The notes below the pieces were generated by a model. It saw only the letters and a program-made list of their open reading frames with translations. It made no database searches and was not told the DNA's origin. From NCBI GenBank assembly GCA_025200525.1, contig CM045763.1:157486246-157550245 (forward strand): 64,000 nucleotides of DNA, read 5' to 3'. Numbering within the stretch: position 1 is the stretch's first letter; every line of letters starts with the position of its first letter. Position numbers and translations under genes: made by a program. Of this stretch, positions 1 through 64,000 are shown one piece after another. This DNA comes from Camellia lanceoleosa. Its lineage: Eukaryota > Streptophyta > Magnoliopsida > Ericales > Theaceae.

Positions 1-1118
1 AGTTCTACGAATATTTATGTCGAACATATTTATTAGGGTGGTAGAATTTGTAATTTCTGACAAAACGATGTGACTTGTATTGTGTTATAGGGTTGACTGT
101 GCGATGATAGTGTGCTTCCTCATGAGACAATATGTGCAGAAAGTGGAAATTAATACCACTATGGATGGTTTGACGACTACTGCTTACCGTGCATCAATGG
201 TGAATACATTTGTAAATGATCCAGTCAGAGGGCTACGCGACAGGGCCATATGACACACGTTCAAATGTTGACTTCATTTTGGGATCCAGTCAGACAGTTA
301 ACTATTTTGGAGTTGATGAGTAAATCATTTTGAACAAAATGCAGATTCCTTGTTTAAGTTATTAGTAGTTATTGTTTTTGCTAAACAAAATAGTAGCTAT
401 TTAAGTTGGTTATAAGTTTTGGGGATGTACATATTATGTTTTGTGGGACATTGCTGTACATAGTGTTTAATCCCTGGAAATCCTTGAAACATGTTTGTGA
501 TTCTGTTTTCCATTCTGTGTGTTGAAATGGTATGCACTTAAATATTGTGTCAAGTTTGAGATGGTATTAGAGAATCTTCGTGCAATGTTAACATCAGTGC
601 TCTAACATTTGTGGTGATCGTATTAGACCATTTGTGGTATGTTATGGACTTTAGTAACGAATAAGCGTGTGATGGTATAACACATTTGTGTTACGAATTT
701 GATTTTAGTACTGACACAGGTATTGTTATACAATTGGGGCAAATAGGCAATTGGTGGTATTAGGCAGTTGTAACATTTGTGGTGCATGTGTAAATGACAT
801 TTGTTGTGCCTTGGTGGTATTAGGCAATTGTGAGCTGATTGCAGTACCCACACAGGAATGACACATGAAGGAATGTAGCAAAGGGGATACGTAACGTAAT
901 GACGCAGCGACACAAAAATACACACATACTAGTGTAATGCATGCAAGGTAATTTAATTCATGGCCATTTCTTTGTGTGATAATGAAACACAACACGTTGT
1001 CAATCACAAGTGAGGTGTTAATATATGAGGCCCTTTGAACAAATATTCGAATATGTTAAGGTATAACGTACACGCGGAACCGTCACACGTACACGCGGAA
1101 CCATCATCGTGATGCATA
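1..1118. other. Unclassified non-coding sequence
   Basis: No coding region is supported here. A motif of about 21 bp (TTGGTGGTATTAGGCA followed by RTTGT) occurs at about 749-770 and again at 812-833, so there is a short local repeat. This stretch lies downstream of the minus-strand transposase pseudogene and may include that element's 3' end, but I could not identify a terminal inverted repeat. Confidence 0.5.
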
Positions 1119-1565
1119 AATAGTGCACTCTTACGGAAAATTGTTGTTGGCCTCAACCACCAAATGTTATTTCCTGATGTCAAAAACAGGGGATGTAAAA
1201 CACATGGGATGTCTGCCCCCAAATACAACACTGCTGTCCCATTATACATTCTTCTAAACACACCAATGTGGAAATCCATTAACCAACATTACCTACACAA
1301 CCAATCCCAATAACACCACACCATCGAATGACTACTAAAACATTTTGATGTTTTAGTATAATTAGTGTCCTCTTATGGGAAATTGATGTTGGCCTAAACT
1401 ACCAAAGGTAATTACATGATGTGAAAAACAGGGGATGTAAAAACACATGGGATCTCTGTCTCCAAATACAGGGCTTCTATCCCATTATACATTATTCTAA
1501 ACAAACCAATTTTGAAACCCATTACCCAACACTACCTACACATCCAATCTCAATAACACAACCTC
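1119..1565. repeat. Tandem duplication, unit offset about 244 bp
   Basis: About 1121-1325 and 1365-1565 are diverged direct copies. Both contain CTCTTA, GGAAATTG.TGTTGGCC, AACAGGGGATGTAAAA, ACACATGGGAT and TCCCATTATACATT in the same order and spacing. The copies differ by scattered substitutions and small indels, so the duplication is not recent. No coding potential is evident. It may belong to the flank or terminal region of the neighbouring MULE. Confidence 0.75.
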
Positions 1566-1936
1566 CCGACTACCTAGATTCCCACATCGTGAAATCCATA
1601 ACACTACCTACATTCCTTCTTATGAAATCCATGTCAACACCAACAACCACAAGTCAATTAATAATGTAAAAAAGTAGGAACATTAAAAAACATGATTGCT
1701 TATCACACAAAGGGAAAGACGTAAAAGCAAGTCTAAAAATATGAAGATAGTAAATGTGGGTGCAAATAATTCCCCGAATCCGTAATGCATCGCCAACATG
1801 TTGACTAAATGTACCCCAAAAACATTTAAAAAGTTCGCTACAAATTATAAGGACAATTTATGAAAATGGTTAAATAGCTAGTGCAATGATAGAATGACTT
1901 GGGATGTAGATCAGTTCCGTATATGTACTCTCGTAT
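1566..1936. other. Non-coding sequence left of the transposase pseudogene
   Basis: AT-rich, with no recognised feature. Similarity to the sequence after the scaffold gap begins at about 1854. Confidence 0.5.
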
Positions 1937-4567
1937 CTAAATCGGCTCCTTGCATGTTTTCTTGTTGTGATTGCCCATCTTCCCACATCGTCCACACTGA
2001 ATACGTTGCACCACCTCCCCCCTAGATGGAATCCTCTTCCGCTTCGGCCTCCCAGGTGGACGCTTCACAACGGGCGGTGCTATGAGGTAATCAGTGTGCG
2101 TGGCGATGGGTTTTTCAACTGTTGGAATAGGGTGAATGGACTCGGAATATGATGCCTTGAACTCGGAAACATGGTAATAAGGTTCAATGGAATCATATAT
2201 ATTTCTTCCGCTATTCCGAAATGACACCATTGCATGTGAACAGGGAAACCCATTCACCTGCCACTGACAACATTAACAAGTACGCCTGTTGACGTCAACC
2301 AAAACCGATGGATGCGAGTGCACCTCATACACATTATCGTCGGCTTGGCTTACAATCCATGGCCTGCTGGTTTTGTACTCGGCCTCCAATTTCTTCTCCA
2401 TCTTTGGACATAGTTGGCCAACCCATTTGTTACCTTTCACCCGGCGCTTTGACATTTGCTCCATAGTTTGTCCCCTAATAGCATCAACCAACTGCGTAAT
2501 AGGAAGGTGGTGTGCTTCGCGAATCCAGTTATTGAACGACTCAGCAGCGTTTGACGACATCTCCCCGTAATGCCTACCACTGCCCACAACACAATCAACT
2601 GCAAACATTGCGTGGGTGTTGGAAAAAAATGTAACAACCGAATAATTAAAAACATGTCCGTACCCGAAGTGCGCATTGGCCCAATGTTTTGGATCCAAAT
2701 CTTTCAGAAACTCGCCAATAACAGCCGGACTACACAATTTCAAGACCTCAATCTTCTGGTTGAAGCAAGTGACGGGGAGTGCGTACGCACATTCGCGTAA
2801 CTTGCGCATGAGTCCTAATTTCTGCTCGGCATTGACGTATTTCATTCGGTTTCTCAAATTCATTTGAAGATGTACGAGGCAAAACGCATGATGTGCCAAT
2901 GGAAAAACTTTTGACATGGATTGTAACAACCCAATGTGACGATCAGAAACAAATGTCAAATTCTGACCATGATCAACAACCTCCGACAATTGCCGAAGAA
3001 ACCACTCCCAGTTTGTTGCGTTCTCAGAATCAACAATGGCAAACGCGACTGGGAACAAACCTGTTTATGATTAGTATGGCGATAAAAAACAACACCACAT
3101 CCACACAAACCCCCAATAAAATTTAGCACACCAAACCGTAGGAAAAACAACAACAAAAAAGAAATGGAAGAGTACAGATTGTGTGATATTAATAAAACAA
3201 ACTATGTATAAAGTTTCCCCACAAACCAGCTGCAATTAAACCCCCAATGTAAGACCGAAATTTAAAAAGAAAAACCCCCACCAGTAATTCGTTGAAATGT
3301 CAGCATAGATTGTGACATTACAAAGCAATATGTATATGTATATATGCATTATACACAACCCATCTGTCATCACCCCCATGACACATTACCCTTATTTGAA
3401 ATAATATTTAAAGACAGCAGTGTGATTGAATGTAACAAAGTTGAATACGCAAAACACATTACCTTGGTTCCCATCCTTCGCAGTAGCCGCAAGTAAATTC
3501 CCCTTGAACCGGCCCTTGAGAAATGTACCGTCAAGAAATAACAACGGGAGACAATGCTTGAATCCATTTATGCAAGCGCGAAATGATATGAAATACGGAA
3601 CAAATCTTCCGGTTTGCTGCTAAAATTCGAGGTTGATATAGCTGTTTGGGTTATTTTCCATCATAGCATCACTGTACCATCTAAGCTGATCGAAGGAAAC
3701 AGCATGGTCACCATATACTTCACTCCTCGCTTGCTCAACACCAAGCCAAGCAACACGGTAACTAATATCCAGGCCATAATCGTTTTTCAAACCAAAAACA
3801 ACGTCAGTGGGCCGTGTTAATGGCTGAGCACGCACACGATCCGCAACAACATCGGCCACCAAATCAGACCCGGTACGTGGGTTTCTGGACATATGAACGG
3901 CAGCACCACATGTGTGTACACTCCTAAACCTCTTCAGACAAAAAACACTTGTGGATGCGAACACCCTGGCATGTACCGACCAAGAATAGCCTGTTGACCC
4001 TGCAAACTTACAAACAGCTGTAACACGCACTGAATCATTCTTCACGTATTTGAACTGAAAACCACACTCGACAGCGTATTTGGAAAGGACGGTCCGAAAT
4101 TCATCAGCCCCACCAGTAAAACACTGACCCACATTTGTAACGCCGCTTGCCCACCCAGACGATAGGTATGTCTTGGACCTATGCTGACAATACGATTGTA
4201 ACAGATCCGTCCGGTCATCCAACCCGAACATTCCATAACCCGGGGCCTTGCTGCCAGAGTTAGCCATACACACTCCGTCCCCAGCATTGCCCCCGTCCCC
4301 CCCATTTCGTAATTGAATAATTACATCGACATGATCGAGACCAAAAAACCTCGCAAGAGAAAACATATTCCGAACATCCTCATCGCACAAGACACAGAAC
4401 TTGTTATATCCAGGAACTTCAATGAATAATATGACCATCTCGGAGTCCAGGCCTTCAAACTTCCTGCATATCCCACTGATCAAATCCGCGAACGTCAACG
4501 CTTGATGAAGACGAATGACGGCATTCGTTCGTCTGTAAGAACATAATATCAACACAGCACCCTCCAT
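1937..4567 (-). pseudogene. Mutator-like (MULE/MuDR family) transposase pseudogene
   Basis: This would encode a cut-and-paste DNA transposase of about 742 residues from two exons: 4567-3463 and 3060-1937. In order there are an N-terminal regulatory-like region, the plant MuDR zinc-finger region (CxxR-FRSVHTCG, about residues 165-240), the transposase core with FLDGTFLKG (first Asp), VSDRHIGL (second Asp) and AAESFNNWI (Glu), a SWIM finger (NGFPCSHA), and a C-terminal zinc knuckle CGRCGKMGNHNKKTC. The knuckle spacing is CX2CX5HX4C, one residue longer than the common CX2CX4HX4C. Two in-frame stops break it: TAG at 3622-3620 just before the core, and TAA at 2275-2273 inside the SWIM finger. No frameshift separates the pieces. 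The 402-bp gap has good splice sites and joins the frame. The start is the first ATG of the long N-terminal frame. Target duplication and terminal repeats were not found, so the full element size is unknown. It is probably immobile unless read-through occurs. Confidence 0.88.
3061..3462 (-). other. Probable intron of the MULE transposase
   Basis: On the minus strand the exon ends CAAG, the intron starts GTAATG and ends AAACAG, and the next exon starts GTTTGTTCCC. Removing these 402 bp joins the FLDGTFLKG segment to the FPVAFAIVDSE segment in frame at a glycine codon. That is the order expected within the MULE core. The call rests on frame and splice consensus, not on transcript data. Confidence 0.75.
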
Positions 4568-5411
4568 TCCAGCCTAATAAAACCTCAATTAGAAATTGAG
4601 AGTTGCAGCACCGGGCAATGTACAATTCCAAGCGTTGACCTCAACACTGCAATAGAGGTGTGAATGAACAAACTTACAAAAAAACACCAAAAAACCCTAT
4701 GCAAAAACATCCACGGGAGATGGAACAAAGTCCCCGTAAATCACTCCAACTAAACACGGGAATAACGTAATGTACATATACGTTCCCCCACAAATGTGGC
4801 GCACATCAGCAACCCAACAACTATGGAATCCAAACATAAGAAGGATAGAAATGTAAAATCCAAACATACCAAATCAAATACAAATATTCCAAACAATCAA
4901 ATAGGACTGGACGGTTCATAAGAAAACATTAAGGACTAATTGAAGCAACAGTTCTACAATTAGGATTTATCAGTAAATTTTCCTATATATATATTGTAAA
5001 AAATAAATAATTAGTATGATTTTAATAATGTTTTAAAAAAAACAATTAGACCCGCTCATAGGAGTACAAATATCAAATTAACTTGATTTTTTTTTATATA
5101 AATGATATGTTGGATAAATCTCCCACATGGACTCTCAATCGGACTATTGTTGCATAGGGACAACAGTAACGCCAAATCACACCGAGTGTGATAGTAAACA
5201 TTGGCCAAAGTCTTGCTTTTTCATTATTTTTATTTATTTAATAATGTCATGATAATTATATTTATTTATTATCTCATATATTATCACTAGATTATATAAT
5301 TTAATGAATTTTCACACTCATGTTAGGTATTAATGTAGTAATGGAATATAATATGATAAAAATATAAATGAAGTGATCATAATTTATTATTTATTTGTTT
5401 ATTATTTGGGT
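4568..5411. other. AT-rich non-coding sequence upstream of the MULE transposase
   Basis: This contains the presumptive 5' leader and promoter side of the minus-strand transposase, then AT-rich DNA. No clear terminal inverted repeat, core promoter or gene was found. Confidence 0.5.
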
Positions 5412-5420
5412 ATGAATGTA

Positions 5421-5757
5421 GAGTTTTTTTTTTTTTAATATTCTAAAAAAAAATAATTTAGAGCAGTGACACACTTTTTAAATTATTTAGAAAACTAACC
5501 TAATTTTTAAAATCGCATTTTGAAAATGTAATTTTAAATTGAAAATGTAATATATCTTAGTGAAATCTATATCATCATAAAATTGTATTTTCAACATACA
5601 ATTTCAAGTTAAAATTGCATGTTGAAAATGTAATTTTAATTTAAAATTATATTTTCAAAATGTGATTTTAAAAAGCAGATCAATTTTCTAAAAAGTTTGA
5701 AAAGTGAATCAATTTCCTAAATTATTATTTTTTTTAAAATATTAAAAAAAAAAACTC
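5421..5757. mobile_element. MITE with long inverted repeats, MULE-like
   Basis: The 337-bp AT-rich element starts GAGTTTTTTTT and ends AAAAAAAACTC. Its two halves are inverted copies for well over 100 bp; the TTTTGAAAATGTAATTTTAAATT motif region and its inverse are central. It is flanked by ATGAATGTA (5412-5420) and ATGAATCTA (5758-5766), a 9-bp target duplication with one mismatch, which fits the Mutator superfamily. It has no coding capacity. A second copy at 54103-54421 lies in the large duplicated segment. Confidence 0.8.
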
Positions 5758-5766
5758 ATGAATCTA

Positions 5767-6084
5767 AGATACATTACATATTTCTGTTTCTGTCCCTGTC
5801 TTTATTCTCTACTTCATCTTAGCCCTACAAACAAACACGTGGTTCAACTCATCTAAAAAGTCTCTTGAAAATTTCTGAAGTGACCAATTTGGGGACTGCT
5901 TGGCCAAGCTTTCCGTATTTTCCCATTCACTGAATTCTGCCCTAGTTATTCCAACAACCATTTACACTATTTACTTTTATTTACTTTTAGTGAGTCTTTG
6001 ATTACCACTTCCATTAACCATTCCACTAAACAAATGCTTTATTTATTTTATCTCTCTCTCTCTCTTGTATTTTTTTTTTTTCAA
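5767..6084. other. Spacer with (CT)n
   Basis: Non-coding. It includes a short (TC)n run at about 6050-6065 and a T-run. It separates the MITE from repeat block X and is not seen in front of block X copies B or C, so it may be the pre-existing flank. Confidence 0.5.
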
Positions 6085-6435
6085 GGGAATAATACTATGG
6101 TGCACATCATAAAAAAGATATCTACCATATGTAAGTTATAACATTTATAGATTTGACTATCACAAATGTCATAATTCAATACTATCAAGAGTTATAACTT
6201 AAAAAAAAAGAAGAAGTTATAATCAAATATCATTTAAGATATAATCAAAGAACTCTTAAGTCATAACCAAAATAATGTCATAACCAATTACAATAAACAC
6301 AAAAGACATAACCAAGAGTGCATATGGTAAACCCAATAGAATTTTCATTTTTAAAGACCATAGTACACCAAAAAATTAAGAATTATATCAAGACTGACCA
6401 TAATAGTGTAATAGATTACAAAATATTGATTTAAG

Positions 6436-6585
6436 ATTGTGTTTGAATCTTAAATTTGCGTAGAAATTTTAGAAGAGAAAATAAAATGAAATGAAAAAAG
6501 AGAAATGAAGTGGAAGTTAATTTTTTTAATCTTTTTTTCTTTTCTCTTTACAAATTCTTTCATAAATTTAAGATTTAAACACAAT
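6436..6585. repeat. Hairpin (MITE-like) module within block X
   Basis: ATTGTGTTTGAATCTTAAAT on the left is matched by its inverse (ATTTAAGATTTAAACACAAT) on the right, with a purine-rich left arm and a pyrimidine-rich right arm. The arms are about 45-50 bp. The same module occurs at about 20147-20285 and 23173-23310. No clear target duplication is visible, so this may be an old MITE or a fold-back fragment. Confidence 0.55.
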
Positions 6586-6597
6586 TTTTTAGTATAT

Positions 6598-6919
6598 ATC
6601 ATACTCACCTGCCCTAAGGTTTGGAGAAAATGTAATTAGTCCCACACTTCGTCATATTATACTGACCTCCCTTTCAATATGCTTAAAACTACTAAAATGC
6701 AAATGATGGATAGACATTGAAATAAATAAAGATATGTACATATTTTAGTTAAAAATAAATAATAATATTATTTTTTCATTTATACGACTAAAAAAGTATG
6801 AAAAAGACTTAACTGTGATGTGAACTAAAACTTCAAGGAAGACTAGTATAATTGTATCAAAAATGTAAAAAATAATTGGATTTCTTCAAACCCCATGAGA
6901 GTGAGTATAATTTAACCCC
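6598..6919. repeat. Second hairpin (MITE-like) module within block X
   Basis: The left end reads ATATCATACTCACCTGCCCT followed by AAGGTTTGGAGAAAAT. The right end read in reverse gives TTAAATTATACTCACTCTCA followed by TGGGGTTTGAAGAAAT. These imperfect terminal inverted repeats of about 35 bp enclose about 320 bp. Copies lie at about 20295-20615 and 23320-23640. It has no coding capacity. Confidence 0.55.
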
Positions 6920-8256
6920 GCCACCCTCTTTCTTTTTTGATGTTTCTGATTTGAAAAAGTTGGCTAATTTTGCAAAATCATTGAGTTGAATAGTCGAGCA
7001 ACATGGGTAGCATTTATAATCCATATATCTTGTATATTGTTAACACATTACCATCAACAAGAATGGACCTAGTGGGACAGAAGAGGTGATCGTTCCTAAT
7101 ACGATTTAAAATTTTTTTGTTATTATAATAGTATTAATATAATAATTTCTAAATTATAAAGGTTCCTTTTTTTTTTTTTTTTTTTTGCAAATTTTAAATG
7201 GTCATTCTCTCATTTTTTTTAAAAAAAAAAAAATTGGGTAAATTACATTGACACCTCTGAGGCTTATATTTATTACAGTTCTCCCCTCACATTTTGAAAA
7301 TTACATCCCCTTCCCTGAGATTTAAAGTTTCATTACAGATTACTCCCTTCAACAATTTAATTTTTTTAAATACCAATTTTTCCCTCACTGGATAAATTAC
7401 ATTGATACCCCTCATATTTTAGAAATTACAAGCCCCTCCCCAAGGTTTAAAATAGCATTACCAATTGTCCCCTTGGTTAGTATTAGTTGAAAAATAAATT
7501 CATTGAAAAAAAAAAAATTAATTGGAAAAAAAAATTAATTGGAAAAAATTTTGTTCATCAAATTTTTAAATTTCTGTTTAAAAACCAGCGTAAATTCATT
7601 TTTGAATTTATGTTTTTTCTTCAAATTTACAAACTGAAACAACTATTTATAAACCAAAAAAATTATCAATCAAGTTTTTATGACTTTTTAAAAATTTTTG
7701 TAAGTATAAATTAAAAACTGAAAACGAAATGGTTACCAAACAGGCCTCAGATGGTAAAAATGTCATATAATTAACAAATAATTAAATAAGTTACCAACGT
7801 AAGAAATGACTTATCAAAAGATTCTTAGGCTATGTATGGTTTGATTTTTGAAATTTTTTTTAAAAAATTAAAAATTAATTTGGTTAAGAAATAAAAAATA
7901 AAAAATAATTATCATTTTTATATAATTTTTATCTTTCGAATGTAATAAACATAAACTTCAAGGGGTGTCAGTGTAATTTTTATCTTATGTTGGTTTTTAA
8001 AAGGAAATTTAAAATTTTGACTAACAAATTTTTTTTCAATTAATTTATTTTTCAACTAATACTAACCGAGGGGGCAATTGGTAATGCTAATTTAAACCTT
8101 GGGAAGGGGATTGTAATTTCTAAAATGTGAGGGCTGTTAATGTAATTTACGCAAAGAGGGCAAAATTGGTATTTAAAAAAATTTAATTGCTAGGGGGAGC
8201 AATCTGTAATGAAACTTTAAACCTTAGGGAATGTAATTTCCAAAAGGCGGAGGAGG

Positions 8257-8261
8257 GGAAC
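8257..8261. repeat. Target site duplication GGAAC (left)
   Basis: GGAAC directly precedes the 5' LTR and recurs at 18391-18395 directly after the 3' LTR. A 5-bp duplication is normal for Ty3/gypsy integration. Confidence 0.85.
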
Positions 8262-8664
8262 TGTAATAACCCAACTCTCTTATATGCTTTACATCTCTAG
8301 TTATATGAGTAATTACATGTTTAATGTGAAATTCCATGTGGAGTTGTGCTTTCATCATGAATTATTTGATTATGACATTCTATCTATTGGTTATTGGAGA
8401 AAATCTGTTAAAATTAAGACGTTTGGACTTGAAATTGAAAGCCTTAGGGGCGCGACAACCCGAAATTGACTTTACATTTGTAATTAGCATAATTTTTAGG
8501 ACATAATATAAATTTTCGCAAAAATTTAATTCGTAACGAATTAATTGATGAAATTTAGGCCCATTACCTTAACTAAAGAGCCTTAGTAGATATAAGAAAT
8601 ATATGGATGACTCTAGATGACTTAGTGGAAGCAACTCTACATATCTCTTCATAGAGAATTTTGA

Positions 8665-8667
<3 letters not shown>

Positions 8668-8701
<34 letters not shown>
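8668..8701. repeat. (GA)n microsatellite in the 5' LTR
   Basis: About 16 GA units. The homologous run in the 3' LTR (16484-16531) is longer, and in the post-gap copy (about 57314-57332) it is shorter and interrupted. Confidence 0.9.
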
Positions 8702-8704
<3 letters not shown>

Positions 8705-9250
8705 GAAAAGGTCAAACTAGACTTGGACATTGAAGAAGCTGCTAGGGGAATTTGAGGAATACAACTTAAAGTGAGTATAGATCACTAGTAAACTCTCAAT
8801 TTCTCTTCAATTGGCTTGAATTGAGCTTTGAAATGAAGCATCATCCATGAAAAACTAGGGTTATTATTGTGAATAATTAAATCTCATAAATGATCATGTA
8901 TCTCTTGGATATGTGTGATGGAAAACTTGATCTCTTTATGTTATGTTGATTTGCTTTGAATTGAGAGAAATTGTGCCTAATCTCACCCTTTTGCAGGCTT
9001 GAACTCATGTAAAAATGGATACATATGTATATGTATACATACCTACATAAAGAGAATAAGGGAATCATGGAAATTAGAGGTGTAAAGGCCCAATTAAAAC
9101 AAGTCTTGATCTTAATGGGCTAGAATTTCATGTTTATGTGCTTATATGTTATGTTTTTAAAGTAAATTTCACTTGATTTTGGCTATGTAACTATTCCTGG
9201 CAAGCTTTGGATTGTTGAAGTTTCGGACAGAAAAACAATAGCCAAAACTG

Positions 9251-9359
9251 CACGTGCAGGGATCACAGCTGCACGTGCAAAAAATAGGGGTGAAGGACTG
9301 ATTTACACTGCAATAAAAGCACGTGCAGACTGCACGTGCGGTGGGGACTTTTGCACGTG
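9251..9359. promoter_or_regulatory. Cluster of five CACGTG (G-box) palindromes in the LTR
   Basis: CACGTG occurs at 9251, 9272, 9320, 9333 and 9354, mostly inside GCACGTGC. The chance rate for a 6-mer is far below five in 109 bp. CACGTG is the core site for plant bHLH and bZIP factors, including light- and ABA-response factors. A role as an enhancer in U3 is inference. The same cluster is expanded in the 3' LTR and scrambled in the post-gap copy. Confidence 0.6.
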
Positions 9360-9736
9360 CAGCTAAAGCTGGAGAATTCTGTTCATTTCTTTCGCTCTGT
9401 TTGACCCTCAGAATGTGTTAATATATCCATTTGATCTTTCTATAATGCATTTAATTACACAGAATTTAGTAAATCGAATAGTTGAGAAATAAGAGGAAAC
9501 AAAGGAAAAGTGAGGTACTTACGAGTTGTGTGCTATGTGTAGGGCACATATAGGAGGGGACTATCGTTCATCCGCATCACAGTGAATGATAGTAGTATAA
9601 TGACATATTTCTTGTATTCATACATGTTATGCAATACTTAATTCACTCTTTTAGTAAATGACTTATGTTATATGAGTTATGTTTGATGGAGCAATTGGAA
9701 TGATTGAACATTGACATATGAGATATGAACCCAAGG

Positions 9737-9945
9737 TCGTTCTGTTGTGCTATAATAATGGGCCTAAGACCGTTTTGTATTTCATTGGGCCTAAGGCCGT
9801 TTTGCTATAATAATGGGCCTAAGGCCGTTTTGTATTCCGTTGGGCCCAAGGCTGTTTTGTTATAATAATGGGCCAAAGGCCGTTTTGTATTCTGTTGGGC
9901 GTAAGGCCGTTCAGTCTTATATGGGCCCGAGGCCGTTCAAAAAAG
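9737..9945. repeat. Minisatellite of GGCCTAAGGCC units in the LTR
   Basis: About seven units of 27-28 bp share TGGGCCTAAGGCCGTTTTG and alternate between TATTCCGT-like and CTATAATAA-like spacers. The core GGCCTAAGGCC is nearly self-complementary. The 3' LTR has fewer units (about 17735-17830), so copy number differs between the two LTRs. Confidence 0.85.
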
Positions 9946-10493
9946 GAAATAAGAATAAGACCAACTTGTGATTTACGAATATGCACCGATTATATTCGCA
10001 TTTTAACTGTTTGTGTTGCTATCATTCACTGAGCCTTGCTCACTCCATTTTTATGGATGTTTTGTAGGTAATCATCCCGCGGGACAACCTTAGGTCAGCC
10101 CATGAGCCTTTTGCTGGACCCGTTTTGCTGAGTCACCTGAAGTGACTCTTTTGTTTTACTTTTGCGAAATCCATATAATGGCATGTTTTGTCGATTTTTG
10201 TTTGGGGAAATAGACTCATATATATATATATATATATCGTCAATACTTAACTTTTGAGTTGTTACCCTTTTACAAATTCAATGAATATGAATGGTGTATG
10301 GAATGTTATGTATTTATGCATGGTGATGCGTTAAGATCCTGGCTTTTAGACAAAGCTCAATGAATGTTTTATTCTGCTATTATTTTGCATCTGTTCAGGC
10401 CCCAATATTGAGTAATTTAAGACAACAAAGTTGAGGCCTAAGGTCAGGCCGGTCATTTCCAAACTTTTAGAGGTAGGTTTGGGTCGTGACAGT

Positions 10494-10505
10494 TGGTATC
10501 AGAGC
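10494..10505 (+). other. Primer-binding site (tRNA-Met)
   Basis: TGGTATCAGAGC lies three bases after the 5' LTR. It is complementary to the 3' end of plant initiator tRNA-Met, the usual minus-strand primer for this group. A non-coding leader follows to the gag ATG at 10716. In the post-gap copy the site reads TGGTATCGAGC, with one base missing. Confidence 0.9.
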
Positions 10506-10715
10506 ACTTGTTGCTACCTTACACACGAGTTTATTGAGCTTTAGGGCGTTTGGAAAAGATTTAAGTTACATGCATGTGACTTTTGGTGCATACAAAATGA
10601 TATGTAACAGCTAGATTGTACATGCAATAATCACTGATATGTATTTTGGTAATGACTATGGTCCATGTCTACTTATGTATTTTTGTATGTGTTATAACTA
10701 ACTGTTATGTAGATC

Positions 10716-11275
10716 ATGGTGAGGACAAGAATAGACGATCTAGAATATTCCACCTCTGTACGGTTGGATAGGATAGAAATGATGATTATGGAGATGATAG
10801 AAACCTTGAGGCAACAACAGCAGCAGCAACAACCACCACTACCAGTACCCGTACCACTACCAGAGGTACAAGATTACCAAGCCGAGGATCGAACAATTAC
10901 CCTCACGAAGGAATTCAAAAAGATGAAGCCGCTCTCGTTCAAAGGGGGAATTAAACCAATGAAAGCAGAAGCGTGGGTGTTGGGTATAGAAAAGTTATTT
11001 GAGGTTTTTCTTTGTACTGAAGCCCAAAAAGTGCAACTTGCTGCCTTCACTCTTAAAGACAAAGCACGGAAGTGGTGGATGCTCACAAGAACTGCACATC
11101 AAGGGTTAACATGGGCTAGATTTTTGGAGCTGTTCTATGAAAAGTATTTCCTCCAATGTATGCGAGACAAGAAAGTGACCGAGTTTGAGACCTTGAGACA
11201 AGGGAACAGGACTGTTGCAGAGTATGAGGCGCAATTTGTTGAATTAGCCCATTTCACACCACATATGGTGGACAC
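10716..11275 (+). pseudogene. gag, N-terminal part (capsid region), interrupted
   Basis: This encodes the start of the retrotransposon structural protein. From the ATG at 10716 there is a basic and polar N terminus with a Gln run (about residues 32-38), then the retrotransposon gag fold signature: PLSFKGG, AEAWVLGIEKLF, ARKWW, TWARFLELFYEKYF and EYEAQFVELAHF. The frame runs straight into the hAT element at 11276 and stops inside it at 11549, so the open frame past 11275 is not gag. The net inserted length (862 bp) shifts the frame by one base, which is exactly the frame in which gag resumes at 12138. This indicates gag was open here when the insertion occurred. Confidence 0.88.
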
Positions 11276-12129
11276 TAGGAATGGCAATGAGTCGGGGTGG
11301 GGCAGGGGATCACATTTCCTGTCCCTGATCCCTGAAACTACAGAATTCCCCGTCCTCAGCCTCGATCCCCGGAGGGGAACCCATCACCCCCCACCACCAC
11401 CTCCTTACGGGAATCGGGTTTCCTCGACCTCGGAAAATCCTTGTAACTCATCATCAACAACATCATTCAGCAACATCATCAAAAAAATATATATATATAT
11501 ATCAACAACAACATCATCAACGGCGGCAACATTATCAAAAAATAAATAAAAAAATAAAAAATAGAGACACATCTGGCGGAAGAGGGACGAAATCGACGGT
11601 GGCGGTAGCAGAATCTTATCAAATCTGCCGTAGTAGAGGGAGGAAGAGGAGGCGAGAGGCGACGGAGTATAAAGGTTTGGCGATGGCCTGGCAGAGGAGG
11701 AGTCGACAGAGGAGGAGGCCGTGAGAGGCGATGGAGGAGGAGGAGAAGGAGGAAGAGGAAGAGGCGACGAGAGGCGGATGAGGCAACTGTGGAGAGAAGA
11801 AAGAGAGTGAGAGAGATAGATTAGAGAGTGAGGGTGAGATTGATGAGAGAGACAGATCAGATTGTACAGAGGGCGGTTATATATAAATGGATATAGGGAT
11901 ATTATGGTAATTTTACTTCAGGAAGAAACGGGGCCGAAGATGGGGACGAAGACGGGCCGGGGCCGGGGCCGGGGACGGGGACGGGCCGAAAGTGATCCCC
12001 GTCCCCAGCCCGAAACTGATAAAGGATTTAATTTTAAATACCATCCCCGGCCCGTCAGGGGTATTTTTTAGAAAAAAAAAAAACCACTCTTATTGGGGAC
12101 AGGGGGCCGGGTTCAAATTGCCATCCCTA
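11276..12129. mobile_element. Non-autonomous hAT element inserted in gag
   Basis: An 854-bp element starting TAGGAATGGCAAT and ending in the inverse of TAGGGATGGCAAT. It is flanked by 8-bp duplications GTGGACAC (11268-11275) and GTGGATAC (12130-12137). hAT elements make 8-bp target duplications and often have TAGGGATG-type ends. It is GC-rich against its surroundings, with GGGGACGGGG and CCCGTCCCC repeats near the ends and a GAGGAGG-rich middle. Open frames inside show no transposase, so it would need a transposase from elsewhere. The related copy at 59884-60670 lies at the same gag site in the duplicated segment. Confidence 0.9.
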
Positions 12130-12137
12130 GTGGATAC

Positions 12138-12618
12138 GAACTACAAGAAGGAAAGAAGGTTTGAAGGTGGATTACGAACTGCTATTCTCGACCGGATCAA
12201 TGTGCCGAAATTACCTACATATGTTGATGTGTTGGAAAGAGCAGTAATTGTTAAGGGTAATATTGCCGCTCAAAGCTGGGTCTCAGAATGGAAAAGGAAG
12301 AGACAGAATATCCAAGCCTTGAGGGGTTTAGTGGCACTACCGAGTAAGAAATTGAATTCGGGAACCTCTAGTACATCCGCTTCTACCCGTGACTCTACAC
12401 CAATTTGTCCTGATTGTGGAAAGAGACACCGTAGGATTTGTTATCGGGTAACAAGGGCATGCTTCAAGTGTGGCAAGGCATGTCATTTAGCCAGAGATTG
12501 CCCGCAAAAACATCGACATAATGGGAATAGAACTACCACAAGTTCAGTTGGTTCGACTCCAACCCCAACCATAAAGACAGCTACGAAACTCACCAATGCT
12601 AAAGATACTACTAAGTAG
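12138..12618 (+). pseudogene. gag, C-terminal part with CCHC zinc knuckle
   Basis: gag resumes after the hAT element with RRFEGGLRTAIL, then a charged linker and the nucleocapsid-type knuckle CFKCGKACHLARDC (12460-12501), spacing CX2CX4HX4C, which binds RNA. A second CPDCGKRH stretch lies just upstream. The frame closes at TAG 12616-12618. The protease frame continues in the same phase beyond it, so in this element the TAG probably breaks a single gag-pol frame. I cannot exclude that it is a natural gag terminator. Confidence 0.85.
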
Positions 12619-13101
12619 GGAAGAGTATTTACGCTAATTCCGAGGGACGTGCAAAATACCAAGACTGTGGTATCAGGTACATTCTCTGTTAATGGTTATT
12701 CCGCACATGTGTTATTTGATTCGGGCTCTACCCACTCCTTTGTATCAAAAGCATTTGCTAGTCATTTAAATAGGCCTATAGAGCCGCTACCTCATGTCTT
12801 GTGTGTATCTTTATCGTTAGGGGAGTCTATGGTATGTGCATCTATTTATTTTGTATGTGAAATCCTAATTGGGGATGTTCGGGTAGATGCCAATTTGTTA
12901 CCTCTTGATATGGCTTATTTTGACAAAATTTTGGGGATGGATTGGCTAAGCGAATGTCATGCAACTATTGATTGTGTCTTGAAACAAGTTACTTTCCAAC
13001 CCCCAGGACAGTTTGAGTTTATTTTCAAGGGGCAGAGAGTGATTTCCCCAACTTACCTGATTTCCGTAGTAAAGGCGTGTAAATTGTTACAAAAAGGCTG
13101 T
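12619..13101 (+). pseudogene. Retroviral-type aspartic protease (PR)
   Basis: A polyprotein-processing protease. The catalytic motif is LFDSGSTHSFVS (DSG at about 12718-12726), followed by the flap region and ILGMDWL near 12940, the usual C-terminal hallmark of Ty3/gypsy proteases. The frame ends at TAG 13102-13104. The following pol sequence is in another phase from about 13101, so this stop is produced by a one-base loss, not by a simple nonsense change. The same break is present at 61609 in the post-gap copy. Confidence 0.87.
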
Positions 13102-13106
13102 TAGGG

Positions 13107-14039
13107 TTTTTATGTAGTATTTTAGGTGGACAACCAGTGAATGGGGACATTGATGCAATTCTAATCGTTCGTGATTTTTCAGATGTTTTTCCAGAGGAAT
13201 TACCGGGGGAGTTAATTGATCACTAGATTGAGTTTACAATTGATATAGTGCCGGGAACTCAGCTCATTTCCAAAACTCCTTATAGAATGTCACTCATTGA
13301 AATGAAAGAATTAAAGGTCCAATTGCAAGACTTCCTCGACAAAGGGTTCTTTCACCTGAGCACTTCTCCTTCGGGCGCACCAGTCTTTTTTGTAAAAAAG
13401 AAAGATGGGACCCTTTGGTTGTATATGGATTATAGAGAGCTCAACGAAGTAATCATAGAGAATAAGTATCCTTTGCCTAGGATTGATGATTTATTCGATC
13501 AATTACAGGGTGCACAAGTCTTCTCTAAAATAGATTTGCGATCTGGGTATCACCAACAAAAAGTTAAAGCTGAAGATATCGAGAAAATTGCTTTCCGAAC
13601 CCGTTACGGACATTATGAATTTTTAGTTATGCCGTTTGGGGTTACCAATGCGCTAGCAGCCTTCATGGATCTAATGAACCAAGTTTTTAAGCCCTACCTG
13701 GATGACTTTGTGGTTGTGTTCATTGACGACATCCTCATTTACTTAACAAGTATGGAAGCCCATGAGAACCACCTACGGTTAATTCTTCAGACTCTTTGGG
13801 ATAAGAAACTATATGCAAAACTAAAGAAATATGAGTTTTGGCTACATGAAGTGGGATTTTTAGGACATGTAGTAATGAAGGAGGATGTTACTGTTGATCC
13901 GTACAAGATCGAAGCTATTGTGAATTGGCCGACTCTTACTAATGTGTCAAAAGTGCGTAGTTTCTTGGGTTTAGCGGGATATTACCGAAGATTCGTTAAA
14001 GACTTTTCCAAAATCGTTGTGCCGCTTACCCAGTTAACC
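13107..14039 (+). pseudogene. Reverse transcriptase (RT)
   Basis: An RNA- and DNA-dependent DNA polymerase domain of the pol polyprotein. In order: DVFPEELP upstream, [35 protein letters not shown] (catalytic Asp), MPFGVTNA and FIDDILIY (the catalytic DD pair in the plant Ty3/gypsy form of YxDD), then GFLGHVV and [18 protein letters not shown] in the connection. All catalytic residues are present. A TAG at 13224-13226 precedes the domain and another at 14040-14042 ends it. The longest ATG-initiated open stretch is 13248-14042, but that ATG is only an internal Met. Confidence 0.92.
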
Positions 14040-14042
14040 TAG

Positions 14043-14505
14043 AAAGGTGTTTTGTTTGAATAGTCGGAGCAACAAGAATCTGCCTTTCAAGAGTTGAAGA
14101 CGAGGTTAACTACAGCACCTGTTCTTGCCTTACCGTCTGGTATCGAGGGATTTGAGATTTATAGTGACGCTTCTTACAAAGGTTTGGGCTGTGTACTTAT
14201 GCAAAATGGGAGGGTTATTGCATATGCCTCTCGCCAACTTAAACCCCATGAAAGGAATTATCCCACACACGACATCGAACTAGCTACAGCGGTCTTTGCT
14301 TTGAAAATATGGCTCCATTATTTGTATGGAACTACTTGTGAAGTTTACACCGATCACAAGAGTCTTAAGTACTTCTTTACCCAAAAGGAGTTGAATATGC
14401 GACAAAGGCGGTGGTTAGAGCTCATTAAAGACTATGACTTACAAATCCATTATCACCCCGGTAAAGCTAACACGGTGGCAGATGCCCTTAGCCGAAAGGG
14501 TACGG
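14043..14505 (+). pseudogene. RNase H
   Basis: This domain degrades the RNA strand of the RNA:DNA hybrid. Catalytic positions visible are SDAS (Asp), HDIELA (Glu), [10 protein letters not shown] (Asp) and VADALSRK (Asp). It follows RT in the same frame. A TAG at 14061-14063 interrupts the joint with RT, where family members have a tryptophan codon (TGG), consistent with a single G-to-A change. Confidence 0.9.
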
Positions 14506-15503
14506 GGAATTTAGCAAGTTTGCTCACGAGGCAGAAAGAGCTGTTACGTGACTTGGAAATAATGAATGTGGGAATTGTGTTACATGGCCAAAATGCGAAA
14601 GTAGCAGCAATATCAGCTCAACCAACATTTATGGAAGAAATCAAGCAATGGCAACTTGAAGATGAATTTCTACAGAAAATTTGTGATGAAATGGAAACAA
14701 AGCCAAAGCCCGAGTTCCTGATTGAAAATTCAATACTGAAATTTCTAGGTAGATTGTGTGTTCCAAACGTGCCAGAAATCAAGAGAAGAATTATAGAGGA
14801 AGCACATAACTCCAAATTTGTGATGTATCCCGGTAACACGAAAATGTACCAAGATCTGAAGCATAATTTTTGGTGGCCTGGTATGAAGAGAGAAATTGCA
14901 GAATTTGTCTTAAAATGTTTACAATGTCAGCAAGTAAAAGTGGAGCACCAAAGACTAGCGGGTTTACTTCAACCTCTCCCAATTCCAAAATGAAAATGGA
15001 AACATTTAACTATGGATTTTATTGTGGGTTTACCGTGAATACCTCGGGGTATGAATTCCATATGGGTTATTGTTAATAGACTAACTATGTTAGCTCATTT
15101 TCTACCTGTAAAGACTTAATACAATGCAGACAAGCTAGCTACCGTATATATGGATGAAATTGTACGACTACATGGTGTTCCAGTTTCAATCGTGTCCGAT
15201 AGAGATCCAAAGTTCGTATCAAGATTTTGGCGAAGTTTGCAGGATGTTTTGGGAACAAAATTGAAATTCAATACAGCCTTCCACCCTCAAACAGATGGAC
15301 AATCTTAGAGAACCATACAAACGTTGGAGGATATGCTTCGAATGTGTGCTTTAGACTTCAAAGGAAGTTGGGAAACTTATCTACCGTTGGCAGAGTTTGC
15401 GTACACCAACAGTTACCACTCAAGTATAAGAATGGCACCCTACGAAGCTTTATATGGAAAGAAATGTCGCTCTCTCATGTGCTAGACTGAAGTCGATGAT
15501 AAA
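14506..15503 (+). pseudogene. Integrase (IN), catalytically destroyed
   Basis: It would insert the cDNA into the genome. The N-terminal zinc domain has EAHNSKF then MYPGNTK then CLQC. The second zinc-binding His is replaced by Tyr in MYPG (about 14824). The core has MDFIVGLP (first Asp) and VSDRDPKF (second Asp). Thirty-five residues after that Asp, the position of the catalytic Glu is a TAG codon (15306-15308). Further in-frame stops are TGA 14991, TGA 15036, TAA 15117 and TAG 15483. The frame is otherwise unbroken. The same stops occur in the post-gap copy. Confidence 0.9.
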
Positions 15504-16055
15504 TTGTTGTTTGGACCCGAGATTGTTCAATTGACAACAGAGAAAATTAAAACTATCCAAGAAAGGTTAAAGACCGTGCAGAGTAAACAAAAGAGTTGTG
15601 TAGACCACCGGCAAAGGGATTTAAAATTTGAAGTGGGTAATCATGTTTTTGTGAAAGTGATACCAATAAAGGGACACTCAAGATTTGGCAAAAAAGGTAA
15701 GTTAACACCCCGATACGTTGGTTTGTTTCAAATCCTGGAAAGAGTGGGTCCAGTAGCCTATCAGGTTGCTCTTCCGCCAAATATAGAGCAAGTGCATAAC
15801 GTGTTTCATGTATCAATGTTACGAGGTTATCTTCAAGACCCGTCCCATATTATAGACTATCAACAAATTGCCCTGGATGATAATTTGATTTATGAAGAGA
15901 AACCAATTCAGATTTTAGACCGGCAAATGAAGCAACTACGAAGTAAAGTGATCCCAATGGTGAAAGTGGAATGGCAAGAACATTATGGGAAAGAAGCTAC
16001 TTGGGAGAGAGAGAAGGAAATGAGGCAACGGTACCCAGAATTATTTTCAACCTAA
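15504..16055 (+). pseudogene. Integrase C-terminal region with chromodomain-like tail
   Basis: 183 open codons in the same phase as integrase. They contain the GPY/F-type region (GKLTPRYVGLFQILERVG, then VAYQVALPP and VHNVFHVSMLR) and end with ILDRQMKQLRSK, VKVEWQEHYGKEATWE and RYPELF. The last part resembles the chromodomain of plant chromoviruses, which targets integration to particular chromatin. The natural stop TAA is at 16053-16055, 45 bp before the 3' LTR. Confidence 0.85.
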
Positions 16056-16087
16056 GGTAAAACAAGTTTGAGGGACCAAACTTCTTT

Positions 16088-16100
16088 AAGGGGGGGAGAG
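16088..16100 (+). other. Polypurine tract
   Basis: AAGGGGGGGAGAG lies directly against the first base of the 3' LTR, where plus-strand DNA synthesis is primed. Confidence 0.88.
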
Positions 16101-16481
16101 TGTAATAACCTGACCCTCTTATATGCTTTACATCTCTAGTTATATGAGTAATTACATGTTTAATGTGAAATTCCATGTGGAGTTATGCTTACATACATGA
16201 ATTATTTAATTATGACATTCTATTTGTTGGTTATTGGAGAAAATCTGTTAAAATTAAAAGCCTTAGGGGCGCGATAACCTGAAATTGACTTTACATTTGT
16301 GATTAGCATAATTTTTGGGACATAATATAAATTTTCGCGAAAATCTGATTCATAATGAATTAATTGATGTAATTTAGGCCCATTACCTTAACTAAAGAGC
16401 CTTAGTAGATATGAGAAATATATGGATGGCTCTAGATGACTTAGTGGAAGCAACTCTACATACCTCTTGATAGAGAATTTT

Positions 16482-16534
<53 letters not shown>

Positions 16535-18390
16535 GAAAAGGTCAAACTAGACTTGGAGATTGAAGAAGCTGCTAGGGGAATTTGAGGAATACAACTTAAA
16601 GTGAGTATAGATCACTAGTAAACTCTCAATTTCTCTTCAATTGGCTTGAATTGAGCTTTGAAATGAAGCATCATCCATGAAAAACTAGGGTTATTATTGT
16701 GAATAATTAAATCTCATAAATGATCATGTATCTCTTGGATATGTGTGATGGAAAACTTAATCTCTTTATGTTATGTTGATTTGCTTTGAATTGAGAGAAA
16801 TTGTGCCTAATCTCACCCTTTTGCAGGCTTGAACTCATGTAAAAATGGATACATATGTATATGTATACATACCTACATAAAGAGAATAAGGGAATCATGG
16901 AAATTAGAGGTGTAAAGGCCCAATTAAAACAAGTCTTGATCTTAATGGGCTAGAATTTCATGTTTATGTGCTTATATGTTATGTTTTTAAAGTAAATTTC
17001 ACTTGATTTTGGCTATGTAACTATTCTCGCAAGCTTTTGAATTGTTGAAGTTTTACGTAAAAACAATAGCCAAAACTGCACGTGCAGGGATCACAGCTGC
17101 ACGTGCAGTAAATAGGGGTGAAGGACTGATTTACACTGCAATAAAATAGGGGTGAAGGACTGATTTACAGAAAAACAAGAGCCAGAACCGCACGTGTAGG
17201 GCTCACAGCTGCATGTGCGGGAGCATCGCCGCACGTGTGGAGATCATAACCGCACGTGCGGAAAACAGAGGTGAAGGACTTATCTACACTTAAATAAAAG
17301 CACGTGCGGGCCGCACGTGCGGTGAGGACTTCCGCACGTGCGACTAAAGCTGGAGAATTCTGTTCATTTCTTTCACTCTGTTTGACCCTCAAAATGTGTT
17401 AATATGTCCATTTGATGTTTCTATAATGCATTTAATTACATGGAATTTAGCGAATCAAACATTTGAGAAATAAGAGAAAACTAAGGAAAAGTGAGGTACT
17501 TACAAGTTGTGTGCTATGTGTAGGGCACATACTAGACCATCGTTCATCCAAGATCACAAAGGAGTGATAGTAGTATAATGACATATTTCTTGTATTCATA
17601 TATGTTATGCAATACTTAATTCACTCTTTTAGTTAATGACTTATGTTATATGAGTTATCTTTGATGGAGCAATTGGAATGATTGAACAAAGGGCATATGA
17701 GATATGGATCCGAGGTCATTCTCACAGTTATAATAATGGGCCTAAGGCCGTTTTATTCCGCTGGGCCCAAGGCCATTTTATATTCCGCTGGGCCTAAGGT
17801 CGCTCTCTTATGTGGGCTCGAGGTCATTCAGAAAAAGAAATAAGAATAAGACCAACTTGTGATTTACGAATATGCACTGCTAATTATGCTCGTACTCTTA
17901 ATCTGTTTGTGTTGCTATCATTCACTGAGCTTTGCTCACTCCATTTTTATGGATGTTTTATAGGTAAACAGCCTGCGGGACAACCTTAGGTCAACGCAGG
18001 AGCCTTTTGCTGGACCCGTTTTGCTGAGTCACCCGAAGTGACTCTTTTGTTTTACTTTTGGGAAATCCATATAATGACATGTTTTGTCGATTTTTGTTTG
18101 GGGAAATAGACTCATATATATATATATATATATATACCTTCAATACTTAACTTTTGGGTTGTTACCCTTTTACAAATTCAATGAATATGAATGGTGTATG
18201 GAATGTTAAGTGCTTATGCATGGTAATGCATTAAGATCCTGGCTTTTAGACACAGCTCAATAAATGTTTTATTCTGCTATTATTTTGCTTCCGTTCAAGC
18301 TCCAATATTGAGTAATTTACGATAACAAAGTTGAGGCCTAAGGTCAAGCCGGTCATGTCAAAACTTTTAGAGGCAGATTTGGGTTGTGAC
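16101..18390 (+). repeat. 3' LTR of the Ty3/gypsy element
   Basis: 2,290 bp from TGTAATAACC to TTGTGAC, followed by GGAAC. Against the 5' LTR it carries scattered substitutions, a deletion of about 25 bp near 16255, a longer GA run (16484-16531), an extra segment around 17105-17300 with more CACGTG units, and fewer minisatellite units. Several independent changes between the two LTRs show the insertion is not very recent. I did not compute a divergence. Confidence 0.92.
17079..17340. promoter_or_regulatory. Expanded cluster of eight CACGTG palindromes in the 3' LTR
   Basis: CACGTG occurs at 17079, 17100, 17191, 17232, 17253, 17301, 17314 and 17335, with one near-copy GCATGTGC at about 17211. 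The growth from five to eight comes with a repeated AATAGGGGTGAAGGACTGAT segment (17107 and 17147), so a local duplication enlarged the array after integration or in the parent copy. Confidence 0.6.
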
Positions 18391-18544
18391 GGAACTGTAA
18401 TAAATATAAATCTCAGGGGGTGTCAATGTAATTTACCCAAAAAAATTTAAGTGGTTGCTTTTCTATATCTATAAAACATTGGATTAAAGTACAAAACTAA
18501 AAAAATTAGACAAAATATAATGAAATTAATAATTTTTTATAACT

Positions 18545-18725
18545 ATAACAAGTCCTATTTCTAAATAATAGAATAAAATATTAGCTAGTTATTTGATTAT
18601 ATCATAGATGTTTTTATTGACATAACTACCATTGATAACAAGTCCTATTTCTAAATAATAGAATAAAATATTAGCTAGTTATTTGATTATATCATAGATG
18701 CTTTTATTGACATAAAAGAGTATAA
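18545..18725. repeat. 90-bp tandem duplication private to block X copy A
   Basis: ATAACAAGTCCTATTTCTAA starts at about 18545 and again at 18635. Each copy runs to TTATTGACATAA. Copies B and C of block X have the segment once. Confidence 0.8.
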
Positions 18726-19385
18726 AATACAACTCAATATACCTCACTTTAGTAAATAGATTGTTTTTATCATTATTATCTTTTTCAATATGGAGTCAAA
18801 AAAAAATTAGTACTTATTTGTATATTTTTTTTTTATCTTATTTTCGGTTTTTATGTCCGTAAAAAATTAATATTGCAATTCATATTTTTATTGGTATATA
18901 TATTTTTGCCCTTATGTGAAAAAAACCCAGATCCGTTCCTGCCCATCAACCCAATCTTTTAATAAAAAATAGTTGAAATTGGTCTGGTTGAATATATTAA
19001 GACCTTAAGATACTATAGTCCCTTCTTTAGAGAGATTAGGTCGATTTGATTAAATTGATTGACATCTATGTTATGGACAACTAGATTAGTCTTCTGTGTG
19101 AAAAAGGAAAAGTCTTCTATTCAGACAGTAACGGTCAAAAAAGGTCGTCCCCACCCTTTGGTCTCCATCAAAAAAAAAAAAAAAAAAAAAGAAAAAAAAG
19201 AAAAAGAAAAATCATTTATTTTTACAAACGATTCATCCACTAAAACATCACCCACTAATAGCACTAATGCATTAAAAAATAGAAAAAACAAAAAAAATCA
19301 TTTATTTTTAATACTATATTTGAATCTTATATTTATCATGGAAAAATTGAAATTAGTTATACATATTAACTTTTTTGTAAGTAAC

Positions 19386-19940
19386 TGTATGGATATAAAA
19401 AATATCGTATTTAATAATAAAGAAATCCAACGAAGAAGATGATCAGCACTATCACACGATTGTTATCTGCAATACAAAACATCTCCTGCTGTAGCCGGGG
19501 GCCCTCCGATACTCAAGTCAGTCCTTCAATATTATCAAAATAGTTAATAGACTAATTCATAGAGAGAAATCGCATACCTTAAACTATGAGGTGTCGCCTA
19601 TTTATAATATCCAATCACTTGCCTCACAAGTAATTTGAATATTCCAGAAGTCCTATGCCAAACAATCTTTAGTTGTTTAAGACTTCTATGGATAAGATTT
19701 CATATTTGTATAACATAAAACACAAATGCAGTGCTTGATAATAATTTGACAACTTTCGTACATGTGATAATCCATAACCATGTCACGTGGCAATGCCTAA
19801 ACCCACATAATTCTAGTGGTTATATTTATTCCTCCGAATTGTCCCTAAGCTTTCATTCTCTTTGAATCCAAAAAGAGTGGAAGCTTTATGTTGTTCTCGA
19901 TGAAAATAGTCGTGTTATATTGCCTAGCTAGAACAATACA
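19386..19940 (-). repeat. 0.55-kb LTR, copy A (minus orientation)
   Basis: Read on the minus strand it starts TGTATTGTTCTAGCTAGG and ends TACA, with a TATA box (ATTATAAATAGGCG, near 19595-19610). Copies are at 21717-22288 and, split, at 26654-34787. The left flank is GTAAC. The right flank passes straight into block X copy B. It also shows the empty site (CCTGCTGTAGCC near 19482) for the solo LTR that splits the third copy. Confidence 0.7.
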
Positions 19941-21716
19941 TCACAATAATCAAAGAACTCTTAGGTTATAATTAAAATGATGTCATAACCAACATTATAA
20001 TAATTACAAAAGACATAATCAAGAGTGCATACGGTAAAAACCCAATATAATTTTCCTTTTTAAAGACCATAGTACACCAAAAAATTTAGAATTGTATCAA
20101 GACTGACCATAATAGTGTAATACACTACAAAATATTGATTTAAGATTGCGTTTGAATCTTAAATTTGCATAGAATTTTTAGGAGAGAAAAGAAAATGAAA
20201 TGAAGTAGAAGTTAATTTTTTTAATCTTTTTTTCTTTTCTCTTTACAAATTCTTTCATAAATTTAAGATTTAAACATAATTTTTTAGTGTAAATTATACT
20301 CACCTCCCCTAAGGTTTGGAGAAAATATAATCCCACACTTTTGTCATATTATACTAACTTTCCTTTTAATATGCTTAAAACTACTAAAATGCAGATGATG
20401 GACAGACATTGAAATAAATAAAGATATATACATATTTTAGTTAAAAATAAATAACAATATTATTTTTTCAATTATACAACTAAAAAAGTACTGATGAAAA
20501 AAGACTTAACTGTGATGTGAACTAAAACTTCAAGGAAGACTAGTATAATTGTATCAAAAATATAAAAATTAATTATATTTCTTCAAACCCCATGAGAGTG
20601 AGTGTAATTTAACCCCGCCACCCTCTTTCTTTTTTGATGTTTCTGATTTGAAAAAGTTGGCTAATTTTGCAAAATCATTGAGTCGAATAGTTGAGCAACA
20701 TGGGTAGCATTTATAATACATATATCTTATATATTGTTAACCCATTACCATCAACAAGCGTGGACCTAGTGGGACAAGAAGAGGTGATCCTTCCTAATAC
20801 GATTTTAAATTTTTTTTGTTATTATAATAATATTATAATAATTTCTAAATTATAAAGGTTCTTTTTTTTTTTTTTTTTTTTATAAACAAATTTTAAATGG
20901 TCATTCTCTTTTAATTTTTTTTTAAAAAAAAAATAAAAATTAAGTGGTTGCTTTTCTATATCTATAAAACATTGGATTAAAGTACAAAACTAAAAAAAAA
21001 ATTAGACAAAATATAATGAAATTAATAATTTTTTATGACTACCATTGATGACAAGTCCTATTTCTAAATAATAGAATAATATATTAACTAGTTATTTGAT
21101 TATATCATAGATGCTTTTATTGATATGAAAGAGTATAAAGTACAACTCAATATACCTCACTTTGGTAAATAGATTGTTTTGATAATTACAATCTTTTTCA
21201 ATATGGATAAAAAAAAAAAAAAGTACTTATTTGTATATGTTTTTATCTTATTTTCGGTTTTTATATGTCCGTAAAAAATTAATATTGCAATTCATACTTT
21301 TTATTAGTATATATATTTTTGCCCTTATGTGAAAAACCCAGATCAATTCCTGACCATAAACCCAATCTTTTTAATTAAAAATAGTTGGAATTGGTCTTGA
21401 TGAATATATCAAGACCTTAAGATACTATGGTCCCTTCTTTTAGAGAGATTAGGTCGATTTGATTAAATTAATTGACATCTATGTTATGAACAACTAGGTT
21501 CAGTCTTCTTTGTGAAAAAAGAAAAGTCTTCCTATTCACACAATAACGGTCAAAAACGGTCGTCTCCAAGCTATGCCCTTTGGTCTCCATTAAAGAAAAA
21601 AAAGAAAAGAAAAAAAAGAAGAGAAAAATCATTTATTTTTAATACTATATTTGAATCTTATATTTATCATGGAAAAATTGAAATTAGTTATACATATTAA
21701 CTTTTTTGTAAGTAAC
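19941..21716. repeat. Repeat block X, copy B
   Basis: Collinear with block X copy A from AATCAAAGAACTCTTA to TTTGTAAGTAAC, without the fold-back or Ty3/gypsy insertions. At about 20925-20950 it passes from the A/T run directly into AAGTGGTTGC, which is the empty target site. Together with the LTR that follows, it looks like a tandem duplicate of the preceding X-LTR pair. Non-coding. Confidence 0.78.
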
Positions 21717-22288
21717 TGTACAGACATAAAAAATACCGTATTTAATGATAAAGAAATCCAACGAAGAAGATGATCAGCACCACCATGCAATCGCCCTCCG
21801 ATGCCCAAGTCGGTCTTCCAATATTATCAAAATATTTAATGGACTAATTCAGAGAGAGAAATCACATACTCAAAATATTTAATGGACTAATTCACAGAGA
21901 GAAATTGCATACCTCAAACAATGAGGTGTCGCCTATTTATAATATTCAGTGACTTACCTCATAAGTAATTTGAATGTTCTAGAAATTCTATCCCAAACAA
22001 TCTTTAGTTGTTTAAGACTTCTATCAAGAAGATTTCATATCTTGATTGGTTTTGCATAAAATAAAACACTAATGCAGTATTTGATAAGAATTTGACAACT
22101 GTCAAACATGTGATAATCCATAACCATGCCACGTGGCAATGCCTAGACTCACATAATTCTTGTGGTTATTTTTGTTCCCTCTCAATTGCCCCCAAACTTT
22201 CATTCTTTTTGAACCTAGTGAAAGAGTGGAAGCTTTTTATTGTTCTCATAAAAATAGATGTGTTATATTGCCTAGCTAGAACCATACA
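21717..22288 (-). repeat. 0.57-kb LTR, copy B
   Basis: Minus-strand reading starts TGTATGGTTCTAGCTAGG and ends TGTCTGTACA. It has a TATA-like ATTATAAATAGG (near 21925-21940) and is collinear with 19386-19940. The segment AAATATTTAATGGACTAATTC is duplicated within it (about 21830 and 21872). Confidence 0.7.
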
Positions 22289-22295
22289 TGGGTAC

Positions 22296-22545
22296 TAGGG
22301 CTTATTCCAAAATGCCTAACCTTGTTAGGACTTATTTCGAAAATGTCTAGCCTTGCTAAAACTTATTCCAAGAATGTCTAACCTCATTAGGATTTATTCC
22401 AAGAATGCCTAAACTTGTTATAACTTATTTCGAAAATGTCTAACTTTGCTGGGATTTATTCTAAGAATGCTTAACCTCGTTAGAACTTATTCTGAAAATA
22501 CCTAATCTTATTAGGGCTTATTCCAAGAACGCTAATCTTGTTAAG
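22296..22545. repeat. Minisatellite, about 31-bp unit
   Basis: About eight diverged units of the type ACTTATTCCAAGAATGCCTA plus ACCTTGTTAGG. It lies just inside the left LTR. No coding function is inferred. Confidence 0.82.
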
Positions 22546-22604
22546 AACTACCAAAACACCAACTTGCTTATTAGCAAGCAAAACTTGCTCGGCAAGGAAT
22601 CCCA

Positions 22605-22832
22605 CTGTTGGACAAACCACCAACCTACTCTATAAAAATTTTCAAAATTGGTCAAACCTGCCAACCAACATTGCCAAGCAAAACCCGCTCAACAAAGATT
22701 TTTCAAGTTGGTCAAACTTGCTAACCTACTTTGTTAAGCAAAACCCGCTCTATAAAGATTTTCAAAGTTGGTCAAACTTGTCAACCTACTTCGCCAAACA
22801 AAACCCACTCGACAAAGATTTTTTAAGGGGGT
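22605..22832. repeat. Minisatellite, 60-bp unit, first part
   Basis: Units run GTCAAACTTGCCAACCTACT, then TTG.TAAGCAAAACCCGCTC, then TATAAAGATTTTCAAAGTTG. Because 60 is a multiple of three, open frames with a 20-residue repeat (SSWSNL..YF.KQNPL) appear. I regard these as by-products. The array is interrupted at 22833 by block X copy C and resumes at 24698. Confidence 0.85.
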
Positions 22833-24628
22833 AATACTATGGTGCCCACCATCAAAAGAATGTGTAGCACATGCAAGTTATAACATTTGTGGATTTGATT
22901 ACTACAAATGTCATAACTCAATACTATCAGGAGTTATAACTTTAAAAAGTTATAACCAAATATCATTTAAGGTATAATCAAAGAACTCTTAGGTTATAAT
23001 TAAAATAATGTCATAACCAACATCATAATAATTACAAAAGACATAATCAAGAGTGCATACGGTAAAACCCAATATAATTTTCCTTTTTAAAGACCATAGT
23101 ACACCAAAAAATTTAGAATTGTATCAAGACTGACCATAATAGTGTAATACACTACAAAATATTGATTTAAGATTGCGTTTGAATCTTAAATTTGCATAGA
23201 ACTTTTAGGAGAGAAAAGAAAATGAAATGAAGTAGAAGTTAATTTTTTTAATCTTTTTTTCTTTTCTCTTTACAAATTCTTTCATAAATTTAAGATTTAA
23301 ACATAATTTTTTAGTGTAAATTATACTCACCTCCCCTAAGGTTTGGAGAAAATATAATCCCACACTTTTGTCATATTATACAGACTTCCCTTTTAATATG
23401 CTTAAAACTACTAAAATGCAGATGATGGATAGACATTGAAATAAATAAAGATATATGCATATTTTAGTTAACAATAAATAACAATATTATTTTTTTATTT
23501 ATACGACTAAAAAGTACTGATGAAAAAAGACTTAACTGTGATGTGAACTTTAAAACTTTAAAAAAGACTAGTATAATTGTATCAAAAATGTAAAAATTAA
23601 TTATATTTCTTCAAACCCCTTGAGAGTGAGTGTAATTTAACCCCGCCACCCTCTTTCTTTTTTGATGTTTCTGATTTGAAAAAGTTGGCCAATTTTGCAA
23701 AATCATTGAGTTGAATAGTTGAGCAACATGGGTAGCATTTATAATCCATATATCTTGTATATTGTTAACCCATTACCATCAACAAGCATGGACCTAGTGG
23801 GACAGAAGAGGTGATCGTTCCTAATACGATTTTAAAGTTTTTTGTTATTATAATAATATTAATTATAATAATTTCTAAATTATAAAGGTTCGCTCCTTTT
23901 AAGTAACTTCTTTTTTTTTTTTTTTTTTTTTTTTGCAAATTTTAAATGGTCATTCTCTCAATTTTTTTATTTTTTTTTTAAATTTAAGTGGTTTTTCTAT
24001 ATCTATAAAACAATGGATTAAAGTACAAAACTAAAAAAAATTAGACAAAATATAATGAAATTAATAATTTTTTTATAACTACCATTGATAACAAGTCCTA
24101 TTTCTAAATAATAGAATAAAATTTTAGCTAGTTATTTGATTATATCATAGATGCTTTTATTGACATAAAAGAGTATAAAATACAACTCAATATACCTCAC
24201 TTTAATAAATAAATTATTTTTATAATTATTATCTTTTTCAATATAGATTAAAAAAAAAGTACTTATTTGTATATTTTTTTTAATCTTATTTTCAATTTTT
24301 ATATGTCCGTAAAAAATTAATATTGCAATTCATACTTTTTATTATTGTATATATATTTTTGCCCTTACGTGAAAAACCCAGATCCATTCCTGACCATCAA
24401 CCCAATCTTTTTAATTAAAAATAGTTGAAATTGGTCTTGTTGAATATATTAAGACCTTAAGATTCTATAGTCCCTTCTTTTAGAGAGATTAGGTCGATTT
24501 GATTAAATTAATTGACATCTATGTTATGAACAATAAGAATCAGTCTTCTTTGTGAAAAGACAAAAGTCTTCTATTCAGACAATAACGGTCAAAAACGGTC
24601 GTCTCTAAGCTATGCCCTTTTGTCTCCA

Positions 24629-24664
<36 letters not shown>

Positions 24665-24697
24665 TTATTTATTTTTAATACTATATTTGAATCTTAC
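22833..24697. repeat. Repeat block X, copy C, inserted in the 60-bp array
   Basis: It starts GGGTAATACTATGGTG like copy A and is collinear with it, including both hairpin modules. It ends at ATATTTGAATCTTA, about 85 bp earlier than copies A and B. Array units flank it on both sides. It lacks the nested elements of copy A and gives a second empty site (about 23970-23985). Non-coding. Confidence 0.78.
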
Positions 24698-25575
24698 CAA
24701 CCTACTTTACAAAAAATTTCAAAATTGTCAACCCGCTTTTGCCCAAAGAAACCAAATGACAAATATTTTTCAAGTTGGTCAAACCTGTCAACTTACTTTG
24801 TTGAGCAAAACCCGTTCTACAAAAATTTTCAAAGTTGGTCAAACCTGCCAACCTACTTCGCCAAGCAAAATCTGCTTGACAAAGATTTTTTAAGTTGGTC
24901 AAACTTGCCAACCTACTTTGTTGGACAAAGATTTTCAAAATTGGTCAAACTTGCCAATCTACTTTACCAAGTAAAACCCACTCGACAAAGATTTTTCAAG
25001 TTGGTCAAACCTGACAACCTACTTTGCTCGACAAAAATTTTAAAATTGGTCAAACCTGCCAATTTACTTTACCAAGCAAAACCCGCTTGACAAAATTTTT
25101 TTAAGTTGGTCAAACTTGCCAATTTACTTTGCTCAATAAAGATTTTCAAAATTGGTCAAACCTGCCAATCTACTTCACTATGCAAAACCTGTTAGACAAA
25201 GATTTTTTAAGTTGGTCAAACCTGTCAACCTTCTTTGGCCGAGATAACCAACTCGGACAAAGAGTGCAAAAATTTGTTAATCAATCCTGCCAACCTTCTT
25301 TGGCCGAGATAACTAACTCGAACAAAGAGTGCAAAAATTTGTTGGTCAAATCTGCCAACCTTCTTTGGCCAAGATAACCAACTCAGACAAAGAGTGTAAA
25401 AAGGAGTTGGTCAAACCTACCAACCCACTTTGCCCCCAGTTGTGCAAAGATTTTTCAAAGTTGGTCAAACCCACCAACCCACTTTGTCCCCCAGTCGTGC
25501 AAAGATTTTTCAAAGTCGGTCAAACCTGCCAACTTACTTTGCCCCAAATTGTGCAAAGATTTTTCAAAATTGTAA
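24698..25575. repeat. 60-bp minisatellite, second part, with two variant families
   Basis: 24698-25220 continues the 60-bp units. 25221-25400 changes to about 63-bp units with GGCCGAGATAACCAACTCGG and ACAAAGAGTGCAAAAATTTG. 25401-25575 has units with CCACTTTGCCCCCAGTTGTG and CAAAGATTTTTCAAAG. All share CCAACCTACTTTG-like and TTGGTCAAACC blocks, so the array shows stepwise unit evolution along its length. Confidence 0.85.
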
Positions 25576-26653
25576 TCAAAGGATAGCGCAATTCAACTTG
25601 CCCTCGTGATCGATAAATTTCGAACTCCATCTCAGTATATTTGACCAAATAGCGGTCTTTATCCACGTTCGGTATATAAAAATTCTTTGTGGGAGTAATA
25701 ATACATAAAATTTATGTTCTATAGATAATCAAAATCGCACAATACATAATAAAACATCTTCATATGCAAAGTAATAATGCATCAAATTCATCAGAGATAA
25801 AAATCCAATATAATGATTGATCTTCTATATCTTTATGTTCGGAATAATATACAAACTTCATGCTAAAATAAAATATCTTTATGCATAAAAATCCATGCGA
25901 TCTCAAAATTTACTTCAGAACCTATTTGTTAACACAAGAGTTGTCCATAGTGATTTACGCTAAGCCCATTACATGGATTATGAATTTGACTTCAATATTC
26001 TATTGATTTCTTGAAATTGATCACAGGGAGTCCTCTTAGAACCTTATTCCACATGCAAGTATAGAAAAGTTGCATAACCAATTTAATTTTTGTAACTTAT
26101 CTATTCATCTTTTGTGAAGTTAATAAGTGCAAATTCATAGCTCCACTTCAGTCTTTGCTATTCAGAGAGGATGACTTTCATCTTGAATTAGAATACCAAG
26201 CTAGGTCTTCAAGTTGTTAAACATGTGATTAGCCCTCTTAGTAGGACTAAAATCCGCAGTTTTTATTCAATTGTTTACACAAATACCTGTGTAAAAGAAG
26301 CATATAAAGAAAATAATGCAATAGTCTGATATTATCCCACAAATATCAATTCCACTAAAAGAATTGTAGTGAGCACCAAGCCGATATAATCTACTCTGGT
26401 ACCATGAATGCGAAAGCCTTGTATAGCCAAACTCTTATAATTGACAAAAGATTTGATTAGCCAACAGATACCCAATTCATGAATATTTCATAATAGAATT
26501 AATACAACTTCGACGAGTGCAATCATGCACACCCAATAGCTTGTGTAGAGAAAAACAAACGAGGATCATCTCTTCTAGTACCACACGGGATATAATAATA
26601 TATAAATATAATCTTCTTCATTGGATTCAATCGTTCCCACAGATGGCGCCAAT
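25576..26653. other. Non-coding interior of the minus-strand LTR element and primer-site-like motif
   Basis: No gag or pol similarity on either strand. Next to the right LTR the minus strand reads TGGCGCCATCTGTGGGAACG (26651-26632). TGGCGCC is complementary to the 3' end of some plant tRNAs, for example tRNA-Asp, but the match beyond seven bases is unclear. It is tentatively a primer-binding site. Confidence 0.45.
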
Positions 26654-27284
26654 TGTAGGGACATAAAAAATATTGTATTTGATGATAAAGAAATCTAACA
26701 AAGAAGATGATCAGCACCATCACGCGATCGTTATCTACAAGACAAAACACCCCCCGCTTGTAGCTCGGCTTTTCACACCCTCTTGCGGAAGAGTAAATAG
26801 CCCTTATAGTTCGGATTCCACTTGTGTTGGTTCTGAATCTGATTTCACAAGTGCAATGTGAAACAGTGGAAACACAAAAAGAGTCCAAATCCAACAATTG
26901 TTTTTGAAAAATTGATGTTTGAATCAAATGCCAAAAATGGACTGCTTTGCCAGATTTCAGAGTCGCCACCTAAATATTTATTTTGAGAAATTTAGGAAAC
27001 CCGTGACCTGTGCCAAAGGCCATTAGTCTGTCGTTACCAAAGCGTCTTGGTTCAGGAACTTAGGTATGAGAGGAGAAGGTCAATAATGAGCGCCCCTGTA
27101 GACACCCCATTTTTGACCGACCTTAAGACTCAGATGTCATCGTTTGCGCACTCGATGATTGTGCATATTTGTGCTCGTTTTGAGTGTCCGAAGCTCTTGG
27201 CGGAGCGCCTTGTTTTTGAGCCTCTAAACTCTCTGCGTTTTGGCCTTGTTTTTGCGCCACACCTTGGTGCCTCTTGCCTGGAGG

Positions 27285-27400
27285 GAGGGAGGCCTTGTCG
27301 GCCAATTTTGGCACTTGTCGGCCACTTTTCCTCCTTGTCGGCCACTTGAGGTGGCCGGTCGGTTAGGGGAGGTGGTCGGTCGGCCACCTAGAGTGGCTAA
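27285..27400. repeat. GGCCGACCGGCCACC-type repeat cluster, left
   Basis: GTCGGCCA occurs several times, together with GGTGGCCGGTCGG and GGTGGTCGGTCGGCCACC. A second cluster of the same words lies at 29428-29532 in the same LTR, and a weaker one at 43030-43085 in the third family member. The words are partly self-complementary and GC-rich in an AT-rich context. Confidence 0.65.
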
Positions 27401-29427
27401 CGGCCATTTTTCTCTTTTTTTAGATATTTTATGAGCAAGCTATTGATCACTAAAGGCATCCTCCATACACATGGGATGTAAGCAAGCTTTTGGCTTGTAT
27501 TCCTATATAAAGGGAGGTCTCTCCCCATTTTGAGGGTTACAAAAATTTTGTGAGCAAAATTTCTGCCTCTCTCTCTAGAATCCTCTCTCTCTATATATAT
27601 ATATGTATATTGTGCTTGGAAGTGAGAATTTCCTACACTTTTGTTCTAAGACCCTTAGCCAAACACCTTCACCTTGGAGCTGAGGATCTTTGAGGCTTGC
27701 TTTAAGGTCTTAAAAGTGGTTTAAGCTCAGCAAAGTGACTGTTTGTTGCTGTGCTTCAAAGGTATAAAGCTTACCCCTTTCAAAGCTTATTTTTGCTCAC
27801 TAGTTTGGCCACCTTTGCATGCTATTTTTGGCCTAATTTTCAACTACAAAAACCTCTGTTTTTAAAGTTTAAAAATGGTAGTTTAAGGCATTTTTGGAGT
27901 TAGGGGTGGTCCACCCTCCTTTGTAGCTTGTTTGCTAAGTGTTGTGCCATCTTTTAAAGCTTTTAAAACAACTCTTTTTTGGCCTTTTAACCACTAAATT
28001 ACAGGGGAATTTCAGTGGTAAAAAGTTGGTTTTGATGTCCAAAATAGGAGGGGGTGGCCTCCCCTCCTTGTATCTTGTTTGCATGTGTAGATGGCCTAAG
28101 ATATGAGCATGCTTTTCTACCTTTTTGTAGCTTAGTTCAAGCATGTTTTTGTCTTTGTTTTGACATGCTTCAACTCTATTTTTGTTTGGTTGGAACACTT
28201 CTTGCTTGTTTTTTGTACTTGTAGTGCAATCATGCTTACTAGCCTAGCATATTTGATGATTTAGCCTATTGTTCTAGCTTGTGTTAGCTTAACTCCAACA
28301 CATTTTTGCTAGTGTTTTGACATGCTTTAACTCTATTTTGACTGGTCTTGGTCCTTTGAGACTTGTCTTGTATGGCTATAGTGTAATTGGCTTCACTAGC
28401 TTTGTGTTTTAAGGCCTCTAACATGCTTTGCTTGAGTTGATTGCATGATATAGCATCATTTAACATGTGATTTCGGTGCATATACCTCTGTCATACTCTC
28501 ACATGTTTCACTCTTTCATGGCTTTTGAGAGTTGTGCTTTGTGTCTTGTTTGTGAGCCAACAAGTGAGCATGTTTTTCTTGCCATTTATGCTGCCATTTC
28601 AGCATGTTTTAGTCATTGTTTTGACATGATTTAGCTCTGTCTAGAGCTGGTTTGGTCATTTAAGTTTGGTATTGCATACCTCCAGTGTAGTGCTCTTCAC
28701 TAGCTTTAATACTTTTAGCCCTAAACATGTTGTGCATGTGTTGCTTGCATGTTTTAGCATTATTTGTCATGCCATTTCAACACTAAAATTCTGAAACCTC
28801 CCTCATTTCTTCACTTTTCTATTTTTTTTGAGGGTTGGTTAGCCTTAGGGTTATGTTTAAACTTGAGATAGAGTTTGTGCTCAATGGCTTTAACTCTCTT
28901 TTGAGGGTTCCTCCTAGCCAAAGGCATGATCTTTCTCATGTTTTAAATCATCCTTTGGTTGACCCTTCTCTCATTAGAAGACTTTCACATTGGACTTAAC
29001 CAACTAAAGAATGGCTTAGTAATGCTAAAATGTGTAAACAAAATTGAATCAAGTAAAACATGACTAAGATAAGCATGTTCTTTGCATTGCATGTGTTTGG
29101 ATCGGATGTTAATCCAAACACAAGAAATGCCAGACGTTTTATACTCAAAGTGATGAAACGTGTCATATTTCTTAGTCGCCGTCACCCTTGATCATGCATG
29201 ATAGGGTAGTGGCCTTTTGGGTCTTATGTGCGCATTCATTAGATTGTACAAGCTTGATCCTTTGGCCATCATGCATTGAGATGCTTGATTGGTGGCTTGA
29301 GAGCCAAGCGCCACACTCCTTTGAGCTTAAGAAATGACGAGAAGAGTAGCAGTACATACATTTCCTGCAAAATGCCTTGCTTTGCCTCTATTGTTCTCTG
29401 TTACAGCAAAAACAGCATTTTGGAAAA

Positions 29428-29532
29428 GCAGGTGGCCGACCGGCCACTTGAGGTAGCCGACTAGCCACCTAAACTAGCTGACCGGCCAGTTAGGATGGCC
29501 GACAACCACCTTTTGTGGCCGACAGGCCACCA
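29428..29532. repeat. GGCCGACCGGCCACC-type repeat cluster, right
   Basis: About five units of roughly 20 bp: GTGGCCGACCGGCCACTTGA, GTAGCCGACTAGCCACCTAA, CTAGCTGACCGGCCAGTTAG, GATGGCCGACAACCACC and GTGGCCGACAGGCCACC. It is the same word family as 27285-27400, about 2.1 kb away, in the opposite functional half of the LTR. Confidence 0.7.
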
Positions 29533-32500
29533 GTTCATTTCTATGCAAGAGGGTTCCTGTTTTGAAGCAAAGGCAGTCTGGAGATTGGCACAATTTTCAG
29601 AAAACAAGGCGAGTGCAAACAGAGACAGCTGAAAGCAAGGCAATAGATTTTCGAGATGACGCCAATCGAGCATGCATATCTCCCTCGCCCGTGAGGCCAT
29701 TTCATTGCTTATGATTAGTTTGTGTAACTAATTAATCAATTCGTTTTGTAATATTTTAATTAGCTTAGCATAGCTAGTTATTCAATTGTGTCGTAATTAA
29801 TTAGCTAGAATGGTTAATTAGTTGGGTTATAATAATTAGCTTAGCTTAGAATAGCTTAGCTTATTTATTCGAACCCTCCTTCGAGAGGGCACAATGTTGT
29901 AATAAGCGTGCATGTGTGTGTGCATATCTTCCAACCCCACGTCTTTTTCCATTTTATTTATTTGCTTTCGATGGTTAGATTAGGGATCATTTTCAATTAG
30001 TATACCTTATGCTTGCATGTTTGCATCATTCATTTGTATTGCATGCACCGGGCTTGGCGCATCATTCAAACTGCATTGTATTTCATTACCTATTTGAATA
30101 CGTGTTTCAAAGCATGTTATCAAAGTGTTGCATTCATATGCCATCTTAGTAGCCGAGCCTATTTAGTTGCATTATTGCATGCGTTGCATTAGGCATCTAG
30201 CATAGTTAGGATCATGCATATTTCTAACTAGCTTTTGTTTTGGTTTGGAGTACACTGTAAGTCTTTACGCTTTAGCATACTTGCATGAGTGTGAGTGATG
30301 CCATGTTTCCTATGTTTGCCATGAGGTTATTTGCTTAAATGCTAAACTGCATGAATGCCTGTGGATGAAGGCTTTATTACTTGAATTAGAACAATTCATC
30401 AAATGTGAGTTTTAAGCCCACTTTGTGAGTGTGGCAAATCATCATGTTTTAAGCTCACTTCAGGGTGGCACTTTCAAACCATTTTCGAAAGCAAACATGA
30501 GTTGATTTGTTCCAATTCTCGCGATCTTAGTCTATACTTGTGTGTGTGTCACATAGTAAAGTTACCTAATAACCGAATAAGAACACATGAGGTTTATAAA
30601 ACAACATATCATGCTTAGTAGAGGCCGATCTTTGATCGGGTGAGCGAGGGTGCTCATTTTAGGACCTTCCCATCTCGTACCCAAGTTCCCGAGCCGAGGT
30701 AACTTTGGTGATGATGGACACGTGGCATTTGGCACGAGTCAGGGTTTCCTAAATTTCTCAAAATAAAATATTTAGGTGGCGACTTTGTAATCTGGCAAAG
30801 CAGTCTAGTTTTGGCAATATTTGATTTAAAATCTGATTTTCCAAAATGATTTGTCGGATTAGACTTTTTGGTGTTTATCAGTCTCACATTGCACTTTGTG
30901 AGATTAAATTCAAAACCGTGTCAGAAGTCCGAACTGTAGGACCAATTCGCACCTCTCCGAAAGGGGGGCGCGCGAAAGAAAGTCGAGTCTACAACCCCAC
31001 TCACCCAATCAAAGATCGGCCTTTACTAATTATGACGTAATTCTTATGTACAGTATATGTTCTCATTTTATCTTTGACATACAAGTATAGACTAATTTCA
31101 CGGACAGTTGGAACGTTTGATTTCATGTTTGTTTTAGAAAACAAGTGTTTTGCATATCTATCACTTGAACAAGTGATCTCATATATATACATTAATCAAA
31201 GTATCCCAATGTCAGTGAATAGCCTTCATCCACAGGCATTCAAACAATTTATCATTTAAGCAATTAGCTTCATGGTAGTATGTTTGATACGACAAAGAAT
31301 CACATCTTATGCAATATGCTAAAGCATAAAAACTTACCTCGTACTCCAAGCCAAAAAAAAGAACTAGTTAGAAAAAAAAAAATGCATGATCCTAACTAGG
31401 TATTATGGCTAATGCAACACATACAATATGCAATTAATAAGCTCGGCTACTAGCATGGCATATGAGTCAATTCAAGGCATGTGATAACGCACGTATTCAA
31501 GTAAAGAGTTTGAATTTGACATTTGAATAATAAGATGAGCCAAACTTTTATGCATGCAATACAAGTGGATGCAAAGATGAGTATGCTAAATTAAATATGA
31601 TGTCCTTAAACTAACCATCATAAGCTGGTAAATGAAAGAGAGAAAGAATGGAGGTTGGAAAATATAGAACTTATTACATATTTGTCCTCGCGAAAGAGGG
31701 TCCGAATGTCCAAGTTTCTGAATAATTAATTATTACAAATCCGAATAAATAATAATGAAAAGGGTCAGTTTAATTTATTACAACAAATAATATGTAATGA
31801 TTGTGCAATACTCCTCAGAATTACTCTTCGCTTTGTTGAGACTTGTTCTGCTTTCACCTTATCATTGCTTTCACCAAAAGTGTATTGTTTGCAATTTATT
31901 GGAGCCTTCGACCCAAAACAAGACTTTGTCGAGCCCCCAAATAAATCCAAGCATACCTTGTTTTCTTTTGCGGAAATCTATTTTTGTGCTCGAGGTGAAA
32001 CAAAGGCAAACATGCGCATGTGATATTCCTAGCCATGTTTGTCTCTTCTACTCTTCTTTATCATGAAAAATACTCAAGAGATGAGCGAACTCGGTTCCCA
32101 AACCATCTATGGTTGCAAGTTGATTTGCAAGATGATTTTGGACATGATAGGACAAAGATTAATAAATGCAATGCAAACAACCACCCCTCCCTTCTATTAT
32201 GAAGCAAATTCAAGAAGGGAAGTAGAGACGCTTCAAGGTTCATCAAATTATTATGAATTGATGCAATACACACCTTGACACAATAATAGACTCCGGCATA
32301 ACGTCTGGCCGTAAAGACGCTTCAAGATTCATCAAAACATTATGGACTAATGTAAGACAAGCCTTGACACAATAAACTCGGATAACGCCGCATCAATTCA
32401 ATCAATCATATTGGTTCTTTATGTTGGTTGATTCATTTTAAGCTCAATTTTATTAGCCTCTTTTATATTGCCTTTCCTTTTCTTTAATCCATTAAGTCCA

Positions 32501-32583
32501 CGGTGATATTTACATCCACTAAGTCCGAAATGCAATAAAGGAAAATAAGTGTCGACTTTACTCGAGTAAATAAACCTTATTTT

Positions 32584-33034
32584 CTTCAGAAGAAATTACA
32601 AAGGAAGAGTCAAACTTATTTACAAGTTAAGGATTTCAAGTCAAACTCAAGATGCACAACAAGAACTAGTCAAACTCAGAAGAGTGATAATGACTTAGAA
32701 AAACCCAAAGTGAGCGATAATGACTTGAAATCCAAACTTGATAATAAGTGATAATGACATTTTCCTTGGCGATTTCCAAGGGTCAATTAATCCCTTAATT
32801 TACACTGATAACAAATTCTTCAAGAGAAATTATAAAGAAAGAGTCAAACTCATTTACAAGTGATAAGGAATTTCAAGTCAAACTCAAAATGCACAACAAG
32901 GACTTGTCAAATTCAAAAGAGTGATAATGACTTAGATAAACCCATAGTGAGCGATAATGACTTGAAATCCAAACTCGATAATGAGTGATAATGACACTTT
33001 CCATGGTGATTTCCAAGGGTCAATTAATCCCTTA
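32584..33034. repeat. Tandem duplication of about 235 bp in the minus-strand solo LTR
   Basis: 32584-32798 and 32818-33034 are close direct copies, both running from CTTCA.GAGAAATTA to GGGTCAATTAATCCCTTAA. Each includes three GTGATAATGACTT/ATT words. Just left (about 32220-32375), a CTTCAAG.TTCATCAAA word pair marks another local duplication. About 33095-33215 has a third one of about 70 bp (TAGTGAACCTC). Confidence 0.8.
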
Positions 33035-34792
33035 AAAGTAGACACACTGGTGATAAAAAGAACTGAAAAATAAATTATTGTACTTTAGTATAAGAAAGTT
33101 TTTATGCTTTAGTAGTGAACCTCCGAAGAGATTAAGCCATTAAACATGAGAAAGTTTTATACCTTTGATAGTGAACCTCTTAAGAGATTAAACCACTAAG
33201 CATGAGAAGAGTTTCTTTCTTATACTTGAACCACAATCTTAATTTTTCACAACTTTTTAATCAAAATAATCGAAGAATGGAGGGAGGTTGCAGAGGTGAT
33301 TATGCAAAGTTAATTAATTGGTTAATATAACACAAACATAATATGTAAAACAAACTTATTGAAATAAATTAAACAGCCCCTAAATAACATACAATAGTGC
33401 TGAAATTAAACTATAGAAGGTGCACAATCATAGAGAGATTAAAGCTAGTACAAGTATGAGGAAGGGTGGCTATCCCTTCCCCACTTTCACTACTTCAAAT
33501 CACATAGTTTAAATGTTGAAAAACAACCCCAAAACAATCCCAAATTAGCCCCAAAACAGTGGCGAAAGTTAACGAAAACAAATGGGAAACACAAGGATTT
33601 AAGGTAGGAGTAAGGTTCAAGCAAGGGGGATTAACCCTTTCACCTTTGGGTAGCTTTGAATCACAAGTTTCAGCCCTCAAAACAGTCCAAAAATAATATG
33701 AAAACACAAGAAAAAAATGAACAAAGATTGAAATAAAAACAAGAAAGCTTTACCTCGTGTAGAGAATGTGTTCTTGTTATAAATCAAACTTGATTCCAAA
33801 GCACCCTCAAGTTTGAGTATGATTTTCAATTCTCAAATCAAGTTCAAGTTCAAGCTCTTGTATGGTATGTATGGATGATATGAGAGCTTCAAGGCTTGTG
33901 GAAGAACAAGAACGATGATAGCTTTGATCTTTTCTACCTCTTGATATTTCTAACTCACTCTTGATATTTCTAACTCACTTGATATCGATTTGATCTCTCT
34001 AACCAAATTCTATATATGTTTTTCAACCTCCATACAGCAGTCTGAACCTTGCTATTTATAGGCCCCGAGCAGGTTTGATCAAAATATCTGCAGAATTGGG
34101 CAACTTTTGCGTAACACTACCGAGTCCGGTTCAAAACTCAAGATGTCTGACTGGATGTTGGTATCTCCGGCCGGATATCACTTAGGTCCGACCGGACTTC
34201 AATGTATTTCCACTATCTCTTACTTTTAGGTTCAATACAAGTTGATAGGTGCAATACTAAAATTCCGGTGTAAAAATACAGTGGGTATGGCAGGTTGGAA
34301 TTGTTTAGAGCTCAAACTCAGATTTTTTATTGAGAATTTAAACCACTGACTCAATGTAATCATCATCATCGAGTGCTCAGAATCAAGCACCTAAGTCTTA
34401 CGAGCGGTCAAAATTGGGGTGTCTACACCGCTGTAGCTGGGGGCCCTCCGATGCCCAAGTCAGTCTTCCAATATTATTAAAATATTCAATGGACTAATTC
34501 ATAGAGAGAAATCGCATACCTTAAACCATGAGGTGTCGCCTATTTATAATATCCAGTCACTTACCTCACAAGTAATTTAAAAGAAGTCCTATCCCAAACA
34601 ATCTTTAGTTGTTTAAGACTTCTATATCGATAAGATTTCATATCCTGATGAATTTTGCATAACATAAAACACTAATGCAGTGTTTGATATGAATTTGACA
34701 ACTGTCATACATGTGATAATCCATAACCATGCCACGTGGCAATGCCTAGACCCATATAATTCTTGTGGTTATTTTTATTTCCTCTCAGTAAC

Positions 34793-35864
34793 TAAACAAA
34801 AAAATGATGTTTTTGACACATCTATTCACTATCTTTTATTTTTCTTATTAAAAAAAAAGGTGTTTGGTAGTGTTGTTTAAAAAATAAAAACAAATAACAT
34901 ATTTGATATAAACTTGGTTTCAAAAGAGAAATTTGGTGAAAAGTCCATCATAAAAAGTCTATAAGGTATTAGATCTAAGGAAAAGTCTTATCTAGTGATA
35001 AAGACCCGTCGAGAAAGTTACCAAAAAAAGTCACTGATGCTAGAAAATTTCAGCAGATATGGTGTTGAATAATGACATGTGTCACATTTCAACAGATAGG
35101 CTATTTGGTGAATTTCAATAGATAGGAAAATAATCTTGGTTTCAACAAATAGGTTGTTTAGTGAATTTCAACAGATAAGAAAAATAGGCTTGGTGAATTT
35201 CAACAGATAGACAAATTGAATGATTTTAAGAGAGAGGTTGATTTGATTCAAAAATAGTGTCATTTTGCACAAATTGTATCTTTTTGACCTAAGGAGATTT
35301 GGGCTCAAGTCTAATGACCCAAAAGATTCAAAAATGGGCATATGAGATATTAAGATAAGCGTTAATTACCCGTAAGTTCTGATATAAAGAGTTGTACTGC
35401 ATTTAGTCTCACAATTTTTTTTGTAGATCCAAAGGTTCTATGGCTCATTCCTACTTCTTTTTCTCTTTCTGATATACATTCACTAGCAACTACATCGATT
35501 GGGGTTCACCGGTAACCACCAACCACTGACTCATTTTTTCGTTTTCATTGACGACGAAGGAGATAAATTTTCGGCGATATTCTTGATATTGATCTACTCA
35601 GATTTGGCCAAGATCACAAGACATGACTTACTAGAATGTTCAAATTAAGAGCAGATTTGAGTAGTTCTATATCAGATTCGACCAGATCTAAACCAAAAAA
35701 TGACTACTAGAATACAATTCTCTCTTTTTGTTTGTTTCTCTCATTCGATCTCGTCTTTTTTTTTCTTTTTTTTATTCCATTACATGCTTCTCTTTTTTTC
35801 TATTTTAATAGAAAATTTTTTCAAGTTCTAAATAAATATTTTTTGAGTTTTAGTTACAGGCACT
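34793..35864. other. Non-coding sequence with a small TTTCAACAGATAG repeat
   Basis: About 35050-35215 contains five or six degenerate units with TTTCAACAGATAGG and GGTGAATTTC. The rest is AT-rich with pyrimidine runs. No gene was recognised on either strand. The left edge may be the true flank of the GTAAC-flanked LTR element. Confidence 0.5.
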
Positions 35865-36300
35865 ATGAAATGCCGCAACTTTTATTACCTGAATCCATTA
35901 CCAAATCCTTTGTTATATTTACAATTTAAGAACTTCATACATGAGAAAATAAAAGAAATGACTGAACAATAAACTTCCTCTCTCAATAATGATGATACTA
36001 TTTAAATACAATATGATACATTACCCGAAGGCTACATTGAATATAAATAAACAAAGAGATTTACCCTTGTACAAAATATGGCATTTCACCAACAAATTAA
36101 AAGGCCTCGTGGCCAGCAAGTTAAAAGACTTCAAGTCCAGAACAATGTACCGAAAGTTTTTTCAACAGGTGAGATGAACATATCATCCAGTAGAGATCCC
36201 AAAGATCCTAAACAATCACGATATATAGCTATTTATGATCATGCATGCTCCACATTAAAGTGTGTATATATATATAATGTGACATTTTCTATCCAAAATC

Positions 36301-37499
36301 TTGAGGCCGAATTGTACAGCATTGAGGCCAGTAACTAGGATCTCTTAACCTTACTTGCTTGTCAAATTGTATATTTTATGTCTGTTTAATGCCAATTAGG
36401 TTTGATGTGGTTGGAGCACAAAATGAGCAAAAACATAGCATTTTAGCCAGAAAAGTACTTCCCGTACGTGCAAAGGACCATTCACGTACGTGAGGCCCAA
36501 CCAATGAAGCCAAATAGAGACTGCAAAAATTACACGTGCGGTGGTATTTTCCCGCATGTGCGAAACCCTCTCCACACGTGCGGTGGTATTTCCCACACGT
36601 GCAGCCATACCTTGAAATTTGTGCCTAATGTTTTGAACCTGTTTGGAAAATTTAGAGGTATAAAAGGCAGAAGAAAAGGCTGGATTAGGATTCTGAAATT
36701 TTCCAAAAGATAGGAGGGGCTAGGTTTTGAAGAGAAGGGTTTCAAGCTTCAAGAATATCTCTCATGGTGGTTTTCTCTTCCTTTACCTCTTCTCAATCCG
36801 CCATGAGTGGCTAGTTCTCCTATTTCTAGGGTTTTGATGAAATCATAGCCAAGTAAATAGGGTTTTTTTTATTTATTTATTATTTTTTTTAATGTAATGG
36901 TTTGAACAAGTTGTATGGTATTCAAGAAGTTTTTAAATATATTTTTCATTATTTCTTCAAGTATTTTTTTTTTTTTGATGATTGTTGAATGCTTTCTATG
37001 CAATGGTTTTCTGTTCTTTTATATTCAAGGTATGAGATGAGCCATACCACAAAGGACGAGTCATTCTGCTATCCTAGTTTAGAGTGAACGACTTGTACTA
37101 CTTGAGATGGTTCGGGCCTATATATTGAACATAATAATTCTCTTGATCAATGCTTCGAACTTGTAGTTGTGAAGTGTTATTTAGTTCAAACCATACATAA
37201 TTGATTTTCAAATTGAGAGCATATTTATGTAACTAGTGGTAAATTCATTACCCTAGATTTTTTCCGAAAATCAGTAATCTCAATTTCACCTTAATTGCTA
37301 GGTTGAATTCTTAGTTTATTTTAGTTATTATTAGTTTATGAATCATCATCTTTTTAATTAAAATTAAATTAGGAATTTAACAATTAAATTAGTTTAATTT
37401 TACATTTGTCCCTATGGATCGATACTTGCATGTACCATTATTCTAAAGAATTTAGTACAGTTTAATGTTTATTTTTGGTATGTAAAATGACCCATCAAT
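36301..37499 (+). mobile_element. Insertion in the LTR, probable solo LTR (plus)
   Basis: About 1.2 kb absent from the sister LTR, where sequence runs from CTATACAAAAATT to ACATAAGGACATTATC. It begins near TTGAGGCCGAATTG and ends near AAATGACCCATCA. It has three CACGTG palindromes and two GTACGTG variants (36473-36601) followed by TATAAAAGG (36659-36667), a U3-TATA-R/U5 order typical of an LTR. The target duplication is not clear, so the type of element is uncertain. Confidence 0.5.
36473..36667 (+). promoter_or_regulatory. CACGTG array upstream of a TATA box
   Basis: GTACGTG (36474), CACGTACGTG (36483), then CACGTG at 36533, 36575 and 36596, the first two followed by CGGTGGTATTT. TATAAAAGG follows at 36659, about 60 bp after the last palindrome. 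The words ACGTGCGGTG also occur in the Ty3/gypsy LTR array (about 17314-17325). A promoter is inferred from order and spacing only. Confidence 0.55.
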
Positions 37500-37637
37500 A
37501 AAGGCATAATCTTTCAAAAGTCACATTTTGTTCGTTTTAGAAACATTAACTTCTTATCTTAATAACCACCGTCTCAAATCAAATGATTTAGAGAACTACT
37601 AATTACATCCCCCAACACAAACTCAACAATATCCTCA

Positions 37638-37638
<1 letters not shown>

Positions 37639-37670
<32 letters not shown>
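37639..37670. repeat. (CA)16 microsatellite
   Basis: In the left LTR, at the same position as the (CA)14 at 47041-47068 in the right LTR, after AACAATATCCTCAT in both. Confidence 0.9.
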
Positions 37671-37675
<5 letters not shown>

Positions 37676-39499
37676 ACCAAAGTCTCATATAATACACACA
37701 CAACTTGTGGTCGCCACATTCAAACTAGTTTACATAACACAGGTTTTTATTAGATTAAACCATCATTACCTATCAACACTACAACCTAGTGAATCCTTTC
37801 AAGTCCATGTATTCGCCAAAGGGTCATCACGAAAGCATCACTTAAACCCGTGACCATCGCTAACTTGTGGTAAATATAAGTACCACTCCATTAATCAGTG
37901 CACTATAAAAAGTTACACTCTACTAGTGGCTATCACTAAGCGCCACCTTATCCATCATTAACTCATCTCAACCATACATGACCCGGATTCATCCTAACCG
38001 TTCAATTAAAACCAAGTTGTTTTGAATTACACCCAATGCACCAAGGCATTAACCAATTCTTTCAAAATATGCTCCTTGCACCACCGTTCAACAATGGGTT
38101 TTTATTATAATGAAAACACCCCAAAGTAATACAATATGAGTTATTACAACTACTGACACCATTAATTTCTAACGGTTACCACTTATTCAACAATAATATA
38201 ATAAAACTAATTATATTTACAACAATCCCAATTCCTTACTTTTTCACCAATCTTGTTTCAACAACATAGTACTCAATAATGTATATATAAGATTAACTTT
38301 TAACAACCAACAACACATCATCCTAGATTATATAATCAAATACACAAAACTTACACATAGCATCTACTAAGCAACAATTAATACCATCATCAACCGATGA
38401 CCAAGAACAGAACTCTAAGGAAGCCACCATTTACTTAACATGCACAAAGATAACCATGTGTACTTTCTATGTACAAATCTATTTCCAACACTTATTTTAT
38501 AAAAGAGGTTACCAATAGCAATTTGTTTTGAAAACCAATTCCCGTTATCCAATCCCCCAATATACACAACTCTCAGCAAAACCCCTTTGTTTACCAAAAC
38601 CCCCAATTTGTTTATGTTCAAACATAACCCAATGCCTACACAACATTAACCATTTTTAACTTGCTACAATTCATTGATTAGAAACAAAGGCCTTCCAACC
38701 CTACATCCTAAACATGTTCATATACCACATAATCAACCATAAACATAAACCTTAAACCTATAATTTCAAACCTTAACCAACCCATATGCTTTTAATAAAA
38801 TCATATATAAAAAATTGTGCTTTTAATGCAATAAAAATTTTCACACATCTATCTATAGCGAAGTATTGAAAACGAGCAAACGAATCCCTAACTCTTAAAA
38901 CAAAGAGGAGAAAAGCTAAAATCCACCGACATTTAAAAACATAATCCGTTTAGATTAAAGTAAAGCCCTCATCACCCTCTACATTTTCGTTTATGGAACT
39001 AGGGGTAGGAAATGAGTCAAAATAGATAAAACCCAAGGTAGAAGAGCTTGGGAGCTTAGTTATGGCAAACAAGAGAGAGAAAGGAGAGAGAAGATCTCAA
39101 AAAATGACTTTTTTAGTGCACTAGCGACTTATAAAGACAACTAATCGCAGGCACAATGAAACACACCGTAGGCATGATCAACCTGCACACCAGGTCATGA
39201 CCAACCTGGACACTAGGTCACGGGCATGACTGAAGACACTGCCAACCTGACCATGCTGTTCGTGGCCTCTTACGGCGGCTCATCGCGGGCGTGACCTTCA
39301 CCGCAACTATTTGCAGGCATGACTATAATGGTCACGGGTGCGACCAAACTAAGAATAGAAAATTTTGGTTTGCTTTTAGAGCTAAACCAAAGCATTCCAA
39401 GTTTCAAACTCACAAGGCATGGTCAAAGTCAACCAGAACGAAAATGTGTCCCAACCAAAAATAAAATGGGTTGGGTTTTCTGACCTAAGCCACTACAAT

Positions 39500-39510
39500 C
39501 TCCTCCCCTT
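39500..39510 (-). other. Polypurine tract (minus strand)
   Basis: Minus strand AAGGGGAGGAG, two bases before the LTR start TGTAGTGG. It marks the 3' LTR side and sets the element's orientation. Confidence 0.7.
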
Positions 39511-41573
39511 AGGAAATTTCATCCCCAAAATTAATAAAACACCAAAACACAAGGCAACACAACTACAAAAGGAAATACAACCGCCAACCCAAAATTGGAT
39601 CCATGCTTGGGATAATTTCCTAAATCTCGATCTTATACCTTAGTGCCCCAAAGACACCTGAGTAATAAAACAACAAGGAAGGAGTGACAAATGTCTCTTC
39701 GATCCACATAACTCGTTGGGATCTAGGAGACTAAGTCCAAACAACAGTGCTACTCACACCCCAACATGCCAACTACGTTCCAACCGCACACAAACATCCA
39801 AACAACAACCAAGCATTCAACACCCGAACACTAAGGAAAATACCACACTCACAACCAGAAACCCTTAGTCAACTCTCATAGAAAAAGAGGACTACACCAA
39901 CGAACCACAGTCGATAAAGATAACTCTTCGGCACAACAAAAATGAACAACGCCAATCTCTCTCAAAACAAAACACATAACTAGCAATCCAAGCTAAGCCA
40001 TTACACAATTCAACCGCACAAGGTTGGAGAAAGTAACTACATAGCCCTGTTAAAAAGAAAGTATTCTCATTACCTTGAAAACTCTTTTCTTACTTATAAG
40101 ATTTTCTAAAAAATTATTCCAAACTCACATCGTATTCCAATGAAAAGATTTTTTTTCAAAATTTCGAATAAAAATCCAATTGTTTTGCAAATGTTTTCCC
40201 AAAAAAAAAAGTAAAATTTCAACCTCAATGTTTTTAGTTGATCAATGCCATACGAGGTCATAAAGCCAAGAAAAATAAATTTCCAACTCCGTTTTCTCAA
40301 TGAACAACAGGTGAATCCCAACCTTACCTATCACTCCTACAGTGATACCACAACACAATCACAATATTTCTACAATAACAATTTACAGACACAACAACCG
40401 TGCATATAAAATGATAAAGCATATACAACTTCGTCAAGTTGGAAGTTCCAATCCATCATAATCACTAACACAGCTAATCAGTTATATACATTGGCACAAG
40501 TGCACTAGCAAAAACAAAGATTCTAACATCGCTACTCCTAACTCGAGAGGTTCCATAAACTCACACTAAGCATCACACACACATAAGTGAGGCTCAACGC
40601 CTCAAGTGTAACCTAAGGTACTACTCAACCTTACAACCGCTTGCTCAAACCGGCAATTTTTGAGGTGACTACTTGTCAACCAATTTCAGATAGCACACAT
40701 TTAATTCACCAACTCTCTACACTCAAAACCAAACCTTGACCTCGCTAACCAACATCGCTCACCCCTACCTAGGGTTCGACACTCACATCTACGCCACACT
40801 TAAGTCCGAGTTGGACTTCCAGAGACCAAATCATACAACTCAGATCCTCGAGTCAACCCATTAGACACACATGCCTAGATGGCAACCCAACATCTCACAT
40901 CACGCCCAAGGAGACCCATAGGGTCAACAACAAACTCACAAATCACACAAATCCAAACACATAAGACAACAGTACAAGCATTACCTCATTCCCAAGAGAC
41001 ACGAGTCTCACACTCTCCCAAAATAAACATCTCTAACACTTTACCAAAAAATGATCACCAGCCCATAAAACTCTAATGAATTGTGCTACAAACCATACAC
41101 ATATGATAGTATGACTCCACTATTAAACACCCTGTAACTAGTCACAACAATACACAGATATACAACCATACTAGGACTTCTAATCCCCACAACACTTCTT
41201 AATTTAAGGAAATTCAAAATCTAACACATGTCCAAATCGCTGGGACAAACAAACAAGCATTTGCATATAACACTAGTAGGTACACAACTCTACCCATAAC
41301 AACATATCACCACAATAACAATACAATAACAAAATCCCCAAATCTTCAAGAGACCCTATTTGCCCTTATCGAACTAAACATGCCCATGTCGAGGGCAATG
41401 ACATCAAATGAAACTTGGTGCCACAACTAGAACAAATGGTAATTTCATCTGCATCTAGCTCTATGCCCGATACAAGAAACTCTTCCCTTGATTGCCTCTT
41501 TCAAGGCCCAAGATTCTCAAACAATTGGAATCATCAATAGGCCTTATCCTCTCCATTCGCACATATGCCCTCG
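39511..41573. other. Non-coding interior of the minus-strand LTR element, left part
   Basis: Rich in CA and ACAA words, with only short open frames. I searched by eye for RT, integrase, protease and gag motifs on both strands and found none. Confidence 0.5.
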
Positions 41574-43748
41574 TGGACTCGCTTTTTCCGCACCGCCTTT
41601 CTGAAAGGGGTTGAAAAGAAAGCCTCACGCGGACTCACTGTGCTCAATCTAGTCTCACAAAGTGCAATGTGAAACCGATAATCACCAAAGAGTCCAAATC
41701 GCAAACCTTTTGGAAAATCAATTTTAAATCAAATAATGGCAAAATTGACCTGTTTTGCTAGATACAGAGTCGCCACCTAAATGTTTTATTTTTGAAAAAT
41801 TTAGGAAACCCTGACTCGTGCCAAAGGCCACGTGTCCATCATCACCAAAGTTGCCTCGACTCGAGAACTTAGGTACGAGAGGGGAAGGTACTAAAATGAG
41901 CACCCCCGCTCGCCCAATCAAAGATTAGCCTCTACTAACTATGATATGTCATTTTATAAACCTTATGTGTTCTTATTCCGATTATTAAACTAGCATTACT
42001 ATGTGACGCGCACAAAGCAAGTATAGACTAGTCGCAAGACTTGGAACAATTCAACTCATATTTGTTTTCGAAAATGGTTTGAATTTGCCATCCTCAAGTG
42101 GGCTTAAAACATGATTTGCCACAACAAAGTGGGCTTAAAATGCACATTTGTTGAATTGTTCTAATTCAAACAACAAGCCTTCATTTATAGGCATTCATAC
42201 GCTTTATCAAATAAGCACATAGCCTCATGGCAAGCATGATAGATATGGCAATCACACTCATGCAAGTGTGCTAAAGCATAAAACTTACCGAGAACTCCAA
42301 GCCAAAACAAAAATTAGTTAGAAAAAAATGCATGACCCTAACTATACAAGATGCCTAATGCAATGCATGCAATATGAAATTAATAGGTTCAACTACTAAT
42401 ATGGCATTTGCAACACTTTGATAGCATGCTTTGAAACACGATTCAAAGAAGTATTGAAATTGCAATCGCTTTGAATGATGCGCCGAGCCTCTGCATGCAA
42501 GACAAATGAATGAATGCAATCATGCAAGCATAAGGTATGCTGATTGAAAATGTCCCTAATCTAACCATCGGAAGCGATTATATAAAAGGGAGAAAGACGT
42601 AGGGTTGGAAGACATGCACACACGTACGCACGCTTATTACAACATTACGCCCTCGCGAAAGAGGGTCCAAATGAATAAGCATTAACTAGCTACGGTAATT
42701 AAACTAACTATTACAACACAAAACTAATTAACTATTCTAGTTAACTAATTATTACAAACCAAAGTGAATAACTAGCTATGCTAAGCTAATTAAAGAAATT
42801 AAACTAATTAACTATCTAAGCTAATTAATTACAACACTCGACGCTTGTATGGATAAAGCGAATAAATGGCCTCGGGGCGAGGGATGCATGCATGCTCGGA
42901 TTCCCTTCCCGAAAATCCACCGCCTTGCCTTCGGACGCCTGCTTACACTAGCTTGATCTCTGAAAATTATGCCAACTCCCAGAATGCCCTTGCTCCAACT
43001 CAGGAACACACTGGTGCAAAATTCATTTCTAGCCGGTCGGCTACCAATGGTGGCTGTCGGCTGCTTTTGGTGGCCGGTCAGTCACTGTTTTCTTCGACTT
43101 CCCTTTTTACTACAACAGAGAGCAAACAAAGGCAAATCAGTGTATTCTCAAGGAATATATGTGTACCATTACCCTCCTTATCATTACACAAAGTCAAAGG
43201 AGTGTAATTCTTGGCTCCAAAACCACCAACCAAGCATTCTCAATGCATGATGGCCAAAGAACCAAGAAGTACAACTTCATTGTATGCCAAAACAATACTC
43301 AAGACCATTGCCTTATCATGTGTGATCAAAGGCAATGGAGACCAAGGAGATTGCCTCATTTCATCACTTTGAGTATGAAATGCTCCAATCTTTCTTTTGT
43401 TCAATATAATGCCCGATTGAACACATGCAATGCAACACAACATGCTTAACTGGCTCAAGTTTTACTTGTCATGTTTTATTTACTCATTTTAATTACCGAT
43501 CCATTCTTTAACCGGTTAAGTCCAAGGTGAGAGTCCTCTAATGAGAGAGGTGTCAACCAAGGGATGATTTAAGGCATGAAAGAGATCATGCCGTTGGTTA
43601 GTAGAAATCGTCAAAAGAGGATTAAAACTATTAAGCACAAATCTCAATCTCAAGCTTAAACACAACCCTAAGGCTAAGCAACCCTCAAAGCAAATGAAAA
43701 AGTGAAGAAATAAGGGAGGTTGCAGATATGTTAAGTGCTGAAATTGCA

Positions 43749-44502
43749 TGTGAGAGGGTAATTTATACCTAAATTGGGCCGAGCTAGGTAAATGTGCCGT
43801 TCTTTAGGCCACAGTAAGAAGGACTGGATGAAAGGGGCTTGTAGTTAGCCCGGTCCTAGTAAGCCCTATTGTTATCCCGGTCCAAAGAGGCTTTTTGTTA
43901 TCCCGGTCTGAGAGAGATTTGTGGATAGCTCGGTCGCCGCCTTCGGAGTTAGCCCGGTCATGGCGTATTATGGTTAGCCCAGTCAAAAGCAAGCTATTTG
44001 TTATCTCGGTGCAGACATACCATGGTTAGTAATCGAGAAACCGGTAAGAGTAGTGAATGGAAGAACCGAGCTAAAGATAGCTCTGCCTAGTCTCATGCCT
44101 AGCATAAGCCATGCTTACCTCGATCAAATCATAGTTCGACCATGGTAAAACCATCTCACTTAGTTTAAGCAGTGAGAGGGGTGTTGAAGGATAAGCATTA
44201 TCTTTTAGGAGTGTGAATCCTAGGAGAACTCTACATGGAAGAGTAAAAGTCCTATTGGGATTGTGCCCCGCGGAACCTATAAAAGCTCACAACATCACCT
44301 ATGGAGGGGTAACACAACTTTGATTCTCGAATACAGAGCTTTTGGTCTATTTGTCTATTTTTGTCGACTTAGGCATCGGAGAGATATCCGATACACCACG
44401 GCTAGCTCACGCTTGTGTTTTCAGGAGTAAAGCGGACGTTGTACAAAGGAGCACAATCTTGATCAACAGATTATACGAGAAGGTTTATTTCTTTCTCTGA
44501 CA
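43749..44502 (+). mobile_element. Insertion with LTR features inside the third solo LTR
   Basis: 754 bp from TGTGAGAGGG to CTCTGACA, absent from the family member at 27097-30993 (between about 28760 and 28785 there). It has a minisatellite (43845-44030), a TATA box (CCTATAAAAGC, about 44275) and GACTTAGGCATCGGAG downstream, a common plant LTR word. It is probably a solo LTR on the plus strand. No exact target duplication was found. Confidence 0.5.
43845..44030. repeat. GTTAGCCCGGTC minisatellite
   Basis: Seven or so degenerate units of 22-28 bp, each ending in GTTATCCCGGTC, GATAGCTCGGTC, GTTAGCCCGGTC, GTTAGCCCAGTC or similar. The spacers vary (AAAGAGGCTTTTT, GAGAGAGATTTGTG, ATGGCGTATTATG). 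It lies upstream of the TATA box in the same insertion. Confidence 0.75.
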
Positions 44503-45748
44503 AAGATGCAAAATGACATTACAACATGCAAGCAACTCATGCAATTCATGCTAGAAAGCTTAAAACACTAAGCTAGTGAAGGAGATTGCACTACAACCAC
44601 ACAATGCAAGCCTCAAATGGCCAAACCAGCTCAAAACAAAGCTAAGACCAATCAAAACAATGGCAAAATCATGCTGAGATTAAGTTATGTTAAGCTAGAA
44701 TAAGAGGCCAAAGCATGGCACAAGCTAAACATAACAAGCACAATTGCACTACAAGCATATAAAGTAAGCCTCAAGTGCCTCAACCAAATTTCAAAACAGA
44801 GCTCAAACATGCCAAACAGAGCCTAAAACATGCTTGAATTAAGCTGTTGCTAGAAAATCAAGCTAAGATATGAAGCAACCTAGGCATGGAAGCAAGACAC
44901 GAGAAGGGGAGGCTAACCCCTCCTATTTTGAACATAAAAATTTGATTTTTACACTAAAATAACTCTGATTTTCAATGGTTTAAAGGGCCAAAAAGTTTGA
45001 TACAAAGATGGTGAGGAATGGCACAAAAGGCTTTACAAGCCAAGGAACAAAAAGAGGAGACAACCCCCTAACTCACCAAGACTTAAACTACCATTTTCAA
45101 ACCTCAAAAATAGAGTTTTTTGTAGTTGAAAAACTGGGTCAAAACAATACAAAAAGATAGTAATTTAAATTATGCAAGACAAGTTCAAAGGCAAGCCTTA
45201 TACCTCATGAAGCACAAGACAATTTTAGGCACAAATTCAAGCTCAAAACCCTTTCTAAAGCTCTAAGAAGACCTCCTAGAACCTCAGCTCCAAGGTAGTT
45301 AAGATTGATCAAGAGTTTACGTGCAAAGGTGTAGAGAAAGCAAACTACAAAGCACAAAATAAGAAGAAAGAGAGAATTCTAGAGAGAGAGAATTTTGTTC
45401 CAAATTGTCTAATCCTTCCAAAATGGGGAGAGACCCCTATATATAGAAAAACAAGCTTAGAGCTTAGATTCATCCCTCCATACACGTGTATGGAGATGCA
45501 CATCAGTGAGCAACAAGCCATGGCCGATGGACTGTGGGGATGGTTGACAGGCCACCTTCTCCTCCAGATTTGAAACAACAAGTTCTTAGTTCACAACAAA
45601 GCACAAAACAGACAAGTTGAGAGGCTCGAAGACAAGACACTCCGCCAAGAACTTTAGGCGCTCAAAACGAACACGAGCATACAAAATCATCAAGTGTTCA
45701 AACAATGACGTCCAAGTCTCGAGGACGGTTAAAAACGGGGTGTCTACA

Positions 45749-46420
45749 ACACCCTACAACATCCTCTCAAACACTTACACACATAACTCCTCTTCAACCC
45801 AAAGCAACGACACTCCTTTGTTGCTACCAACACGGGAACAACCTGATGGATTAGTAAACCTCATCTCCAATTGTGCTAAAGGAATAGTATCCTAAGGCAC
45901 CACAACAAACTATTTCCTCAATCTTTCCCGAGTGGAAGGAGAAAAAACAAAACTTAGCCTGGAAGGCCCCGGTGACAATCGCCCTTACCACCCCCAAGTC
46001 TTAGTGACTTGTTCTAGACAACCATACAAAACCAACCTTAATAAACAACACTCTAGTCTTCCTCAACACACTCACTTGCAACCACCAAGTCACAAAACAC
46101 ACTAAGCACCCCAAATTACTAAGCACGAAAGCAAAATAAACACTTAGATACATAATCGAGCCAAGTTCACAAAGATAACTACCATCGTGAACTCTCAAGG
46201 AATTCTCATAAGAAACCATGTTGATCAAGCATGTTTCCAATAAGACCTCCAAGCAAGTTGATCGGCTACAAGCATTATCTATGAAACTTAACCTCATGCT
46301 CACTTAAATGCAACACATAAGTTTGAACACTTATCCTAACTATATGCAAACGTTCTCATCCAACATAGCAAACTTGTTGTGGTAAAAACCCCTTTCCACG
46401 AGCCCAAAGTATTCAAACCC
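45749..46420. other. Non-coding interior of the minus-strand LTR element, right part
   Basis: No recognisable gene. It continues the interior interrupted by the solo LTR and runs to the primer-binding site. Confidence 0.5.
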
Positions 46421-46438
46421 GACTTGTTCTAATACCAA
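46421..46438 (-). other. Primer-binding site (tRNA-Met-like, minus strand)
   Basis: Minus strand TTGGTATTAGAACAAGTC lies directly after the LTR end GGGGTGTTTTA. It differs from TGGTATCAGAGC by two transitions, consistent with decay. Confidence 0.7.
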
Positions 46439-46440
46439 GT

Positions 46441-47040
46441 TAAAACACCCCAACTTTTATTATGCGGATCCATTACCAAATCCTTTATTACATTTATAAT
46501 TTAAGAACTTCATACATGCAAAAATAAAACCAATGACTAGACAACAAACATTCTCACTTGATAATGATGATACTATATAAATATAATATGATACATTACC
46601 CTAAGGTTACATTGAATACAAATAATAAAAAAAAGGGATTTACCCTTATACAAAACATGACATCCACCAACAAATTAAAAGGCCTTCAGAGTCAAAGAAG
46701 ATAAAAGACTTCAAGTCTCGAATAATCCTTCCAAATTATATACGAAAATTTGGCGAACACGTGGGATGAACATAGAGTCTAGTAGATATCCCAAAGATCC
46801 TAAAGAATCACAACATATAGCTAGCTATGATCATGCATGCTCCACATCAAAATGGATATATATATATAATGTGACATTTTCTATACAAAAATTACTAACA
46901 TAAGGACATTATCTTTCAAAAGTCCCATTTTGTTCCTTTTAGAAACTATAACTTCTTATCTTAATAACCACCGTCTCAAATTACAAGATTCAGAGAACTA
47001 CTAATTACATCTCCCAACATGAACTCAACAATATCCTCAT

Positions 47041-47071
<31 letters not shown>

Positions 47072-49020
47072 ATACCCAAGTCTCATATAATACACATACA
47101 ACCCGTAGTCTTGCCACGTTTAAACTAGTTTACATAACACAGGTTTTTATTAGATTAAGCCATCTTTACATATCCACACTACAACCTAGTGAATCCTCTC
47201 ACGTCCACATATCTGCCAGTGGTCATCGTTGGGCACCACCTAAACCCGTGACCATCGCTAAGCGTCACCAAATCCCGTGCCCATCGTTATGCCATCATAA
47301 CTCGTAACCATCATTAAGCCACCATGACCATCGGTAAGCATTACCAAACCTCGTGGCCATCACTACAATCGCAAACCTATGGTCAATATGATTACTACTC
47401 CATAAATCGCTGCACTATAAGAAGTTACACTTTGCTAGCGTACCATCACTAAGCGCCACCTTATCCATCACCAACTCAACTTAAGCATCCATGACCCATT
47501 CACCCTAACCAATCGCTAAAAGTCAAGTTGTTTTTAATTACGCCCAACGACCAAAAACATTAACTAGCTCTTGCTAAACATGCTCCTTGCACAACCGCTC
47601 AACAACGGGTTTTATTCTCATCAAAATATCCCAAAGTAACACAATTTGAGTTATTACAACTACTAACACCATTCCTTTCTAACGGTTACCACTTACTCAA
47701 CAACAACGTAATAAAACTAATTATATTTACAATAGTCCCAATTCTTACTCTTTCATCAATTTTGTTTGAACAACATAGTACTCAATAATTGATAAATAAG
47801 ATTAACTATCAACAACCAACAACAAATCATCCTAGATTATATAATCCAACACACAACACTTACATAGCATCTACTAAGCAACAACCAATACCATCCTCCA
47901 CCGATGGCTGGCCGAGAACTCTACTGGCGCGCCAATCACCTCACGAACATGCACAAAAGGTAACCCACGTGTACTCTCCATATACAAACCCACTTCCAAC
48001 TCTCATTTTATAAAAAGAGGTTACCAATGTCAATTTGTTTTAGAAAACCAATTCCCGTTACTCCAAATCCCTAATATACATAACTCTTATCAAAACCCTT
48101 TTGTTTACCAAAGCCTCCAATTTGTTTATATTCAAACATAACCCAATGCCTACACAACATTAACCATTTTTAACTTGCTATAATTCATTGATTAGTAACT
48201 AAGGCGTCCCAACCCCTCGCATGATAAACATGTTCAAATTAATACCACATATTCAACCACCAAGAAACATAATCCTTGAACCCATAAGTTCAAACCCTAA
48301 CTAACCTATATGATTTTAATACAATCATTTATAAAAAAATCATTCTTTTAATGCAATAAAAATTTTCACACATCTATCTATGGAGAAGTATTGAAAGGGA
48401 GCAAAAAAATCCCTTCCTCTTGAAGCTTGAAGAGAAGAAAGAGTCAAAAATCCATCGGAGATGAAAACATGATCCACCCTACATTTTTAATATATGGAAC
48501 TAGGGGCAAGAAATGAGTCAAAAAGATAGAAATCCAAGGTAGAAAGAGCTTGGGAGCTCAACTATGGTGAAGCAAGAAGAGAGAGAAATGAGGAAAAAGA
48601 TCTCAAAAAAAATGACTTCTTTCGATGCACTAATGACTTATAAAGGCGACTCATCATGGGCGTGATAACTTTGCAGGTGGCGTGACCATCTCCCACACAC
48701 CGGGTCGTGGGAGTGATCAAAGACATTGTCGTAAGCCTAACTATCTTGCAGTCACAGAGACCCATTCACCGCATGACTCATCACCGGGCATGACACCTGG
48801 CCCCAGCTACTGTGGAGGTGCGACTATGATAGTGACACGCAGGTCAGGCCACCAGACCTGCATTCAAGACCAAAAAATTATGGGACTCAGCTTCTAGAGC
48901 CAGCCCAAATCGTTCAAGGTTCAAACTCACACAAGGCATGGTCCAAGTCAAGCCGGGACGAATATGTGTCTGAACCAAAAAACAAAATAAGGTGGGGTTT
49001 TTTTAACTTGGGCCTTTACC
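46441..49020 (-). repeat. 5' LTR of the minus-strand element
   Basis: About 2.58 kb, collinear with 35865-39497: AACTTTTATTA, CCATTACCAAATCCTTT, CATGCATGCTCCACATC, (CA)14, CGGTTACCACTTA and AAGGCATGGTC near the end. The outer edge is approximate (GGTAAAGGCCCAAG on the minus strand at 49020). Confidence 0.75.
47041..47068. repeat. (CA)14 microsatellite
   Basis: Homologous in position to the (CA)16 run in the sister LTR. Confidence 0.9.
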
Positions 49021-50521
49021 CGCGTTGAAAACTAATTTTTTGTTTTTTTAAGATACGTTTATGCTTTTCTCTATGACTATGGCCTCATTTTTTTGGTCTC
49101 TTTATTAAAACAAAAAAAATGAAAATATTAACAAAGCGAAAAGTTACAAACAATTAGAAACTATTGAATTCTCGAGATCTTTACCATAAATGCATTTGGC
49201 GTGAAATTGTACTTTGATAAATTGTAAATAGAGCAAGCTAGTAATTTTTACTTGATTTGAAACTACAAATGGGTATGCAGTTTGATGAGCAATAAATTTA
49301 AACTTTAAGAAAGTTTTACAATTTTAAATGAACTAAAATTATATGTTCTATATGATAAGCAGGTTTGTGTATATGTGTGTGTGTTTTTGTGGTGTTTGGA
49401 GAGGATGTGGTTAAATTCTTTCCTATGTTTTTTTGCTCTAATTTCTCCCACATGTCTCTATTATTTCTTCTTCTTCTTCTTCTTCTTCTTCTTCTTCTTT
49501 TGTTTTTTTTTTTTTTTTGGCGATGTTCTAGACATTCTAGTGAGTCTCCTATGATGTTCTCGACAAAAGTGCGACAATGTTTTGGACATTCTGGCGATAC
49601 TTCAACGACTTGCTGGCGATATTGAACATTCCAGCAAGGTCCGACAGTGGTGAGATGTGCAGCGTTCTTAAAAAAAAATTTGTTAAAAAAAGGATTTTTT
49701 TTTTGGTTATAATTAAAAATATGTATGACTAATTGGTATAAGTGTTTTGTTTTGGGACTCGATAGGTTTTGAACTGTGCAAATAGTGTTGGAATTGATGG
49801 TTTTTTATAGGCATATTTTGCAAGTCTACTTTGAGCTCCAAGAATTTGAGTGGGGCCCACACGCCTGTTTGAGGTAGGTCAAAGAGGTGGCGTGTTAAAA
49901 ATTGCCGCTATGGCAAGTCATATGGTAAAAACGAGTTTGTCAAAAGCGATTTATGAGTGAATAGGAAGTTGATGTCATTTGTCAGGAATGGACAATTAAA
50001 GTTAAGTAAAATGTGGGTTTCCTTGAAATGGGTTGTCCCACATTGAAACTTGAAGAAAAGCTTGTATATGTTTATAAGCACTAGGTGGAAATACTTCTCA
50101 ACAATTGGGCCGGGCACCCAGAAGTTTGGTAGACAAGAGGAGTTATGGACAAAGTGAGAGTTTGGCTCAAACCACCTACCGAGCAAGATGCTGCAGCGCC
50201 GCCCGTCCAGGCCAGTGGTCAGGGCCCAGTAAAGCCCCCGAGGCGAAAGGGTTAAGGCTTGGATGTGAAAGTGTGTGTGTGGCCTGGTCAGATGCAGTCC
50301 TAATAGTAGCTTTTTTTGACAAAATTTATTTGAAATCTTTTTCAAAAATTCTTTGCAGGAAGATTTTTTTTTTTTAAAGCAAAATTAATTCAAAATTTAC
50401 ACAAATTTGAATTCCAAAATTTATATCCTACCATTGCCTCCTCAGTCCAATTTCCGGTTCAAATAAATAGTATTCAAATTTTGGGCCCGAAACGGGGTTC
50501 ATTTTTCTATCTAGACCTATT
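49021..50521. other. Unclassified non-coding sequence before the scaffold gap
   Basis: It holds a (TTC)n run (49466-49500) and a T-run, then sequence with GGTTGTCCCACATTGAAAC (about 50030) followed by TATGTTTATAAGC (about 50067). TGTCCCACAT next to a TATA-like word is common in plant LTR promoters, so an LTR fragment is possible. No gene was recognised. It ends in the N gap. Confidence 0.45.
49466..49500. repeat. (TTC)n microsatellite
   Basis: About eleven TTC units followed by a T-run. It makes a Leu- or Phe-rich open frame that I reject as coding. Confidence 0.9.
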
Positions 50522-50621
50522 NNNNNNNNNNNNNNNNNNNNNNNNNNNNNNNNNNNNNNNNNNNNNNNNNNNNNNNNNNNNNNNNNNNNNNNNNNNNNNN
50601 NNNNNNNNNNNNNNNNNNNNN
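50522..50621. other. Assembly gap of exactly 100 N
   Basis: A run of 100 N is the usual placeholder for a scaffold join of unknown size. The sequence to its right repeats 1854 onward, so the join may place a second haplotype or an unresolved repeat next to its own copy. Confidence 0.97.
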
Positions 50622-50702
50622 CAATTTATGAAAATGGTTAAATAGCTAGTGCAATGATAGAATGACTTGGGATGTAGATCACCTGTATATGTACTCTCGT
50701 AT

Positions 50703-53255
50703 CTAAATCGCTCCTTGCATGTTTTCTTGTTGCACGCCCATCTTCCCACATCGGGTCTAATCAATACGCTGTAATCACCTCCCCTAGATGGAATCCTTTT
50801 CTCCGCCTCGGCCTCCTGTGATCGCCCACAAATGGCGGTGCTATGGAGGTGGTAACTGCATGTATGGCGGGTTTCAACTGTTGAATAGGGTGAATGGACT
50901 TAATATGATGCTAACTTGGAACATGGTAATAAGGTTCACGGAATCACATATATTTCTTCCGCTATTCCGGGAATGACACTCATTGTACGTGAACAGCAAA
51001 CCCATTCCACCGCCATCGCATAACATTAACAAGAATACCGCTGACGCCAACCAAAACCGGCGGATGCGAGTGCACTTACACACATTATCGCTTAGCTGGC
51101 TTAGCAATCCATGGCCCGCCGTTTTGTACCGCCTCCACTTCTTCACTTTTGAGAGTTGTCAACCCATTTGTTACCTTTCACCGCAAGGCTTGACATTTGC
51201 TCCAAGGTTTGTCCCTAATAGCATCAAATCAACCCAGCGTAATAAAGAAGCGGTGTGCTTTCGTATCCAAGACAATTGATTTGCCAGTCATTGACTTAAT
51301 ATCTCCCCGTAATGCCTACTAACGCCCACAACACAATCAACTGCAAATATTGCGGGTGTTGGAAAAAAATAAAATAACCTAATAATTAAAAAGACGTCTG
51401 TATTCAAGATTATTCAATGTTTGATCCAAATCTTTCGTAATCGCCAATAACAAATACCTGGATTACACAATTTCAAGACCTCAATCTTTCCGTTGAAGTA
51501 AGCTGATTTGAAAAGATTTATTATCTGCCAAGAATTTATGAGCGAGTCCTAATTTCGCCCCAGATTGACGATTTATCTTGCTTTCAAATCTATTTGAAGA
51601 TGTATGAGGCAAAACGCATGATGTTAATAATGGAAAACTTTGACATGGATTGTAACAACCCAATGTGACAATGTAAACAAATGTCAAATTCACCATGATC
51701 AACAACCCGGCTAATCGCTGCACCACTCCCGCTTTGTTATGTCGCCAATCAACAATGGCAACGCGACTGGAACAAACTCACATGGCGATTAGTATATGCA
51801 TGTATAAAAAATACCACTCATATCCACAATAAACCCCAATAAAATTTAGCACACCAAACCGAGGAAAACAACAACAAAAAAGAAATGGAAGAGTACAGAC
51901 AGCAGGCGAATAAAACAAACTATGTATAAAGTTTCCCACAAACCACCGCAATTAAACCCCCACGTAAGACCGAATTTAAAAAGAAAACCCCATTCAAGAC
52001 TGTTGGAATGTCGCATAGATTGTGACACATAAAGCAATATGTATATGTATATATGCATTATATACAACCCATCCGTCATCACCCCATGACACATTACCCT
52101 TATTTGAAATAATATTTAAAGACAAAGTAGCAGATTTTTCGAATGTAACAAAGCGAATACAAAAACATATTACCTTCGTCTTCATCCTTCCGCAAAGAGT
52201 CATAAGTAAATTCCTCAACCGGCTTCGAGAAATGTAAAAAAATTGCCAAGAAAGAAGTCAACGAGACAACGCTGAATCCATTTATGCTTAACGATATGAA
52301 CACTAACAAATCTCCGCTTGGTCGCTAAAATTCGAGGTTGATATAGTCATTGCTATTTTCCATCATAGCATCGCATTCATCTAAGCCGACATCGAAGGAA
52401 ACAAAGATGGTCACCATATACTTCACCATTGTTACCACTGCCGAAGCAACACGGTGAATCATTATCTGTTACAATCGCTTTTTCAAAACTAAAATAACGT
52501 CAAGGCCGTGTTAACGTCGAGCACGCATTACGTATCCGCAAATAACATTTGCCACCAAATCGACTCCAGATGCCGGTTCGGACATACGAATCCGGCAGCA
52601 CTACATACGGTACACTTAAACCTTCGCATAAAACACTTATGATGCGAACACTCGGCATGTAATTTACCAAGAATAGCCTGCTGGACCTCGCAGAACTTAC
52701 AAACAACAGAACACGATCAATCATCTTCACGATTTGGAATCGAAACCACTCGACAACAGAGCCGGAAGCGACGGACCAAATTATCGTACCCCACCAAGAA
52801 ACATCGACCACATTTGTAACGCCGCTGCCCACCCGGTGACGACAGGGTGTCTCAACGGCGCTTATAGTCATTTATTGTAATACATCCGGCCCGCCATCCA
52901 ACTCAACATTCCATAACCTCGGCCTTGTCGTACAGAAAGTTAAAGGCCATAGGCTAACACCGCTTCCAAAGATTGCCCCCGCCTCTACTGTGAATTGCAC
53001 GGCATCGACATGATCGAATGCCAAAAACTCAAGAGAAAACATTCCAACATCCTCATCGCATAAGACATGAACTTGTTATATCCAGAACTTCAATGAATAA
53101 TATGACCATCTCTTTGAGTTCAAAGTTTCTAAAACTTCCTCAGATATCCCATCGACAAATCCGGACCAACGGTAAGCAGATAAAGATTTAACGATTTTGA
53201 GTCTGCTCATTCTGCAGAAGAACATAATATTTCACAAGACTTATCTCAGCTCTTA
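50703..53255 (-). pseudogene. MULE transposase pseudogene, copy 2, heavily frameshifted
   Basis: The counterpart of 1937-4567, with the same domain order recognisable at DNA level: knuckle and SWIM end near 50700-51000, core near 51000-52300, N-terminal region near 52400-53255. Frequent small indels leave only short open pieces, none longer than about 120 codons, so it cannot encode a transposase. Whether the indels are real mutations or consensus errors cannot be decided from the sequence alone. The mosaic pattern suggests many are errors. Confidence 0.8.
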
Positions 53256-54102
53256 ATAATAAAAAATCTCCTCATAATTAGAAATTGGAGAGTTGCAAGA
53301 TTCTGCACGTACAATCTCAAGCGTTGACCTCAAATAATCTAATAGAGGAATGAACAAACTTACAAAAAAATATTCAAAAAACCCTATGCAAAACATCCAC
53401 GGAGATGAAACAAAGTCCTCAGAATCATCTAACTAAACACTCTGAACAGTTTTAGCATATATATCGCTCTGCCAAATGTAAGTACATCAAAGAACTCCAA
53501 CAACCATGGAATCCAAACATAAGAAGGATAGAAACAAACCAAATGATACCAAATCAAATACAAATATTCCAAATAATTCCAAAATAGGACTGGATTGCCC
53601 ATAAGAAAACATTAAGACTAATTGAAGCAACAGCCTAATAATTAGGGGATTTATCAGTAACTTTTCCTATATATATATTGTAAAAAATAAATAATTAGTA
53701 TGATTTTAATAATGTTTTAAAAAACAATTAGGACCCTGCTCATAGAGGCAAATATCAAATTAACTTGATTTTTTTTTATATAAATGATAAGCGTTGTTGA
53801 CAAATTCTACGGGTTCTTCAATCGGACTTTCATGCTGCATAGGGACAATAGTAATGCCAAATCAACAGAGTGATAGTAAACATTGCCAAAGTCTTGCTTT
53901 TTCATTAGTTTTTATTTATTTAATAATGTCATGATAATTATATTTATTATTATTCTACATATTATCATACTAGATTATATAATTTAATGAATTACACCTA
54001 TGTTAGGTATTTAATGTGTAGGAATAATATACAGGATAAAAAAATATAAATGAAGTATCATAATTTGGCTATTTATTTGTTTATTATTTGGGTATGAATG
54101 TA

Positions 54103-54421
54103 GAGTTTTTTTTTTTAATATTTTCTAAAAAAAAATAATAGAGCAAAGGACAATTTTTAAAATTATTTAGAAAATCCAACCTAATTTTTAAAAATCGCAT
54201 TTTGAAAATGTAATTTTAAATTGAAAATGTAATATATCTTGTGTGAAATTATATAAAATTGTATTTTCAACATACAATTTCTGCTAGCATCGCATGTTGA
54301 AAATGTAATTTTAATTTAAAATTATATTTTCAAATGTGGATAAAGTGCATCAATTTTCAAAAGTTTGAAAAGTGAATCAATTTCCTAAATTATTATTTTT
54401 TTAAAATATTAAAAAAAACTC
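54103..54421. mobile_element. MITE, copy 2
   Basis: The counterpart of 5421-5757, again preceded by ATGAATGTA (54094-54102). It is shortened by several small deletions, and the right flank ATGAACGCA is altered. Confidence 0.72.
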
Positions 54422-54734
54422 ATGAACGCAAGATACATTACATTTCTGTTTGTCCCTGTTCTTTATTCTCTACTTCATCTTAGCCCTACAAAACAAACAC
54501 GGTTCAACTCATCTAAAAAAGTCTTGGAAAATTTCTAAGTGACTAATTTTAAATTGCCATTAAGCTTTTCCGTATTTTCCCATTCAATAATTCCGTCTTA
54601 AAGTTATCCGTAACAACTATTTATACTATTTCTATTTTATTTACTTTAGTGAGTTTTATCACTACCCATTAACTCATTCCACAAACAAATGCTTTATTTA
54701 TTTTATCTCTCCTTAGTATTTTTTTTTTCAAGGA

Positions 54735-55908
54735 ATAATACCATGGTACATCATAAAAAGATATTCAATTATATAAGTTATAAATATCGGCAGATTTGAC
54801 TATCACAAATGTCATAATTCAATACTCGTTATCAAGAGTTATAACTTCTCAAAAAAAAGAAGAAGTTATAATCAAATATCATTTAAGATATATAATCAAA
54901 GAACTCTTAAGTCATAACCACAAATAATGTCATAAATCCAATTACTATAATAAAACACAAAAGACATAAATCTTAAGAGTGCATATGGTAAACCCAATAG
55001 GAATTTTTCATTTTTAAAGACCATGTAGTACACCAAAAATTAAGAATTATATCAAGACTCCAATTTTCATAATAGTGTAATAGATTACAAAATATTGATT
55101 TAAGATTGTGTTTGAATCTTAAATTGTATGCAGAGAAAATTTTTAGAAGAGAAAATAAAATGAAATGAAAAAGAGAAACAAAGTGGAAGAATTTTTAATC
55201 TTTTTTCTTTTTCTTCTTTTACAAATTCTTTTCATAAATTTAGCATTTAAATGGTCAATTTTTTAGTATATATCATACCACCTGCCCTAAGGTTTGGAGA
55301 GAAAAATGTAATTAGTCCCACACTTCGTCATGTTATAGTTGACTCTCCTTTCAATATGCTTAAAATCACTTAAAATGCAAATGATGGATAGACATTGAAA
55401 TGTGAAATAAAAGATATGTACATATTTTAGTTAAAAATAAAATACATTATTTTTTCATTTATAATGACTCACAAAAAAAGTATGAAAAGACGAATCATGA
55501 TGTAACCAAAACCCATGAAGACTAGTATAATTGTATCAAAAATGTAAAAAATAATTGGATTTCTTCCAAACCCCCCAAGCGAGAGTGAGTATAATTTAAC
55601 CCCGCCACCCCTCTTTTCTTTTTTTGATGTGTTTCTAGATTTGAAAGTATTAATTTTGCAAAAATCATTGAGTTGAATAGTCGAGTAACATGGGTAGTAA
55701 TATTTATAATCCATATATCTTGTATATTGCACACATTACCATCAACAATGACTTGTGTGGGACAGAAGAGGTGATTGTTCCCACATGATTTAAAAATTTT
55801 TTTGTTATTATAATATATTATTATACAATTTCTAAATTCATAAAGGTTCCTTTTTTTTTTTGCAAATTTTAAATGGTTTATTCTTCATTTTTTTTAAAAA
55901 AAAAAATT
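54735..55908. repeat. Repeat block X, left part, in copy 2
   Basis: Collinear with 6085-7235, including both hairpin modules, with many short indels. Non-coding. Confidence 0.72.
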
Positions 55909-56863
55909 GGGTAAATTATATTGACACTTTCCGGGGAGGCTTATATTTATTACAGCTTCTCCTCATATTTTGAAATTACATCCCTCTCGATTTGTTTAAT
56001 ACGACATTCTCAACACTTAATTTTTAAATACCAATTTTTCTCAATCGATAAATTACATTGATACTTAGATTGTTTTCCTCTGTTTAATATATTACCAATT
56101 GTCCCTCGTTAGTATTAGTTGAAAAAATAAATTGAAAAAAAATTAATTGAAAAAAATTAATTAAAAATTTGTTCATCAAATTTAAATTGCTAAAAACTAA
56201 ATGTCAGAATTATTTTTGAATTTATGTTTTTCTTTCCAAATTTATAAAACTAAACAACTATTATAAAACCAAAAAAATTATCAATCAAGTTTTATGACTT
56301 TTTAAAAATTTTTGTAAGTATAAATTAAAAACTTAAAAATCTAAATGGTTACCAAAACAAAATTGGTGAAAATGTTGTTAATTAATAAATAATTAAAGGT
56401 TACCAACGTAAGAAATGACTTATCAAAAAGATTCTTAGGCTATGTATGGTTTGATTTTTGAAATTTTTTTAAAAATTAAAAATTAATTGGTTAAGAAATA
56501 AAAAAATAAAATAATTATCATTTTTATATAATTTTATTTTTCAATGTAATAAACATAAACTCAAGGGTGTCAGTAATTTTATCGTTTATGTTGGTTTAAA
56601 CTAGAAATTTAAAATTTTGACTAACAAATTTTTTTTTCAATTAATTTATTTTCAACTAATACTAACCGAGGTGGGCAATTGGTAACGCTTAATTAAACCT
56701 TGGGAAGTGGATTGTAATTTCCTAAAATGTGAGGGTGTTAATGTAATTTACTGTAAAGAGGGCAAAATTGGTTATTTAAAAAAATTTAATTGCTAGGAGC
56801 AATCAGTAATAAACTTAAAGCCTTAGGGAATGTAATTTCCAAAAGGCGTGGAGGAGGCGTAAC
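55909..56863. mobile_element. Fold-back element, left part, in copy 2
   Basis: It starts GGGTAAATTATATTGACAC after an A-run and is collinear with 7236-8261 up to the LTR. The same retrotransposon interrupts it at the same point, so both copies descend from one insertion event or are one locus assembled twice. Confidence 0.72.
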
Positions 56864-59118
56864 GTAATAAATTCTCTCTCTTATATGCTTTTACATCTCT
56901 AGTTTTTATATGAGTAATTACATTATTTAATGTAAGAAATTCCATGTGGAGTTGTGCTTTCATCATGAATTATTTGATTATGACATTCTATCTATTGGGG
57001 TTATTAGGAGAAAAATCTGTTTAAAATTAAGACGTTTTTGACTATGAAATTGAAGAAAGCCTTAGAGGCGCGATAACTTGAAAATTGACTTTGACATTTG
57101 TAATTAGCATAATTTTTAGGACATAATATAAATTTCGGTCATAAAAATTTAATTCAGAATAGCAATTAATTTGATGAAATTTAGGCCCATTACCTTAACT
57201 AAAAGAGCCTTAGTAGATATAAAGAAATATATGGATGACTCTACAGATGACTTAGTGGAAGCAACTCTACATATCTTCATGACAGAGAATTTTGAAGAAG
57301 AGAGTATAAGAGAGCAGAGAGAGAGAGAGAGGAACAAAGAAAAGGTCAAACTAGACTTGGACATTGAAGAAGAAATTTGCTAGGAATTTGAGTGAATACA
57401 ACTTAAAGTGAGTATAGATCACTAGTAAACTCTCAATTTCTCTTCAATTGGCTTGAATTGAGCTTTGAAGTGAAGCATCATCCATGAAAAACTAGGGTTA
57501 TTATTGTGAATAATTAAATCTCATAAATGATCATGTATCTCTTGGATATGTGTGATGGAAAACTTGATCTCTTTTATGTTATGTTGATTTGCTTTGAATT
57601 GAGAGAAATTGTGCCTAATCTCACCCTTTTGCGGGAGGCTTGAACTCATGTAAAATGGATACATATGTATATGTATACATACCTACATAAAGAGAATAAG
57701 GAATCATGGAAATTAGAGGTGTAAAAGGCCCAATTAAAACAAGTCTTGATCTTAATGGGCTAGAATTTCATGTTTATGTGCTTATATGTTATGTTTTTAA
57801 AAGTAAATTTCACTTGATTTTGGCTATGTAACTATTCCTAGCAAGCTTTGGATTGTTGAAGTTTCGGACAGAAAAACAATAGTAAAACCGCATGAATCTT
57901 GAGGATCTGCGATGCAAAAAATAGGGGTGAATGACTGATTTACACCTTAATAAAGACGCGGCCCATTGCGACGGCGGGGGACTTTACGTCAGACTAAAAT
58001 GGAGAATTACATTCATTTCTTTCGCTCTGTTTGACCCTCAGAATGTGTTAATATATCCATTTGATCTTTCTATAATGCATTTAATTACACAGAATTTAGT
58101 GAATCGAATAGTTGAGATATAAGAGGAAACAAAGGAAAAGTGAGGTACTTACGAGTTGTGCGCTATGTGTAGGGCACATATAGGAGGGGACTATCGTTCA
58201 TCCGCATCACAGTGAATGATAGTAGTATAATGACATATTTCTTGTATTCATACATGTTATGCAATACTTAATTCACTCTTTTAGTAAATGACTTATGTTA
58301 TATGAGTTATGTTTGATGGAGCAATTGGAATGATTGAACATTGACATATGAGATATGAACCCAAGGTCGTTCTGTTGTGCTATAATAATGGGCCTAAGAC
58401 CGTTTTGTATTTCATTGGGCCTAAGGCCGTTTTGCTATAATAATGGGCCTAAGGCCGTTTTGTATAAGTTGGGCCCAAGGTTTTGTTATAATAATGGGCC
58501 AAAGGCAGTTTTATTCTGTTGAAGGCGTGGCGGATTCGGTCTTATATGGGCCCGAGGCCGTTCAAAAAAGGAAATAAGAATAAGACCAACTTGTGATTTA
58601 CGAATATGCACTGCTGATTATATTCGTACTCTTAATCTGTTTGTGTTGCTATCATTCACTGAGCCTTGCTCACTCCATTTTTATGGATGTTTTGTAGGTA
58701 ATCATCCCGCGGGACAACCTTAGGTCAGCCCATGAGCCTTTTGCTGGACCCGTTTTGCTGAGTCACCTGAAGTGACTCTTTTGTTTTACTTTTGCGAAAT
58801 CCATATAATGGCATGTTTTGTCGATTTTTGTTTGGGGAAATAGACTCATATATATATATATATATATATCGTCAATACTTAACTTTTGAGTTGTTACCCT
58901 TTTACAAATTCAATGAATATGAATGGTGTATGGAATGTTATGTATTTATGCATGGTGATGCGTTAAGATCCTGGCTTTTAGACAAAGCTCAATGAATGTT
59001 TTATTCTGCTATTATTTTGCATCTGTTAGCCCCAATATTGAGTAATTTAAGACAACAAAGTTGAGGCCTAAGGTCGGGTGGTCATTTCCAAACTTTTAGA
59101 GGTAGGTTTGGGTCGTGG
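56864..59118 (+). repeat. 5' LTR, copy 2
   Basis: Collinear with 8262-10490. The region of the five CACGTG palindromes (57885-57990) is scrambled and keeps none of them, while both neighbouring stretches are near-identical to copy 1. The minisatellite is also disturbed (58460-58550). The primer site reads TGGTATCGAGC. Confidence 0.82.
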
Positions 59119-59340
59119 TTAATTGGTATCGAGCACTTGTTGCTACCTTACACACGAGTTTATTGAGCTTTAGGCGTTTGGAAAAGATTTAAGTTACATG
59201 CATGTGACTTTTGGTGCATACAAAATGATATGTAACTAGATTGTACATGCAATAATCAGCGATATGTATTTTGGTAATGACTATGGTCCATGTCTACTTA
59301 TGTATTTTGTATGTGTTATAACTAAGCTGTTATGTAGATC

Positions 59341-59875
59341 ATGGTGAGGACAAGAATAGACGATCTAGAATATTCCACCTACATGCGGTTGGATAGGATA
59401 GAAAGGATGATTATGGAGATGATAGAAACCTTGAGGCAACAACGGCTGACAACAACCACCACTACCGATGCATTCACTACCAGAGGTACAAGATTATAGC
59501 CGAGGATCGAACAATTACCCTCACGAAGAATTCAAAAAGATGAAGCAGCTCTCGTTCAAAGGGAATTAAACCAATGAAAGCGAAGCGTGGGTGTTGGGTA
59601 TAGAAAAGTTATTTGAGGTTTTCTTTGTCTTTGAAGCCCAAAAAGTGCAACTAGCCTTCACTCTTAAAGACAAAAGCGGAAGTGGTGGATGCTCACAAGA
59701 AGCGCACATCAAGGGTTAACATGGGCTAGATTTTTGGCCGTTCTATGAAAAGTATTTCCTCCAATGTATGCTTGAGACAAGAAAGTGACCGAGTTTGAGA
59801 CCTTGAGACAAGGAGCAGATCACATTGCAGTATGAGGCGCAATTTGTTGAATTAGCCCATTTCACACCACATATG
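59341..59875 (+). pseudogene. gag, N-terminal part, copy 2, frameshifted
   Basis: It starts ATGGTGAGGACAAGAATAG like copy 1. The Gln run and several later sites carry small deletions, so no continuous frame exists. The region just before the hAT element (about 59825-59883) is again close to copy 1. Confidence 0.75.
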
Positions 59876-59883
59876 GTGGACAC

Positions 59884-60670
59884 TAGGAATGGCAATGAGT
59901 CGGGGTGGGGCAGGGGATCACATTTCCTGTCCCTGATCCCTGAAACTACAGAATTCCCCGTCCTCAGCCTCGATCCCCGGAGGGGAACCCATCACCCCCC
60001 ACCACCACCTCCTTACGGGAATCGGGTTTCCTCGACCTCGGAAAATCCTTGTAACTCATCATCAACAACATCATTTAGCAACATCATCAAAAAAAAATAT
60101 ATATATATATCAACAACAACATCATCAACGGCGGCAACATTATCAAAAAATAAATAAAAAAATAAAAAATAGAGACACATCTGGCGGAAGAGGGACGAAA
60201 TCGGTGGCGATAGAATCTTATCAAATCTGCCGTAGTAGAGGAGGAAGAGGAGGCGTGAGTATAAAGGTTTAGCGATGGCTGGCAGAGGAGGAGTCGGCGA
60301 GGAGGAGGCCGTGAGAGGCGATGGAGGAGGAGGAGGAAGGAGGAAGAGGAGGCGAGGCGGATGAGGCAAGCGTGGAGAGAAGAAAGAGTGAGAGAGATAG
60401 ATTAGAGAGTGAGGTGAGATTGATGAGAGAGGCGGTCGGATTGCACAGAGGGCGGTTATATATAAATGGATATAGGGATATTATGGTAATTTTACTTGGG
60501 AAGAAGCGGGCGAAGATGGGACGAAAACGGTAGGGGGACGGGACGGGCGAAAGTGATCCGTCCCACCAAACCGATAAAGGATTTAATTTTAAATACCATC
60601 CGGCCGTCAGGTATTTTTAGAAAAAAAAAAACCACTCTTATTGGGGACGGGGGGTTCAAGTGCCATCCTA
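59884..60670. mobile_element. Non-autonomous hAT element, copy 2
   Basis: At the same gag position as 11276-12129, with GTGGACAC on the left (59876-59883) and GTGGATCT on the right (60671-60678). It is 787 bp. The first 300 bp are nearly identical to copy 1, and the GC-rich right half has lost many bases. Confidence 0.82.
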
Positions 60671-60678
60671 GTGGATCT

Positions 60679-61134
60679 GAACTACAAGAAGGAAAGAAGG
60701 TTTGAAGGTGGATTCTGTTGCTATTCTCGGAGGATCAATGTAAATTACCTACATATGTTGATGTGTTGGAAAGAGCGATTGTTAAGGGTAATATTGCTCA
60801 AAAGTGGGTCTCGAATGGAAAAGGAAGAGCAGAATATCCAAGCCTTGAGGGTTTTGAGTGGCACTACCGAGTAAGAAATTGAATTCGGGAACCTCTAGTA
60901 CATCCGCTTACCCGTGACTCTACACCAATTTGTCCTGATTGTGGAAAGAGACACCGTAGGATTTGTTATCGGGTAACAAGGGCATGCTTCAAGTGTGGCA
61001 AGGCATGTCATTTAGCAGATTGCATAAAAACATCGACATAATGGGAATAGAACTACCACAAGTTAGGTTGGTTCGACTCAACCCCAACCATAAAGACGAC
61101 TGAAACTCACCAATGCTAAAGATACTACTAAGTA
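60679..61134 (+). pseudogene. gag, C-terminal part, copy 2, frameshifted
   Basis: The zinc-knuckle DNA (ACATGCTTCAAGTGTGGCAA in copy 1) is preserved up to CATTTAG, after which bases are missing, so the last Cys of the knuckle is out of frame. Several other small indels occur. Confidence 0.7.
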
Positions 61135-61608
61135 GGGAAGAGTATTCACGCTAATTAGAGGGACGTGCAAAATACCAAGACTGTGGTATCAGGTACATTC
61201 TCTGTTAATGGTTATTCCGCACATGTGTTATTTGATTCGGGCTCTACCCACTCCTTTGTATCAAAAGCATTTGCTAGTCATTTAAATAGGCCTATAGAGC
61301 CGCTACCTCATGTCTTGTGTGTATCTTTATCGTTAGGGGAGTCTATGGTATGTGCATCTATTTATTTTGTATGTGAAATCCTAATTGGGGATGTTCGGGT
61401 AGATGCCAATTTGTTACCTCTTGATATGGCTTATTTTGACAAAATTTTGGGGATGGATTGGCTAAGCGAATGTCATGCAACTATTGATTGTGTGTTGAAA
61501 CAAGTTACTTTCCAACCCCCAGGACAGTTTGAGTTTATTTTCAAGGGCGGTGATTTCAACTTACGATTTCGTAGTAAAAGGCGTGTAAATTGTTACAAAA
61601 AAATCTGT
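61135..61608 (+). pseudogene. Aspartic protease, copy 2
   Basis: LFDSGSTHSFVS and ILGMDWL are present. The DNA is almost identical to copy 1 up to about 61540, then has indels (GGGCGGTGATTTCAACTTAC) that change the last residues. It ends at TAG 61609-61611. Confidence 0.85.
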
Positions 61609-61614
61609 TAGGGT

Positions 61615-62541
61615 TTTTATGTAGTATTTTAGGTGGACAACGGTGAATGGGGACATTGATGCAATTCTAATCGTTAAGTGATTTTTCGGATGTTTTCGGA
61701 GGAATTCCGGGAGTTAATTGATCACTAGATTGAGTTTACAATTGATATAGTGCCGGGAACTCAGCTCATTTCCAAAACTCCTTATAGAATGTCACTCATT
61801 GAAATGAAAGAATTAAAGGTCCAATTGCAAGACTTCCTCGACAAAGGGTTCTTTCACCTGAGCACTTCTCCTTCGGGCGCACCAGTCTTTTTTGTAAAAA
61901 AGAAAGATGGGACCCTTTGGTTGTATATGGATTATAGAGAGCTCAACGAAGTAATCATAGAGAATAAGTATCCTTTGCTTAGGATTGATGATTTATTCGA
62001 TCAATTACAGGGTGCACAAGTCTTCTCTAAAATAGATTTGCGATCTGGGTATCACCAACAAAAAGTTAAAGCTGAAGATATCGAGAAAATTGCTTTCCGA
62101 ACCCGTTACGGACATTATGAATTTTTAGTTATGTCGTTTGGGGTTACCAATGCGCTAGCAGCCTTCATGGATCTAATGAACCAAGTTTTTAAGCCCTACC
62201 TGGATGACTTTGTGGTTGTGTTCATTGACGACATCCTCATTTACTTAACAAGTATGGAAGCGCATGAGAACCACCTACGGTTAATTCTTCAGACTCTTTG
62301 GGATAAGAAACTATATGCAAAACTAAAGAAATATGAGTTTTGGCTACATGAAGTGGGATTTTTAGGACATGTAGTAATGAAGGAGGATGTTACTGTTGAT
62401 CCGTACAAGATCGAAGCTATTGTGAATTGGCCGACTCTTACTAATGTGTCAAAAGTGCGTAGTTTCTTGGGTTTAGCGGGATATTACCGAAGATTCGTTA
62501 AAGACTTTTCCAAAATCGTTGTGCCGCTTACCCAGTTAACC
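61615..62541 (+). pseudogene. Reverse transcriptase, copy 2
   Basis: Nearly identical to copy 1 over about 61730-62541, with [10 protein letters not shown] and FIDDILIY present. Two C-to-T changes alter conserved prolines: PLPRIDD becomes PLLRIDD, and MPFG becomes MSFG. It ends at TAG 62542-62544, as in copy 1. The segment 61615-61730 carries extra indels. Confidence 0.88.
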
Positions 62542-62544
62542 TAG

Positions 62545-62975
62545 AAAGGTGTTTTGTTTGAATAGTCGGAGCAACAAGAATCTGCCTTTCAAGAGTTGAA
62601 GACGAGGTTAACTACAGCACCTGTTCTTGCCTTACCGTCTGGTATCGAGGGATTTGAGATTTATAGTGACGCTTCTTACAAAGGTTTGGGTACGTGTACT
62701 TATGCAAAATGGGAGGTTATTGCATATGCCTCTCAACTTAAACCCCATGAAAGGAATTATCCCACACGACATCGAACTAGCTTCTGGCGGTCTTTGCTTT
62801 GAAAATATGGCTCCATTATTTGTATGGAACTACTTGTGAAGTTTACGATCACAAGAGTCTTAAGTACTTCTTTACCCAAAAGGAGTTGAATATCGACAAA
62901 AGCGGTGGTTAGAGCTCATTAAAGACTATGACTTACAAATCCATTATCACCGGTAAAAGCTAACACGGCGAGATG
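62545..62975 (+). pseudogene. RNase H, copy 2, frameshifted
   Basis: SDAS is present in frame, but small indels after about 62690 (GGGTACGTGTACTT, TCTCAACTTAA, CACACGACATC, TTTACGATCAC) break the frame several times, so the remaining catalytic positions are in different phases. Confidence 0.8.
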
Positions 62976-64000
62976 CCCTTAGCGAAAAGAATGCAGAATT
63001 TAGCAAGTTTGCTCACGAGGCAGAAAGAGCTGTTACGTGACTTGGAAATAATGAATGTGGGAATTGTGTTACATGGCCAAAATGCGAAAGTAGCAGCAAT
63101 ATCAGCTCAACCAACATTTATGGAAGAAATCAAGCAATGGCAACTTGAAGATGAATTTCTACAGAAAATTTGTGATGAAATGGAAACAAAGCCAAAGCCC
63201 GAGTTCCTGATTGAAAATTCAGTACTGAAATTTCTAGGTAGATTGTGTGTTCCAAACGTGCCAGAAATCAAGAGAAGAATTATAGAGGAAGCACATAACT
63301 CCAAATTTGTGATGTATCCCGGTAACACGAAAATGTACCAAGATCTGAAGCATAATTTTTGGTGGCCTGGTATGAAGAGAGAAATTGCAGAATTTGTCTT
63401 AAAATGTTTACAATGTCAGCAAGTAAAAGTGGAGCACCAAAGACTAGCGGGTTTACTTCAACCTCTCCCAATTCCAAAATGAAAATGGAAACATTTAACT
63501 ATGGATTTTATTGTGGGTTTACCGTGAATACCTCGGGGTATGAATTCCATATGGGTTATTGTTAATAGACTAACTATGTTAGCTCATTTTCTACCTGTAA
63601 AGACTTAATACAATGCAGACAAGCTAGCTACCGTATATATGGATGAAATTGTACGACTACATGGTGTTCCAGTTTCAATCGTGTCCGATAGAGATCCAAA
63701 GTTCGTATCAAGATTTTGGCGAAGTTTGCAGGATGTTTTGGGAACAAAATTGAAATTCAATACAGTCTTCCACCCTCAAACAGATGGACAATCTTAGAGA
63801 ACCATACAAACGTTGGAGGATATGCTTCGAATGTGTGCTTTAGACTTCAAAGGAAGTTGGGAAACTTATCTACCGTTGGCAGAGTTTGCGTACACCAACA
63901 GTTACCACTCAAGTATAAGAATGGCACCCTACGAAGCTTTATATGGAAAGAAATGTCGCTCTCTCATGTGCTAGACTGAAGTCGATGATAAATTGTTGTT
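62976..64000 (+). pseudogene. Integrase, copy 2, truncated by the window edge
   Basis: Almost identical to copy 1 (14510-15511). The same MYPG substitution affects the zinc domain, and the same in-frame stops occur, including TAG at the position of the catalytic Glu (about 63795-63797). Rare substitutions only, for example ACAGTCTTCC for ACAGCCTTCC. Confidence 0.88.

What the first reader, a model, noticed from the sequence alone, without database searches (positions are those of the whole stretch)
50522..64000. Probable false duplication or unpolished haplotig after a 100-N gap
The 13.4 kb after the gap repeats 1854-15511 with the same nested insertions. The differences are not spread evenly: blocks of several hundred bp are nearly perfect, and adjacent blocks have an indel of 1-5 bp every few tens of bases. 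Random mutation of a real duplicate favours substitutions and even spacing. The pattern fits an error-prone long-read consensus polished only in part, or a second haplotype placed beside the first. Any gene count or copy number taken from this window is affected.
Basis: partly seen in the sequence, partly recalled or inferred. Interest (0 to 1): 0.75.

Follow-up and report, generated by a model that had tools for sequence, protein, structure and literature searches.

The report
Badly read contig end, duplicated falsely
The second copy of this stretch of plant (camellia-like) DNA looks like the poorly read end of an assembled piece placed next to a good version of the same locus, so its hundreds of differences are most likely sequencing errors, not biology.

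Summary
Observation confirmed. The 13,379 bases after the 100-N gap (copy B, 50622-64000) repeat 1854-15511 (copy A) end to end.

B is the wrong copy:
- 801 indels to 359 substitutions; 12 natural repeat pairs show 1.4-7 substitutions per indel.
- B carries the excess indels in 5 of 5 outgroup comparisons.
- Of seven transposon frames open in A, B keeps one whole, one nearly, and breaks five.
- 120 of 120 listed relatives of one MULE frame, 115 of them Camellia, match A better.
- C/T mismatches exceed A/G 155 to 67; natural pairs 139 to 136. Nanopore reads show such strand asymmetry (PMC8486125).

Best reading: B's tip is near-raw read sequence of a locus already present in contig A, so probably an unmerged overlap (false duplication). 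Whether B is the same or the other haplotype, or a real duplicate under noise, needs reads. Interest low.

The parts
50522..50621 (.). 100-N scaffold gap; left contig ends at 50521, right contig begins at 50622
1854..15511 (+). Copy A: accurate version of the locus (MULE fragments plus nested LTR retrotransposon)
   Evidence: open reading frames, closer to outgroup repeats, 120 of 120 listed relatives prefer it
50622..64000 (+). Copy B: start of the right-hand contig, error-laden version of copy A, reaching the window's edge
50622..57393 (+). Noisy tip of copy B (matches A 1854-8756): 921 difference events in 6,903 bp of A, C/T mismatches 136 v A/G 40
57394..62995 (+). Mosaic zone of copy B: near-clean islands (0.3-1.6% events) alternating with noisy blocks (6-22%)
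   Evidence: two-state segmentation with parameters set by hand
62996..64000 (+). Clean end of copy B within the window: 2 differences in 1,008 bp of A (14504-15511)
2273..3064 (-). MULE transposase fragment, open in A; counterpart 51026-51782 in B broken (longest open stretch 98 aa against 263)
3620..4573 (-). MuDR-type DNA-binding transposase fragment, open in A; counterpart 52325-53250 in B has 126 frameshifting indels
8262..18390 (+). LTR retrotransposon of Ty3/gypsy type nested in the locus, 5-bp target-site duplication GGAAC at 8257-8261 and 18391-18395; LTRs about 8262-10490 and 16100-18390. Copy B holds its counterpart only up to A 15511
   Evidence: boundaries read; gag, protease, RT, RNase H, integrase zinc-binding and SH3 domains (chromo and zinc knuckle below cut-off)
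61729..62544 (+). Reverse transcriptase frame in copy B, the only one of seven frames compared that stays fully open (271 aa, 3 substitutions)

Best explanation
Copy B is the low-coverage left tip of a long-read contig. Near its edge the consensus rests on one or very few error-prone reads, probably nanopore reads from the minus strand. Further in, coverage rises and polishing worked, first in islands where the draft was good enough or the transposon family abundant enough for reads to map, then throughout. The same locus is already present, well read, inside the left-hand contig from 1854 on. The assembler or scaffolder did not recognise the overlap and joined the two contigs with a nominal 100-N gap, so the locus is counted twice. 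Shown here: the homology, the decline from the gap, the error-like spectrum, that B is the altered copy, and that homology starts exactly at the gap. Inferred: the read depth, the platform, the polishing history, and that B goes on past 64,000 as a copy of 15,512-50,521. This statement leaves open which haplotype B comes from; the first rival is the other-haplotype case and overlaps with it.
For: Homology begins at the first base after the gap. Difference events per 250 bp fall with distance from the gap (rho -0.87; -0.86 to -0.87 under 5 of 5 scoring schemes); an exponential fit gives about 22 per 100 bp at the edge and a decay length of 5.8 kb. Substitutions per indel 0.45, against 1.39-7.00 in 12 natural repeat pairs, some of which share a member; the A/B ratio is 3.8-7.0 times below the pooled ratio of five natural pairs in 5 of 5 schemes. 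Relative-rate test: B-to-outgroup indels exceed A-to-outgroup indels in 5 of 5 comparisons (54 v 9, 98 v 16, 79 v 15, 33 v 15, 12 v 7), while substitutions differ little (38 v 31, 71 v 71, 68 v 56, 44 v 47, 46 v 49). Frames: of 7 frames open in A, RT is intact in B, protease nearly (150 of 161 aa), 5 are broken; 293 frameshifting against 28 in-frame indels. 120 of 120 listed relatives score better on A. C/T mismatches 155 v A/G 67; six natural pairs 139 v 136. PMC8486125 (section 17 read) reports A/G errors 3-5 times transversions and C/T only a bit raised when reads are kept on their own strand. 20 of 20 simulated uniform duplicates gave rho between -0.28 and 0.36 and C/T to A/G between 0.79 and 1.05. 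PMC9516828 (passages) lists a gap between the pair and very low depth among the marks of false duplication.
Against: The error rate peaks 2-2.5 kb in, not at the very edge. 1-bp deletions are not enriched in homopolymers (111 of 268 in runs of 2 or more = 41%, against 53% of all positions), although homopolymers cause about 47% of nanopore errors in PMC8486125 (passages). PMC7671305 (passages) reports both A/G and C/T raised in nanopore reads, without the strand asymmetry; PMC8486125 suspects strand handling behind such results. The platform is therefore not settled. No reads were available, so depth is inferred. The right contig was seen only to 64,000, so overlap with 15,512-50,521 is untested. 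The whole-assembly search did not complete 8 of 8 times.
Confidence: 0.85

Rival explanations
1. Heterotype false duplication: copy B is the other haplotype of a heterozygous plant, assembled as a separate contig and placed beside the first, with a badly polished tip. (A sub-case of the best explanation that differs only in the haplotype, so the two confidences overlap.)
For: Camellia-type genome. Indel-free tracts over 200 bp hold 13 substitutions in 3,416 bp (0.38%), which could be allelic. In the table of PMC9516828 (passages) heterotype exceeds homotype in 5 of 6 assemblies.
Against: Most differences in the noisy part cannot be allelic: decline from the edge, indel excess, broken frames. 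The clean-tract divergence is low and may itself be residual error or cross-polishing from paralogues.
Confidence: 0.35
2. Real recent tandem duplication of at least the 48.7 kb from 1854 to 50521, whose second copy was assembled badly at its left end.
For: The noise alone does not exclude that a real second copy lies underneath. Both copies share the nested LTR insertion as far as seen.
Against: Homology starts exactly at the contig's first base, which a real duplicate gives only if its junction lies in the gap. The gap lies between the two copies, a listed mark of false duplication. There is no spanning evidence.
Confidence: 0.08
3. Old real duplication that diverged by mutation with gene conversion keeping some blocks identical.
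For: Near-identical blocks alternate with divergent ones.
Against: The excess indels are on B's side; indels outnumber substitutions more than twofold, unlike 12 of 12 natural pairs; decline from the gap; strand-asymmetric mismatches; 0 of 20 simulated uniform duplicates resemble it (conversion itself was not simulated).
Confidence: 0.02

Closest known systems
Homotype false duplication (Vertebrate Genomes Project usage; PMC9516828, passages)
   Same: Near-identical pair on one scaffold with an assembly gap between the copies; one copy loaded with error-like differences.
   Different: Read depth and k-mer multiplicity, which define it there, could not be measured. Here the error shows a clear decline away from the contig edge.
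Heterotype false duplication / haplotig (PMC9516828, passages)
   Same: An allelic contig beside its partner would give the same layout.
   Different: Most differences here are error-like, not heterozygous variants.
Raw nanopore read error profile (PMC7671305, passages; PMC8486125, passages and section 17)
   Same: Similar numbers of substitutions, insertions and deletions near the edge (197:170:228 events in 1854-5500; published averages 4.33, 3.69, 4.54%), raised transitions, asymmetry by strand.
   Different: No homopolymer enrichment of 1-bp deletions. The substitution share depends on the alignment scoring.

Membership tests
Homotype false duplication | Gap between the duplicated pair on the same scaffold | tested here: met
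   100-N gap at 50522-50621, between the copies and adjoining copy B
Homotype false duplication | Very low read depth over the false copy | not testable with these tools
   no reads held
Homotype false duplication | Sequencing-error k-mers, no heterozygous k-mers | not testable with these tools
   no reads held; error-like spectrum shown indirectly
Heterotype false duplication | Single-copy k-mers at above-error depth in both copies | not testable with these tools
   no reads held; indel-free tracts over 200 bp differ at 13 of 3,416 bp
Unmerged contig overlap | Homology begins at the contig's first base | tested here: met
   50622 aligns with 1854
Unmerged contig overlap | Homology continues to the end of the other contig | tested here: inconclusive
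   holds to the window's edge (15511/64000); beyond is not in the window and the genome search did not complete (8 calls)
Nanopore raw-read consensus | Transitions raised, one strand's pair dominating | tested here: met
   noisy tip C/T 136, A/G 40, about 27 per pair of transversion types; PMC8486125 section 17
Nanopore raw-read consensus | Deletions concentrated in homopolymers | tested here: not met
   41% of 268 1-bp deletions in runs of 2 or more v 53% of positions

The most novel reading that the evidence does not exclude
A true, very recent tandem duplication of about 49 kb or more in a Camellia-type genome, carrying the nested MULE and LTR element twice, hidden under a badly read contig tip.
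Probability: 0.08. Interest if true: 0.25.

Novelty: not a real feature. Interest (0 to 1): 0.12.

Why it matters
It matters for anyone using this assembly. Gene, transposon and LTR-age counts from the window would be inflated or distorted, and copy B's broken frames would be misread as pseudogenes. The diagnostic itself can be reused without reads: a difference rate that falls away from a gap, indels exceeding substitutions, strand-asymmetric transitions, and polarisation by internal repeats.

Tried and rejected
MAFFT alignment of the two copies and MAFFT triads appeared to turn neighbouring indels into substitutions. The triads gave B-private v A-private substitutions 232 v 26, insertions 47 v 1, deletions 21 v 6 summed over four of the five triads (the second outgroup for one stretch left out): the same direction (B altered), but a different mix, where substitutions differ little. 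The main counts come from an affine global alignment. The A/B substitution:indel value moves from 0.10 to 1.25 with the scoring; the contrast with natural pairs and the decline from the gap persist in 5 of 5 scorings.

A search for signs of noise at the left contig's right end gave nothing usable. Of the reading frames of 70 aa or more in 18.4-50.5 kb (45 printed) I gave ten to Pfam (the 8 longest and two near 46 kb): 0 of 10 matched, so there was no coding yardstick. Repeat pairs with one member at 46.4-48.7 kb have somewhat low substitution:indel ratios (1.39-2.46), but I had no outgroup to polarise them. Rfam (gathering threshold) and tRNA scans of the window gave 0 hits.

The exact species was not identified. 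The best protein hit is 89% identical to a Camellia fascicularis protein. One published nanopore plus Hi-C Camellia assembly corrected with Racon and Pilon exists (PMC9539759, passages), but nothing ties the window to it. Paper searches were seen as listings; only PMC9516828, PMC8486125, PMC7671305 and PMC9539759 were opened, as passages, plus section 17 of PMC8486125.

Full report
Observation. The window has one N run, 50522-50621, and the sequence after it (copy B, 50622-64000) aligns end to end with 1854-15511 (copy A) on the same strand. An affine global alignment gives 359 substitutions, 333 insertions in B and 468 deletions in B. Copy A holds fragments of a MULE transposase (Pfam MULE, Transposase_mut, DBD_Tnp_Mut) and a nested Ty3/gypsy-type LTR retrotransposon with gag, protease, RT, RNase H, integrase zinc-binding and Tf2-type SH3 domains. 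The element is flanked by the 5-bp repeat GGAAC at 8257-8261 and 18391-18395. Copy B contains the same nesting as far as the window goes.

Decline from the gap. Differences are not merely patchy. Counted per 250 bp they number 28-57 in the first 3 kb (34 in the first bin, peak 57 about 2.4 kb in) and 0-1 in the last four bins; Spearman -0.87, and -0.86 to -0.87 in 5 of 5 alignment scorings. A two-state segmentation with hand-set parameters gives one unbroken noisy block (A 1854-8756, 13.3% events), then alternating clean and noisy blocks, then 1,008 bp with 2 differences. The longest event-free stretch is 544 bp; 2000 uniform simulations never exceeded 160. A decline anchored on a contig's first bases is expected of falling read depth at a contig tip and has no evident reason to exist in an evolving duplicate.

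Spectrum. Indels outnumber substitutions 801 to 359 (0.45 substitutions per indel), whereas 12 natural repeat pairs of the window, some sharing a member, show 1.39 to 7.00 when aligned the same way. The absolute A/B ratio depends on scoring (0.10-1.25), but the pooled value of five natural pairs stays 3.8-7.0 times higher. Mismatches are strand-asymmetric: C/T 155, A/G 67, against 139 and 136 pooled over six natural pairs. The asymmetry sits in the noisy tip (136 v 40) and is gone beyond it (19 v 27). PMC8486125 (section 17 read) reports that nanopore substitutions, kept on the read's own strand, are mainly A/G, with C/T only a bit raised; C/T on the plus strand would therefore mean a minus-strand read. 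PMC7671305 (passages) finds both kinds of transition raised in nanopore reads, gives averages of 4.33% substitutions, 3.69% insertions and 4.54% deletions, and insertion-heavy errors for PacBio; the tip (A 1854-5500) has 197, 170 and 228 events. Against nanopore, 1-bp deletions are depleted, not enriched, in homopolymers (41% v 53%). Nanopore is favoured but not established.

Which copy is wrong. Five comparisons with internal outgroup repeats show the excess indels on B's side every time (A v B to outgroup: 9 v 54, 16 v 98, 15 v 79, 15 v 33, 7 v 12), with substitutions little changed (31 v 38, 71 v 71, 56 v 68, 47 v 44, 49 v 46). Two of the five use overlapping stretches of A with different outgroups. 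Seven reading frames open in A have 293 frameshifting and 28 in-frame indels in B: RT survives whole, protease nearly (150 of 161 aa), five are broken. All 120 scored higher on A than on B, the best one matching A over its length at 89% identity and B only as a 35% fragment. The perfect (AG)17 array of A is broken in B.

Interpretation. B's tip is near-raw read sequence. The island pattern fits polishing that could start only where the draft was already good or the repeat family abundant; that is inference. In indel-free tracts over 200 bp B differs from A by 13 substitutions in 3,416 bp (0.38%), well below the divergence between the two LTRs of the same element (3.0, 7.9 and 8.8% in three parts). 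Underneath the noise the two copies are thus nearly identical, unless cross-polishing made them so. Together with homology starting exactly at the gap, and a gap between the pair being a listed mark of false duplication (PMC9516828, passages), the simplest account is an unmerged overlap of two contigs. Same haplotype or other haplotype cannot be told, and a true recent duplication under the noise is unlikely but open, because reads were not available and the assembly search did not complete in 8 of 8 tries.

Verdict. It is an assembly artefact of a known kind; interest is low outside quality control.

Noticed in passing
27837-30910 and 41646-45132: Three inverted matches in mirrored order (81, 76 and 73% identity: 29498-30910, 28768-29469 and 27837-28447 against 43061-41646, 43750-43049 and 45132-44525) form a diverged large inverted structure inside the left contig.
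   Followed up: no
35873-39146 and 46448-48655: Three diverged direct matches (81-87% identity) in the same order, 9.4-10.6 kb apart, near the left contig's right end.
   Followed up: partly
18439-25572: Cluster of related direct repeats (19946-21660 with 22974-24696; 18622 with 21035 and 24075) that also match 6076-7233, plus tandem arrays of 31-211 bp units at 22296-22827 and 24758-25572.
   Followed up: partly
7270-7513 and 8029-8269: Inverted repeat of about 245 bp (86% identity) whose right arm ends at the retrotransposon's insertion site; 7234-7281 also matches 18440-18392 reversed, and the target word recurs with one mismatch at 7270-7282, suggesting that the LTR element landed in the end of a small inverted-repeat element.
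   Followed up: partly
window: Host looks like a Camellia-type plant: the best relative of one MULE frame is 89% identical to a Camellia fascicularis protein and 115 of 120 listed hits are Camellia; species not identified.
   Followed up: partly
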